From contig DATMBG010000037.1 of assembly GCA_035559535.1 (NCBI GenBank), forward strand, positions 196,475 to 237,264: 40,790 bases of DNA. The letters are read 5' to 3'. Below the pieces are notes generated by a model. That model was given only the letters and a program-made list of their open reading frames with translations, did not search any database and was not told the origin of the DNA. This stretch comes from Candidatus Limnocylindrales bacterium (lineage in GTDB: Bacteria > Moduliflexota > Moduliflexia > Moduliflexales > JAUQPW01). Below, piece after piece: positions 1 to 40,790 of this stretch. Made by a program: the position numbers and the translations under genes. Numbering within the stretch: position 1 is the first letter of the stretch; every line of letters begins with the position of its first letter.

Positions 1-314
1 ACGGCCAAATAGCCTAATTTGGCAAGGCGACGGCAGACATCTTTGATGTATTCATGAACCCCAAAAATTTCTTGAACAACCAACACAACGGGGAATGGCC
101 CTCCAGAGGAAGGCATAGCTCTGTACGCAGGGAATTCACCATCTGCAGTAGGAATCTTTACCTCTCCTGCCGTTAACCCGGTGGTATCGGTGGTAATTGT
201 TTGTGCGGAAACCGGCTGCACTGCCAGAGCAAATCCGGTTGCCAACGTAGTGACTACAAACTCCCTCCTCGTAAACTCTGTCTTCGGCATCAAACTTTTC
301 AAATCTTCATGCAT
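1..314 (-). CDS. Dienelactone hydrolase family protein, exported (N-terminal part)
   Basis: This gene runs off the left edge, so only the first 104 residues are visible. The start at 314 is preceded on the minus strand by a good ribosome binding site (AAGGAG about 8 nt upstream). The N-terminus carries a twin-arginine-like signal, with TRREFV followed by a hydrophobic stretch ([11 protein letters not shown]) and an A-Q-T cleavage region. After it comes the opening of an alpha/beta hydrolase of the dienelactone hydrolase type: [17 protein letters not shown], then a beta strand [20 protein letters not shown], which matches the conserved VVxxEIFGxxxxIxDxC region. The family normally hydrolyses lactones or esters with a Cys-Asp-His triad, which lies beyond the window. 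The substrate cannot be inferred. I am confident of the family but not of the role. Confidence 0.85.
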
Positions 315-404
315 CGTACTTTCTCCTTCCATACATAACATATCCTAAAACGGATCTATACTCTACTTTTACAGTTTTTAAAGGTTTATCCCTGAAGGGG
401 TCAA

Positions 405-465
405 AAGTATGGGAGTATGGGAGTATATTCTCCCACACCTCCCTACCTCCACACTTCCATACTTT
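405..465. repeat. Low-complexity GGGAGTAT-type polypurine/polypyrimidine repeat
   Basis: Tandem-like GGGAGTAT units are followed by their complementary CTCCCAC/CTCC/CATAC pyrimidine units, so the tract can fold back on itself. A longer relative lies at 14699-14862 downstream of the cytochrome cluster. The open reading frames that cross it are composition artefacts. No gene is visible between 315 and 620. Confidence 0.6.
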
Positions 466-619
466 CACAGTCCTTCGCGGATAAAAATGCAAAAGTGTAG
501 ATCTATACTATTTAGGATTTAAACGGGTTGTTAACCAATCGTTTCGATCCTGTCAGGATAATATGTATTACCCTATTCCAGAGAAATACTTTTAAGCAAG
601 TACAATTTTTTTTCCCTCT

Positions 620-751
620 AGTACACTGTTTACTTAATTTTAGCCTCATAGGGCTACTTTCACTCCCCAGCTCCCCTCTCCCGCAGCGTGGGAGAGGGGC
701 CGGGGGTGAGGGTCCCTTAAAAGTCAAGCAAAACTAAGTAAACAAAGTACT
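620..751. repeat. 132-bp MITE-like element, copy 1
   Basis: The ends are 22-bp terminal inverted repeats, 620-641 and 730-751, matching at 19 of 22 positions. The centre holds a perfect 10-bp hairpin (CCCCTCTCCC at 673-682 pairing with 690-699). A second copy of identical length and high similarity lies at 34465-34596. It has no coding capacity. A CTAG or TA at both borders could be a target-site duplication. The size and structure suggest a non-autonomous transposon or a structured extragenic repeat. Confidence 0.7.
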
Positions 752-1526
752 AGGATACTTACCGTATTTCTTTAAAATTGAACCTTCTCGTTCTCAGGTA
801 TAACACCAATTCAATATAGAAACCTGGCCTAGATGGTAGGGACGAGGGGACGCGGGGACACAGCGACGCGGAGACCCAACCCTTCCCTAGGGAAACCTGA
901 CCTAAATGGTAGGGGCAGCCCTCTGGGACTGCCCTATTTAAGGTCGATCCCATCGGGGTCATCGCCTCTACACATAATGTGACATCTTTATGGAGAATTG
1001 GTATAATCTGGGAATGAGGCAGGAACGGAAGTTTATATAAAACTACAAGGATATAGCTACCTACAGATTTGATAATTTTTTCATAACTTTTGCTCCCGAC
1101 AAGACCATCAACAGCTTTTTCTTGTAAAGGCGCTCTCCAGGTATCTAGGTAAGAGATTTGCCGAGATGCTCCAACAGGTCTATGACCGGCGTAAGCCCTC
1201 TGAGACACCTCCCTTGTGGCTTCAAACGGACTCGACATTAAGGGTTTCTAGCCCTGGGCTGTCGTACCGAATCACTTGAACTTGCCATAAAGTTGCTCAA
1301 TATTGCTGCACGGGTTATTGTGGGGAGCCTGGTTCAAATGGCCTGTGATCCACAGACCAAAACCGAAAAAAATTCTTGACATTTCTTAACATTTAAGGAA
1401 ATATTATCATTCTAACGAAAACATAACAAGTCTGAACATGACCTTGCTCTCCCCACCGGAGTATTGAAATTCTGCCAGAGGACTAGGGTTTATAAAGAAA
1501 AAATTAGTAGCCGGAAGACTTTTATT
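752..1526. other. Gene-free stretch with an imperfect direct repeat
   Basis: I see no convincing gene here. A 22-bp unit occurs twice as a direct repeat (820-841 and 893-914, 20 of 22 identical) around a GACGCGGGGACAC-type tract. Short protein-like fragments in several frames (for example around 1110-1250 and 1277-1370 on plus) could be decayed transposase sequence, but they are too short to assign. Confidence 0.4.
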
Positions 1527-1780
1527 TTGGAACCTGAAAAATCCGCCAAACCAAAATTTCTGGATCAGGTGCGTACAGCCTCGTACCCGGCATTACAGTC
1601 AACGCACCGAAGAAGCGTATGTGAGTTGAATTAAGTGCTTTATTCTATTCCACAACAAGCGCCATCCGGCAGAGATGGGTGCCAAAGAGATCTTCGAAAG
1701 ATCCACTTTCCGGAGTAAGACGAAGGTACCACTTAGGCGAATGGACATTACAGTGTGCCGTCAAAGAGGCTCGGCAAGAA
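1527..1780 (+). pseudogene. Integron-type tyrosine recombinase (integrase) remnant
   Basis: Three pieces of an integron/phage integrase can be read in order on the plus strand. The first is EPEKSAKPKFLDQVRTA (from about 1530). After a frameshift near 1580 comes TRHYSQRTEEAYVS, then an in-frame TGA at 1627-1629 where the family has Trp, then IKCFILFHNKRHPAEMGAKE. After a deletion near 1710, YHLGEWTLQCAVKEARQE is read from 1727. The first two match the N-terminal SAM-like DNA-binding domain. The last matches the HLHEx(5)AVKxA stretch before the catalytic histidine of integron integrases. Frameshift, stop and deletion together show the gene is dead. It sits beside a GC-rich foreign-looking block and may be a trace of how that block arrived. 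Confidence 0.7.
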
Positions 1781-1911
1781 TTTTATCGCTATTTCCCGTA
1801 GGTAGTAGCCGTAAGAGTCGGTGAGGGGGAGAAGGCAAGAAGGAAGGGGGATTTTGCCTAACTTGGCTTGTAGTTGACCGAGGGTGGCGGGCGGGGGGAG
1901 TGGTTGACTTT

Positions 1912-2025
1912 GAAGACCTGTTCGCCCCCTCGGCAACTGAAGCAGGATCGTTAGGCCTCAACGCCGAGAGCGAATTGCGCAAAGGTAGCGCGTTCACCTT
2001 CACGCTGCCACTTGACCAGAAATGA
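1912..2025 (+). pseudogene. Histidine kinase C-terminal remnant
   Basis: This is a 37-codon reading frame ending in TGA at 2023-2025. It reads ...GSLGLNAESELRKGSAFTFTLPL..., which matches the end of a HATPase domain: the GLGL of the G2 box, then ESExGKGSxFxFxLPL. The helix normally lying between GLGL and ESE is missing. No kinase sequence can be read upstream in this frame, so it is a broken gene end. It is GC-rich like the intact kinase that follows at 2110, and may be the tail of a neighbouring kinase brought in on the same fragment. Confidence 0.65.
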
Positions 2026-2026
2026 A

Positions 2027-2100
2027 ACCACGAAAGACACGAAATGGACGCAAGGGGCCGACCTGTCTTTCGGTTTTCGTATCTTTCGTGTATTCGTGGT
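2027..2100. repeat. Imperfect inverted repeat ahead of the kinase gene
   Basis: ACCACGAAAGACACGAAA at 2027-2044 is answered by its near reverse complement TTTCGTGTATTCGTGGT at 2084-2100. The pair lies between the kinase remnant and the intact kinase. From memory, repeats of this ACGAAAGACACGAAA type are frequent between genes in some Verrucomicrobia; I could not check this here. It could also act as a terminator for the upstream remnant. It argues against the in-frame ATG at 2044 as the kinase start, because the first 22 codons would be repeat sequence. Confidence 0.55.
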
Positions 2101-2109
2101 GAGCCTCTC

Positions 2110-5100
2110 ATGAAAGCTAGAATCCTCCTGATCGAAGCCAACGAGCAGAACCGTTACCTCGCCACGTTCCTGTTGGAGAAGCACGGCTTCACCGTGGTCC
2201 ACGCGCCCGACGGCCCGGCTGGCATCGCGCGCGCCAGGCAGGAGCGGTTCGATCTCATCCTGCTCGACATTCAATTGCCCGATATGGACGGCTATGAGGT
2301 TGCGCGCGCGTTGCGCGCCGAGCCGGCGCTGGCCGGAGTGCCGATTGTCGCCGTGACCTCCTACGCGATGGTCGGCGATCGCGAGAAGGCGTTGGACTCG
2401 GGTTGCACCGGCTACCTGGAGAAACCCATCAACCCGGACACGTTCGTCGCGGAAGTCTGCCGCCATCTGCGACCGCCCGGTGGAGAAAGCGAGGAAGCAA
2501 TCGTGCTCAAGGAATACAGCGAAACACTGGTCCGCAAACTGGAGGAGAAAGTCGCCGAACTCGAACAAGCCAACCGCGCGTTGCGCGAGAGCGAAGCGCG
2601 CTTCCGGGCGATTTTCGAGAGCGAACCGGAGTGCGTGAAGCTCCTGGCAGCCGATGGCTCGCTGCTCGCCATGAATCCCGCCGGATTGCAGATGCTCGAA
2701 GCTGATTCGTTCGAGCAGGTCGAGCGCCACTGCATGTATCCGCTTGTGGTGGAGGAACACCGCTCCGCCTTCCGTGAACTGACGGAGCGGGTGATGCGCG
2801 GGGAGTCCGATACGCTTGAATTCCAGATCGTCGGCCTCAAGGGTGGACGCCGCTGGTTGGAGACCCACGCCAGCCCGCTGACCGACGCGACCGGGAGAAT
2901 CGTGGCGGTGCTCGGCATCACACGCGATATCACCGAGCGCAAGCAGGCCGAAGCGGCGCTCCGCGAGAGTGAGGAGCGCTTTCGCCTGCTGGTGGACCAT
3001 GCGCCCGAGGCGGTGGTGCTGCTCGACGTGGAGACCGGCCGCTTCGTGCATAGCAATCCGGCTGCCGAAACGCTCTTCAAGCTGCCCGCCACCGAGCTGG
3101 CCCGGGTCGGCCCGGTCGAGCTCAGCCCGCCAGTCCAACCTGACGGCCAACCTTCTGAAACCAAAGCCCGTGCGCTCATTGCCGCCGCGCTTGCCGGCGA
3201 GAAACCCGTCTTCGAGTGGATGCACCGCGACGCCACCGGCCGCGACATCCCCTGTGAGGTACGGTTGCTGCGGATGGAACTAGGGGGGCGGACGATCGTG
3301 CGCGGCAGCGTGCTGGACATCTCGGAGCGTAAGGCTGCCGAGGCGCGCATCGGCCAGCTCAGCCGCACTTACGCGGTGCTGAGCGGTATCAACCAGGCCA
3401 TCGTCCGCGAAAAAGACCCACAGGCGTTGCTGACCAGCGCCTGCCGCATCGCCGTCGAAAAAGGCGGCTTTTGCCTGGCCTGGATCGGTTTGGCCGGGGC
3501 GGACGGGTGGTTGCGGGTCACGGCCCACGCGGGGGCAACGCCGGAGACGATCGAAGTGGTCCGTGCCTTTGTGGAAGGCCCGCAACCGGACTGCGCCTTC
3601 ACCTATCACGCGCTGCAGCAGGGCGAGCGGGCTGTGTGCCTGGACATCGCCAGGGACGAGCGGGCGCGCAACTGGCGTGACGCAGCACTGGCGCGCGGTT
3701 GCCGTGCGATGGCCTCCCTGCCGCTGCAGGTGGGGGACCGCACGGTAGGCACGTTCAACCTTTACGCGAGCGTGGCGGGCTTCTTCGACCAGGAAGAACT
3801 GCACCTGCTGGACGAGCTGGCGGCGGACATCGGGTTTGCCTTGGAGGCGCACGAGCGGGAACGCGAGCGGCAACGCGCCGAGCAGGCCTTGCGCGAACTC
3901 ATCCGTACGGTGGACGGCATCGTGTGGGAAGCCGATCCCGACACATTCCACTTCACCTTTGTCAGCTCGCACGCCGAGCGGTTGCTGGGCTACCCGGTGG
4001 AACGCTGGTTGAACGAGCCGGACTTTTGGGCTAGCCACCTGCACCCGGACGACCGTGAACGGGCCGTCAACTTCTGTGTTGCCGCCACCCGCGCCGGAAA
4101 GGACCATCAGCTCGAATACCGCATGCTGGCCGCGGATGGGCGCGTGGTGTGGCTGCGGGATCTGGTGACGGTAGTCGTCGAGGACGGCCGCCCGGTGAGG
4201 TTGCGCGGCATCATGGTGGACGTGACAGCGGCCAAGGAAACCGAGGCGGCCCTGCGCGCCAGCGAGGAACGGTTCCGCGAAATCGCCGAGACCATCGAGG
4301 AGGTTTTCTGGGTCACAAACCCGGAGAAAAACCGGATGCTTTACGTCAGCCCGGCCTACGAGCGCATCTGGGGTCGCAGCACGCAGAACCTGTATGCCTC
4401 CCCGCGCGACTGGCTGGAGGCCATCCATCCCGACGACCGCCCGCACGTGCTGGAAGCCGCCACCACCCGGCAGACCACAGGCGAGTATGACGTCGAATAC
4501 CGCATCGTCCGGCCCGACGGCCAGGTGCGCTGGATTCGGGACATGGCGTTTCCCGTGCGGGACGAGTCGGGTCGTGTGGTACGCATCGTGGGCGTGGCGC
4601 GGGACATCACCGATCGGCGGCTGGCCCAGGAGCGTTTCCGCCTCCTGATCGAGAATGCGCCGGACATGATCCACGTGATCGACAACCAGGGGTTGCTCTG
4701 TTTTCAAAGTCCTTCGGTGGAACAAATCCTCGGCTACACCGAGGAGGAACGGCTGGGCCGCAGCGTCTTTGATCTGGTGCATCCAGACGACTTGGCTGCT
4801 GTCCGGGCAGCGCTGGGGCAGGCCGTGGCTCAACCTGGCCAGTCCGTGAGGGTGGAATGCCGGTTGCGGCACAAGAACGGCCAGTGGCGGCTGCTCCAAG
4901 CGGTGGGCCGCAGCTTGCCGGAGCAGGCCGCCGAGGGGTTCATCGTGCTCAACTCGCGCGACGTGACCGACCAACGCCGGTTGGAGGAGCAGTTTCGCCA
5001 GTCGCAGAAGATGGAGGCGATCGGGCAGTTGGCCGGTGGCGTGGCGCATGATTTCAACAACGTCCTGACCACGATCATCATGCAGTCCGAGTTGCTGGAC

Positions 5101-6132
5101 ATGGACGAACAAGTGAGTCCGAAGATCAAAGACGGCCTGCGGCAGATTCGCGCCGCCGCCGGGCGGGCGGCGAATCTCACGCGGCAGTTGCTGCTGTTCA
5201 GCCGCCGCCAGGTGATGCAGCCACGCGACGTGGACCTGAATGAGGTCGTGACCAACCTGGCCAGGATGCTGCAGCGGATCATCGGCGAGGACGTGCGCTT
5301 ACAACTGCACCTGAACCCAATGCCGCTGTGGACACACGCGGACCCCGGCATGTTGGATCAGGTCTTGATGAACCTGGCCGTCAACGCCCGCGACGCCATG
5401 CCCGAGGGCGGTCAGTTGCGCATCGAGACGCTGACCAGAACCGTGGACGAAATGCTCGCCCGGCAGCACGGCGATATCTTACCCGGCGACTACGTGGGCT
5501 TGCGCGTGACCGATACCGGCTGCGGCATTGCGCCGGAACACCTGGCCCGCATTTTCGAGCCTTTCTTCACCACCAAAGAACCGGGCAAAGGCACGGGCCT
5601 GGGGCTGGCCACTGTGTTTGGAATCATAAAGCAGCACGGAGGCTGGATCGAGGTGGAAAGCCAGGTGGGACAGGGAACGACGTTTGAAGCGTATCTGCCC
5701 GCTCTGTCCAAGCCCGCCGCGGCTGCGGCGGTAGCCCGAGCGGTTGCCAGACCGCCGGGAGGCACGGAAACCATCCTGCTGGTCGAAGACGACGAGGCTG
5801 TGCGGCTGATGACGCGTGCGGTACTGGAACGGCACGGGTACCGGGTGATCGAAGCCCCGGACGGGCTGGCCGCCCTCGAACGCTGGGAACAACATCGCGC
5901 GGAGGTGGCGTTGCTGCTGACCGACATGGTGATGCCGCGCGGGATCAGTGGCCACGAGCTGGCCCGGCGGCTGCAGGCCGACCGGACCGATTTGAAGGTG
6001 CTTTATATGACAGGTTACAGCGTGGAACTCGCCGGCCGGAAATTGATACCGCAACCGGGCCAGAATTTTCTCCAAAAGCCTCTTCAAGCCGACGTGCTGC
6101 TGGCCGCCGTGCGGCGGTGCCTGGACGCGTGA
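2110..6132 (+). CDS. Giant hybrid sensor histidine kinase (REC-PASx2-GAF-PASx3-HisKA-HATPase-REC)
   Basis: This is a cytoplasmic, multi-input two-component kinase of 1340 residues. The start at 2110 gives MKARILLIEAN, the natural beginning of a receiver domain; the upstream ATG at 2044 lies in a repeat. Domains in order: DivK-like receiver (1-125; D53, T83, K105), PAS (about 160-277), PAS (278-412), GAF (413-577), PAS (595-710), PAS (716-837), PAS (840-955), HisKA with H980 in GGVAHDFNN, HATPase (NLAVNARDAMPEGG; DTGCGI; TGLGLATVFGI), and a C-terminal receiver (about 1220-1338; D1272). No transmembrane segment is seen, so it should sense soluble or redox signals. In the first receiver the second acidic-pocket residue is Ala (IEAN). 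GC content and codon use differ sharply from neighbouring genes, suggesting transfer. No partner regulator is adjacent. Confidence 0.93.
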   Translation: MKARILLIEANEQNRYLATFLLEKHGFTVVHAPDGPAGIARARQERFDLILLDIQLPDMDGYEVARALRAEPALAGVPIVAVTSYAMVGDREKALDSGCTGYLEKPINPDTFVAEVCRHLRPPGGESEEAIVLKEYSETLVRKLEEKVAELEQANRALRESEARFRAIFESEPECVKLLAADGSLLAMNPAGLQMLEADSFEQVERHCMYPLVVEEHRSAFRELTERVMRGESDTLEFQIVGLKGGRRWLETHASPLTDATGRIVAVLGITRDITERKQAEAALRESEERFRLLVDHAPEAVVLLDVETGRFVHSNPAAETLFKLPATELARVGPVELSPPVQPDGQPSETKARALIAAALAGEKPVFEWMHRDATGRDIPCEVRLLRMELGGRTIVRGSVLDISERKAAEARIGQLSRTYAVLSGINQAIVREKDPQALLTSACRIAVEKGGFCLAWIGLAGADGWLRVTAHAGATPETIEVVRAFVEGPQPDCAFTYHALQQGERAVCLDIARDERARNWRDAALARGCRAMASLPLQVGDRTVGTFNLYASVAGFFDQEELHLLDELAADIGFALEAHERERERQRAEQALRELIRTVDGIVWEADPDTFHFTFVSSHAERLLGYPVERWLNEPDFWASHLHPDDRERAVNFCVAATRAGKDHQLEYRMLAADGRVVWLRDLVTVVVEDGRPVRLRGIMVDVTAAKETEAALRASEERFREIAETIEEVFWVTNPEKNRMLYVSPAYERIWGRSTQNLYASPRDWLEAIHPDDRPHVLEAATTRQTTGEYDVEYRIVRPDGQVRWIRDMAFPVRDESGRVVRIVGVARDITDRRLAQERFRLLIENAPDMIHVIDNQGLLCFQSPSVEQILGYTEEERLGRSVFDLVHPDDLAAVRAALGQAVAQPGQSVRVECRLRHKNGQWRLLQAVGRSLPEQAAEGFIVLNSRDVTDQRRLEEQFRQSQKMEAIGQLAGGVAHDFNNVLTTIIMQSELLDMDEQVSPKIKDGLRQIRAAAGRAANLTRQLLLFSRRQVMQPRDVDLNEVVTNLARMLQRIIGEDVRLQLHLNPMPLWTHADPGMLDQVLMNLAVNARDAMPEGGQLRIETLTRTVDEMLARQHGDILPGDYVGLRVTDTGCGIAPEHLARIFEPFFTTKEPGKGTGLGLATVFGIIKQHGGWIEVESQVGQGTTFEAYLPALSKPAAAAAVARAVARPPGGTETILLVEDDEAVRLMTRAVLERHGYRVIEAPDGLAALERWEQHRAEVALLLTDMVMPRGISGHELARRLQADRTDLKVLYMTGYSVELAGRKLIPQPGQNFLQKPLQADVLLAAVRRCLDA

Positions 6133-6184
6133 GACGATGGCATCAACGGACGAGTCTTGCCGTGCGGGACACCGGCCGCATGTT

Positions 6185-6231
6185 CCGCAACCTCTAAAGT
6201 TGCGGGATGGTGGCACACGCGTCTCGCGTGT
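6185..6231. repeat. Two hairpins after the kinase gene
   Basis: CCGCAAC (6185-6191) pairs with GTTGCGG (6199-6205). ACACGCG (6215-6221) pairs with CGCGTGT (6225-6231) over a 3-nt loop. There is no T-run, so they are not typical intrinsic terminators. They lie in the GC-rich tail that continues to about 6.5 kb, which otherwise shows no gene. Confidence 0.5.
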
Positions 6232-6479
6232 CGGTTTCATGTCACTCGACCGATGTATTCGGCGAGACCTCGGACACAACGTGCTCCGCCACGATGAAAA
6301 GCGAACTCGCCTTGCCCCGTGAGATAGGCGACTTTCGCCGGCTGAGAGGTTGCGATCCTGGCAGTGTTATCTCACGGCGCAAGGTAGCACACTCGGTTTA
6401 CCGGCGCACGAGAATTGGACAGATCAGTGAATGTAATCACGCTGCGGCGTTGATTGCTTCGTCGTGAACTGAGATGGAG

Positions 6480-6800
6480 GCAATCTTGTGAAGTGGTCTG
6501 ACAACCAGCTGAAGCTGCCGGCGCGTAGAAGGACCCAGGCGAAGGTCCCCGCGGTCCTCGTGTGCCGTAGCTTAGCCGGAGCGTTAGGCAGGTATATACC
6601 CGCAAACAAGGTGTAGAACGATGAAGATGTGGAGGGAATGGATTGTCTCGGACCCTAAAGCGTGATACAGCCCCCTCAGCATGCATAGAGCAGATGACAA
6701 TGGGTTGCAGGAAAACTGCCTGCTGGGATCTATACGGGGCGGCTGGGTAACTCGTCCTACCGCGATGGCCGAACCACGTACTTCTGAATAATATCCCTTG
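6480..6800 (+). other. Structured, non-coding stretch; possible group II intron 5' relic
   Basis: No protein can be read here. The sequence has the texture of a structured RNA: AGGACC and GGTCCT arms near 6528-6554, a GTGTGCC start-like motif near 6559, purine-rich AAGCGTGATA-type internal segments, and alternating complementary G/C tracts. This resembles my memory of domain I of bacterial group II introns. I see no domain V and no maturase, so if it is an intron it is a fragment. The call is tentative. Confidence 0.3.
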
Positions 6801-6873
6801 TTTTAACATACCTGTGAATCTTAATCTTATCTGAAAGTGAAATGGGTCGAGTATACTTTCTAGCCCTATTTGT

Positions 6874-7008
6874 ATGGAAGTACCGTCCAATGGTCGGATT
6901 CATCATTGGGCATTCATTCCAGAAGTAGGTAAGTATTTACGGGTTGTCACGAAACCAGATGGGGAACCTGTACATAAGGCATTCTTTGACCGTGGCTTTA
7001 GACCATAG
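6874..7008 (+). CDS. Small DUF4258-like protein (possible toxin, probably truncated)
   Basis: This 44-codon frame was missed by the 60-residue cut-off. It reads MEVPSNGRIHHWAFIPEVGKYL, then RVV, a short charged turn, and HKAFFDRGFRP before TAG. The pattern (GRIHxWxxIPExxxYLRVV followed by HxAFFDRxFxP) is one I recognise from short proteins annotated as DUF4258-like and often paired with a DUF2283 gene. Such pairs are thought to be toxin-antitoxin modules. Homologues are usually longer, and no clear ribosome binding site precedes the ATG, so this may be an N-terminally eroded copy. The DUF2283-like relic just downstream supports the pairing. Confidence 0.45.
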   Translation: MEVPSNGRIHHWAFIPEVGKYLRVVTKPDGEPVHKAFFDRGFRP

Positions 7009-7025
7009 CCTGAGGAGTAGACCCT

Positions 7026-7065
7026 ATGAAGTTTCGATAGGACTCAGACACCGACAGGGGCTTAG
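7026..7065 (+). pseudogene. DUF2283-like antitoxin relic
   Basis: ATG at 7026 opens MKFR, then TAG, then DSDTDRGL. DUF2283 proteins typically begin MKxxYDxxxDxLyI, so a TAT-to-TAG change would explain the stop. Only this N-terminal signature survives. The call rests on a very short match and on its position directly after the DUF4258-like gene. Confidence 0.3.
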
Positions 7066-7137
7066 AAAAGCATTTGAAAAAAGACAACTTAGTGGTACGG
7101 ACTCAACTTTTAACTACAAAAGGAAAGGAGAAAGTTT

Positions 7138-7767
7138 ATGGCCGAACCTGCAATTCTTGAAGTATTCTCAGACTATGTTTGACCCTGGTGCTATTTCAGT
7201 ACGGGACGTATTGAGGAACTACGAAAAAACTATGAGGTAGAAATTAAATGGAGGGCTTTTCCTCTTCATCCCGAAACTCCAGAAGAGGGACAGACCCTGG
7301 AAGAACTTTTTGCGGGCCGTTCTCTGGATCTCGCCATCATGATGGCTCGCCTGAAGCAAGTAGCCGCCGTTGAAGGATTACCCTTTGGGGAACGTAGAAT
7401 GACCTATAACAGTCGTTTAGCCCAGGAATTAGGTAAATGGGCAGAATCCCAGGGTAAGGGCGATGAATTTCATAGGGCGGTTTTTCGAGCTTATTTTGGA
7501 GAGGGTAAGAATATCGGAAAGATTCCAGTACTCATAGATATAGCCCGATCTGTGGGTCTTTCAGATAAAGAGGCTCAGGCTGTGCTTGAGGAAAGAACCT
7601 TTAAGGAAGCCGTTGATTCCGATTGGCACCGCTCTTATCTTATGGGAATCACAGGGGTTCCGACTTTCGTAATCAACAGGCAAGGAGTTGTGGGCGCGCA
7701 ACCCTATGAGGTGCTGGAATTACTGATGAAGGCAGCGAATGTAAAAAAGCGTCAACCCGATCAGTAA
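7138..7767 (+). CDS. FrnE/DsbA-family oxidoreductase with in-frame TGA at the catalytic cysteine (candidate selenoprotein)
   Basis: Read through one in-frame TGA (7180-7182), this is a 209-residue thioredoxin-fold protein of the FrnE / 2-hydroxychromene-2-carboxylate isomerase group. ATG at 7138 has an excellent ribosome binding site (AAAGGAG). The N-terminus is MAEPAILEVFSDYV-(TGA)-PWCYFS. Relatives have DYVCPWC here, so the TGA replaces exactly the first Cys of CxxC, giving U15-P-W-C18. Everything downstream is intact: KWRAFPLHPETPEEG, a helical insert, the cis-proline loop GITGVPTFV and the normal TAA. There is no signal peptide, so it should be cytoplasmic. Conventional calling would start at the internal ATG 7339 and lose the active site. 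TGA is used as a normal stop elsewhere in the window (2110-6132, larB, metG), so the code is not altered. The alternative is a nonsense mutation in a Cys codon. Confidence 0.8.
7183..7223 (+). promoter_or_regulatory. Candidate bacterial SECIS hairpins downstream of the TGA
   Basis: Two alternative stems lie inside the coding sequence. CCC (7183-7185) plus GTGCT (7188-7192) pairs with AGTAC plus GGG (7198-7205), with a TG bulge and an ATTTC loop. Further on, CGTA (7207-7210) pairs with TACG (7220-7223), extendable with TT/AA around a GAGG loop whose first G lies 31 nt after the TGA. That distance and an apical G fit the loose bacterial SECIS rules, but neither hairpin closely copies the E. coli fdhF element. 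Confidence 0.45.
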
Positions 7768-8074
7768 AACCTCCCATTTTCCTCTACAGGTTGAGAAAGC
7801 CAGTCTCAAATCCAGGAAACCTTCTGTTCCCTTACCGTTGGTTTTCATAAAGTAGAGTTTTCCATTAAATTTTTATTGACAAACCTTCCTCGGATAAATG
7901 ATATAATTAAACATAATAAGCCTTTATAAGGTACTCTCCCTTCAATTAGAAATGATCCAAAGGGATACCCCTCGAGTTTACAAGCGATCTTAAAAGCGTT
8001 TTAACCCGTTTGATCTTTGAACAGTAGGAGGAAATATTTACGTGAGTTAACTAACCTTAGGAGGTGGATGTGTT
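7768..8074 (+). promoter_or_regulatory. Intergenic region with promoter for the cytochrome cluster
   Basis: A perfect -35 box TTGACA (7876-7881) and a perfect -10 box TATAAT (7902-7907) face the cytochrome genes. The spacer is 20 nt, longer than the usual 17, which could mean weak basal use or help from an activator. About 160 nt of leader follows, ending in a strong AGGAGGTGG ribosome binding site (8059-8067) for the gene at 8075. No gene is visible in this stretch. Confidence 0.5.
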
Positions 8075-9097
8075 ATGAGAGTAAGGATTTTCGCCGGGGT
8101 TCTTGGGACTACTATAGGTATAACGCTATTACCAACCAATCTTTTTGTTTTAGCCCAACAGGCTCCTATTCCCGTTGAATCTATCAAAGTGGATATGGCT
8201 CCGAAGGTAGATGGGGATGGGAGTGATGAGGTCTGGCAAAAAGCTAAAGAGGTTAAAATTCAAACAAAAGATGGTCCGGAGGCGAAGCTTAAATCGGTCT
8301 ATACAGACAAGGAAATATTTTTCTTGATTACCTGGCCAGACCAGACAGAATCCATTAATATGGATATGTGGGTTTTCAAAGATGGGGCCTGGTCCATTAA
8401 GCAGGAGCCTCGATATGGAGGAAGTCAATCCTGGGATGCGGATCAAGATCGTTTGGCCTTTCAATGGAATATTAAGGACTCTGTTACTGGATTTAATGAA
8501 AAAGGTTGCGTGGCTCTCTGCCATGTTGAAGAGAGGGAAGATCGCATGCACACTAACGGTCCCGGGCAATATACGGATATCTGGCAATGGAAGGCAGCTC
8601 ACTCCAATCCGTTGGGAAAGATCGACAATGGTCACCTGGACAATACGGTGGTCAGTAAAAAAGATCAGCCGGACGAGGAAAAACGTCTCTATGCCGCTCA
8701 TAAATGGGATGGGACCGGGGATGAGCCCTTTGTAAGAAATATCGAAAATAACGCCCCTAAATGGATGCCCAAAGGGGGGCCCAATAAGGAGCCTTTCTTG
8801 ATGAAAGGTAACGAAGTTCCCCTGGATCCCAGCGTTGTAAAGTCAGGGGATACTGTTCCGGGTTGGGTGATAGGACCCCTTCCCAAAGGCCGGGATGTCA
8901 TCAATGCTAAGGGGGTTTATAAAGAGGGTACCTGGACTTTAGAAATCGGTCGGGCCCTGGTGACCGAGAACAAAGATTTTGATATTCAGTTTGAAGATCT
9001 CAAAAAACCTTATTATTTTGGGATGGGTATTTGGGAGAATGACCGCTTGTTTGCTCATATGCGTGCAGATGGGCCGTATATGTTGACCTTTAAATAA
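8075..9097 (+). CDS. Exported ethylbenzene-dehydrogenase-like haem protein (EB_dh domain)
   Basis: This 340-residue protein has a signal peptide (about 1-28, ending VLAQQA). A single domain follows of the kind found in ethylbenzene dehydrogenase gamma subunits and related haem-binding proteins: a VDGxxDEVWQKA opening, YTDKEIFFLITWPDQT, the central DRLAFQWNI, and a GKGVYKxGTWTLEIGRAL-type segment near the C-terminus. Such domains bind haem in periplasmic electron carriers. It also contains C145-x3-C149-H150, a spaced variant of the c-type haem motif, in GCVALCHVEERE. Start choice is clear: AGGAGG lies about 8 nt upstream. It heads the respiratory cluster and is followed after 83 nt by the CydA-like oxidase gene, so it probably feeds or receives electrons from that complex. 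A related domain recurs in the last gene of the cluster. Confidence 0.8.
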   Translation: MRVRIFAGVLGTTIGITLLPTNLFVLAQQAPIPVESIKVDMAPKVDGDGSDEVWQKAKEVKIQTKDGPEAKLKSVYTDKEIFFLITWPDQTESINMDMWVFKDGAWSIKQEPRYGGSQSWDADQDRLAFQWNIKDSVTGFNEKGCVALCHVEEREDRMHTNGPGQYTDIWQWKAAHSNPLGKIDNGHLDNTVVSKKDQPDEEKRLYAAHKWDGTGDEPFVRNIENNAPKWMPKGGPNKEPFLMKGNEVPLDPSVVKSGDTVPGWVIGPLPKGRDVINAKGVYKEGTWTLEIGRALVTENKDFDIQFEDLKKPYYFGMGIWENDRLFAHMRADGPYMLTFK

Positions 9098-9180
9098 GGG
9101 TCCTGGAGGGAATTTGAGTGAAAAAATTTACAATAGAGAGTCTCGTTTTCTGCTGGAAAGCGTGAGTCTCCAATTGCTTT

Positions 9181-10977
9181 ATGAGGAAAATAAATCGTAA
9201 AGTTTTTTTCATCTTTTCTCTGCTTTTCTTTGTGATCCTGATAGGTTCGGCGTTTGCCCAACAACCTGCCGGTGATCAACCTGTGGAGTATCGGGCATTT
9301 CCGTATATAGGAAGCCGACAAATCATGTGGATTGCAGCACAATTACACCTGATGTTTGCAGCCTTTATTTTAGGTGTTCCTATTTTTGCAGTGATTGTGG
9401 AGTTTATCGGATTCTATGCCCGAGACCCCTTGCAAAAACTACGTTACGACAGACTGGCCAAAGAGTTTACCAAGCTTCTATTAATCGCGTTTTCTGCAAC
9501 GGCTATCTGGGGAGCCATCCTTACCTTCTTATTTATCACCCTTTATCCCAAGTTTTTTAATTACTTATCGAACATCTTCTCTCCCACCTTATGGATTTAT
9601 CCTTTTCTCTTTTTTGGAGAAACTTTCACCCTTTATCTTTATTGGTACGGCTGGGAGTGGTTACAGGGGGAGAAGAAAAAATTCCATTTGGCCTTAGGGG
9701 TACTTCTAAATCTCTTTGGGATTGCCGTCCTTTTTATTACCGATGCCTGGACGACCTTTATGATGAGTCCCAGTGGAGTGGATGAAAAAGGTAATCTGGT
9801 TAGCCTCTGGAAGGCGATTAACAATCCGTTGTGGATGCCTTTAAATATTCATCGGCTGATCGCCAATATCGTTTTTGGAGGTTCCATTGCGGCGGCCTAC
9901 GCGGCTTTTCGATTTTTATCTTCTAAAACCGAGGAAGAAAGAGCCCATTACGATTGGATGGGATATATTGGGAATTTTATAGCCATTCAAGCCTTTATTG
10001 TTCTTCCCTTTGCCGGGTATTGGTTTGGTCGAGAAATTTATGCCTTTGATCAACAACTGGGAATCACCATGATGGGGGGTTTTCTGTCCTGGCTCTGGAT
10101 TATTCAGGCGATCCTTATCGGAATTATTTTCCTGGCAAGTAATTACTATTTGTGGATCGGTATGGAGCGGATCCCAGGGGCCGAAAGATATCGACTGTAT
10201 ACCCGGCTTATTTTGTTGGTTTTAGTTGTTGGTACACTGGTTTGGGCAACTCCCCATAGCCTGGTGGCCAGTCTGGAAGAAGCGAGAAAAATGGGTGGCG
10301 CTCACCATCCTCTTTTGGGAGTTCTGGGGGTTATGTCCGCTAAAAATACCGCGGTCAATATCATGATTCTGAGTACTTTTCTTAGTTTTTTGTTCTATCG
10401 GCGGGGCAATAAAATCTCCAGGGTTTCCTGGGCTAAGACCGGTGTGGTTCTTCAAGGGCTTATTCTCTTCCTGGCGGCTTTTATTGTAGTCTTTTACGGA
10501 GTTCGTGGTTACTTTGTAGAAGCCATCGTGCGAATTGGATATTCGGTTTATCAGGTTTTAGCCGTATTGAGCGCTATTATCCTGACCATGATCCTGGATA
10601 TCTTTATGCTCCGTAATGCAGAAGAGATCGGACCCATTCGGTGGGGAAAAATGCCACCCCGTTCTCAATACGCGCTTTTCCTCGTTGCCATTACATTTAC
10701 CTGGCTTATGGGACTCATGGGATATGCCCGGTCGGCCATTCGACAACACTGGCACGTTTATGGAGTTATGCGTGATACTTCCCCCGAAGCTTTCTCCCCG
10801 ACATTGGGCTTTGCAGCCGATATGGTTTCCATTTGTGTTCTTCTGTTTTTTGCCCTCGTCTTCTTTATCTTCTGGATTGGTCATCTTGGAGAAAAAACAA
10901 AGATCCTTGAGGAACAGGTTGAGGAGGAAGTAGAAGGAATAACCACTGCCAAGCTGAAAGGGGGTTATACAACATGA
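9181..10977 (+). CDS. CydA-like (bd-type-like) terminal oxidase subunit I
   Basis: This 598-residue polytopic membrane protein belongs to the cytochrome bd oxidase subunit I superfamily. Family signs are RQIMWIAAQLHLMFAAFIL with H56 (equivalent of the CydA haem ligand H19), LFFGETFTLYLYWYGWEW with the conserved Glu, LFITDAWTTFMMSPSG, NIHRLIANIVFGG with H224 (equivalent of H186), and a region near 515-530 reading YARSAIRQHWHVYGVMRD where canonical CydA has ExGRQPW. The first 26 residues look like a cleavable signal or an extra membrane helix. It is longer than CydA and has no long quinol-binding Q-loop. No cydB is present; instead the next genes encode c-type cytochromes, the first overlapping by ATGA. 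This arrangement recalls the bd-like oxidases of Nitrospira. I infer a cytochrome-c-linked oxidase rather than a quinol oxidase. The ribosome binding site is weak, so the exact start is uncertain. Confidence 0.85.
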   Translation: MRKINRKVFFIFSLLFFVILIGSAFAQQPAGDQPVEYRAFPYIGSRQIMWIAAQLHLMFAAFILGVPIFAVIVEFIGFYARDPLQKLRYDRLAKEFTKLLLIAFSATAIWGAILTFLFITLYPKFFNYLSNIFSPTLWIYPFLFFGETFTLYLYWYGWEWLQGEKKKFHLALGVLLNLFGIAVLFITDAWTTFMMSPSGVDEKGNLVSLWKAINNPLWMPLNIHRLIANIVFGGSIAAAYAAFRFLSSKTEEERAHYDWMGYIGNFIAIQAFIVLPFAGYWFGREIYAFDQQLGITMMGGFLSWLWIIQAILIGIIFLASNYYLWIGMERIPGAERYRLYTRLILLVLVVGTLVWATPHSLVASLEEARKMGGAHHPLLGVLGVMSAKNTAVNIMILSTFLSFLFYRRGNKISRVSWAKTGVVLQGLILFLAAFIVVFYGVRGYFVEAIVRIGYSVYQVLAVLSAIILTMILDIFMLRNAEEIGPIRWGKMPPRSQYALFLVAITFTWLMGLMGYARSAIRQHWHVYGVMRDTSPEAFSPTLGFAADMVSICVLLFFALVFFIFWIGHLGEKTKILEEQVEEEVEGITTAKLKGGYTT

Positions 10978-11981
10978 ATGGATCCAATCAATTTATCGGG
11001 CTTAAAGTTGTTTTGTTTACGCTGATTGTTATAGGTATTTTTACCTATTATGCCAATAGTATTCCGCAACTGGAGTCAAGACCTCCCAAGGAGCTTTCTC
11101 TAAGTAAAGAGAACCTCACTCCAGAAGCTCTGGTTCAGGCTGGTAAAGATATTTTTTATGGAAAAGGAACATGCGCACTTTGCCATGCCATCGGCGAAAA
11201 AGGACCCCGAGCTCCTGATTTAGCAGGAGTAGGAGCCAGAGCCGCCACACGTGAGCCGGGAAAATCCGCTAAGGAATACTTGATAGAATCTCTTATTAAT
11301 CCCACCGCCTATGTGGTGGAAGGGTATCCTCCCATTATGCCTGCGGTTAATAAACCTCCCATTTCTTTAAATCCAACGGAGATTTTAGCCGTTGTAGCAT
11401 TCCTCGAAAGTCTGGGGGGGACGGTCGATGTTAAACCCTCGGATATCCCTTCTGAAGCCTCTGCTACCGCCGCTTCTGCGACTCCTGCAGCACCTGCTCC
11501 CTTGAAACTCCCAGGAAATCCTGAAGCCGGAAAGGCCGTAGCAGAAGTGTGTGTTCAGTGCCATATTATCCCAGGTGTCGGTAAACCCAGAAGACCCAGG
11601 GCTCCAGATCTTTCAGCCATTGGAGCTATTGCTACACCCGATTATATTATGGAATCCATTCTGGATCCCGATGCAAAGGTAGTAGCCGGATATCCTGCCG
11701 GATTAATGCCTAAAGATTTTGGGGAGAAACTGAAAGCCCAAGAATTTATGGATCTGGTGGCTTTTCTTATGACCTTAAAAGGAGGATCGCCGGAGAGTGG
11801 TGAACCGGGTAAAGGAGCTCAACCTGCTGAAGGTCAAAAGAAGGAAGGGGTCCAGGAGACAAAGGCTTCTTCCGTACCGGTCCCCGAAGCTAAACCGGCA
11901 GAAACCGAGAAGAAGGAAGGAACCGAATCCCAGGGTAGCAAAAGCCCAACCGCAGGTTCTGAACAGAATAAATCTCAGTAG
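10974..11981 (+). CDS. Membrane-anchored dihaem cytochrome c
   Basis: The start overlaps the stop of the oxidase gene (ATGA), indicating translational coupling. The 335-residue product has an N-terminal membrane anchor (about 10-27) and two c-type cytochrome domains. Haem motif C67ALCH71 is followed by GPRAPDLAGVG and an axial-ligand candidate in PPIMPA. Haem motif C193VQCH197 is followed by RAPDLSAIG and a candidate in AGLMPKDF. The two domains look like duplicates joined by an Ala/Pro linker (about 158-178). The last 60 residues form a charged Glu/Lys/Pro/Ser tail without obvious structure. It probably serves as the electron-donating subunit of the bd-like oxidase. Confidence 0.85.
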   Translation: MNGSNQFIGLKVVLFTLIVIGIFTYYANSIPQLESRPPKELSLSKENLTPEALVQAGKDIFYGKGTCALCHAIGEKGPRAPDLAGVGARAATREPGKSAKEYLIESLINPTAYVVEGYPPIMPAVNKPPISLNPTEILAVVAFLESLGGTVDVKPSDIPSEASATAASATPAAPAPLKLPGNPEAGKAVAEVCVQCHIIPGVGKPRRPRAPDLSAIGAIATPDYIMESILDPDAKVVAGYPAGLMPKDFGEKLKAQEFMDLVAFLMTLKGGSPESGEPGKGAQPAEGQKKEGVQETKASSVPVPEAKPAETEKKEGTESQGSKSPTAGSEQNKSQ

Positions 11982-12013
11982 GGTCATACCTATTTGTAAT
12001 TAAACGAGTAGCA

Positions 12014-12137
12014 TGTCATTGCGAGCCCTTCGATACCTGCAGGTAAATTCCGCGAAGCCATCCCTTGACTTCAAGGGATGGCTTTGTCCCCTTTGCTTTA
12101 CCCTGAGCTTCGGCTCATATCGCCCCTTGCAATGACA
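12014..12137. repeat. TGTCATTGC...GCAATGACA interspersed repeat with internal hairpin
   Basis: Nine-base terminal inverted repeats, TGTCATTGC (12014-12022) and GCAATGACA (12129-12137), enclose a perfect 13-bp hairpin with a 2-nt loop (12056-12083). From memory, this resembles a class of extragenic repeats seen in many environmental genomes with TGTCATTGCGAG ends. It separates two cytochrome genes and may act as a partial terminator. Confidence 0.65.
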
Positions 12138-12182
12138 AACTCTTACTCCATTTGAAAGAGCCTTAACGATGAGTTATCAGGA

Positions 12183-12247
12183 TAAAACGTAAAACATAAG
12201 ACCTGAAGGCCTCCAGAGGCGCTTTGTGTTTTATGTCTTCCGTTTTA
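12183..12247. repeat. Imperfect inverted repeat with TAAAACG ends
   Basis: A TAAAACGTAAAACATAAGAC arm faces a GTGTTTTATGTCTTCCGTTTTA arm. It lies just before the cytochrome start at 12252, leaving no room for a normal ribosome binding site upstream of that gene. Confidence 0.5.
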
Positions 12248-12251
12248 ATAT

Positions 12252-12995
12252 ATGTCTATTCTGAAAAGCTCTTTTATACATGCCATTCTACTCCTTGTTA
12301 TCGCTATTCTTATTTTTAAATACGGGATTCACCCTCCCATTCCCCAAAGCTTATTTTTGCTTTACCTGGTTATTACCCTTTTCGGAATTTTCCTCTTTGT
12401 TTCTTCCAGTGAGGAGACCTGGAAAAGCTTCCTGAGTCCCATCCATGCAACGCTTTATGATCCCAGGTTTAGGGGAATTCGAGCGATTATCTTTATCATC
12501 CTTCCCATACTGGCAACTTACCTGGTTTACCTGAGAGTTCAACCAAAAATAGAACCTCCGGCAGAACTACGAACCATTCACCCGGCCCCTCCGGATACCA
12601 TTAGTTTTCGTAATGGAACCATTAAGCTTCAAGGGTTAGGAAATCCCTTGAGGGGCGATAAAGAGCATTTCCAGGAGCACGTAAATAGAGGCAAGGCCAT
12701 TTATTTTAAAAATTGTTTCTACTGCCATGGAGATGGGTTAAACGGAGAAGGCCATTTTGCCGAGGGACTTAATCCGAAGCCTGCAAATTTTACCGATGTG
12801 GGGACCATTGCACAGCTTCAAGAATCTTATCTTTTTTGGAGAATCGCCAAGGGTGGACCCAATCTTCCAACAGAAGCAACTCCCTGGAATTCTGCGATGC
12901 CAGCCTGGGAAAACTATCTCACAGCGGACGACATCTGGTCCGTTATTCTTTATTTATATGAAGCCACCGGTTATCAGCCCAGGAAGTGGGAGTAA
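12252..12995 (+). CDS. Membrane monohaem cytochrome c with three N-terminal helices
   Basis: This 247-residue protein has three predicted membrane helices (about 10-26, 33-50 and 77-96). A periplasmic cytochrome c domain follows, with motif C155FYCH159 in NCFYCHGDGLNGEGHFA, and a likely axial methionine in SAMPAWENYL. The pattern resembles small membrane cytochromes that act as redox subunits of oxidase or dehydrogenase complexes. It belongs to the same cluster as the bd-like oxidase and the two other cytochromes, but is separated from the upstream gene by repeats. No good ribosome binding site is visible before the ATG. Confidence 0.8.
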   Translation: MSILKSSFIHAILLLVIAILIFKYGIHPPIPQSLFLLYLVITLFGIFLFVSSSEETWKSFLSPIHATLYDPRFRGIRAIIFIILPILATYLVYLRVQPKIEPPAELRTIHPAPPDTISFRNGTIKLQGLGNPLRGDKEHFQEHVNRGKAIYFKNCFYCHGDGLNGEGHFAEGLNPKPANFTDVGTIAQLQESYLFWRIAKGGPNLPTEATPWNSAMPAWENYLTADDIWSVILYLYEATGYQPRKWE

Positions 12996-13007
12996 GGCCA
13001 ATAACAT

Positions 13008-13098
13008 AACCCAGGAGTCAGAAGTCAGGAGTCAGAAGTCAGAAGCAGTTTTAGTTTTTGACCTCTGGCTCCTGGCTTCTGTTACGTTTTACGGGACT
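13008..13098. repeat. CAGGAGTCAGAAGTC-type foldback repeat
   Basis: Direct AGGAGTCAGAAGTC units are followed by their approximate complement (CTCTGGCTCCTGGCTTCTG) across a T-rich loop. It fills the spacer between two cytochrome genes and has no coding sense. Confidence 0.55.
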
Positions 13099-13100
13099 AA

Positions 13101-14678
13101 ATGAAAAAGACACTTAACTTCTACGGTTGGATTTCTGTGGTACTCCTGATTTTTTTTCTCAATCTAAACTTTGTTCATGCCGGAGAAGCGCAACCTCCCG
13201 AAAAAAACCTCGAAGTAGGTAAAGCCCTCTATCAAAAAAATTGTGCCCAATGTCACGGGGATAATGGAGAGGGAAAGGGAGTATCAGAACCCTTCGTATT
13301 TCCAAAACCTCGAGATTTTACAGCAGGTCTTTACAAGATCCGAACCACCCCCGGTGGGCAACTTCCTTTAGATTCAGATCTGTTCCGAACCATCAGCTTC
13401 GGGATGCCGGGATCTTCCATGCCGGCCTGGCAACAACTGAGCGAAGCGGACCGCTGGCAATTGGTTCACTATATTAAAACTTTTTCTCCTAAATTTGCTT
13501 CGGAAACCGCAGAGAAAGTGGCCACAACGCCGAAACCTGCCAAACCTGATCTCGAGAAAGGACGGCAGCTCTTTCAGGATATAGAATGCTGGAAATGCCA
13601 TGGACAGGAAGGGCGAGGTGATGGTCCTTCGGCCCCGGAACTTAAGGATAACTGGGGATTCCCTATAAAACCTGCCGATCTGACAAAAAACTGGACTTTC
13701 CGAGGGGGTGGTTCGGTGGAAGATATCTATATGCGAATCATAACAGGGATCAATGGAACTCCCATGCCTTCCTTTTTGGATTCCTTTGAAAAACCAGAAG
13801 ATGCCTGGGATCTGGCCTATTATGTAAGATCTTTATCCCCTGAAAATAAACCCGAAGTTACTGTGCTCAGGGCAAAGCTTATCCCGGGTGAACTACCCAC
13901 AGAACCTGAAGACCCACGATGGAATGAGCTACCTGCTTACTACTTTCCACTTTCCGGCCAGATTACTATAGAACCCCGATTATTCACGCCTTCCCTTGAT
14001 TCTATCTTCGTAAAGGCTGTACATAATACTAAGGAAATTGCTTTCCTGGTTATGTGGAATGATAGAACCCAAGATCCTTCCCCTCCGGGTGCTATCCCAC
14101 AAACTGCATCGGCAGAAGGTCAACAAAGTCAATCTGCTTCTCAACAAGGTAACCCTTCAGCCCCTCAACCAGGAAGTCCCCAAAAATTCAGCGATGCCAT
14201 TGCTATCCAATTCCCTGTCAAGCCAGATCCCGGCGGTTTCATAAAGCCATACTTTATTATGGGCGATTCAGAAAGACCGGTCTATTTATGGACATGGAAA
14301 GCCGAATGGCAGGGTGTTAAGGAATCCAATGCCAGTGGCCCATTCAAAGAAACCCTACAAAGTCAGGAAAGCCAGACCCTTCAAGGTAAAGGTATCTATA
14401 AAAACGGTCAATGGAAGGTCCTTTTTAAGCGAGCTTTAACCACCCAGGATAAAGACCATGACTACCAATTTGAAATTGGAAAGTTTATCCCCATCGCTTT
14501 TTCTGCCTGGGACGGCTCCAATGGAGAAACCGAACTGAAAAGATCCCTCTCAACCTGGTATTATCTGTTCCTGGAAACACCCCGGCCCATTAGCCAGTAC
14601 CTTTATCCCATCACAGCCTTTCTACTTATAGCCGGAGCGGAAGTCTGGTTCTTGAAACGAAACAGCCGAAGGCAGTAA
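13101..14678 (+). CDS. Dihaem cytochrome c fused to an ethylbenzene-dehydrogenase-like haem domain, membrane anchored
   Basis: This 525-residue exported protein joins three redox modules. After a signal peptide (about 1-27) come two cytochrome c domains: C48AQCH52 with SSMPAWQQL supplying a likely axial Met, and C163WKCH167 with GTPMPSFLD supplying a second. Residues about 255-490 form an EB_dh domain (FVKAVHNTKEIAFLVMWND, DAIAIQFPVK, VYLWTWKAEW, GKGIYKNGQWKVLFKRAL), interrupted by a Gln/Ser/Pro-rich insert near 325-350. A C-terminal helix (about 497-517) followed by KRNSRRQ anchors it. The fusion resembles an electron conduit between a b-type and several c-type haems. It closes the cluster that starts at 8075, whose first gene carries the same EB_dh domain alone. 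Confidence 0.82.
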   Translation: MKKTLNFYGWISVVLLIFFLNLNFVHAGEAQPPEKNLEVGKALYQKNCAQCHGDNGEGKGVSEPFVFPKPRDFTAGLYKIRTTPGGQLPLDSDLFRTISFGMPGSSMPAWQQLSEADRWQLVHYIKTFSPKFASETAEKVATTPKPAKPDLEKGRQLFQDIECWKCHGQEGRGDGPSAPELKDNWGFPIKPADLTKNWTFRGGGSVEDIYMRIITGINGTPMPSFLDSFEKPEDAWDLAYYVRSLSPENKPEVTVLRAKLIPGELPTEPEDPRWNELPAYYFPLSGQITIEPRLFTPSLDSIFVKAVHNTKEIAFLVMWNDRTQDPSPPGAIPQTASAEGQQSQSASQQGNPSAPQPGSPQKFSDAIAIQFPVKPDPGGFIKPYFIMGDSERPVYLWTWKAEWQGVKESNASGPFKETLQSQESQTLQGKGIYKNGQWKVLFKRALTTQDKDHDYQFEIGKFIPIAFSAWDGSNGETELKRSLSTWYYLFLETPRPISQYLYPITAFLLIAGAEVWFLKRNSRRQ

Positions 14679-14698
14679 ATTTGGGACACGAAGACCAG

Positions 14699-14862
14699 GG
14701 GACGCGGGGAAGTATGGGGGTATGGGAGTAGGAAGATGTGGGAGTAGGGAAGTAGGGGAATATAGGAGAACATACTCCCATACTCCCACACCCTCACACC
14801 CCCATACCCCTATACCCCCATACTCCCACGCCTCCATACTCCCACACCCCCATACCTCTCTA
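14699..14862. repeat. Large GGGAGTATGGGG polypurine-polypyrimidine foldback
   Basis: About 60 bases of GGGGGTATGGGAGTAGG-type units are followed by about 100 bases of complementary CTCCCATACTCCCAC units. The region could form a long imperfect stem. It lies between the convergent ends of the cytochrome cluster (plus) and the DUF2182 gene (minus) and could terminate both. It belongs to the same family as 405-465. Confidence 0.65.
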
Positions 14863-15630
14863 CAAAATCAGGTAGACACCTAGACCCACCAAACCCACTC
14901 CGACTATCCGACCGAGGATCATGCCATAGCGGCTGACTTTCTCAATGAAAATAATTAAAGTTAGAAGACCCATGGCGGTAAGGTTCATCAAACCTACCGC
15001 AAACAGGACAAGCATGAGACCCCAGCAACAACCCAGGCAGTAAGCACCATGGTATAAACCCATTCGCAAAGCACCTGCTATTCCTTCACGCCAGTGCTGA
15101 GCAATGAATCCCAGTGGAGATTGGCAATGGCGCAGGCAAGCTGTTTTGAGGGGACTAAACTGATAAAGCCCCGCCAGTATCAGCAGAATCCCCTGACCGA
15201 CCCGAATCGGTTGGAGCAAGTATCCATCGGATATTCGAGTACTCCCTGATTGCACGATCCAGATTACAAAATAGGCAATTACTCCAAAGGCCGTCCAGAT
15301 CACAAGATATCCGGCTACAAAGACCCATGTCGGTACAAAGGCCTGACCCTGAGACTTCCTTTGACGGACAAGACGGCTAAATAGCAGGATCATGGGAGCC
15401 GCTGAAGGAAACATCATAGCGACCATCATACTGAGCCACATAAACAAGAAGGCCACGAAAGTGGGCCAGTTTCTGCTCATCGAATCGGGAGAACCAGCTG
15501 ATCCGATCATGGTTATTCCGCCTGGCATCTTCATCGAAACGGTTATAAGCCAGGCCAGGAGGGTAGATATGGCCAGGACCCCTCCGGTGATGAGCTGCTC
15601 GCGGGGCAGAGAAGTGAAACGTTGATTCAT
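14860..15630 (-). CDS. DUF2182 integral membrane protein
   Basis: This 256-residue membrane protein has about six helices. The DUF2182 hallmarks are visible: FMWLSMMVAMMFPSAAPMI in an early helix, then LYQFSPLKTACLRHCQSPLGF, then GLYHGAYCLGCCWGLM. The conserved Cys and Met residues have led to annotation as predicted metal-binding membrane proteins. Biochemical function is unknown. It follows the DUF1326 gene by 15 nt on the same strand; these two families commonly occur side by side, which supports a joint role, perhaps in metal handling. Confidence 0.85.
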   Translation of the reverse strand: MNQRFTSLPREQLITGGVLAISTLLAWLITVSMKMPGGITMIGSAGSPDSMSRNWPTFVAFLFMWLSMMVAMMFPSAAPMILLFSRLVRQRKSQGQAFVPTWVFVAGYLVIWTAFGVIAYFVIWIVQSGSTRISDGYLLQPIRVGQGILLILAGLYQFSPLKTACLRHCQSPLGFIAQHWREGIAGALRMGLYHGAYCLGCCWGLMLVLFAVGLMNLTAMGLLTLIIFIEKVSRYGMILGRIVGVGLVGLGVYLIL

Positions 15631-15645
15631 AAAGAATATTCGTTT

Positions 15646-16290
15646 CTATTTTTGATTAGTCCATTCTACAAGGGCATAAATCCCGTTTTGACCCGGGTAT
15701 TCGAACTGAATGTTACTGTAGTTGATACTCATGATCTCGGTTGTGGCGGCATCTCCATCATTCCAGATTAATCCGCCCCGCGGAAGAACGATATGAACTT
15801 CATGTTCTTCACCCGTGACCGGATTTTTGAGGGGAGTTAAGCGGACTTCCAGTATACCCGGAATTCGAAAATAGGACCGACGGCCCTCGACCTTCATTTC
15901 AATGGGTTTGAGGATAGGTCCTTCCGCCACCTCAATAGTAGGGGCAAGAACTTCCCAGGGCATCCCTCCGGCTCTACCCGATAGAATTCTTTTGATCGAT
16001 TTGACCTGTTCGGGACTGGCAGATTCATCGATAAACAGGACCGATCGTCCATGACCTTCATGAAGGGCTCCTGGATACTTCACGGCAAATACGGTACGGA
16101 CACCCGCAAGATCCACTTCGCCGTAGTGTCCTTCAATGACCTCTATACCCACAATGGTGTGGCAAGAACCATGATCTGGGAAACCTCCAAAATTGCAGTT
16201 ACAACCAGGGTCACAGTTGCAGGTTTCAATCCAATGCCCTTTGAGCCAATACGGAGTTCGAGTAGTTGGATTGGGTGTTGCTTGAGTCAT
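15646..16290 (-). CDS. DUF1326 domain protein
   Basis: This 214-residue soluble protein shows the DUF1326 signature at its N-terminus: GHWIETCNCDPGCNCNFGG, giving C24, C26, C30 and C32, with C43 in GSCHT. The rest is beta-rich (ILEVRLTPLKNPVTGEEHEVHIVLP). The cysteine cluster could bind a metal, but no function is established. The ATG at 16290 has a good ribosome binding site (AAGGAG). It is followed by DUF2182 and preceded on the same strand by eboF, with a 38-nt gap, so it may be the distal part of the ebo transcription unit. Confidence 0.85.
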   Translation of the reverse strand: MTQATPNPTTRTPYWLKGHWIETCNCDPGCNCNFGGFPDHGSCHTIVGIEVIEGHYGEVDLAGVRTVFAVKYPGALHEGHGRSVLFIDESASPEQVKSIKRILSGRAGGMPWEVLAPTIEVAEGPILKPIEMKVEGRRSYFRIPGILEVRLTPLKNPVTGEEHEVHIVLPRGGLIWNDGDAATTEIMSINYSNIQFEYPGQNGIYALVEWTNQK

Positions 16291-16328
16291 AACCTATTCT
16301 CCTTAACTTTGGACAGGATAGAGGTTCT

Positions 16329-17714
16329 TTAACTTCCATTATCCCTACGCAAATGCTTTAAAATAAGATCATAAACCTCTGTTGCATCTATGGATCTTTT
16401 ATCCAGTAAGTCTCCTTGTTGGGTGATAAAAAGAGGACCTTCAACCGGTGAATCTGTTACGCGGCCATGAGATCCCTTTACGAGGGAAGGATCCAGAGGT
16501 ATTACGTCCATCAGGTATCGAAATCCGAGTCGTTTCTTGAGAAGGATCCACCCTACCTTTAACGGAAGGAACTTAATGGCAGGGTCGGTAAATAACTCTA
16601 CAGGGTCATAACCGGGTTTACGGTGAATATCCACGGTTCTGGCAAAATCGGGTGCCCGTCCATCATCGAGCCAGTAATAATAGGTAAACCAGGCATCTGA
16701 TTGGGAGATAGCGATGAGATCTCCGGCTCTGGGATGGGTCAGATGGTACTTTACTTTTCCGGCTTCATCAAGAATCTGCTCGATCCCTTCAGTTTCTTCT
16801 AGAATCTTTCGTACCTGTTGGGTTTTAGATGGATCGTTGATATAAATATGGGCAATTTGATGATCAGCGACGGCAAAGGCGGTGCTCGCTCCGGCATCTA
16901 AAAGTTCTAATCCCCGCTCCTCACGGATGGCGATCAAACCCCTCTCCCGGAAGATTCGATTAAGTGAAATGGCCCTGGAAACATCTGTAATGCCGTATTC
17001 CGAAAGTACAATAATCTGAGCTTCATGGGCCTCATAGTACTCGATTAAATCCCCACAAACTGCATCAATTTCCTGAAGATCCTTGTGAATGGATGGATGG
17101 TGAGGACCAAGGCGTTGCAGGTTGTAGTCGAGGTGCGGCAGGTAGATCAAGGTCAGGGTTGGATGATATTTTTGATCGATCCGTTTAGCCGATTCGGCAA
17201 TCCACCGGCTGGAGCGAATGGAAGTCTGGGGACCCCAAAAGTCAAATAAAGGAAAGGTACCTAATTGATTTTGTAGCTCGATCCTTAGTTCAGCGGGACG
17301 TGTATAGATATCCGGGATCTTCCGTCCGTCTGCCAGATAGATAGGTCGGGGAGTCACGGCGTAATCTACCGAGGAATACATGTTATACCACCAGAAAAGA
17401 TTAGCACAGGTAAAGGTGGGATCGAGGGTACGAGCTATCTCCCAAACCTTCGGTGCCTGAACCAGTTTGTTGGATTGGCGCCAAAACTTGATTTCACATT
17501 CATCGCGAAAATACCAGCCGTTTCCGACAATGCCGTGTTTATCGGGATACTTTCCGGTTAGATAGGTGGCCTGGGCCGTACACGTTACGGCAGGGGTAAC
17601 AGCTCCTATGGTTGCTATCTTTCCTCGCTGTGCCCAGGTACTCAGGCAGGGAGTGTGAGGTCCTAGCAGCTCGGAAGTTAATCCGACAACATTCATTACG
17701 ACGGTCTTATGCAT
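16329..17714 (-). CDS. eboF: EboF-like alkaline phosphatase/nucleotide pyrophosphatase family protein
   Basis: This type I phosphodiesterase/alkaline phosphatase superfamily protein has 461 residues from ATG 17714. I prefer this start because MHKTVVMNVVGLTSELLG is the natural first strand; the frame extends to 17828 but would overlap eboC. Seen motifs are TPCLSTWAQRG, the nucleophile region AVTCTAQATYLTGKYPDKHGI, and LIYLPHLDYNLQRLGPHHP. The usual second metal-site SDHG is replaced by SEYG, and the first-strand Asp is absent. It is the last ebo gene here. In cyanobacteria the ebo genes are linked to export of the scytonemin precursor. The molecular role of EboF is not known. Confidence 0.8.
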   Translation of the reverse strand: MHKTVVMNVVGLTSELLGPHTPCLSTWAQRGKIATIGAVTPAVTCTAQATYLTGKYPDKHGIVGNGWYFRDECEIKFWRQSNKLVQAPKVWEIARTLDPTFTCANLFWWYNMYSSVDYAVTPRPIYLADGRKIPDIYTRPAELRIELQNQLGTFPLFDFWGPQTSIRSSRWIAESAKRIDQKYHPTLTLIYLPHLDYNLQRLGPHHPSIHKDLQEIDAVCGDLIEYYEAHEAQIIVLSEYGITDVSRAISLNRIFRERGLIAIREERGLELLDAGASTAFAVADHQIAHIYINDPSKTQQVRKILEETEGIEQILDEAGKVKYHLTHPRAGDLIAISQSDAWFTYYYWLDDGRAPDFARTVDIHRKPGYDPVELFTDPAIKFLPLKVGWILLKKRLGFRYLMDVIPLDPSLVKGSHGRVTDSPVEGPLFITQQGDLLDKRSIDATEVYDLILKHLRRDNGS

Positions 17715-17782
17715 CTTAGGGTTAAAGGGTAAAATCCAAAATCTGAGGTCATAGGGATAAAATGACCTTAGACTCCGGACTT

Positions 17783-18664
17783 TTACGTTACATATAAAAA
17801 CCTGGCAATCTGCACGGCAGGAATCCACAGAGCTAGAACCAGTAAACCCAGGAGGAAGCCGGCAAATCCGGCTGTAAAGTAGGCGTCGAGTAGAATAATA
17901 GAGAGGACGAGGGTTTTAACGGCCGTTTTAATGTTGTCAGGGGTTGCTTCCAGCAGAACCCCTACTAACGGTCGAAGGGTTACGACAGTAAAGAGGATTA
18001 AGAAGATAAGAGGCGTAAAACCGGTCAGAATCCCTTTTAACCATATGTAAAAGCAACCCAGGATAACCAGTATAACCCCTATGGTAGCCAGTTGTTGCCC
18101 TCGCTGCTCTCCCCCTATTACCTCTCCCTTGCTGAGCGTCGTTATGGAGATGACATAGAGCATAACCAGGAAAGCAATGGTAATTTTAGAGGAAATTTGC
18201 CCGGGAATTATACTCATTCCTAATAAAACATTTAGAAAACGACAGCTACCCATATTAAGAGAGCCTAAAATCGGAATGTTTTTGGTAATCCCATCATAGG
18301 AGAGAATAGCACCCGTCAGAAGCACTGCAAAAACAAAACTTTGGATTCCTACAAATCCTGCAGAAAGAATCCCCAGGAGGATGGAGCCAATACCTATAAC
18401 CACAGCCGTACGAAGGCTGATTTGTCCAGAAGGAAGAGGGCGTTGGGGACGCTCTTTCAAGTCTACTTCGTAATCGAAACAGTCATTGAAGACAATTCCT
18501 GCCGTATAAAGAAAAGAGCTTGAAAGAAGGAGAAAGATCAGGTATTTGATCTGTCCTGGATGGAACTGTGTCGCTGCGAAGTATCCGGCAAAGATATCCG
18601 CCATAGCAGTGAAAACATTGGGGATCCGCATGAGTTGAAGATAAGGTTTCACAGTCTTTAACAT
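17783..18664 (-). CDS. eboC: EboC-like UbiA-family prenyltransferase
   Basis: This 293-residue polytopic protein of the UbiA superfamily has eight to nine helices. The first Asp-rich motif is NDCFDYEVDLKERPQRPLPSG, the classical NDxxDxxxD followed by RPxPSG. The second region is weaker: LSYDGITKNIPILGSLNMG, with a single Asp. The first motif supports binding of a prenyl diphosphate through Mg2+. In ebo clusters this gene is EboC and is thought to act on a lipid or small aromatic precursor. A GGAAAC element precedes the ATG. It is followed by eboF after 68 nt. Confidence 0.85.
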   Translation of the reverse strand: MLKTVKPYLQLMRIPNVFTAMADIFAGYFAATQFHPGQIKYLIFLLLSSSFLYTAGIVFNDCFDYEVDLKERPQRPLPSGQISLRTAVVIGIGSILLGILSAGFVGIQSFVFAVLLTGAILSYDGITKNIPILGSLNMGSCRFLNVLLGMSIIPGQISSKITIAFLVMLYVISITTLSKGEVIGGEQRGQQLATIGVILVILGCFYIWLKGILTGFTPLIFLILFTVVTLRPLVGVLLEATPDNIKTAVKTLVLSIILLDAYFTAGFAGFLLGLLVLALWIPAVQIARFLYVT

Positions 18665-18762
18665 AAAGTTTCCAAAACCCTGGTATCCTCTGTAGTTAAA
18701 AAACGAGAAAATACCAGGAAGGTGCCCAGGACATCAAAAAGATTTTTCAAGAACCTCTCAGA

Positions 18763-20091
18763 CTAGCTTCTGCAACGGAAACCCTTTTCTTCCAGAACCC
18801 TCCGAACATACTCTAATTCGTTTGCTATATTTGTACTAAGATCGCCAGTGCCTGTACCTGCTTTATGGGCGATCTGCTCGACCCACGTATAGGTTTCGAT
18901 AATGAGGGGAACTTCTTCCCCAAGGATTTTGGAGGAAGGGTTATCCCCAGGGTCTGGGAGAAAAATAAACTCCCTTAGAAAGTTTTTAAGTTCTTGAATA
19001 GTGGTCTGAATACCGGCCTGAGGGTTTTCAAATACGGGTACATGATAGTGGGTTCTCAGTTGTGTGACCCCTCGTCGAGCGAGTTCATTCTTTCCCTCTG
19101 GAGTAAAAAGATAAGGCAAATCCAGAGAAAAAATAACCGGTTTCCTTTCTGCATTAATACCTACCACCTGATGCAAAAACCTGGAGTTCATAAAGTATTT
19201 TTCAATGACCTCCATGTCTTCGACCTTCTTTAAGGGGTTATCAACTTGAATGGCATTGGAGACTTGTACCTTAAAAATTTTAATCCTGGATTGTTGAAGA
19301 AACTGAACAGATTGGATTAAATCCTCATATTGCACCAGTTGATGGCAGGTATCGAAGGTAACTCCCAGGAATTGGTGGATCACATTCTTAGCTTCTTCGA
19401 GACGTTTGGAATCCTTGGAGAAATCAGGTTCCTGGTTCGATCTTTGTCCGGCCAGAAATTCAGCTCCAACCCGATCCACGTAGTTTGTGAAAAACTCCCT
19501 GACTTCCGGTATGCGTTCATAGGTCAGGCCCGGTTCCGGTTCCATTCCGATTGCACATCGTTTTCCAGTTTTACGCTCTGTTTCATACGCGTGTAAAACA
19601 CACCGGGTCATATTGACGGCTATTTGGGAATGGATCTGATCTTTGTTGGTTTCTGTGAGATAGGTTTTGAGAATACCCCCGGGAACACTAAGAGAAACAA
19701 AGGTTTCATCTTCCGGAGCCAGAAAGGCTAAAATGTCGATACATGCCTTGGTAAAGGTGACCCGTTCTTCCCCCTCATGCCAGTTGGGCAGGTAAACCCT
19801 TTCCTTGACGTAACCTTCATGAAAAGTTAAAGGAACAAAGGCGTTGAGGGTAATTAAAGCCAGATTGTGTTGGAAGAGAAAATCTCGAAGTTCCTTTAAA
19901 ATTCGGTCACTACCGGCCAGTTCGTCTACGATTTTCTGGGATAACCTCAATTCGATATAAAATTTATCGTCTCCGAAAACCCTTTTCTTAATTTCCGGAA
20001 CTTTATTTTTGAGGACATCCCACATTCCATCTAGAGTTTCATAGGGAAAAGCATTCAGGGCATAGCCGAGTCGGCAGGTTCTTTGATGCAT
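18763..20091 (-). CDS. eboE: EboE-like metabolite traffic protein (xylose-isomerase-type TIM barrel)
   Basis: This 442-residue protein begins RLGYALNAFPYETLDGMW, typical of EboE. It contains barrel-like segments ending in acidic or His residues: AIGMEPEPGLTYERIPE (metal-binding Glu candidates), VTFDTCHQLVQYED (DxCH), KVQVSNAI and THYHVPVF. These fit a divalent-metal TIM barrel of the sugar phosphate isomerase/endonuclease IV kind. In the ebo literature EboE is needed for metabolite export, without a defined reaction. It lies between eboB and eboC here, whereas eboC-eboD-eboE is the usual order, and eboD is absent. No clear ribosome binding site precedes the ATG. Confidence 0.85.
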   Translation of the reverse strand: MHQRTCRLGYALNAFPYETLDGMWDVLKNKVPEIKKRVFGDDKFYIELRLSQKIVDELAGSDRILKELRDFLFQHNLALITLNAFVPLTFHEGYVKERVYLPNWHEGEERVTFTKACIDILAFLAPEDETFVSLSVPGGILKTYLTETNKDQIHSQIAVNMTRCVLHAYETERKTGKRCAIGMEPEPGLTYERIPEVREFFTNYVDRVGAEFLAGQRSNQEPDFSKDSKRLEEAKNVIHQFLGVTFDTCHQLVQYEDLIQSVQFLQQSRIKIFKVQVSNAIQVDNPLKKVEDMEVIEKYFMNSRFLHQVVGINAERKPVIFSLDLPYLFTPEGKNELARRGVTQLRTHYHVPVFENPQAGIQTTIQELKNFLREFIFLPDPGDNPSSKILGEEVPLIIETYTWVEQIAHKAGTGTGDLSTNIANELEYVRRVLEEKGFRCRS

Positions 20092-20200
20092 GTGCAGGAA
20101 TCTGGAAGCATAGGAATATAAGAAGAGGAAAGTAAGGGTTATCAGCCGATAATCCTTCTATTATATTCCGCACTCTCATATTCCGTATAGGGTTCCTGAA

Positions 20201-21109
20201 TTAGTCTTCTGTGGAAGGTTCTGTCTGGCCTGTCTGTCCTCGAAGAACAGAATTTCCTGCAAATAAAGTCTGCTGGTCAATGTTTTGAGGTACTAACCAG
20301 TCGGATTCTTTGATCTGTCCACTTTGACCATACGCTTCCAGGGCATTGGCATAGCAAATTTTATGTACATCTTTGGGTTCAATCCCACTCTCCAGCATGA
20401 GGCGGGCGACTTTAGGTACCGATAAAGGATCTGAATATCCCCAATCTGCACTGGAATCCACAATAATACGCTCACTGCCGTATTTACGAGCAATTTCCAC
20501 CATTCGGGCTTTACCCATTTTGGTTTTAGGATAGATGGTAAATGCCGCCCAAAACCCCCGTTCGAGAACCTCCTCAACGGTTTCTTCGTTATTATGATCG
20601 ATCACCACTTTCCTGGGATCAAGACCATGTTCCAGGGCTATTTCCATACTTCGCAGGGTACCTTGTTTTTTATCCCGATGGGGGGTATGGACCATGACGG
20701 GTAAATCCAATTCTCTGGCTAACTCCAATTGGGCTCGATAGTATTTCTCTTCCATGGGAGTTTGATCATCAAAGCCAATTTCACCTATTGCAATGACCCG
20801 CTCCTTGCAGGCAAAACCGGGTATGATTTCCAGTACTTCCTCGGCCAGGCGTTCATTATTAGCTTCTTTGGCATTGAGCCCGATGGCACAGTAATGCTGA
20901 ATGCCGTATTGGGATGCACGAAATCTTTCCCAGCCGATCAAACTGGAGAAATAATCGATAAAAGTACCTACGTTCGTTCGAGGCTGACCGAGCCAAAATG
21001 CAGGTTCTATCACCGCAACAACACCGGCTTGAGCCATCCGGACATAGTCATCGGTAGTCCTGGAGGTACAATGAATATGAGGATCAATGAATTTAAGTTC
21101 ATGTGCCAT
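20201..21109 (-). CDS. eboB: EboB-like TatD family metal-dependent hydrolase
   Basis: This 302-residue amidohydrolase-fold protein shows the TatD metal ligands: FIDPHIHCT (HxH), AIGEIGFDD (Glu), MVHTPHRD (His), VIDHNNEETVEEVL (His) and IVDSSADWG (Asp). The family hydrolyses phosphoester or related bonds with two metal ions. The protein starts within eboA (11-nt overlap), so the two are translationally coupled. In ebo clusters this is the second gene, and its substrate is unknown. The C-terminus has a short polar tail rich in Gln and Thr. Confidence 0.85.
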   Translation of the reverse strand: MAHELKFIDPHIHCTSRTTDDYVRMAQAGVVAVIEPAFWLGQPRTNVGTFIDYFSSLIGWERFRASQYGIQHYCAIGLNAKEANNERLAEEVLEIIPGFACKERVIAIGEIGFDDQTPMEEKYYRAQLELARELDLPVMVHTPHRDKKQGTLRSMEIALEHGLDPRKVVIDHNNEETVEEVLERGFWAAFTIYPKTKMGKARMVEIARKYGSERIIVDSSADWGYSDPLSVPKVARLMLESGIEPKDVHKICYANALEAYGQSGQIKESDWLVPQNIDQQTLFAGNSVLRGQTGQTEPSTED

Positions 21110-21944
21110 AATAGAGCTCCTTTAATGTTTCCCAGGTTGCACCCGGCGTCATGGGGGCAATCCTGTTTAATTGATCTAAATATTCTGAATAAGAAGGTAA
21201 ACGGGCATTGCGGCGTAGAAGTAGGTGGATGGCATCTCGGGTATGGCCGTGGGTTATCAAAAAGTAGTCGTAAATAGTTTTCCAATGGGATTCTTCTAGA
21301 TGACCCCCTATTGCCCTAAATAATTCATAATGGACTACCCGTTTGGCTGCAATTCGTTCCCGCATATAATCGATAAGCATTTGGGCCAGGCGAGGATTGG
21401 CCCTTTCATCTAAACCCTGAATGGGCCATAAGGGACTTTCGATGAATAACGCCTTGAGAACCATTTGATTAAAGGCAGGCTCCCGAAGACCGGTTCGTGT
21501 ATAAGGATTAAAATGGGCCAGGGACTCGAATACGGGTTTTATATTGGTACGAAGGGATTCGGTGGCAATGTCGTGGAGGGCATCAGAGCCTTTTAAGTAA
21601 GGTAAACTGTAATTTACAGCCCAACGTTCTTCAGCATCGGCAGTTATGAGGAGTTTCTGTAGTAAAGATATAAATTCTTTATCCAATACCTGTTCTGCAT
21701 AAAGCAATAATACCACACGAACTAGATCCAGAATACGCCAGTGATCGGGAATAATAAACCGATTTGCCTCCGTCAAGGTAAGGCGAGATTTTGGATAACG
21801 CCGGGAAGCCAGAGCAAACATACGGATAAACTGTGAGGGGTTTTCCAGGGTAATTGACGCTATATCCCGTGACCATTGAGCTTGACCCTTGGCATCCAGT
21901 AAGGACATCAGCCCCGTTTTGAACTTGTTTAATATCTCGGTCAT
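21099..21944 (-). CDS. eboA: EboA domain protein
   Basis: This 281-residue all-helical protein resembles EboA: ASRRYPKSRLTLTEANRF, WRILDLVRVVLLLYA, EERWAVNYSLPYLKG, TNIKPVFESLAHFNPYTRTG and MVLKALFIESPLWPIQGLDERANPRLAQMLIDY. The helical repeats suggest a scaffold rather than an enzyme. It is the first gene of the ebo cluster, has GGAAGGT immediately before ATG 21944, and overlaps eboB. A promoter-like sequence lies at 22007-22036. Confidence 0.85.
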   Translation of the reverse strand: MTEILNKFKTGLMSLLDAKGQAQWSRDIASITLENPSQFIRMFALASRRYPKSRLTLTEANRFIIPDHWRILDLVRVVLLLYAEQVLDKEFISLLQKLLITADAEERWAVNYSLPYLKGSDALHDIATESLRTNIKPVFESLAHFNPYTRTGLREPAFNQMVLKALFIESPLWPIQGLDERANPRLAQMLIDYMRERIAAKRVVHYELFRAIGGHLEESHWKTIYDYFLITHGHTRDAIHLLLRRNARLPSYSEYLDQLNRIAPMTPGATWETLKELYYGT

Positions 21945-22006
21945 ACCTTCCAGAAATGAGAAGCTATTCTTTTTAAGGGATGGTTGACTTAAGATCAGTA
22001 TAGATG

Positions 22007-22036
22007 ATTATTTAATTCCCCTCATTTTTTTGTCAA
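22007..22036 (-). promoter_or_regulatory. Candidate promoter for the ebo cluster
   Basis: Read on the minus strand, TTGACA (22036-22031) is followed after 18 nt by AATAAT (22012-22007), 63 nt before the eboA start. The -35 box is perfect and the -10 box is weak. It is the only promoter-like pair in the 130-nt gap between the cytochrome gene and eboA. Confidence 0.4.
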
Positions 22037-22074
22037 GGTAAATTTAGGATCACAAGCAGAAACAGGGTTCACTT

Positions 22075-23403
22075 TTAGTGTTCGTGATCTCCATGCCCAT
22101 GCTGTCCGCCAGATTCTTTATGACTACTGTGCGTGCCGGGTTCCTGTTTTGAGGTCTCTTGAGAATCCAGAGTCATCAGGTAGGCTGTGATAGCCGTAGC
22201 TTCTTCGTTAGAGAGGCGAAACCCTGGATGTCGGGCACCTGGATGGGGTTTGTATCCGGTTGGATAAGTCTGGATAGCCGTAGGATTCAGCAGGTAGTGG
22301 GTTAACCAGCTTTCATCGGGAACAAATTCTCTGATTCCTAAAAGGGGAGGTCCATTGGGTACTATATCCGGTGGAAATCCTCCGATCCTATGGCATCCGG
22401 TGCAATTTAAATTACCTATAAGCATCCGACCTTTCTCTGCCGTCGCTTTAGGGAACCGGGCTTTTGCCAGACTATAGCCATCGGTGGCTTCAGGCCCTAA
22501 ACTGAAAATATAATCCCTAAGGGCTGCAATTTGTTTCCATCTATTCCCCTCCAGGATATTTTCCGGTCCGGACTTTTCCTCCGGGAAATAGGTCGGCATT
22601 TTAGTACCGGGTTGAATCTTTTGAGGATCCAAAAGCCAGCGAACAACCCAATCTGGGTTGAGACGTTGCCGGGCTAGGGAGAGGTCAGGCGCCCATTCCT
22701 CGGGGCGGCCTTCCGGCTTTTTATCACCCTGCGGGTGGCATTTGAAACAGGCTAGATACTCCGGGCCGGCTAAACGTGCTCCGGCTTCTATACTCTCCTC
22801 CGTTGGATAACCGTTAAACTTAAGTTCTTTAGGAAGTGGAGAAGCCTTGGGATCTTTAAGCGTCATAAGATACTCGGTAATTGCCAGGGCTTCCTCATCT
22901 GAAAGCCTGAAGTCCGGCATTCTTTGTTGAATACCCGGACGCAAAGGATAGGGTTGCTTGAGAAAGGAAAATAACCAGGAGGCCTGGACCTTATCACCTT
23001 CAAAATAAAGCTCAGGAAAGTTATGGATATGACCGGTATGCCCATGCCTTGCCTCTACGAGATGGCATCCGGCACAATGTAACTGATCCACCAACTCTTT
23101 ACCCCGGACCTGAAGATTTGTAAGACCCCGGGTTGAGCTGTGGGCCTGTTCTTCAGTCTTATGGGGATGCCCTTCGTGAAGTTCCCGGGAGGAAGTCATA
23201 GGTTGTGGCTCGGTGGGTATTTCCTGCAGATGCCCGACTTCACCTTGATGTTCTTGGTGGGAAGAGGTTGGTTGTTGCGGCTGAAGTGGTGATCCCTGTT
23301 GAGGGGGGGTAGAATGAGGATGTTCCTCATCGGCCAAAAGTAACGATAAAAATCCCCAAATGAAAAAAGAAATCCCCAGGAGAATAAAAGACATTCGTTT
23401 CAT
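22075..23403 (-). CDS. Exported tri-haem cytochrome c with His-rich ends
   Basis: This 442-residue protein has a signal peptide (about 1-24) and three c-type haem motifs: C110AGCH114, C219FKCH223 and C334TGCH338. Each is followed by a stretch with a likely axial Met (QQRMPDFRLSDEEA, GTKMPTYFPEE) or a related segment (GARHPGFRLSNEEA, where His stands in the Met position). Domains one and three are clearly related (FRLSxEEAxAITxYLMTL). Residues 27-90 and the last 25 are rich in His, Gln and Glu, possibly metal-binding. It follows the PQQ dehydrogenase and the binding protein on the same strand, so I infer that it accepts electrons from that enzyme. Confidence 0.82.
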   Translation of the reverse strand: MKRMSFILLGISFFIWGFLSLLLADEEHPHSTPPQQGSPLQPQQPTSSHQEHQGEVGHLQEIPTEPQPMTSSRELHEGHPHKTEEQAHSSTRGLTNLQVRGKELVDQLHCAGCHLVEARHGHTGHIHNFPELYFEGDKVQASWLFSFLKQPYPLRPGIQQRMPDFRLSDEEALAITEYLMTLKDPKASPLPKELKFNGYPTEESIEAGARLAGPEYLACFKCHPQGDKKPEGRPEEWAPDLSLARQRLNPDWVVRWLLDPQKIQPGTKMPTYFPEEKSGPENILEGNRWKQIAALRDYIFSLGPEATDGYSLAKARFPKATAEKGRMLIGNLNCTGCHRIGGFPPDIVPNGPPLLGIREFVPDESWLTHYLLNPTAIQTYPTGYKPHPGARHPGFRLSNEEATAITAYLMTLDSQETSKQEPGTHSSHKESGGQHGHGDHEH

Positions 23404-23549
23404 AGGATTTTCTTTCTCTTTTATATAAGATAAGGAACGATAACCTTAAAATTGCAAATCAAATCTGGAAATTCCCTATCTATCAGAATTTTTCGAATTA
23501 AATGGATGTTACGATGTATGTTATGTTAGGGTGGTACTTACCTGTGAAG

Positions 23550-23575
23550 GCAAACCTTTCTAAGGTTTGCTTTTT
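23550..23575 (+). terminator. Terminator-like hairpin with T-run on plus strand
   Basis: GCAAACCTT (23550-23558) pairs perfectly with AAGGTTTGC (23562-23570) over a 3-nt loop, followed by TTTTT. This is an ideal intrinsic terminator for a plus-strand transcript, yet both flanking genes are on the minus strand. It may act in reverse on the minus transcript, or end an unannotated plus-strand RNA. The rest of the 254-nt gap shows no gene. Confidence 0.55.
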
Positions 23576-23657
23576 AAATGGTAAGATTCACCACAGTTTT
23601 GACAAATTGGACTTGCGAAAGTTCCGATAAAATTTCTTTTGCAGTTCCCTGTATTTT

Positions 23658-24593
23658 TTACTTTGTTGGAGGGAAAGGAGGATAATAGGGAACCCCATAT
23701 TTGGCCATAATAGACTGAATCGTTCCGTTTTGGGTTAAAAGGGTCAGGGCTGCGTTGATAGCTTCTTCCAGATCTTTGTTAGTCTTATTCACACCCATCA
23801 CGACATTCCATCGAAGTTCTGGTTCTGGAACATAGCCTTCGGGAACTTTAATAGGCGCATCGGGATGTTGTTTAAGATACCAGCCGACTGCAGCGGCTGT
23901 GACGACTGCCGCTTGAATTTCCTTGTTGGCCATAGCCTCTATAATATCTTCTTGGGTCACATAAGGGGTTACGGTAAAACCCTTTTTATGGGTAAGGATA
24001 TAATGGGCCCACGAACCGGGTTCAATGCCTATCTTCAAATTTTTATCGAGGTCATCGATACTTTTTATCCCTTGAGCTTCTTTAGGAATCACCAATACAT
24101 TGCCGGTGCCATAGTAAGGCTTGCTTGTAAAGAAACGTCCCCGAGAGTTTTCTTCCTCATCTTCAGGTTGAATAACGCCCATCAAGAAGTCACATTCTGC
24201 GTAATCTCGAGGACGATAAGCCCGAAGATATTCGACTCTTATATTGATCCCCAGAATTTTCCCTACCTCCTTTCCAATCTCCAGTTCATAACCCGGCATG
24301 TCCAGATCCCGGCTGGAATAAGGTAAACTATTGGGACTCGCACAGAGATAAAAGGTTCGTTTCTGGCGGGTTTCTTTAGGGAGAGTTTCAGATTGAGAGG
24401 CAGGTAGCTGAGGTTGAGCCGGTTGAGCTTTTTCTACAACTTGAATGACCGGAGGATGAGGCAGCAGGAGTTCTTTAAAGGAGGAAGTTTCTATGGCACT
24501 TAAGAGCGAAGGGAACAAGGCCCAGGACAAAAAGCATCCTAAAAGGACACTCCCTATAGAAGGGAGTTTTTGCCTGATATCAGGGTATTGCAT
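23658..24593 (-). CDS. XoxJ/MxaJ-like periplasmic binding protein
   Basis: This 311-residue exported protein has a hydrophobic N-terminal segment (about 15-33), a Pro/Gln-rich linker, then a type 2 periplasmic binding fold: FYLCASPNSLPYSS, GYELEIGKEVGKILG, CDFLMGVIQPEDE, KPYYGTGNVLVIPKEA, KIGIEPGSWAHYIL and KTNKDLEEAINAAL. The CASPNSLPYS opening is typical of the binding proteins (MxaJ, XoxJ) encoded with PQQ alcohol dehydrogenases, which are thought to assist maturation or activation of the enzyme. It stands downstream of the PQQ dehydrogenase and upstream of the cytochrome, the same set as in xoxFJG clusters. No transporter genes are nearby, which also argues against nutrient uptake. Confidence 0.82.
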   Translation of the reverse strand: MQYPDIRQKLPSIGSVLLGCFLSWALFPSLLSAIETSSFKELLLPHPPVIQVVEKAQPAQPQLPASQSETLPKETRQKRTFYLCASPNSLPYSSRDLDMPGYELEIGKEVGKILGINIRVEYLRAYRPRDYAECDFLMGVIQPEDEEENSRGRFFTSKPYYGTGNVLVIPKEAQGIKSIDDLDKNLKIGIEPGSWAHYILTHKKGFTVTPYVTQEDIIEAMANKEIQAAVVTAAAVGWYLKQHPDAPIKVPEGYVPEPELRWNVVMGVNKTNKDLEEAINAALTLLTQNGTIQSIMAKYGVPYYPPFPPTK

Positions 24594-24985
24594 AATTTAA
24601 CTTTCGTTTATTCCTTATAAAGGCCATAGGGTAACTTCTCTGAGTTGCCCTTCTTATCCTGTTTCTTATACCAATTTTTGGTTGAAACTGACCCTTAACT
24701 TTCCTGTTCCCTCTAAGCTTGTTGAAGGAAGAAAAGGAGAGGAACAAGATCGTTTAGGGCATATTTCAGTTTGAAACTGGTATTACGTGAAGTCATGTTA
24801 ATTACACCCCGTTCGTCCGGAGCAGGTTGAAGGGCGCAGGGGGTACAGGGAGGGGTTTCCCTGGCGGACATTTCAAAACAGAAAGGATGTTAACTGCAAA
24901 ACCCCTCTTTGCCGTTTAAAAAAGAAGAGGGAATAGAGTATAGAACTCCACCCCCTTTTGAGGACTACCCGGGTTAGACGTTAAA
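24594..24985. other. Intergenic spacer with foldback repeat
   Basis: I see no gene in this 392-nt gap. An imperfect inverted repeat spans about 24669-24783 (TACCAATTTTTGG...GAAACTG answered by CAGTTTGAAACTGGTA). A terminator-like hairpin follows at 24903-24931. Confidence 0.45.
24903..24931 (-). terminator. Probable terminator after the PQQ dehydrogenase
   Basis: On the minus strand CCCTCTT pairs with AAGAGGG across a 15-nt loop, and TTTT follows soon after. It lies 55 nt beyond the PQQ dehydrogenase stop and could attenuate transcription into the binding protein gene. Confidence 0.4.
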
Positions 24986-26686
24986 TTATCTTTTTAAACC
25001 ATAGATAAATAAGGTTGCACTGTTTTTCCAGTTTTCGGTCTCCGGCCAGAGTTGTGGATAGAGGCCGACCACTTTAGAACCCCATCCCGAGGGGATGGCC
25101 ACATACTGGATTCCTTTAACGGTATAGGTAACAGGTCCTCCGCGATGTCCCGAACCGGCGTTGAAGCTCCATAAGGTCTCTCCGGTGTCCTGATCCAGTG
25201 CTTTAGCGTTCCCTTCTGCATCCCCATAGAAAATGAGGCCTCCAGCAGTAGCCAGGAAGCTGCTGAGGGTAGGATATTTCTCTTTCACACGCCACTTGTT
25301 TTTACCGGTTAGAGGATCCCAGGCGTCTATATGTCCACCTGTTTCACCCTTTACTGCAGGTCTGGCAATCAGGTCTGCACTAAAAAAGGTTTGGGCCTGG
25401 GGTACTGTGATAGGGCTTTCTTTACGAACGGTAGTTTCCTGACACCACTCAATTCCGTTGGTAAACCAGATTCCCGTCTTGGGATTATAGGCCCCGGCGT
25501 TCCAGGATCTACCTCCTCCCGTAGAGGGACAGTTAAAGAATTTCTCTCCGAGTTTCGGAGCCCGGACGTTCAGGAGTCTTCCATTCTTATCTACACCACT
25601 AAACCAGTCCAGGTTGTCGATCATTGCAAAGCCACTGATATACTTTCCATTAGTTCGATCTAAAACATTCACCCAGCCTCCCTTATTGGGATGGACCAAA
25701 AGTTTTCTTCCATCTTTTGTATCAATCAAAACACTTTCCCAGGTGCTATCGAAATCTAAGGGATCGTGGGGATTTTCCTGGAAATACCACTTCAATTTCC
25801 CGGTATCGGGGTCCAGGGCCAGAATACTACTTGTGTAGAGGTTATCCCCGGGTCGGGCTTCCCCCCAGTCATAATCCGGGGCCGGGTTTGCGGTTCCCCA
25901 ATAAACCAGATTCAATTCAGGATCATAAGACCCTGTCATCCAGCCCCCTCCACCACCCGTCTTCCAGGAGTCACCTCCCCAGGTCTCACTGCCGGGTTCG
26001 TTCTTGCTTTTATCGGGGATGGTGTAGAACCGCCAGGCCTCTTTTCCATCTTTGAGATAGTAAGCTGCAATAAATCCCCGAATCGGCAGCTCTCCCCCGG
26101 TGGTCCCCACGATTACCTTGTCCTTTACAACCAGAGGGGCTCCGGTAATGTTATTCCCGTTTTTGGTCCAGTCATCAACCTGAGTCTTCCATACTTCTTT
26201 ACCATCCTCCATACTCAGCGCAACCAGATAACCATCAATGGTACCCATAAAAATTTTGCCGTCTCCAATGGCTACACCCCGATTGTAAGGAATAAAGAAG
26301 GTGTTGATTTCCTTGGGATATTTGTAGAAATAACTCCAGATGACCTTACAGGTGGAAGCATCCAAAGCGTAGACCCGATTCCAGGAGGTGGAGAGATAAA
26401 GAATCCCTTCATAGACAATGGGTGTTGCTTCTAAACCTTCATCGATGGCATTTCCTCCGGGTTGAAAGGCACAAACAGGAACCAGATCCTTAATGTTAGC
26501 TTTATTGATTTGATCCAGTTCACTATAACGCCAGGCAGCATAATTACCATGATAATGTAACCAATGATCTTTACCAGGGTTGAGAAGCTCTTGAGAGGTT
26601 GGTTTTCCCTCGGCACCAAAACTTATGGGTTCTAAAACTAAAACTCCGGCTATTAAATAGGCCATCAATTTGAGAACTTTATTCAC
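24986..26686 (-). CDS. PQQ-dependent alcohol dehydrogenase with lanthanide-type signature
   Basis: This 566-residue periplasmic quinoprotein is a beta-propeller with repeated W-docking motifs (DGKEVWKTQV, DPDTGKLKWYF, DQDTGETLWSFNAG). It begins with a GTG at 26686, preceded by AGGAGG at good distance, and has a signal peptide (about 1-25). Active-site residues by comparison with methanol dehydrogenases are E199 (GGELPIRGF), N267 (WGTANPAP) and the catalytic D311. The residue two beyond is also Asp (D313, DFD), the hallmark of lanthanide-dependent XoxF-type enzymes. The vicinal Cys pair usually under PQQ is missing; the corresponding region reads NTFFIPYNRGVAI. The family oxidises methanol, ethanol or other alcohols and donates electrons to cytochrome c. 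A XoxJ-like protein and a tri-haem cytochrome follow. The actual substrate is open. Confidence 0.88.
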   Translation of the reverse strand: MNKVLKLMAYLIAGVLVLEPISFGAEGKPTSQELLNPGKDHWLHYHGNYAAWRYSELDQINKANIKDLVPVCAFQPGGNAIDEGLEATPIVYEGILYLSTSWNRVYALDASTCKVIWSYFYKYPKEINTFFIPYNRGVAIGDGKIFMGTIDGYLVALSMEDGKEVWKTQVDDWTKNGNNITGAPLVVKDKVIVGTTGGELPIRGFIAAYYLKDGKEAWRFYTIPDKSKNEPGSETWGGDSWKTGGGGGWMTGSYDPELNLVYWGTANPAPDYDWGEARPGDNLYTSSILALDPDTGKLKWYFQENPHDPLDFDSTWESVLIDTKDGRKLLVHPNKGGWVNVLDRTNGKYISGFAMIDNLDWFSGVDKNGRLLNVRAPKLGEKFFNCPSTGGGRSWNAGAYNPKTGIWFTNGIEWCQETTVRKESPITVPQAQTFFSADLIARPAVKGETGGHIDAWDPLTGKNKWRVKEKYPTLSSFLATAGGLIFYGDAEGNAKALDQDTGETLWSFNAGSGHRGGPVTYTVKGIQYVAIPSGWGSKVVGLYPQLWPETENWKNSATLFIYGLKR

Positions 26687-26922
26687 TGGTGATTCCTCCT
26701 TTATGGTTATTTAATCTATTCTATCTATTATAAAGATTACCTGCTTCTTACTCCAAGATTCCTAGCTTACCAGTCTCCCGTAATTTATAACCGCTCTATT
26801 TATCCTGACAAGGTTAAATCGGGTTTTAACCTTAGAAGCTCCGTAGCCCGCGGTAGGCAGGAGCAAACAGGTCCTTTCTTAGCTTTGGTGGCAAGCGATC
26901 TATTCCAACAGGTTACTCCTCC

Positions 26923-27633
26923 TTATTTAGGAGTATAAAGTGTACCCGTTTGGGCATCTAAAAATAAAATCTCATCGGCCACCTGCCTTGCGAACTCCTC
27001 ATCCAGAGTTACGATAAAAGCAGTGAGGGCCATCTTTTTGTTTATTTTCCTTATCAATTTTCCTATGTTTCTCGCAGCTCTTGCATCTAAACCCAGGGTT
27101 GGCTCTTCATACAAAAGGATTTTAGGTTCATAGGCCAGGGCCCGGGCCACCTCTACCCGTTTTCTTGCTTCCTGTTCCAAATCGGAAGGAAACTTGATTG
27201 CATATTCAGAAGACAATCTGACTTTTCTCATCAAATCTCCGACCCTCCTGGCGATTTCCTCCTCGCTGAAAAGTCGGTCTATCCTTAACTTTAGAGGCAA
27301 GGCGATATTCACGCCTACGGTCAGATTATTGAAGAGTAAGGAACGTTGGGAGACCAGACCAAAATTCTCCAGAAACTTATGCCAGTCTGCATCATCTTTA
27401 AGATCCCGGGTATCTATTCCCAGGACCCGGACTCTTCCCGAGTCTGGAAGGGAAGCCCCATTAATTAAGTTCAATAAAAGCTCCTTTCCACTATGGGGAG
27501 GTCCGACAATCGCAAGACTCTTACCGTGCTGGACCTGGAAACTGATATCTTTTAGAATCTCTCTACCTTCAAAAGATTTGGTTACATTTTGCAATTCTAT
27601 TTCGATAATGGGGGCTTTTTTAAAACCGAACAT
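26923..27633 (-). CDS. ABC transporter ATPase-like protein with degenerate motifs
   Basis: This 236-residue protein has the length and fold of an ABC ATPase of the MlaF type. However, the catalytic motifs are altered. Walker A reads GPPHSGKE, with Lys50 kept but the Mg-binding Ser/Thr replaced by Glu51. The signature is SDLEQEARKRVEVARAL instead of LSGGQ. Walker B reads ILLYEEPTLGLD. The H-loop His is absent (IVTLDEEF instead of IVTHD). No membrane or substrate-binding partner lies nearby. It may bind nucleotide without normal hydrolysis, or act as a regulatory partner. It is divergently oriented to larE. No ribosome binding site is obvious. Confidence 0.8.
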   Translation of the reverse strand: MFGFKKAPIIEIELQNVTKSFEGREILKDISFQVQHGKSLAIVGPPHSGKELLLNLINGASLPDSGRVRVLGIDTRDLKDDADWHKFLENFGLVSQRSLLFNNLTVGVNIALPLKLRIDRLFSEEEIARRVGDLMRKVRLSSEYAIKFPSDLEQEARKRVEVARALAYEPKILLYEEPTLGLDARAARNIGKLIRKINKKMALTAFIVTLDEEFARQVADEILFLDAQTGTLYTPK

Positions 27634-27850
27634 GCTTTTATTTTATATATAAATAGATAAGGTTGTCAATTTAAATTTTATAAAGATTACTCTACATAAC
27701 TACCTTTAAATGAAGCACTTACACAAGATTACCTCTACAAAATCTATTTCCTTTCAACTTGACCCGAGTACCTCTTTGGATGTATACTTACTTTTACGTA
27801 ATTGTAATCTTAACCCAAGTTAAGAAAGTTCTATGATAGGAGAAGCTAAA

Positions 27851-28678
27851 ATGGTAAAAACCGAAGAGAAGTATCAGCGTCTGAAACAAATTTTAAAAGA
27901 CATGGAGGGGGTTTTGGTTGCTTTCTCGGCCGGGGTGGATAGTACTTTTGTACTTAAAGTTGCACATGATGTCTTAGGAGAGAAGGTTCTCGCGGTTACG
28001 GCGCGTTCTGTTACTTATCCCCTTGCAGAATTAGAAGAAGCCAAGCAATTAGCCTCTTCTTTAGGGGTGAGGCATCTTATTGTTGAGTCTAAGGAGATCA
28101 ATGTTCCCGGATTTAGTAACAACCCGCCCAATCGTTGCTATTATTGCAAAACCGAGTTATATGATATACTGACCGAGATAGCCCGTCGGGAAAATATCCC
28201 CTATGTTGTGGATGGAACCAATTACGATGATATCCAGGATTATCGTCCGGGCATGAAGGCGACAGCGGAACATGGTGTAAGAAGCCCTTTAAAGGAGGCC
28301 GGACTTACCAAGGAAGAAATCCGATATCTTTCCAGAGAATTGGGTCTTCCAACCTGGGATAAGCCTTCATTTGCCTGTTTATCCTCTCGATTTCCTTACG
28401 GGGACCAGATTACAGTTGAAAAGTTACAGAGGGTGGAGGCTGCCGAAAACTTTTTGCGGCAGTTTAAGTTTAAGCAATTACGGGTTCGTCATCATGATAA
28501 AATTGCACGTATTGAATTAACCAAAGAAGATATGGTTCGAGTGGTTACAACTGATATCGGCGATAAGATCGTGGCTAAATTTAAAGAGTTAGGTTATGCG
28601 TATGTTACTTTAGATCTTCAAGGATATCGGACCGGAAGTATGAATGAGGTCCTGTTGAAATTAGAAATGGTCAACTAA
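27851..28678 (+). CDS. larE: LarE, ATP-dependent sacrificial sulfur transferase
   Basis: LarE adenylates the pyridinium carboxylate precursor made by LarB and donates sulfur to build the nickel-pincer cofactor of lactate racemase and relatives. The PP-loop SAGVDST (26-32) and the sacrificial cysteine C176 in KPSFACLSSRFPYG are present. So is the conserved NRCYYCKTELY segment (C96, C99). I start at ATG 27851, which has GGAG 9 nt upstream, rather than at ATG 27833. The product is 275 residues, the family's normal size. larB follows with one base between stop and start. larC and larA are not in the window. Confidence 0.92.
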   Translation: MVKTEEKYQRLKQILKDMEGVLVAFSAGVDSTFVLKVAHDVLGEKVLAVTARSVTYPLAELEEAKQLASSLGVRHLIVESKEINVPGFSNNPPNRCYYCKTELYDILTEIARRENIPYVVDGTNYDDIQDYRPGMKATAEHGVRSPLKEAGLTKEEIRYLSRELGLPTWDKPSFACLSSRFPYGDQITVEKLQRVEAAENFLRQFKFKQLRVRHHDKIARIELTKEDMVRVVTTDIGDKIVAKFKELGYAYVTLDLQGYRTGSMNEVLLKLEMVN

Positions 28679-28679
28679 T

Positions 28680-29441
28680 ATGGATATCGAAAAGTTAAGA
28701 GCGCTACTTGAAGGAGTCCGGGAGGGTTCTTTAAGTATTGATAGAGCTTTGGAGAGGTTAAAAAGCCTCCCTTATGAAGATCTCGGTTTTGCTAAGGTTG
28801 ACCACCATCGACATCTCCGTAAGGGGACTCCCGAGGTTGTCTTCTGTCAGGGAAAAACGGTCGAACAGGTCGTCAAGATTGTAGAAAGACTGATCAAGAC
28901 TGGAGAATCCAATATCCTGGCGACTCGAGCTTCCGAGGAGGTCTATCAGGGAATCAAACAGGTTATCGGAACGGTAGAGTACCACTCTATGGCCAGAGTG
29001 GTTGTTGTCTGCCCTAAACCGACGAATCCTCAGGTAGGATGTATCGCCCTTATAAGTGCGGGAACGGCAGACCTTCCGGTCGCAGAAGAAGCCGCTGTAG
29101 TAGCCGAAACGCTCGGAAACCGGGTGGAAAGGATTTACGATGTGGGGGTAGCCGGTTTACATCGTCTGCTGGATAATCTTAAACGAATTGTAGAAGCCAA
29201 TGTCATTATCGTTGTGGCCGGGATGGAAGGAGCTCTTCCCAGTGTTGTGGGGGGTTTAGTCGATAAGCCGATCATTGCAGTTCCCACCAGTGTGGGATAT
29301 GGAGCCAGTTTCCATGGGCTGTCAGCTTTGCTGACCATGCTTAATAGCTGTGCACCAGGCATATCAGTGGTTAATATCGATAACGGATTTGGTGCTGCTT
29401 ATCAGGCGAGTTTAATTAATAAAATGTGTGCTAAGTCGTGA
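28680..29441 (+). CDS. larB: LarB, nickel-pincer cofactor biosynthesis carboxylase/hydrolase
   Basis: LarB carboxylates nicotinic acid adenine dinucleotide and hydrolyses it, giving the substrate of LarE. The 253-residue sequence has the family's N-terminal part (DHHRHLRKGTPEVVFCQGKT) and a PurE-like C-terminal domain (ISAGTADLPVAEEAAVVAETLG, VYDVGVAG-like YDVGVAGLHR, VVAGMEGALPSVVGGL, PTSVGYGASFHGLSALLTMLNSCAPG). It is directly downstream of larE, and its TGA overlaps the GTG start of tmk (GTGA), so the three genes form one unit. Confidence 0.92.
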   Translation: MDIEKLRALLEGVREGSLSIDRALERLKSLPYEDLGFAKVDHHRHLRKGTPEVVFCQGKTVEQVVKIVERLIKTGESNILATRASEEVYQGIKQVIGTVEYHSMARVVVVCPKPTNPQVGCIALISAGTADLPVAEEAAVVAETLGNRVERIYDVGVAGLHRLLDNLKRIVEANVIIVVAGMEGALPSVVGGLVDKPIIAVPTSVGYGASFHGLSALLTMLNSCAPGISVVNIDNGFGAAYQASLINKMCAKS

Positions 29442-30127
29442 AGCCGAAAAACCACATATTTTCTCCTATGGCACGTGGGTTATTTATAACCTTTGAAGGG
29501 ATTGAAGGCAGTGGTAAAACAACCCAGGCTACTCTCCTGGTTGAGTATCTAAAATCTAAGGATATTCCGGTTTTATATACCCGTGAGCCGGGTGGTACCC
29601 CCATTGGAGATCAAATCAGAAAAGTTTTATTAAATACTGAAAATCATCACATGACAGGACTTACAGAGCTTTTACTCTACGGTGCAAGTCGAGCCCAGCA
29701 TGTTGAGCAGCTTATTCGTCCGAGTTTAGAAAAGGGTGTGATGGTGGTCTGTGATCGGTATACCGATGCTACCCTCGCTTACCAATGGGCCGGAAGGGGA
29801 CTTGACCGAAAGGCTGTTGAGATGGTCAATGGGCTGGCAACCTCAGGACTTTATCCTGATCTTACCATCTTGCTGGATGTACCTGTAGAACTCGGCCTGG
29901 AACGGGCTAAAAGCAGAAATTTGAAACTAAATTTACAAAATCGAGAAGGGCGATTTGAAGAAGAAAGTCTTTCCTTTCACCACCGGGTTCGAGAAGGGTA
30001 TCGGAAGTTAGCTGCTGGTGAGCCGGATCGGATTTATTTAATCGATGGGACCCAAGATATACAGACCATCCATGAAGAAATCAAGCGGATTGTCCTTGCA
30101 AGAAGGACTGATAAGAGTGAAGGGTAA
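29438..30127 (+). CDS. tmk: Thymidylate kinase
   Basis: This enzyme phosphorylates dTMP to dTDP with ATP in the cytoplasm. Motifs seen are the P-loop FEGIEGSGKTTQ, the TREPGGTPIGDQIR region, the DRYTDATLAYQWAGRG motif and the LID segment around RNLKLNLQNREGRFEEE. The GTG at 29438 overlaps the larB stop and suggests coupling; the ATG at 29468 (MARGLFITFEG) is the alternative and would give the more usual N-terminus. The length is 229 or 219 residues. holB follows closely, a common pairing. Confidence 0.95.
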   Translation: MKPKNHIFSPMARGLFITFEGIEGSGKTTQATLLVEYLKSKDIPVLYTREPGGTPIGDQIRKVLLNTENHHMTGLTELLLYGASRAQHVEQLIRPSLEKGVMVVCDRYTDATLAYQWAGRGLDRKAVEMVNGLATSGLYPDLTILLDVPVELGLERAKSRNLKLNLQNREGRFEEESLSFHHRVREGYRKLAAGEPDRIYLIDGTQDIQTIHEEIKRIVLARRTDKSEG

Positions 30128-30134
30128 GGAATAA

Positions 30135-31172
30135 ATGTCCTTTTCAACCATCATAGGCCAGGAAGAGGCCGTCCATTTAATCAGAAAGGCTCTGGCTAGA
30201 AACCGGGTACCCCATGCTTATCTCTTCACAGGACCCGAAGGGATTGGAAAAAAACTCACAGCCCTGACTCTGGCTAAAGCTTTGAATTGCCTGGTCGCAT
30301 CCGATGATGCCTGTGAGACCTGTAAGTCTTGTTATAAGATTCATAAAGGATGCCACCCGGATGTAGAAATAATCGAAGCCGAAGGCCAGTTTATTAAAAT
30401 CGATCAGATTCGAGAGTTACAAAAACAGGTCGGTTATAAACCTTTTGAGGGAAGAAAAAAAGTTAGCATCCTTAATAACGCAGAAAAGTTAAACCTGGAG
30501 GCTGCCAATGCTTTATTAAAAACTTTAGAAGAGCCCCCTCCTGATACGGTGTTTATCCTGATAAGTTCAAGCCCCAGTGCTCTGTTGCCGACTATTGTTT
30601 CTCGATGTCAATCGATACGGTTTAGTCCCTTAGGCCTCCAGCATACGGAGCAGTTTTTGGTAGAGAAAGGAGTTGCAACCGGTCCAAAAGCTCACTTATT
30701 GGCTGCTTTATCTGAAGGAAGACCTGGAAGGGCTTTAAATATGGACATAGACAGGATCCTTTCCCTTCGGGAACAGATCCTGGAGCTTATGGATTTGATG
30801 ATCCCCGATGGGGGTTTGAGGACCGATCTGCAGCCTAACAGGACACAGGTTTTGTCTTTGCCCGATTCCGGGATAAAAGTTTTACTGGGCAAAATCGAAG
30901 AGTTTACACGGGATCGGGATCAAACCGAAGAGCTTTTAGACTTTTTATTGGTTTTTTATAGGGATCTGCTCCTGTTATCTGAGCAGGGAAATCCCGGCTT
31001 CCTGGTAAATCAGGATCTGATTTCATTCTTAGAAAGATATAAAACCCGCATATCTTCTCAGAAGATTTTGAAGATTTGTCAGGATATCTATCAAACAAAA
31101 GTTAACTTGCAACATAACGCAAATCTCCAATTGGCCTTGGAAGACCTGTTCTTAAAGATCATGGAAACTTAA
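30135..31172 (+). CDS. holB: DNA polymerase III delta' subunit
   Basis: This is a clamp-loader subunit of the replicative polymerase. The 345-residue AAA+ protein has Walker A GPEGIGKK (33-40), a zinc module with C60, C63, C66 and C73 (CETCKSCYKIHKGC), the LNLEAANALLKTLEEPP sensor region and the SRCQSIRF motif with the SRC arginine finger. A GGGTAAGG-type ribosome binding site precedes ATG 30135, 8 nt after tmk. No other replication genes are nearby. Confidence 0.93.
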   Translation: MSFSTIIGQEEAVHLIRKALARNRVPHAYLFTGPEGIGKKLTALTLAKALNCLVASDDACETCKSCYKIHKGCHPDVEIIEAEGQFIKIDQIRELQKQVGYKPFEGRKKVSILNNAEKLNLEAANALLKTLEEPPPDTVFILISSSPSALLPTIVSRCQSIRFSPLGLQHTEQFLVEKGVATGPKAHLLAALSEGRPGRALNMDIDRILSLREQILELMDLMIPDGGLRTDLQPNRTQVLSLPDSGIKVLLGKIEEFTRDRDQTEELLDFLLVFYRDLLLLSEQGNPGFLVNQDLISFLERYKTRISSQKILKICQDIYQTKVNLQHNANLQLALEDLFLKIMET

Positions 31173-31239
31173 ATGTGATTATTTAGCTCCAAAAGGATAA
31201 AGAAAGTAAACCCAGAGATGTGGAGTAATTTCTTCGTTT

Positions 31240-31457
31240 CTGATACGTTATAAAGTTAATTCTATGTAATTCTCGGCCTTTACCTCGGCCTCTTTCCCGA
31301 AGCTTCGGGGGAGGGGTCGGGGGGATGCGGGCCAGGATAAGAAGGTTAGCCCCAGCGGGGCGACCTGGGTCTAGCCCCTGGCGTATTATCCTGGCGCGGA
31401 TGGGGGTCGGGGGTGAGGGCCGAGCGGTTAGTTAGAGTTAACTTTACAAGGTATCAG
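31240..31457. repeat. 218-bp foldback element with 25-bp terminal inverted repeats
   Basis: Ends 31240-31264 and 31433-31457 are inverted repeats matching at 22 of 25 positions (CTGATACsTTrTAAAGTTAAyTCTA). Nested inside are CTCGGCC/GGCCGAG arms, CCAGGATAA (31332-31340) with TTATCCTGG (31386-31394), a GCCCC/GGGGC hairpin and the perfect palindrome CCCGAAGCTTCGGG (31296-31309). It fills the holB-metG gap and has no coding frame. It is likely a non-autonomous mobile repeat, and the end sequence GTAAAGTTAA recurs beside the repeat cluster near 34.42 kb. Confidence 0.65.
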
Positions 31458-31528
31458 ATCTTTGTTCTTCATATCTTTTAAAGAACCTTTGTAGCTAAAT
31501 AATTATAACCCTATTTTGTAACTTAAAA

Positions 31529-33529
31529 ATGGCTGACTTAAAAAAATTTTATATTACAACCCCCATATATTACGTTAATGATGTGCCTCATATTGGTCAT
31601 GCGTATACGACCATTGCCTGTGATACACTGGCCAGATACAAGAGGTTGACCGGATATGATGTATTTTTTTTAACAGGTACCGATGAGCATGGGCAAAAGG
31701 TAGAGCGTACGGCGAAGAAAAATAACGAGACCCCCATTCAACTGGCGGATCGTACCATGCAGCGGTTCAAAGACCTGTGGAAGCGGCTGAGAATTTCCTA
31801 CTCGGATTTTATCCGAACCACAGAACCTCGCCATATTGCTGCGGCCCAGAAACTCTTCCAGGCGGTTTATGATCACGGCGATATTTACCTGGGGGAGTAT
31901 GAAGACTGGTACTGTACGACCTGTGAGCAATTCTTAACGGAACTCCAACTGGTAAATGGACGATGTCCTAATTGTGGACGTCCTGTAGAAAAACTGAAAG
32001 AAGAGAGTTACTTCTTCAGGATGTCCAGATACCAGGAGCCGTTACTCAAGTATATAGAAGAGCATCCGGATTTTATTCAACCCGAGACCCGGCGAAATGA
32101 GATTATCAGTTTTATTAAAGGAGGACTGCGGGATTTAAGTATCAGCCGGACTTCCTTTGATTGGGGAATTAAGATACCGATTAATCCCCGGCATATTATG
32201 TATGTTTGGTTTGATGCCCTGACCAATTACCTGACGGCCGTGGGTTATGCCGAGGATCCCCAAAAATTTGAGAAATACTGGCCTGCCGATATTCATGTGG
32301 TTGGGAAAGATATCCTTCGGTTTCATACGGTTTACTGGCCTACCTTCCTGATGTCTGCCGGATTGCCTTTACCGAAAAAGGTTTTTGCACACGGTTGGTG
32401 GCAAGTGGAAGGTCAAAAAATGTCCAAGTCTCTGGGAAATGTGGTGGATCCGAATCAAATAATCGATGAGTTTGGGGTAGATCCTTTCCGCTATTTCCTT
32501 CTTCGGGAAGTTTCGTTCGGTTTAGATGGGGATTTCTCCAGGCAAGCCTTGATTCAGAGAATCGATAGTGATCTGGCCAATGATCTGGGGAATCTCTTTA
32601 GTCGTTGCCTGACGGTTATTGAGAAGTATCAAAATGGAATTGTACCGGAGCCTGTTGGATCTACAGAGCGAGAAAACCGATTGGCAGCTCAGCGTGCTGA
32701 AACTTTGATCAAAATGGATCAATCCATGAACGAACTGGCCTTCCACCAGGTACTCAAAGATATCTGGGATTACATCAACGAAGTGAATCGCTACATTGTA
32801 GATACCGCCCCCTGGATGTTAGTCAAAGATAAAGCCAAACAGGATAGACTTTCGACCGTACTCTATAGTCTGGCAGAAGCTTTGAGGGGGATTGCCCTGT
32901 TGATCGCTCCGTTTATGCCGGAAACCTCCGAAAAAATGTGGACCCAACTGGGATTACCGGATAAACCAGGCCCAGAGGACTTTGCCTCCCTGAAGGTTTG
33001 GGGTGGATTCCCCAGTGGGATCCAAATTCATAAGGGGGAGCATCTCTTCCCACGCATCCATTCTAAGGGTGCAGACCTGGAAATCTCGGGAAGAACCGCT
33101 AAAGAGGCCTCTCAAAAAGACACTTTAACGCTCGACGAAACAAAAAAAGATCCTGTACAACAGACCTCTGAACTCAGTTCAGGACAAATAACAGGTAATG
33201 AACAAAATCTGATTACCCTTGAAGAGTTTGCCAGGATCGATCTTCGGGTGGCTGAGATCCTGGCTGCCGAGAAAGTTAAAGGATCTTCTCGTTTAATCAA
33301 GCTCCAGGTCGACCTGGGTACAGAAAAACGAACGGTCGTGGCAGGTATTGCAGAAAGCTATACTCCTGAAGAACTCATCGGACGTAAAGTTATATTGGTT
33401 GCTAACCTAAAACCCGCCAGACTTATGGGAATCGAATCCCAGGGTATGATTCTGGCTGCTGTAAAAGATAAAAAGGCTGTCCTCCTTTCCTTGGATCGAG
33501 AAGTTGAGATAGGAACTAAGGTAAAGTGA
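31529..33529 (+). CDS. metG: Methionyl-tRNA synthetase
   Basis: This class I aminoacyl-tRNA synthetase charges tRNA-Met. The 666 residues include HIGH (21-24, VPHIGHAYTT), the metal-binding cysteines C129, C132, C146 and C149, the GTDEHGQK motif, WFDALTNYLTAVGY, and KMSKS (about 297-301). After an anticodon-binding helical domain and a poorly conserved polar linker (about 515-555), a C-terminal EMAP-II/Trbp111-like tRNA-binding domain follows (EEFARIDLRVAEILAAEKV ... NLKPARLMGIESQGMILAA), common in dimeric MetRS. It stands alone between the repeat at 31240-31457 and the LabN gene. Confidence 0.96.
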   Translation: MADLKKFYITTPIYYVNDVPHIGHAYTTIACDTLARYKRLTGYDVFFLTGTDEHGQKVERTAKKNNETPIQLADRTMQRFKDLWKRLRISYSDFIRTTEPRHIAAAQKLFQAVYDHGDIYLGEYEDWYCTTCEQFLTELQLVNGRCPNCGRPVEKLKEESYFFRMSRYQEPLLKYIEEHPDFIQPETRRNEIISFIKGGLRDLSISRTSFDWGIKIPINPRHIMYVWFDALTNYLTAVGYAEDPQKFEKYWPADIHVVGKDILRFHTVYWPTFLMSAGLPLPKKVFAHGWWQVEGQKMSKSLGNVVDPNQIIDEFGVDPFRYFLLREVSFGLDGDFSRQALIQRIDSDLANDLGNLFSRCLTVIEKYQNGIVPEPVGSTERENRLAAQRAETLIKMDQSMNELAFHQVLKDIWDYINEVNRYIVDTAPWMLVKDKAKQDRLSTVLYSLAEALRGIALLIAPFMPETSEKMWTQLGLPDKPGPEDFASLKVWGGFPSGIQIHKGEHLFPRIHSKGADLEISGRTAKEASQKDTLTLDETKKDPVQQTSELSSGQITGNEQNLITLEEFARIDLRVAEILAAEKVKGSSRLIKLQVDLGTEKRTVVAGIAESYTPEELIGRKVILVANLKPARLMGIESQGMILAAVKDKKAVLLSLDREVEIGTKVK

Positions 33530-33530
33530 T

Positions 33531-33578
33531 GGAGGAGAAAATGGGAGAGTGGGTAAGACCTTTTCCCATTCCTCCTCC
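33531..33578 (+). promoter_or_regulatory. Hairpin between metG and the LabN-domain gene
   Basis: GGAGGAGAAAATGGGA (33531-33546) pairs with TCCCATTCCTCCTCC (33564-33578) over a loop of about 17 nt. It starts one base after the metG stop and could end metG transcription or limit expression of the next gene by masking purine-rich sequence. Confidence 0.45.
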
Positions 33579-33590
33579 TTCTCTTCTAAA

Positions 33591-33866
33591 ATGAATGGTT
33601 GGTTAATTTTCGGTTTATTCGGACAATTAATGTTTTCCATGCGGTTTATTGTCCAATGGATTGTCTCTGAAAAAAGAAAGGAAAGTGTAGTACCTATTCA
33701 ATTTTGGTACTACAGTCTGGCAGGAAGTTTAACTTTACTCCTTTATGCAATTCATCGAAAAGATCCTGTGTTTATCTTGGGCCAATCTCTAGGAACCTTC
33801 ATTTATATTCGTAATCTAATCCTCATCTATCGTAAACAGGCCGAGATCTCTAAAAGTATTCCGTAA
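33591..33866 (+). CDS. Lipid A biosynthesis N-terminal domain (LabN) protein
   Basis: This small 91-residue membrane protein has two to three helices. The LabN pattern is clear: GQLMFSMRFIVQWIVSEKRKESVVPIQ-type opening, FWYYSLAGSLTLLLYAIHRKDPVFILGQ and IYIRNLILIYRK. Free-standing LabN proteins occur next to lipid A or glycosyltransferase genes and are often fused to lipid-A-disaccharide synthases. I choose ATG 33591 because the family begins right before the GxxGQLxFxxRFxxQW block; a GTG at 33549 would add 14 residues of Ser-rich sequence. No ribosome binding site is evident for either. No lipid A genes are adjacent here. Confidence 0.82.
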   Translation: MNGWLIFGLFGQLMFSMRFIVQWIVSEKRKESVVPIQFWYYSLAGSLTLLLYAIHRKDPVFILGQSLGTFIYIRNLILIYRKQAEISKSIP

Positions 33867-33953
33867 GCCTGAGAGTCGGTACCTTACCTTTTTATGGATT
33901 TATGGAATGAGTCGGTATTGTCGCCTCGCTCTCTTTTCCGTCTTATACCAACC

Positions 33954-33976
33954 ATCAAACGAGACATTTAACCTAC
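33954..33976 (+). repeat. TCAAACGrGrCrTTTrrCCTAC palindromic unit, copy A
   Basis: This is a variant copy (TCAAACGAGACATTTAACCTAC) of the 24-nt unit GTCAAACGGGGACGTTTGGCCTAC that is clearest at 36848. Confidence 0.5.
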
Positions 33977-34209
33977 TTTTCTACCCCCCAAAGTATTTTT
34001 ATTAATGTATCTTCTCTTCTAAGACCTGGGTTTCCCGCATAGCCATGACGATATTCGAAGCTTCAGGAATTTTTCTTGCCGGATCTTGATCTTCCTGAAG
34101 GGTTGTAAAATGACAGGCGGGACGCGCTTATCCTGCTGGTGCCCCGGACATCTGGGTTTCATGGAAAAAGGCCCTGTCCTAACAAACGGGCGATTAGCCA
34201 CCAGGCACA

Positions 34210-34231
34210 TCAAACGAGACGTTTAGCCTAC
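34210..34231 (+). repeat. Palindromic unit, copy B
   Basis: TCAAACGAGACGTTTAGCCTAC differs from copy A at two positions. Confidence 0.5.
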
Positions 34232-34310
34232 TGATAAAACAGCTCCTATGAAGAACATGGTGTCACCAGACTTAACGGTTTAATTAGTTTTGTTTGATTT
34301 TTAAGCGGTC

Positions 34311-34392
34311 CTCACCCCTGACTCTCTCCACCCCCACCCCTTCCCTCCCCGTCCAGGGGGAGGGTGAGGGAGGGAGAGAGACCTGGGGTGAG
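34311..34392. repeat. G/C-rich foldback
   Basis: CTCACCCC...CTCTCTCC arms at the left pair with GGAGAGAG...GGGGTGAG at the right. The central CCCTCCCC/GGGGGAGGG arms extend the stem. The organisation is similar to the centre of the MITE-like element, and the flank CAAAATTAACTTTACAAAG resembles the ends of the 31240-31457 element. Confidence 0.5.
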
Positions 34393-34432
34393 AGGGGGGA
34401 AGCGAATAACCCAAAATTAACTTTACAAAGTA

Positions 34433-34456
34433 GTAGGTCAAACGTCCCCGTTTGAC
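34433..34456 (-). repeat. Palindromic unit, copy C
   Basis: On the minus strand it reads GTCAAACGGGGACGTTTGACCTAC, with an 8-bp stem (GTCAAACG/CGTTTGAC) around GGGA. It is identical to copy D. Confidence 0.6.
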
Positions 34457-34464
34457 ATCAAAGT

Positions 34465-34596
34465 AGTACACTGTTTACTTAATTTTGGTCTCATAGGGCT
34501 GCTTTCACTCCCCAGCTCTCCTCTCCCACAGCGTGGGAGAGGGGCCGGGGGTGAGGGCCACTTAAACGTTAAACAAAACTAAGTAAACAAGGTAGG
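34465..34596. repeat. 132-bp MITE-like element, copy 2
   Basis: It has the same length and the same 22-bp ends as the copy at 620-751 (left end 34465-34486 identical to 620-641). The hairpin here is CTCTCCCAC/GTGGGAGAG (34521-34541). Differences from copy 1 are scattered single bases, some compensated across the stem. It sits between two copies of the palindromic unit. Confidence 0.7.
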
Positions 34597-34597
34597 A

Positions 34598-34621
34598 GTA
34601 GGTCAAACGTCCCCGTTTGAC
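34598..34621 (-). repeat. Palindromic unit, copy D
   Basis: Identical to copy C. It lies immediately right of the second MITE-like element. Confidence 0.6.
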
Positions 34622-34663
34622 CTCACAGGTTATAGTTAATTTTATCCTGGAAGGGTGTCAGGC

Positions 34664-35716
34664 TTATGAGAACCATCTCAGGATTCGAAGAGCCCCTTCC
34701 TTAACGGGAGATCGATGGGTAGAAGCAACGGTAGAGGTTTTAATTTGCTCCCGGTGGGCCAGATACCATTCATAGGAATCGATCAGCATGTCGATATTGC
34801 CCCATTTGGGCTGCCAATTCAATTCCTGTTTGGCACGGGATATATCGTAGTAGGATTCTTTTCCATACGTAAGGTAGTGATAGGGTGCCAGCGGGACCAG
34901 GCGTAGTGCAGAGAGTAATTTCATCATAGTCACGGCTGGTAGAACCGGTAGGGATTTTACCCGACTCCCTGTTTTAGCATGGGCAATCAATCCTTCCAGG
35001 GACTCTCGCAAGGTACCGAAGCGCTCGGCACCCAGGTTATATACGGCGAAACCAGGCCGCTCAGATGCCTTTATACAAGCCTCTATGACGTCTTCAACGT
35101 GGACAAATTGATAAAGATTATCTCCCTTACCGAGTACATAAACCGTCCGCCCTTCGGCAATCCAATCAAAAAGAATCTGAAAAATTCCCAGGCGACCTCG
35201 TCCTACCATGGCTCTTGGGCGAATAATGGTAATATCAAGACCCTTTTCGAGGTATTGTCGACATAATTTCTCTCCTTCCAGCTTGGTTCGCCCGAAATCT
35301 TCGTGGGGATGTGGCTCTACGGTTTCATCTATGGGATTCCTGGGGGGTATCCCGAATACCGCCGTGGAGGAGATGTAGATGATTTTTTTGACTCCAACTT
35401 CTTTAGCCGCTTTGAGTAAATTTTCCGTACCGTTCCGATTAACACTCCAAAAGAGTTTTCGATCCCGTGCTAAGGGTACCTGGGCTACTGCATGGAAAAT
35501 AACCTCGACTTTTTCACAGGCCCGACGAACCAAGGGATAATCTCGAATATCCCCTTGAATAAAATCAACTTGCCGGGGTCGATCCAGGTCATCTACAAGA
35601 TCAAAGACCCGCACCCTGGCTCCCAGATTGAATAACCTGCGAACCATTAAAGAACCAAGATATCCTGAACCACCAGTCACTAAGTAGGTTAAACGTCTGG
35701 TTTGAATAGTAGACAT
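34664..35716 (-). CDS. Extended SDR / NAD-dependent epimerase family protein with FxxxK in place of YxxxK
   Basis: This 350-residue Rossmann protein has the nucleotide motif VTGGSGYLGSLMVRRL, VIFHAVAQVPLARD, and YISSTAVFG supplying the catalytic Ser/Thr. The expected YxxxK reads FGRTK (EDFGRTKLEGEKL), so the general-base Tyr is Phe. The following IIRPRAMVGRGRLGIF and FVHVEDVIEACIKA are typical of 3beta-hydroxysteroid dehydrogenase/epimerase-like SDRs. Its ATG touches the stop of the upstream SDR gene without spacing. Loss of Tyr suggests altered chemistry or a structural role beside the other SDR. The substrate is unknown; the GMC enzyme upstream points to an alcohol/ketone pathway. Confidence 0.85.
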   Translation of the reverse strand: MSTIQTRRLTYLVTGGSGYLGSLMVRRLFNLGARVRVFDLVDDLDRPRQVDFIQGDIRDYPLVRRACEKVEVIFHAVAQVPLARDRKLFWSVNRNGTENLLKAAKEVGVKKIIYISSTAVFGIPPRNPIDETVEPHPHEDFGRTKLEGEKLCRQYLEKGLDITIIRPRAMVGRGRLGIFQILFDWIAEGRTVYVLGKGDNLYQFVHVEDVIEACIKASERPGFAVYNLGAERFGTLRESLEGLIAHAKTGSRVKSLPVLPAVTMMKLLSALRLVPLAPYHYLTYGKESYYDISRAKQELNWQPKWGNIDMLIDSYEWYLAHREQIKTSTVASTHRSPVKEGALRILRWFS

Positions 35717-36769
35717 TTAGATAATAATCCCCTTCTCCAGGCACCATCGGATGGATCTTCGCATCCCCTCTTCCAAATCAATTTTTGGATCGTATCCTAA
35801 TTCCTTCTGGGCTTTGAGAGAGGAGCAAACAATGTTTTTATTCATCTCCGATAATACGTGGATTTTCTGGTTATAGAAACCCATACGTTGAAGTAATCCA
35901 TCACAAAGTTGCGCCACCTCACCGACTACATGGGGCAAGTGGAGTCGCCTGTGGGCAACCCGGATCCCGAATTCTGTTTCCAGTAAGTGTTCAATAGTAG
36001 CCACGATTTCATTCAGAGTATAGGGTCGTCGATCTGCTATCCAATAAGTCTGGCCGTTGGCTACCGGACTCTGTTCACTCAGGAGTAATCCCTGGCAAAT
36101 ATTATCCACATAGGCCATGGAACGTCGATTTTCTCCATCTCCTACTATGGGGACTGTACCCTTTTTAATCATCTTAAAGAAGAGGGTCTGACGGGGGGGT
36201 TGGTCGGGACCATAAAACCAGGGGGGACGGATAATCACCGTCTCCAATTTGTTCTGGGCTTGATATTCGCGTACTACCTCTTCCATGAGCATTTTGGAAC
36301 GGCCATAACCCATGTAAGGATTATAGGGGGAACTTTCGGTAAAAAAATGATTTCGATGGGGATTTGTCCCGATGGGAGAGTTAGATGATACGACCACAGC
36401 CCGGCGTACGCCAGCTTCGGCTGCGGCCCGGAGTAGATTACGTGTCCCATCTACATTTACTTCAAAAAACTCCCGCACACGTCGGACCGGATGAATAACC
36501 CCTGCACAATGAAACAGCGTAGCTCCCTCGGCTCCTTGACAGAAGGACTTCATCGCTTCAAAATTACGTAAATCTCCTTCGAAGATCTCTATCCGTTCTG
36601 AAATGGTTCGAATCTCGGAGATGTCGGATCCGGGTAAGACCAGGCACCGTATCTGTCGGGATGGGTGATTTTCCCATAAAGATGGAACCTCGGGAAGACC
36701 GGTAACCAGCACCCGAACCAGCCGGGTTCCAAGCCAACCGGGTACTCCGGTGACTAGGGTTAGAGGCAT
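35717..36769 (-). CDS. Extended SDR / NAD-dependent epimerase-dehydratase family protein
   Basis: This 350-residue Rossmann protein has the motif VTGVPGWLGTRLVRVLV, LFHCAGVIHPVRR, VVSSNSPIG, and an intact YxxxK (MGYGRSKMLMEEVV). IIRPPWFYGPDQPPRQ and YVDNICQGLLLSEQ place it with 3beta-HSD/epimerase-like enzymes. Such proteins oxidise or reduce hydroxyl groups, or epimerise sugars, with NAD(P). It is the third gene of a four-gene minus-strand operon and is immediately followed by a paralogous SDR of the same length. No ribosome binding site is obvious before its ATG. Confidence 0.88.
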   Translation of the reverse strand: MPLTLVTGVPGWLGTRLVRVLVTGLPEVPSLWENHPSRQIRCLVLPGSDISEIRTISERIEIFEGDLRNFEAMKSFCQGAEGATLFHCAGVIHPVRRVREFFEVNVDGTRNLLRAAAEAGVRRAVVVSSNSPIGTNPHRNHFFTESSPYNPYMGYGRSKMLMEEVVREYQAQNKLETVIIRPPWFYGPDQPPRQTLFFKMIKKGTVPIVGDGENRRSMAYVDNICQGLLLSEQSPVANGQTYWIADRRPYTLNEIVATIEHLLETEFGIRVAHRRLHLPHVVGEVAQLCDGLLQRMGFYNQKIHVLSEMNKNIVCSSLKAQKELGYDPKIDLEEGMRRSIRWCLEKGIII

Positions 36770-36847
36770 AGATTAAAACCGCAAATAAGAAGAGACAGGC
36801 AGTAGATCGTGAAGGTAGAAAAAGACAGGAAATCTTAAACGATTGAT

Positions 36848-36871
36848 GTCAAACGGGGACGTTTGGCCTAC
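36848..36871 (+). repeat. Palindromic unit, copy E
   Basis: GTCAAACGGGGACGTTTGGCCTAC is one base different from copies C and D read on their minus strand. It lies over the end of the GMC gene (last codons at 36868-36871) and in the gap to the SDR gene, so it may act as a partial terminator inside the operon. Confidence 0.6.
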
Positions 36872-38373
36872 AACCTGCCCTTCTCTTCTAAGAAATGTCT
36901 GACGTTACGTAAAGCAAGGGCCATAATCGTGCCTTGCGGATTAACACCGGGTGAATCCGGGATCAAGCTGGCATCTGCGATATAAAGATTCTCAAAACCA
37001 TAAACTTTACCGAAGGAATCTGTGGCACAGAGGGCGTCATTTTCTCCCATAGGGCAGGTACTGAAGGCATGTACGGTCGTTAAGCTCATGGCCGATATGG
37101 GTATCGGTTTTTCCAGAAGCATCCGGCACTCGGCAAGGGAATTGAGTACAGAGGGTGCCTGCAGGGCCGGATAAAGTTTACGGGCGCCACCAGCAAATAA
37201 AACTTCACCCAGGCGAGCCAGTCCTATACTCAGGTTCCTCTGGTCCTGACGGGATAATCGATAACGAACGATGGCTTCATGGGTGAAGGGAAATACCCGC
37301 ACGGTCCCTTGATTAGAGCCGCGACAGGCCGCATAATAGAGGGCCATTTGTCGCCAATTCCGCATAGCTTCTTGATTCTCAGTCCAATTTTCTGAAAGGG
37401 TCAGGGCCAGAAATCCCGGGGTAAACACAGACCCGCCTAAGGTAATATCCGGCCAGAATTCCTTTACCTGATAAATAGGAAGGGCCGTATGATGACTATC
37501 CAGAGGCTCATCGAATAAGGCTGCTACCTTTAACATGGGATGAATCCGCAGGTTATTGCCGATATTTCGCTTAATGCCGCTGGAACGCAGGAGTACAGGG
37601 GTCTGAATGGCTCCGCCACAGACAAAAACGAACTCTGCTTCGATGAGTACGTTGGATGTATAATACCTCTGAGGACGGCCCCATAAATTCCTCTCTCGGG
37701 CGGGCCTCTTAAGGACTCCAGAGACATGAGAGACACGCCCTCGCCGGTGATGAAGCCGTGTAATATGACAGTTGGATAATAAACGGGCACCGGCCCGCAA
37801 CGCTCGAGGAATATAGGTTCGGGACATGGAGCGCTTCGCATCCGGCGCATAGGCGCTACCTCCCAGGTTTGTAGTCTGTGCCCGTGGCACTTCTTCAATG
37901 AGCCATCCCAGTTTTTCAGCCCCATACTTAAATCTGGCCGAGCTGGGAGGAAGCTCGTCTGAGTTAAGAAAAGAGATCCCTAACTCGATTTCAATCTCTT
38001 TAAAAAGTAACTCCAATGCTTCAACCGACAAATCCCGAACTCCATATATTTTTTGCCAGCGATGAACGGCCTCCGGCGGGGTATGAAGCCAGAAGGCACT
38101 GTTGATCTCCGTACTACCCCCTACACAACATCCTTCGACAAAGGCAATGTTGGTATTTCCCAGGATCGGAGATAATCCACCATTCCGATAGAGAAGTTGC
38201 ATGGCTCGAGGGGTATGAGTAGCCATACCACTCAGATTAACCTCAGGACCTTCTTCGGCAATAAGCACAGAATAACCGGCTTCAGCCAGTGTAGCCGCTG
38301 TAATGGCACCCCCTGCCCCAGATCCAATCACCAGAACTTGGGTGGTAAACTTGTGCCTTGGGTTATTTGCCAT
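36868..38373 (-). CDS. GMC family FAD-dependent oxidoreductase
   Basis: This 501-residue flavoprotein has the FAD-binding VLVIGSGAGGAITAATLAEAGYSVLIAEEGP, the second FAD contact GCCVGGSTEINSAFW, and the C-terminal GMC block HAFSTCPMG ... NLYIADASLIPDSPGVNPQGTIMALALR. The last block holds the usual catalytic His (HAFS) and Asn (VNPQG) pair. GMC enzymes oxidise alcohols; this variety resembles long-chain alcohol or sterol-type oxidoreductases. I start at ATG 38373, with AGGAG 5 nt upstream, rather than the GTG at 38379. It overlaps the small upstream gene by 11 nt. No TAT or Sec signal is seen in it. Confidence 0.9.
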   Translation of the reverse strand: MANNPRHKFTTQVLVIGSGAGGAITAATLAEAGYSVLIAEEGPEVNLSGMATHTPRAMQLLYRNGGLSPILGNTNIAFVEGCCVGGSTEINSAFWLHTPPEAVHRWQKIYGVRDLSVEALELLFKEIEIELGISFLNSDELPPSSARFKYGAEKLGWLIEEVPRAQTTNLGGSAYAPDAKRSMSRTYIPRALRAGARLLSNCHITRLHHRRGRVSHVSGVLKRPARERNLWGRPQRYYTSNVLIEAEFVFVCGGAIQTPVLLRSSGIKRNIGNNLRIHPMLKVAALFDEPLDSHHTALPIYQVKEFWPDITLGGSVFTPGFLALTLSENWTENQEAMRNWRQMALYYAACRGSNQGTVRVFPFTHEAIVRYRLSRQDQRNLSIGLARLGEVLFAGGARKLYPALQAPSVLNSLAECRMLLEKPIPISAMSLTTVHAFSTCPMGENDALCATDSFGKVYGFENLYIADASLIPDSPGVNPQGTIMALALRNVRHFLEEKGRL

Positions 38374-38929
38374 GTCCACTCCTGGCCTGATCCGACTCCA
38401 GTTGAGCTGTAACCAGGGGATGATCTAAATAGTAAAGCAGCACACAACTCCGAATTAACTTCACAAAGTCTCGTATCATTCGGATACGACTGTTAGACCA
38501 GGCAAGTATATACCTTTGTTGCCTGTTCGCGTCCAACTGAGTATACCAGCGACCATATCGAAATATGGCCAGCCAGTTAAACCCCTGCAAAGCAATTTGG
38601 TAAGGTATCCGTAAAAAGCTGGGCATGGTAGTTAGCTGGGTTGCTACAAAATCCACAACTTCCTGTTCGATCTTGACCCGCTGAGTTGCGTGAAGGTATG
38701 GCTCGTTGGGAAGTAACGCCCGAACTAAACAGGTAAGCAGGTTATAGTTGCTATAATCGATTAATCTCAGCCCAACGGCCACCTCTACGGTTGTCTTTGC
38801 CCATTCAGATGCTTCTTGTAGTAGTTCCATCTCAATCGGTGTTAAGTAGCCATCCCTGAAAGAGAAGCCCTTTGCCCGGAAACATCTCTTCCAGGATAAC
38901 CTTGGGGAGTAGAATTTATCTTGCAGCAC
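38363..38929 (-). CDS. Small helical protein, likely gluconate-2-dehydrogenase-subunit-3-like partner of the GMC enzyme
   Basis: This 188-residue, mostly helical protein contains YLTPIEMELLQEASEWAK, then VDFVATQLTTMPSFLRIPYQIALQGFNWLAIFRYGRWYTQLDANRQQRYILAWSNS, ending with an RSCVLLYYLDHPLV segment. The last 120 residues (LDANRQQRYILAW, then a helix with RDFVKLIR) resemble the small domains that accompany GMC alcohol oxidoreductases. The start is a GTG at 38929, the only start before an upstream in-frame stop; AGGA abuts it. No signal peptide is seen, unlike classical gluconate dehydrogenase small subunits. The coupling to the GMC gene (overlapping reading frames) is the best evidence of a joint complex. 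Confidence 0.6.
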   Translation of the reverse strand: MLQDKFYSPRLSWKRCFRAKGFSFRDGYLTPIEMELLQEASEWAKTTVEVAVGLRLIDYSNYNLLTCLVRALLPNEPYLHATQRVKIEQEVVDFVATQLTTMPSFLRIPYQIALQGFNWLAIFRYGRWYTQLDANRQQRYILAWSNSRIRMIRDFVKLIRSCVLLYYLDHPLVTAQLESDQARSGHGK

Positions 38930-39137
38930 TCCTGATCGGATATGAAATTATCTTGATGAAATCATAGAGCTTATCTATGTTGATGTTTTTAATTCTTATG
39001 GGACATGGCCTTTTAATCGGCAAAGTTTTCAAACAACACCTAAGAAATATGATTGCCAAAGTCCAAGGTGTCAACAAAAAAAAATGAATTCTGTTTAAGG
39101 TTCAGTTCCTTACTAAGGGGTTCTATTTAGTCTTTTT

Positions 39138-40106
39138 ATGAAAAACAGAAAACCTTTTTGTCGGAGTGTTCTCCCCTGGGTTCTTATCCTGGCAGGGGTA
39201 GGATTCTTATACTTAAGCATAAAAGGGTTCTCTCTCATTTCCTTGACCCTCTCTCTCCGAGATCTTCTGCTGACCCGATTCCATCCTACCTTCCCATATA
39301 CCTCCCAAGAAATTGAATTCAATCATGGGGACTTGAAGCTTAAGGGATCCCTTTATATTCCCCAGGGAAAAGGTCCCTTTCCGGGTGTTGTGATTGCCCA
39401 TGGAGGAACCAAACTCGGGAGAAAGTTGGCCCTTTATGTGATCATGGGTCAAAAACTAGCCGAAAAAGGCTATATAGTCTTAAGCTTTGATTTTAGAGGC
39501 TTTGGGGAGTCCGACGATCCGCCTAAGATTAAATCTCCGGAGGATCTGGATTTTGTTGGAGATTTAACCCAGGCCGTGTCTACGCTGACTACGATAAAAA
39601 ATCTAGACCCCCATCGTATTTATTTGATCGGCCATTCCTTTGGAGCCGGAGTCGTTATCCAGGAGGGTGTAAAAGACCAGCGGATAAAAAAAATCGTCTC
39701 TATCGCTCCAGGACGACGAACCTTTGAACGATTTTTTGGAGAGAATGCTCCAGATAAAGACTGGCCTCAGATTCGTATTTCCCACGATATGAAATTACCC
39801 TATCTCATTCCCAAAGAGATCCTCTACCCGATCCTGATTTCCTTTATAGCCGAGTCTATTTTACAGTTTCCTCAACATCCTCCCCTGCTATTTGTCGATG
39901 GAAGCCTGGAAGACCCTGAGGATCAAAAGTTTCTTAAAAATGTCTATCTTAAAACGACAGAGCCTAAAAGTTATGTAACCATCCCAGGTGCAGATCATTA
40001 TTTTGGAACCCGAAAAGATGAGTCCGGATTTGGGCAAACTCCCTTTTATGAGGAGAAAGTGGTTCGGGAATTTATAGATACCCTGGATAGGTGGCTAAGA
40101 AAATAA
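39138..40106 (+). CDS. Membrane-anchored alpha/beta hydrolase
   Basis: This 322-residue protein has an N-terminal helix (about 10-30) that anchors it or serves as an uncleaved signal. The hydrolase core shows VVIAHGGTK (oxyanion region, 88-90), LSFDFRGFGES, and the nucleophile elbow IGHSFGAG with Ser167. Acid and His candidates are in LLFVDGSLEDPED and IPGADHYFG. A lid-like helical insert (about 205-255) lies between. The family includes esterases and peptidases of the serine aminopeptidase S33/DUF type; the substrate cannot be told. No good ribosome binding site precedes the ATG. Confidence 0.85.
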   Translation: MKNRKPFCRSVLPWVLILAGVGFLYLSIKGFSLISLTLSLRDLLLTRFHPTFPYTSQEIEFNHGDLKLKGSLYIPQGKGPFPGVVIAHGGTKLGRKLALYVIMGQKLAEKGYIVLSFDFRGFGESDDPPKIKSPEDLDFVGDLTQAVSTLTTIKNLDPHRIYLIGHSFGAGVVIQEGVKDQRIKKIVSIAPGRRTFERFFGENAPDKDWPQIRISHDMKLPYLIPKEILYPILISFIAESILQFPQHPPLLFVDGSLEDPEDQKFLKNVYLKTTEPKSYVTIPGADHYFGTRKDESGFGQTPFYEEKVVREFIDTLDRWLRK

Positions 40107-40208
40107 AGGCGAGGAGCTGAGGAACAGGGAGATGCTGGAGCCGGGGGGCAGAGATTATCGAAGAATGGTGAATGGCGAATAGGGGGATAATAAAATACAG
40201 AACCAGGG

Positions 40209-40248
40209 GACACGGAACCCTTCCCTTGATCCTAACAGGTTCCGTGTC
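40209..40248. terminator. Hairpin between convergent genes
   Basis: GACACGGAACC (40209-40219) pairs perfectly with GGTTCCGTGTC (40238-40248). It lies between the hydrolase (plus) and the radical SAM gene (minus) and could end both. There is no strong T-run, so the terminator role is uncertain. The rest of this spacer is low-information DNA. Confidence 0.45.
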
Positions 40249-40283
40249 ATAGGAGTTTCATGGAGGTAGGGGGATCCTCCTTT

Positions 40284-40790
40284 TCAAGAGTTACCGGAAT
40301 CTAATTCCACTTCTGCGACCTGACTTTTAAAGAAACGTCGGATGTAGTCTTGGAGGGTTTTATCTAACCGGGATTCTTGACGGTTGGAAATCAAGTTGCG
40401 CAAAGTTTGAATTAATCGCCAGGGACGTAGGAGATATTGAGTTCCGTAGAATCCCAGAAGGCCGAACATACGTAAGAAATTTAGTTCTTTTGAGGATATA
40501 TTATCTGTCCACGATATTGCCCGAGCCATATCCGTATAGGCGGTAAGAGATAAAAAGTATTCATCTGAAAAAGTTTTAATCTTACCCTGTTCCAGCAGTT
40601 CTGAAAATAACTCTGAACCGGGATAAGGAGAAAACATGGAGATGGAGACATCATGCACACCGATTAAAGCCATCATAAACAAAAACCTAAGGGTCTGCCA
40701 TACCTGCCACCGCGTCTCATCAGGAAATCCAAAAATAATGTTGGCCTTCACATTTAAACCACTCCGGACCGCCCCTCGCATCGAAGTCAA
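40284..40790 (-). CDS. B12-binding-type radical SAM protein (C-terminal part)
   Basis: The gene enters from the right edge, so only the last 168 codons are visible. The fragment contains GLNVKANIIFGFPDET, the conserved late strand of the radical SAM barrel in BchE/hopanoid-type enzymes, followed by SISMFSPYPGSELFSELLEQGKI and a helical C-terminus (FYGTQYLLRPWRLIQTLRNL). The iron-sulfur CxxxCxxC and any B12-binding domain would lie outside the window. Specific function cannot be given. Confidence 0.8.
   Translation of the reverse strand: MTSMRGAVRSGLNVKANIIFGFPDETRWQVWQTLRFLFMMALIGVHDVSISMFSPYPGSELFSELLEQGKIKTFSDEYFLSLTAYTDMARAISWTDNISSKELNFLRMFGLLGFYGTQYLLRPWRLIQTLRNLISNRQESRLDKTLQDYIRRFFKSQVAEVELDSGNS

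Follow-up and report, generated by a model that had tools for sequence, protein, structure and literature searches.

The Gene and Its In-frame TGA

The DNA analyzed here (hereafter designated the window; G000:C37:196475-237264) is a stretch of 40,790 nucleotides. It carries a reading frame that runs from ATG 7138 to TAA 7765-7767 and is interrupted only once, by a TGA at codon 15 (Table 1). The 209-residue protein obtained by reading through this codon matches PF01323 (DSBA) over residues 7-195 with E=1e-39 and a score of 136.7 bits against a gathering score of 25.6, so that homology extends on both sides of the TGA, while no NCBIfam model scored above its cut-off for this protein. The TGA is aligned with the first Cys of the CPWC or CPFC motif of Cys-containing homologues, and the putative selenocysteine (Sec15) and Cys18 are the only redox residues of the protein. 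The GVPTF cis-Pro loop is present, its Pro175 being invariant in 31 homologues. No signal peptide was seen by inspection, Sec being residue 15. Among the other TGA-interrupted frames of the window, inspection by eye gave no convincing candidate and no redox motif, and the remaining TGA contexts resembled, again by eye, ordinary gene ends or non-coding frames.

A standard gene caller would return only the 142-aa ORF that starts at ATG 7339. Being the longest uninterrupted ORF of this frame, it might be taken for the real gene, that is, one lacking the active site. Such a reading is very improbable, since the ribosome binding site precedes ATG 7138 instead and conservation extends over residues 1-67, where D12, P16, W17, C18, and Y19 do not vary among 31 homologues. 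Standard annotation would thus hide a predicted selenium-dependent redox enzyme behind a protein without its active site. An earlier note on this DNA had described the frame with its single TGA at codon 15, a ribosome binding site before the ATG, the coincidence of the TGA with the first Cys of the motif, conserved sequence on both sides including GVPTF, and the truncated 142-aa annotation product; coordinates and description alike proved correct.

Table 1 Features of the gene and its surroundings in the window
Feature	Positions	Strand	Basis
Ribosome binding site AAAGGAG before ATG 7138	7124-7130	+	Sequence read; AAAGGAA at the same place in the closest relative (L024)
FrnE/DsbA-type selenoprotein gene (predicted), 209 aa with Sec15	7138-7767	+	Frame, domain, homologues, predicted structure
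In-frame TGA, putative Sec15, first catalytic residue of UPWC	7180-7182	+	Sequence and homologue alignment
TGC, Cys18, resolving residue of UPWC and sole Cys in the protein	7189-7191	+	
Candidate bacterial SECIS: 10-bp stem 7194-7203/7207-7216, apical loop GGA 7204-7206, 21 nt after the UGA	7194-7216	+	
142-aa ORF from ATG 7339, standard-caller product without the active site	7339-7767	+	
GVPTF codons (residues 173-177), cis-Pro loop, expected opposite the active site	7654-7668	+	P175 invariant

The gene lies between a 1362-aa hybrid sensor with response-regulator, PAS, GAF, and histidine kinase domains (2044-6132) and a cluster at 8075-14678 encoding ethylbenzene-dehydrogenase-like proteins (8075-9097 and the C-terminal half of 13101-14678), several c-type cytochromes, and a 598-aa protein weakly matching cytochrome bd subunit I, next to which no subunit II was seen. 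This downstream cluster looks like an unusual electron-transfer module.

Selenocysteine Machinery in the Host Genome

The same genome encodes a tRNA-Sec (74.5 bits) with the anticodon UCA (TCA in DNA), together with SelA (540 bits), SelB (409 bits, the full model being covered), and SelD (389 bits). Weak tRNA-Sec-like, SelB-like, and SelD-like matches occurred everywhere in the control genomes; the best matches for these three families in the present genome each lie above the curated cut-off of the family. Moreover, SelD (L020:1477-2430; G000:C29:76668-77594) has an in-frame TGA of its own, in the context MSKKDRWELTKTVECGG-U-AAKLSP (CGG-U-AAK), and, as judged from this sequence, is the Sec form and itself a predicted selenoprotein, which a standard caller would therefore truncate as well.

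The presence of the full Sec system bears on the question of whether UGA is read in this organism as another amino acid, Trp or Cys, under a reassigned code. UGA reassignment does occur in some bacteria, and the codon stands here at a Cys position. Nevertheless, besides the Sec machinery, the SECIS-type constraint found after the UGA (see below) speaks for Sec; several ORFs of the window terminate at TGA, as the earlier note had remarked of other genes here; and in the sequence read, SelD and the present gene were the only conserved frames seen to be interrupted by a TGA. We consider a reassigned code highly improbable.

Codon 15 in Relatives of the Gene

A search of 84,980 species genomes supplied the best 80 relatives. 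At codon 15, 79 of them have TGA and the remaining one has TGC, and the codon for Cys18 is TGC or TGT throughout. These relatives span several phyla and belong to Desulfobacterales, Syntrophaceae, Nitrospirota, Rhodospirillales, Betaproteobacteria, SAR324, and other groups. Sec is thus apparently the rule among the closest relatives, and the recurrence of TGA at the same codon is not due to chance. The closest of them (L024), whose protein is 95% identical, retains the TGA, and comparison of codons 16-209 with the window gene gave dN 0.021 and dS 0.278 (dN/dS about 0.08), indicating selection at the protein level after the TGA. More distant Cys homologues (37% identity) have CPFC at the same place.

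These results leave little room for a pseudogene or a sequencing error, in which TGC or TGT would have been mutated to, or misread as, TGA. It accords with such an explanation that the single stop is the sole defect of the frame. However, the identical TGA in 79 of 80 relatives across phyla already refutes it, and both the low dN/dS past the TGA and the covariation of the hairpin described below run counter to it, making its probability negligible.

The single TGC relative, L067 (3001-3603), comes from a betaproteobacterial MAG. Its protein is the sister of a Sec protein (L068) and is nested in the Sec clade (support 100/87). SelA was not found in the L067 genome, which may be incomplete, and the SECIS codons that are conserved in the Sec forms are absent from this gene. 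L067 thus resembles a case of Sec-to-Cys replacement accompanied by loss of the pathway.

Candidate SECIS Hairpin Downstream of the UGA

Bacterial SECIS elements have been described by a loop of 3-9 nt, a stem of 4-16 bp, a distance of 16-37 nt from the UGA, a G among the first two positions of the loop, and an MFE <= -7.5 kcal/mol (PMC13188914). The hairpin after the present UGA conforms to all the published values, with loop GGA, 10 bp, G first, and 21 nt. The 35-45 nt downstream of the UGA fold with an energy of -8.1 to -9.8 kcal/mol, and a 67-nt fold is no more stable than its shuffles (z 0.02). As an Rfam scan of positions 6800-8000 gave no match, the putative SECIS was tested by covariation instead.

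Synonymous identity among the homologues was in excess by a mean of 0.32 over codons 16-27, compared with 0.04 downstream (sd 0.07 per column), and codons 20-25 each showed an excess of 0.41-0.77, the mean past codon 30 being 0.04. Arg24 is encoded by CGT in 69 of the 70 sequences bearing Arg at this position, whereas in the remainder of these genes CGT makes up a minor share, 128 of 981, of the Arg codons. In each of the 80 Sec sequences (the window plus 79 relatives), a standard pair joins the third base of codon 21 to the first base of codon 25, namely T-A in 64, C-G in 14, and A-T and T-G in one each. Thus, the change of the third base of Ser/Ile 21 from T to C goes together with the change of residue 25 from Ile to Val (7198-7200 and 7210-7212 in the window). 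The choice between Ile and Val at residue 25 follows the opposite base, a clear coupling between RNA structure and amino acid.

The same picture was obtained for the helix as a whole. In an alignment of 32 sequences, an 8-bp helix was 89.8% paired, with four pairs changed on both sides, and RNAalifold recovered six of the eight pairs unaided. The covariation score of this helix was 0.216, as compared with 0.127 +/- 0.013 in shuffles, which do not correct for relatedness, and with at most 0.179 in versions of the helix slid along the alignment, in which relatedness is retained. The hairpin as a SECIS element therefore has strong comparative support, in which conservation and covariation, not free energy alone, are the basis. 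Moreover, the Sec homologues may provide bacterial SECIS models with a test set that is well replicated.

The earlier note had proposed looking for selA, selB, selC, and selD, for alternation of TGA with Cys codons, and for a SECIS past 7182. All four genes were found, TGA and TGC both occur at codon 15 among the best 80 relatives, and the hairpin fits the published description. The Sec machinery, the exchange of TGA with a Cys codon, the SECIS, and the purifying selection after the TGA all support its proposal of a Sec-containing FrnE/DsbA oxidoreductase with a U-P-W-C site.

Predicted Structure and Likely Function

An AlphaFold model built from 31 sequences of the window and related loci had a mean pLDDT of 93.7. 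Its best PDB matches in Foldseek were the structures of Deinococcus radiodurans FrnE (TM 0.85-0.88 by query length), followed by SCO1869. The sequence search agreed with this result, D. radiodurans FrnE being the best PDB match (3e-26). FrnE is therefore the closest solved relative by both sequence and fold.

Foldseek also retrieved kappa GST, HCCA isomerase, and YjbH, which share the fold. A true selenoprotein might hence have a main role other than that of a disulfide reductase or isomerase, for example, as a glutathione-dependent transferase, an HCCA-isomerase-like enzyme, or a YjbH-type adaptor. We regard this as unlikely, because the UPWC motif and the cis-Pro loop match those of the redox-active FrnE, the top match by sequence and fold. 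Most likely, by analogy with FrnE, the window protein is a cytoplasmic disulfide reductase/isomerase that uses a Sec15-Cys18 couple.

A mechanism may be proposed on this basis. As suggested by the sequence and comparative evidence, SelB and Sec-tRNA-Sec, together with the hairpin, would decode the UGA, placing Sec15 where CPWC has its nucleophilic first Cys. By analogy with Deinococcus FrnE, Sec15 would attack a substrate disulfide, and Cys18 would resolve the mixed intermediate with formation of a selenenylsulfide. Thioredoxin, glutathione, or another cytoplasmic reductant could then regenerate the enzyme, partner and substrate being likewise extrapolated from the Deinococcus protein. Collectively, the gene almost certainly encodes, to judge from its sequence, a cytoplasmic FrnE-type Sec15 oxidoreductase that is decoded through SECIS and SelB and adds a member to the DsbA-like (COG2761/PF01323, UxxC) family already known.

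Comparison with Known Systems

The DsbG-like selenoproteins (NF041057, the Rcas_1661 family) likewise have a thioredoxin fold with UxxC. The match of NF041057 to the window protein is weak (33 bits, the cut-off being 190), and the members of that family are lipoproteins, unlike the window protein.

D. radiodurans FrnE (DR_0659; PDB 5cnw, 5co3, 5cp1) is also predicted to be cytoplasmic and superimposes with a TM of 0.86, its CPWC lying in the same place, but it has Cys where the window protein would have Sec. It isomerizes disulfides and reduces insulin, and cells that lose it become more sensitive to cadmium and diamide (PMC8945050). In addition, it contains a C-terminal CX4C motif (residues 239-244), which has been proposed to regenerate the enzyme (PMC8945050) and which the window protein lacks. 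The Streptomyces proteins, SCO1869 (PDB 3gl5; 29% identity to the window protein in structural alignment) and S. roseofulvus FrnE, belong to the DsbA-like FrnE subfamily in the Cys form; the latter, like the window protein, is without the C-terminal CX4C (PMC8945050).

The CX4C motif was found in none of the 79 Sec homologues and in all three sampled Cys homologues. It occurs in many FrnE proteins but is not obligatory, some of them being without it (PMC8945050). Since both the Cys-replaced L067 and S. roseofulvus FrnE lack the motif, its link to Sec is unproven, and its absence is a lead, not a finding. We therefore hold it only tentatively, and as somewhat doubtful, that the Sec forms of FrnE constitute a functionally distinct branch doing without this regeneration motif. 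If so, thioredoxin or glutathione would recycle the Sec15 site directly, and shuttle cysteines of the type proposed for the Deinococcus protein would not be needed.

The closest known system is the family of DsbA-like selenoproteins, which shares with the window gene PF01323, UxxC with Sec first, COG2761, and a SECIS just after the UGA. We take COG2761 to be the FrnE group, following the COG names. Searching the literature for FrnE in connection with selenoproteins or selenocysteine yielded no relevant paper, the family being filed under 'DsbA-like'. Under this name, nine sequences (COG2761, UXXC) were presented as a new selenoprotein family, for which a SECIS was shown (Zhang et al. 2005, PMC1088965). 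Four members were counted in 2006 (PMC1794560), 63 in ocean samples in 2008 (as 'DsbA 1, pfam01323, UxxC'; PMC2398784), and 45 proteins from 41 organisms in 2016 (PMC5029168), and 'DsbA-like protein form 1', with PF01323 and UxxC, is listed in a review of 2026 (PMC13188914). Family identity being judged here by the tabulated COG, Pfam, and motif, that is, by descriptions (published members are, e.g., AACY01178397 and NIP15863.1), the tabulated features show no difference from the window gene. The family was first reported in groups other than the host of the window, whose nearest relatives among the genomes compared are one congener and two members of the same order. The 'new selenoprotein' of the earlier note thus stands for the gene and not for the family: what is added here is one further member, easy to mis-annotate, of a selenoprotein family that has itself been known since 2005.

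Follow-up and report, generated by a model that had tools for sequence, protein, structure and literature searches.

A CydB-less bd-like membrane protein encoded with cytochromes c and an alternative-NxrC-type subunit in a cassette shared by many bacteria

Organization of the locus

The window, i.e. the whole 40,790-nucleotide stretch of DNA that was analysed, carries a row of five genes on the + strand (Table 1), and the ORF list together with the Pfam matches bore out the five haem-protein genes of the initial annotation. The stop codon of the CydA-like gene overlaps the start codon of the gene for c2 (ATGA), in agreement with the proposed coupling of the two genes. The three-helix monohaem cytochrome and the dihaem–EB_dh fusion described there were also recovered by Pfam, CxxCH motifs and hydrophobic helices: c1 has three hydrophobic helices, and c2EB has two cytochrome c stretches followed by an EB_dh domain (76.8 bits) and a C-terminal helix.

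Table 1. Genes and other features of the window
Feature	Position	Strand	Characteristics
Multi-PAS hybrid histidine kinase	2044..6132		65% G+C
Solo EB_dh-domain protein	8075..9097	+	340 aa, hydrophobic N-terminus, CX3CH (CVALCH) at aa 145, EB_dh 93.6 bits
CydA-like (bd-superfamily) membrane protein	9181..10977	+	598 aa, Cyt_bd_oxida_I 79.3 bits
c2, membrane-anchored dihaem cytochrome c	10974..11981	+	335 aa, two Cytochrom_C stretches, CxxCH at aa 67 and 193
c2–c1 spacer	11982..12251		270 bp, repeat-like DNA
c1, monohaem cytochrome c	12252..12995	+	247 aa, one cytochrome c stretch, CxxCH at aa 155
c1–c2EB spacer	12996..13100		105 bp, repeat-like DNA
c2EB, dihaem cytochrome c/EB_dh fusion, alternative-NxrC type	13101..14678	+	525 aa, CxxCH at aa 48 and 163
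Ebo-type cluster	17783..20091	-	EboC and EboE
PQQ-dependent alcohol dehydrogenase region	22075..26686	-	possible methanol/ethanol oxidation operon

In the spacers on either side of c1 there are short direct repeats as well as an inverted repeat; in many relatives the genes nearly abut at these places. Elsewhere in the window, the histidine kinase gene lies in a region of roughly 46% G+C, and the coordinates of a sister genome (G001) suggest about 6.5 kb less DNA there, so the kinase may be a recent insertion. EboC and EboE both scored above the NCBIfam cut-offs. Encoded with the alcohol dehydrogenase (TIGR03075 above cut-off) are a cytochrome c with three CxxCH motifs and a binding protein that weakly resembles MoxJ.

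The absence of cydB noted in the initial annotation holds for the whole genome (G000) in the following sense. The genome has two PF01654 matches and a single PF02322 match. The latter, cydB (C51:344851-345819), adjoins a canonical cydA (C51:343518-344789), and the CydA-like gene of the window is the other PF01654 match, with no cydB beside it. A cydB elsewhere in the genome with a co-evolving phylogeny was not found, the lone cydB following the different, canonical cydA. The sister genome likewise encodes one ortholog of the CydA-like protein (99%) and one canonical CydA. Each of the two genomes, which are about 96–97% complete, has only one OR-type CydA.

The CydA-like protein

The AlphaFold model of the CydA-like protein (pLDDT 88.1, pTM 0.86) aligned best with canonical structures (7ose_A, Z 33.5 over 352 residues; 6rx4_A, Z 33.1; 5doq_A, Z 32.9), followed by ActC of alternative complex III with Z about 20; this comparison rests on VIA-align, since Foldseek alone gave a poor global superposition. 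In place of the Q-loop the model has extra helices.

A family was assembled from the best 80 of at least 571 stretches encoding a relative. The query matched 111 ORFs, 93 of which were kept (>450 residues, identical stretches removed); the alignment with seven canonical CydA proteins, among them that of E. coli, comprised 94 family members. Two other alignments, A2 and A3, comprised 70 and 65 relatives. In a FastTree tree (100 sequences, 541 columns) the branch between the family (all 93 members in the tree; node support 0.705) and the seven canonical CydA proteins had a length of 3.28; clustering with quinol-oxidising CydA, which the initial annotation had named as the contrary outcome, was not seen. 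The window protein falls into a group of 87 members (0.789) together with sequences from Gemmatimonadota, Rokubacteria and SAR324, one Scalindua sequence and three sequences titled Nitrospinae or Nitrospinota (L098, L103 and L106; 53–55% identical); within this group, its placement next to any sequence from beyond its genus lacks support (0.057). The other group, of six sequences, contains paralogues, among them two from Scalindua.

In E. coli CydA, E445 is a ligand of haem b595 and E99 lies next to haem d (PMC6853902). Compared with canonical CydAB (E. coli, Geobacillus), the window protein shares the CydA fold and, as proposed in the initial annotation, the equivalents of H19 and H186 (H56 and H224, 94/94 members), but it has no adjacent CydB and no Q-loop. 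E99 is replaced by Tyr140 in all 94 members and E445 by Leu512 in 92, and in 89 members the stretch between residues 503 and 522 is free of acidic residues. M393 is mostly lost in the family (Leu in 55 of the 94 members, Met in only a few), and the equivalent of E107 is kept in 93/94. Tyr140 also pairs gap-free with Geobacillus E101 in a phmmer alignment, so this register is independent of any one alignment; the one-residue difference to E. coli is explained by the Leu101 insertion (PMC6853902). Alignment thus indicates that the H19-type haem site is kept and that both carboxylates beside the canonical O2-site haems are lost. The lost carboxylates and the invariant Tyr constitute the strongest reason to doubt that the protein works as an ordinary bd oxidase.

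Other positions are nearly invariant: M513, K388 and R225 (94/94 each) and M510 (93/94). The altered ExGRQPW motif described previously was found as IRQHW at residues 520–524, aligned with GRQPW of E. coli. Of the two histidines around which the initial annotation advised looking for haem or copper ligands, H525 is present in 94/94 and H523 in 76/94 members of the family alignment; H376 is present in 93/94.

The c2EB subunit and the solo EB_dh protein

The EB_dh domain of c2EB (model pLDDT 88.3) has the fold of EbdC, the gamma subunit of ethylbenzene dehydrogenase (Z 26.6, 201 residues), and of Kuenenia NxrC (Z 25.7, 212 residues). Unlike these two, it is part of a larger protein that also comprises two cytochrome c domains and a C-terminal helix; the dihaem part superimposes on Kuenenia 6h5l_B with Z 23.7. 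M387 aligns with a Met of EbdC and NxrC. In EbdC this Met is an axial haem b ligand; its equivalent is kept in 29/66 members.

Matches to the solo EB_dh protein were obtained in 9 of the 29 cassette genomes searched, some of them being weak or to the fused EB_dh domain. The gene was said to complete the cluster: it is present, but it adjoins the cassette nowhere outside the window's genus (L023 and L029 being the same sister genome). Its product carries a CX3CH motif, found in 6/7 aligned solo-type sequences including that of the window, and so may bind haem c instead of haem b. The idea that EB_dh domains serve as an additional entry for electrons is compatible with the fused subunit but is weakened by the aligned Met being retained in fewer than half of the members and by the solo protein being a local addition.

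Conservation and distribution of the cassette

The scan of genome contigs gave at least 589 pattern matches and, among these, at least 571 stretches encoding a relative. Among the best 80 of these, the order CydA-like, c2, c1, c2EB was complete in 71, cut by a contig end in 7 and incomplete in 2 (L095, L104). The same four-gene order in 71/80 named relatives argues that the arrangement is not due to chance. According to the record titles, the carriers belong to Gemmatimonadota, Rokubacteria/Methylomirabilota, Acidobacteriota, Bacteroidota, Nitrospinota, Planctomycetota (Scalindua), Myxococcota, Calditrichota, Fibrobacterota, Chloroflexota, SAR324 and others; all 80 loci are titled metagenome-assembled, and binning errors are possible. 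The cassette is common in many bacteria beyond nitrite oxidisers and anammox bacteria.

The anammox genome G062 (Candidatus Scalindua sediminis, L038) has three sets: one with a fused CydA-c2 followed by c1 and c2EB (L126), a second set in the usual order (L125), and a third in which a separate c1 gene was not recognised between c2 and c2EB (L124). At two other loci (L052, L063) two complete four-gene sets adjoin each other, their CydA-like paralogues coming from the two groups of the tree.

A search of the literature by title and listing did not find the cassette reported for Gemmatimonadota, Rokubacteria or Rhodothermales; Murali et al. 2021 may cover part of the distribution or of the ligand changes.

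Relation to published clusters

The resemblance to the bd-like proteins of Nitrospira was rightly seen in the initial annotation, and the four-gene set itself has been published before (PMC6606698). Nitrospina, Nitrospira and anammox bacteria are described as having a bd-like oxidase that has lost its quinol site, cytochromes c and an alternative NxrC (PMC3578206, PMC6606698, PMC8026999). The cassette matches this published cluster and is therefore of a known kind: it represents the "bd-like + alternative NxrC + two cytochromes c" type and not a new kind of complex.

The closest likeness, drawn from the published description, is to the bd-like_3/alt_NxrC_2 cluster of N. moscoviensis. As described, this cluster encodes a bd-like protein without CydB, two cytochromes c, one monohaem and one dihaem, and an alternative NxrC with a membrane helix and two haem motifs, in a genome with NXR (PMC6606698). 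Compared with the Nitrospira, Nitrospina and anammox clusters, the window adds the solo EB_dh gene with CX3CH and the repeat-containing spacers. A further difference is that the cassette lies beside NXR genes in Nitrospina, Kuenenia and N. defluvii, as far as these are described, whereas in the window's genome the two are about 140 kb apart on contig C37. The distance is a matter of location and not a property of the proteins, and the window has the four-gene core of the published type.

Related proteins have been reported elsewhere. Bd-like proteins are retained in two Nitrospinae that lack canonical haem-copper oxidases altogether (PMC8026999), and for Manganitrophaceae a bd-like complex named TO_1, which includes a periplasmic cytochrome b, has been reported (PMC9040806). 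Such bd-like proteins have been placed in OR-N, one of the families of the bd oxygen reductase superfamily of Murali et al. 2021 (PMC10839748, PMC12342949), where OR-N/OR-C members resemble the window protein in having a CydA-like protein without a quinol site and a proposed use of cytochrome c (PMC10839748). The bd-like CydA proteins of Nitrospinota were, with one exception, assigned to OR-N1/N2 (PMC10839748). A CydAA' pair (OR-N1 + OR-N2) has been put forward as a hypothesis (PMC10839748, PMC12342949); in contrast, the window's genome has one such paralogue.

Other redox genes of the cassette genomes

The NXR operon lies at G000:C37:61204-66511 (L183:9204-14511, - strand). NxrA scored 1813.8 bits against Kuenenia NXR-A (residues 19–1161 of 1163) and NxrB 601.7 bits against NXR-B (7b04); the operon also encodes a chaperone and a dihaem/EB_dh protein (gamma) 29% identical to c2EB. 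With a full NXR-type enzyme, the window's genome is a candidate nitrite oxidiser or nitrate reducer.

Dependence of the cassette on NXR was considered and rejected: a match to TIGR03479 was absent in 3 of 26 cassette genomes (G077, G078, G083), one of which (G078) is a single-chromosome assembly. The TIGR03479 threshold is loose and a match is no proof of NXR; the genome whose alpha and beta subunits were examined more closely is that of the window. Relatives without NXR do exist.

A haem-copper oxidase was found in 26/26 cassette genomes tested, and the window's genome has four COX1 matches, one of them about 25 kb upstream of the cassette. COX3-like genes occur in the examined flanks of 33 of the 80 loci (best 80 of at least 571). 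Together these findings indicate that an oxidase role of the cassette is not needed there. Replacement of complex III, considered because cassettes are often near aa3 oxidase genes, is not needed either, as 25/26 genomes have an NrfD/ActC-type protein and 16/26 a bc-type cytochrome b.

PCP_red and radical SAM genes linked to the cassette

The neighbours of the 80 cassettes (best 80 of at least 571) were grouped in single-linkage BLASTP clusters, which may include spurious ORFs and from which clusters without a Pfam name were left out; the named clusters were USP-PCP_red (53), radical SAM-PCP_red (47), cupredoxin-like (44), NUBPL ATPase (38), small PCP_red (37) and COX3 (33). Names were assigned by Pfam/NCBIfam on representatives, except that the cupredoxin-like cluster was labelled by eye, Pfam giving only carboxypeptidase-regulatory-like domains. 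At least one of the USP-PCP_red, radical SAM-PCP_red, cupredoxin-like, NUBPL and small PCP_red genes was present at 41 of the 43 loci with at least 19 kb of DNA, the exceptions being L029, of the window's genus, and L104.

PCP_red (PF08369) was found in 26/26 cassette genomes versus 1/14 controls. Among 59 relatives it scored above cut-off in 5 of the 6 with OR-type CydA versus 3 of the 53 without (Fisher p 6e-5, uncorrected for phylogeny); the one cassette genome of this set without a match was G034, which is 86% complete. A search of the literature by title and listing did not find a link of the cassette to a radical SAM gene. The radical SAM representative stayed below the curated cut-offs (NirJ2, 345 of 500 bits; AhbD, 312 of 500), and modification of a haem by its product is only a lead.

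In the window's genome the cupredoxin-like, USP-PCP_red, NUBPL, PCP_red and radical SAM-PCP_red genes do not lie at the cassette, so they may serve other complexes. They are in a row with genes for a Rieske protein, a split cytochrome b and an octahaem cytochrome c on contig C51 (G000:C51:238104-250305, L181). This row resembles the neighbourhood of the bd-like cassettes of other organisms.

Discussion

The interpretation that we prefer, and to which we give an even chance, is that the products of the four genes at 9181-14678 form one membrane complex, which would be fed by periplasmic cytochromes via the NxrC-like subunit and would reduce an acceptor, most likely O2. We infer that electrons from a periplasmic donor (here plausibly NXR, or a soluble cytochrome c) would enter c2EB, pass through the membrane-anchored mono- and dihaem cytochromes to the haems at the H56 and H224 sites of the CydB-less core, and there reduce the acceptor, without use of quinol. 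The core would be a monomer or homodimer rather than a CydAA' pair because the genome has only one such paralogue, and the solo EB_dh protein may act as an optional extra electron carrier. O2 would be a plausible acceptor.

The initial annotation had spoken of a cytochrome-c-driven oxidase. The CydB-less bd-type protein, which is no canonical quinol oxidase, the multi-cytochrome cassette and the EbdC/NxrC-like fold of the EB_dh domain speak for this claim; its oxidase part is weakened by the loss of the O2-site carboxylates, the haem-copper oxidase in every cassette genome tested and the three sets in the anammox genome. The latter observations, together with the COX3-like genes near 33 of the best 80 (of at least 571) cassettes, favour a different possibility, which we consider less probable: a wiring complex without O2 reduction, whose NxrC-like subunit would be the docking place for NXR or other donors in the periplasm, and which would hand electrons on to an aa3 oxidase nearby or, when run in reverse, to the quinone pool. 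It would be comparable to proposals made for Nitrospira and Nitrospina, where an NXR anchor or a complex III-like role was suggested (PMC3578206, PMC6606698). However, no quinol site was recognised in the CydA-like protein, the NrfD/ActC-type proteins and bc-type cytochromes b make a complex III role superfluous, and 3/26 carriers have no DMSO-reductase-type alpha subunit at all.

It is improbable that the cassette encodes a bd-type scavenger of NO or O2 with a protective rather than a respiratory role. Handling of NO and O2 stress is known for bd oxidases (PMC10839748), and the cassette is present in an anammox genome, but the joint conservation of four cytochrome subunits points to an electron supply of their own, and alt_NxrC_2 and its cluster are described as being among the most strongly transcribed genes of N. 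moscoviensis under nitrite oxidation (PMC6606698). Least credible is an ordinary quinol oxidase sharing a CydB encoded elsewhere, a reading already disfavoured: a cydB does exist and both CydA proteins belong to one Pfam family, but this cydB stands directly behind its own canonical cydA, a long branch separates the two kinds of CydA, E99, E445 and M393 are replaced, and extra helices take the place of the Q-loop. We consider it unlikely, though worth stating, that the complex is a cytochrome c-fed O2 (or NO) reductase of bd fold with a rebuilt site that jointly uses a redox Tyr, a second haem held by Met (M510 or M513) in place of Glu and a haem modified by a radical SAM enzyme. The invariant Tyr, standing for Glu beside the O2-binding haem, could have a redox role as in haem-copper oxidases, and the modifier would be the NirJ/AhbD-like radical SAM protein with PCP_red, which accompanies the cassette in numerous phyla, the majority of which are not known for nitrite oxidation.

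As a rule the bd-like/alternative-NxrC complex is treated in the context of nitrite oxidation, and its presence in genomes without an NXR-type enzyme shows that its respiratory role is wider. What is new here are the replacements of E99 by Tyr and of E445 by Leu throughout or nearly throughout the family, the relatives without NXR and the co-occurrence with PCP_red and radical SAM genes; the residue pattern and the linked genes are concrete things to test. If the preferred interpretation, cytochrome c-driven reduction of O2, is true, the complex would be a cytochrome c oxidase that works without copper and has an active site of an unfamiliar kind. If O2 is not reduced, the bd-like genes of nitrifiers and anammox bacteria should no longer be taken for terminal oxidase genes.
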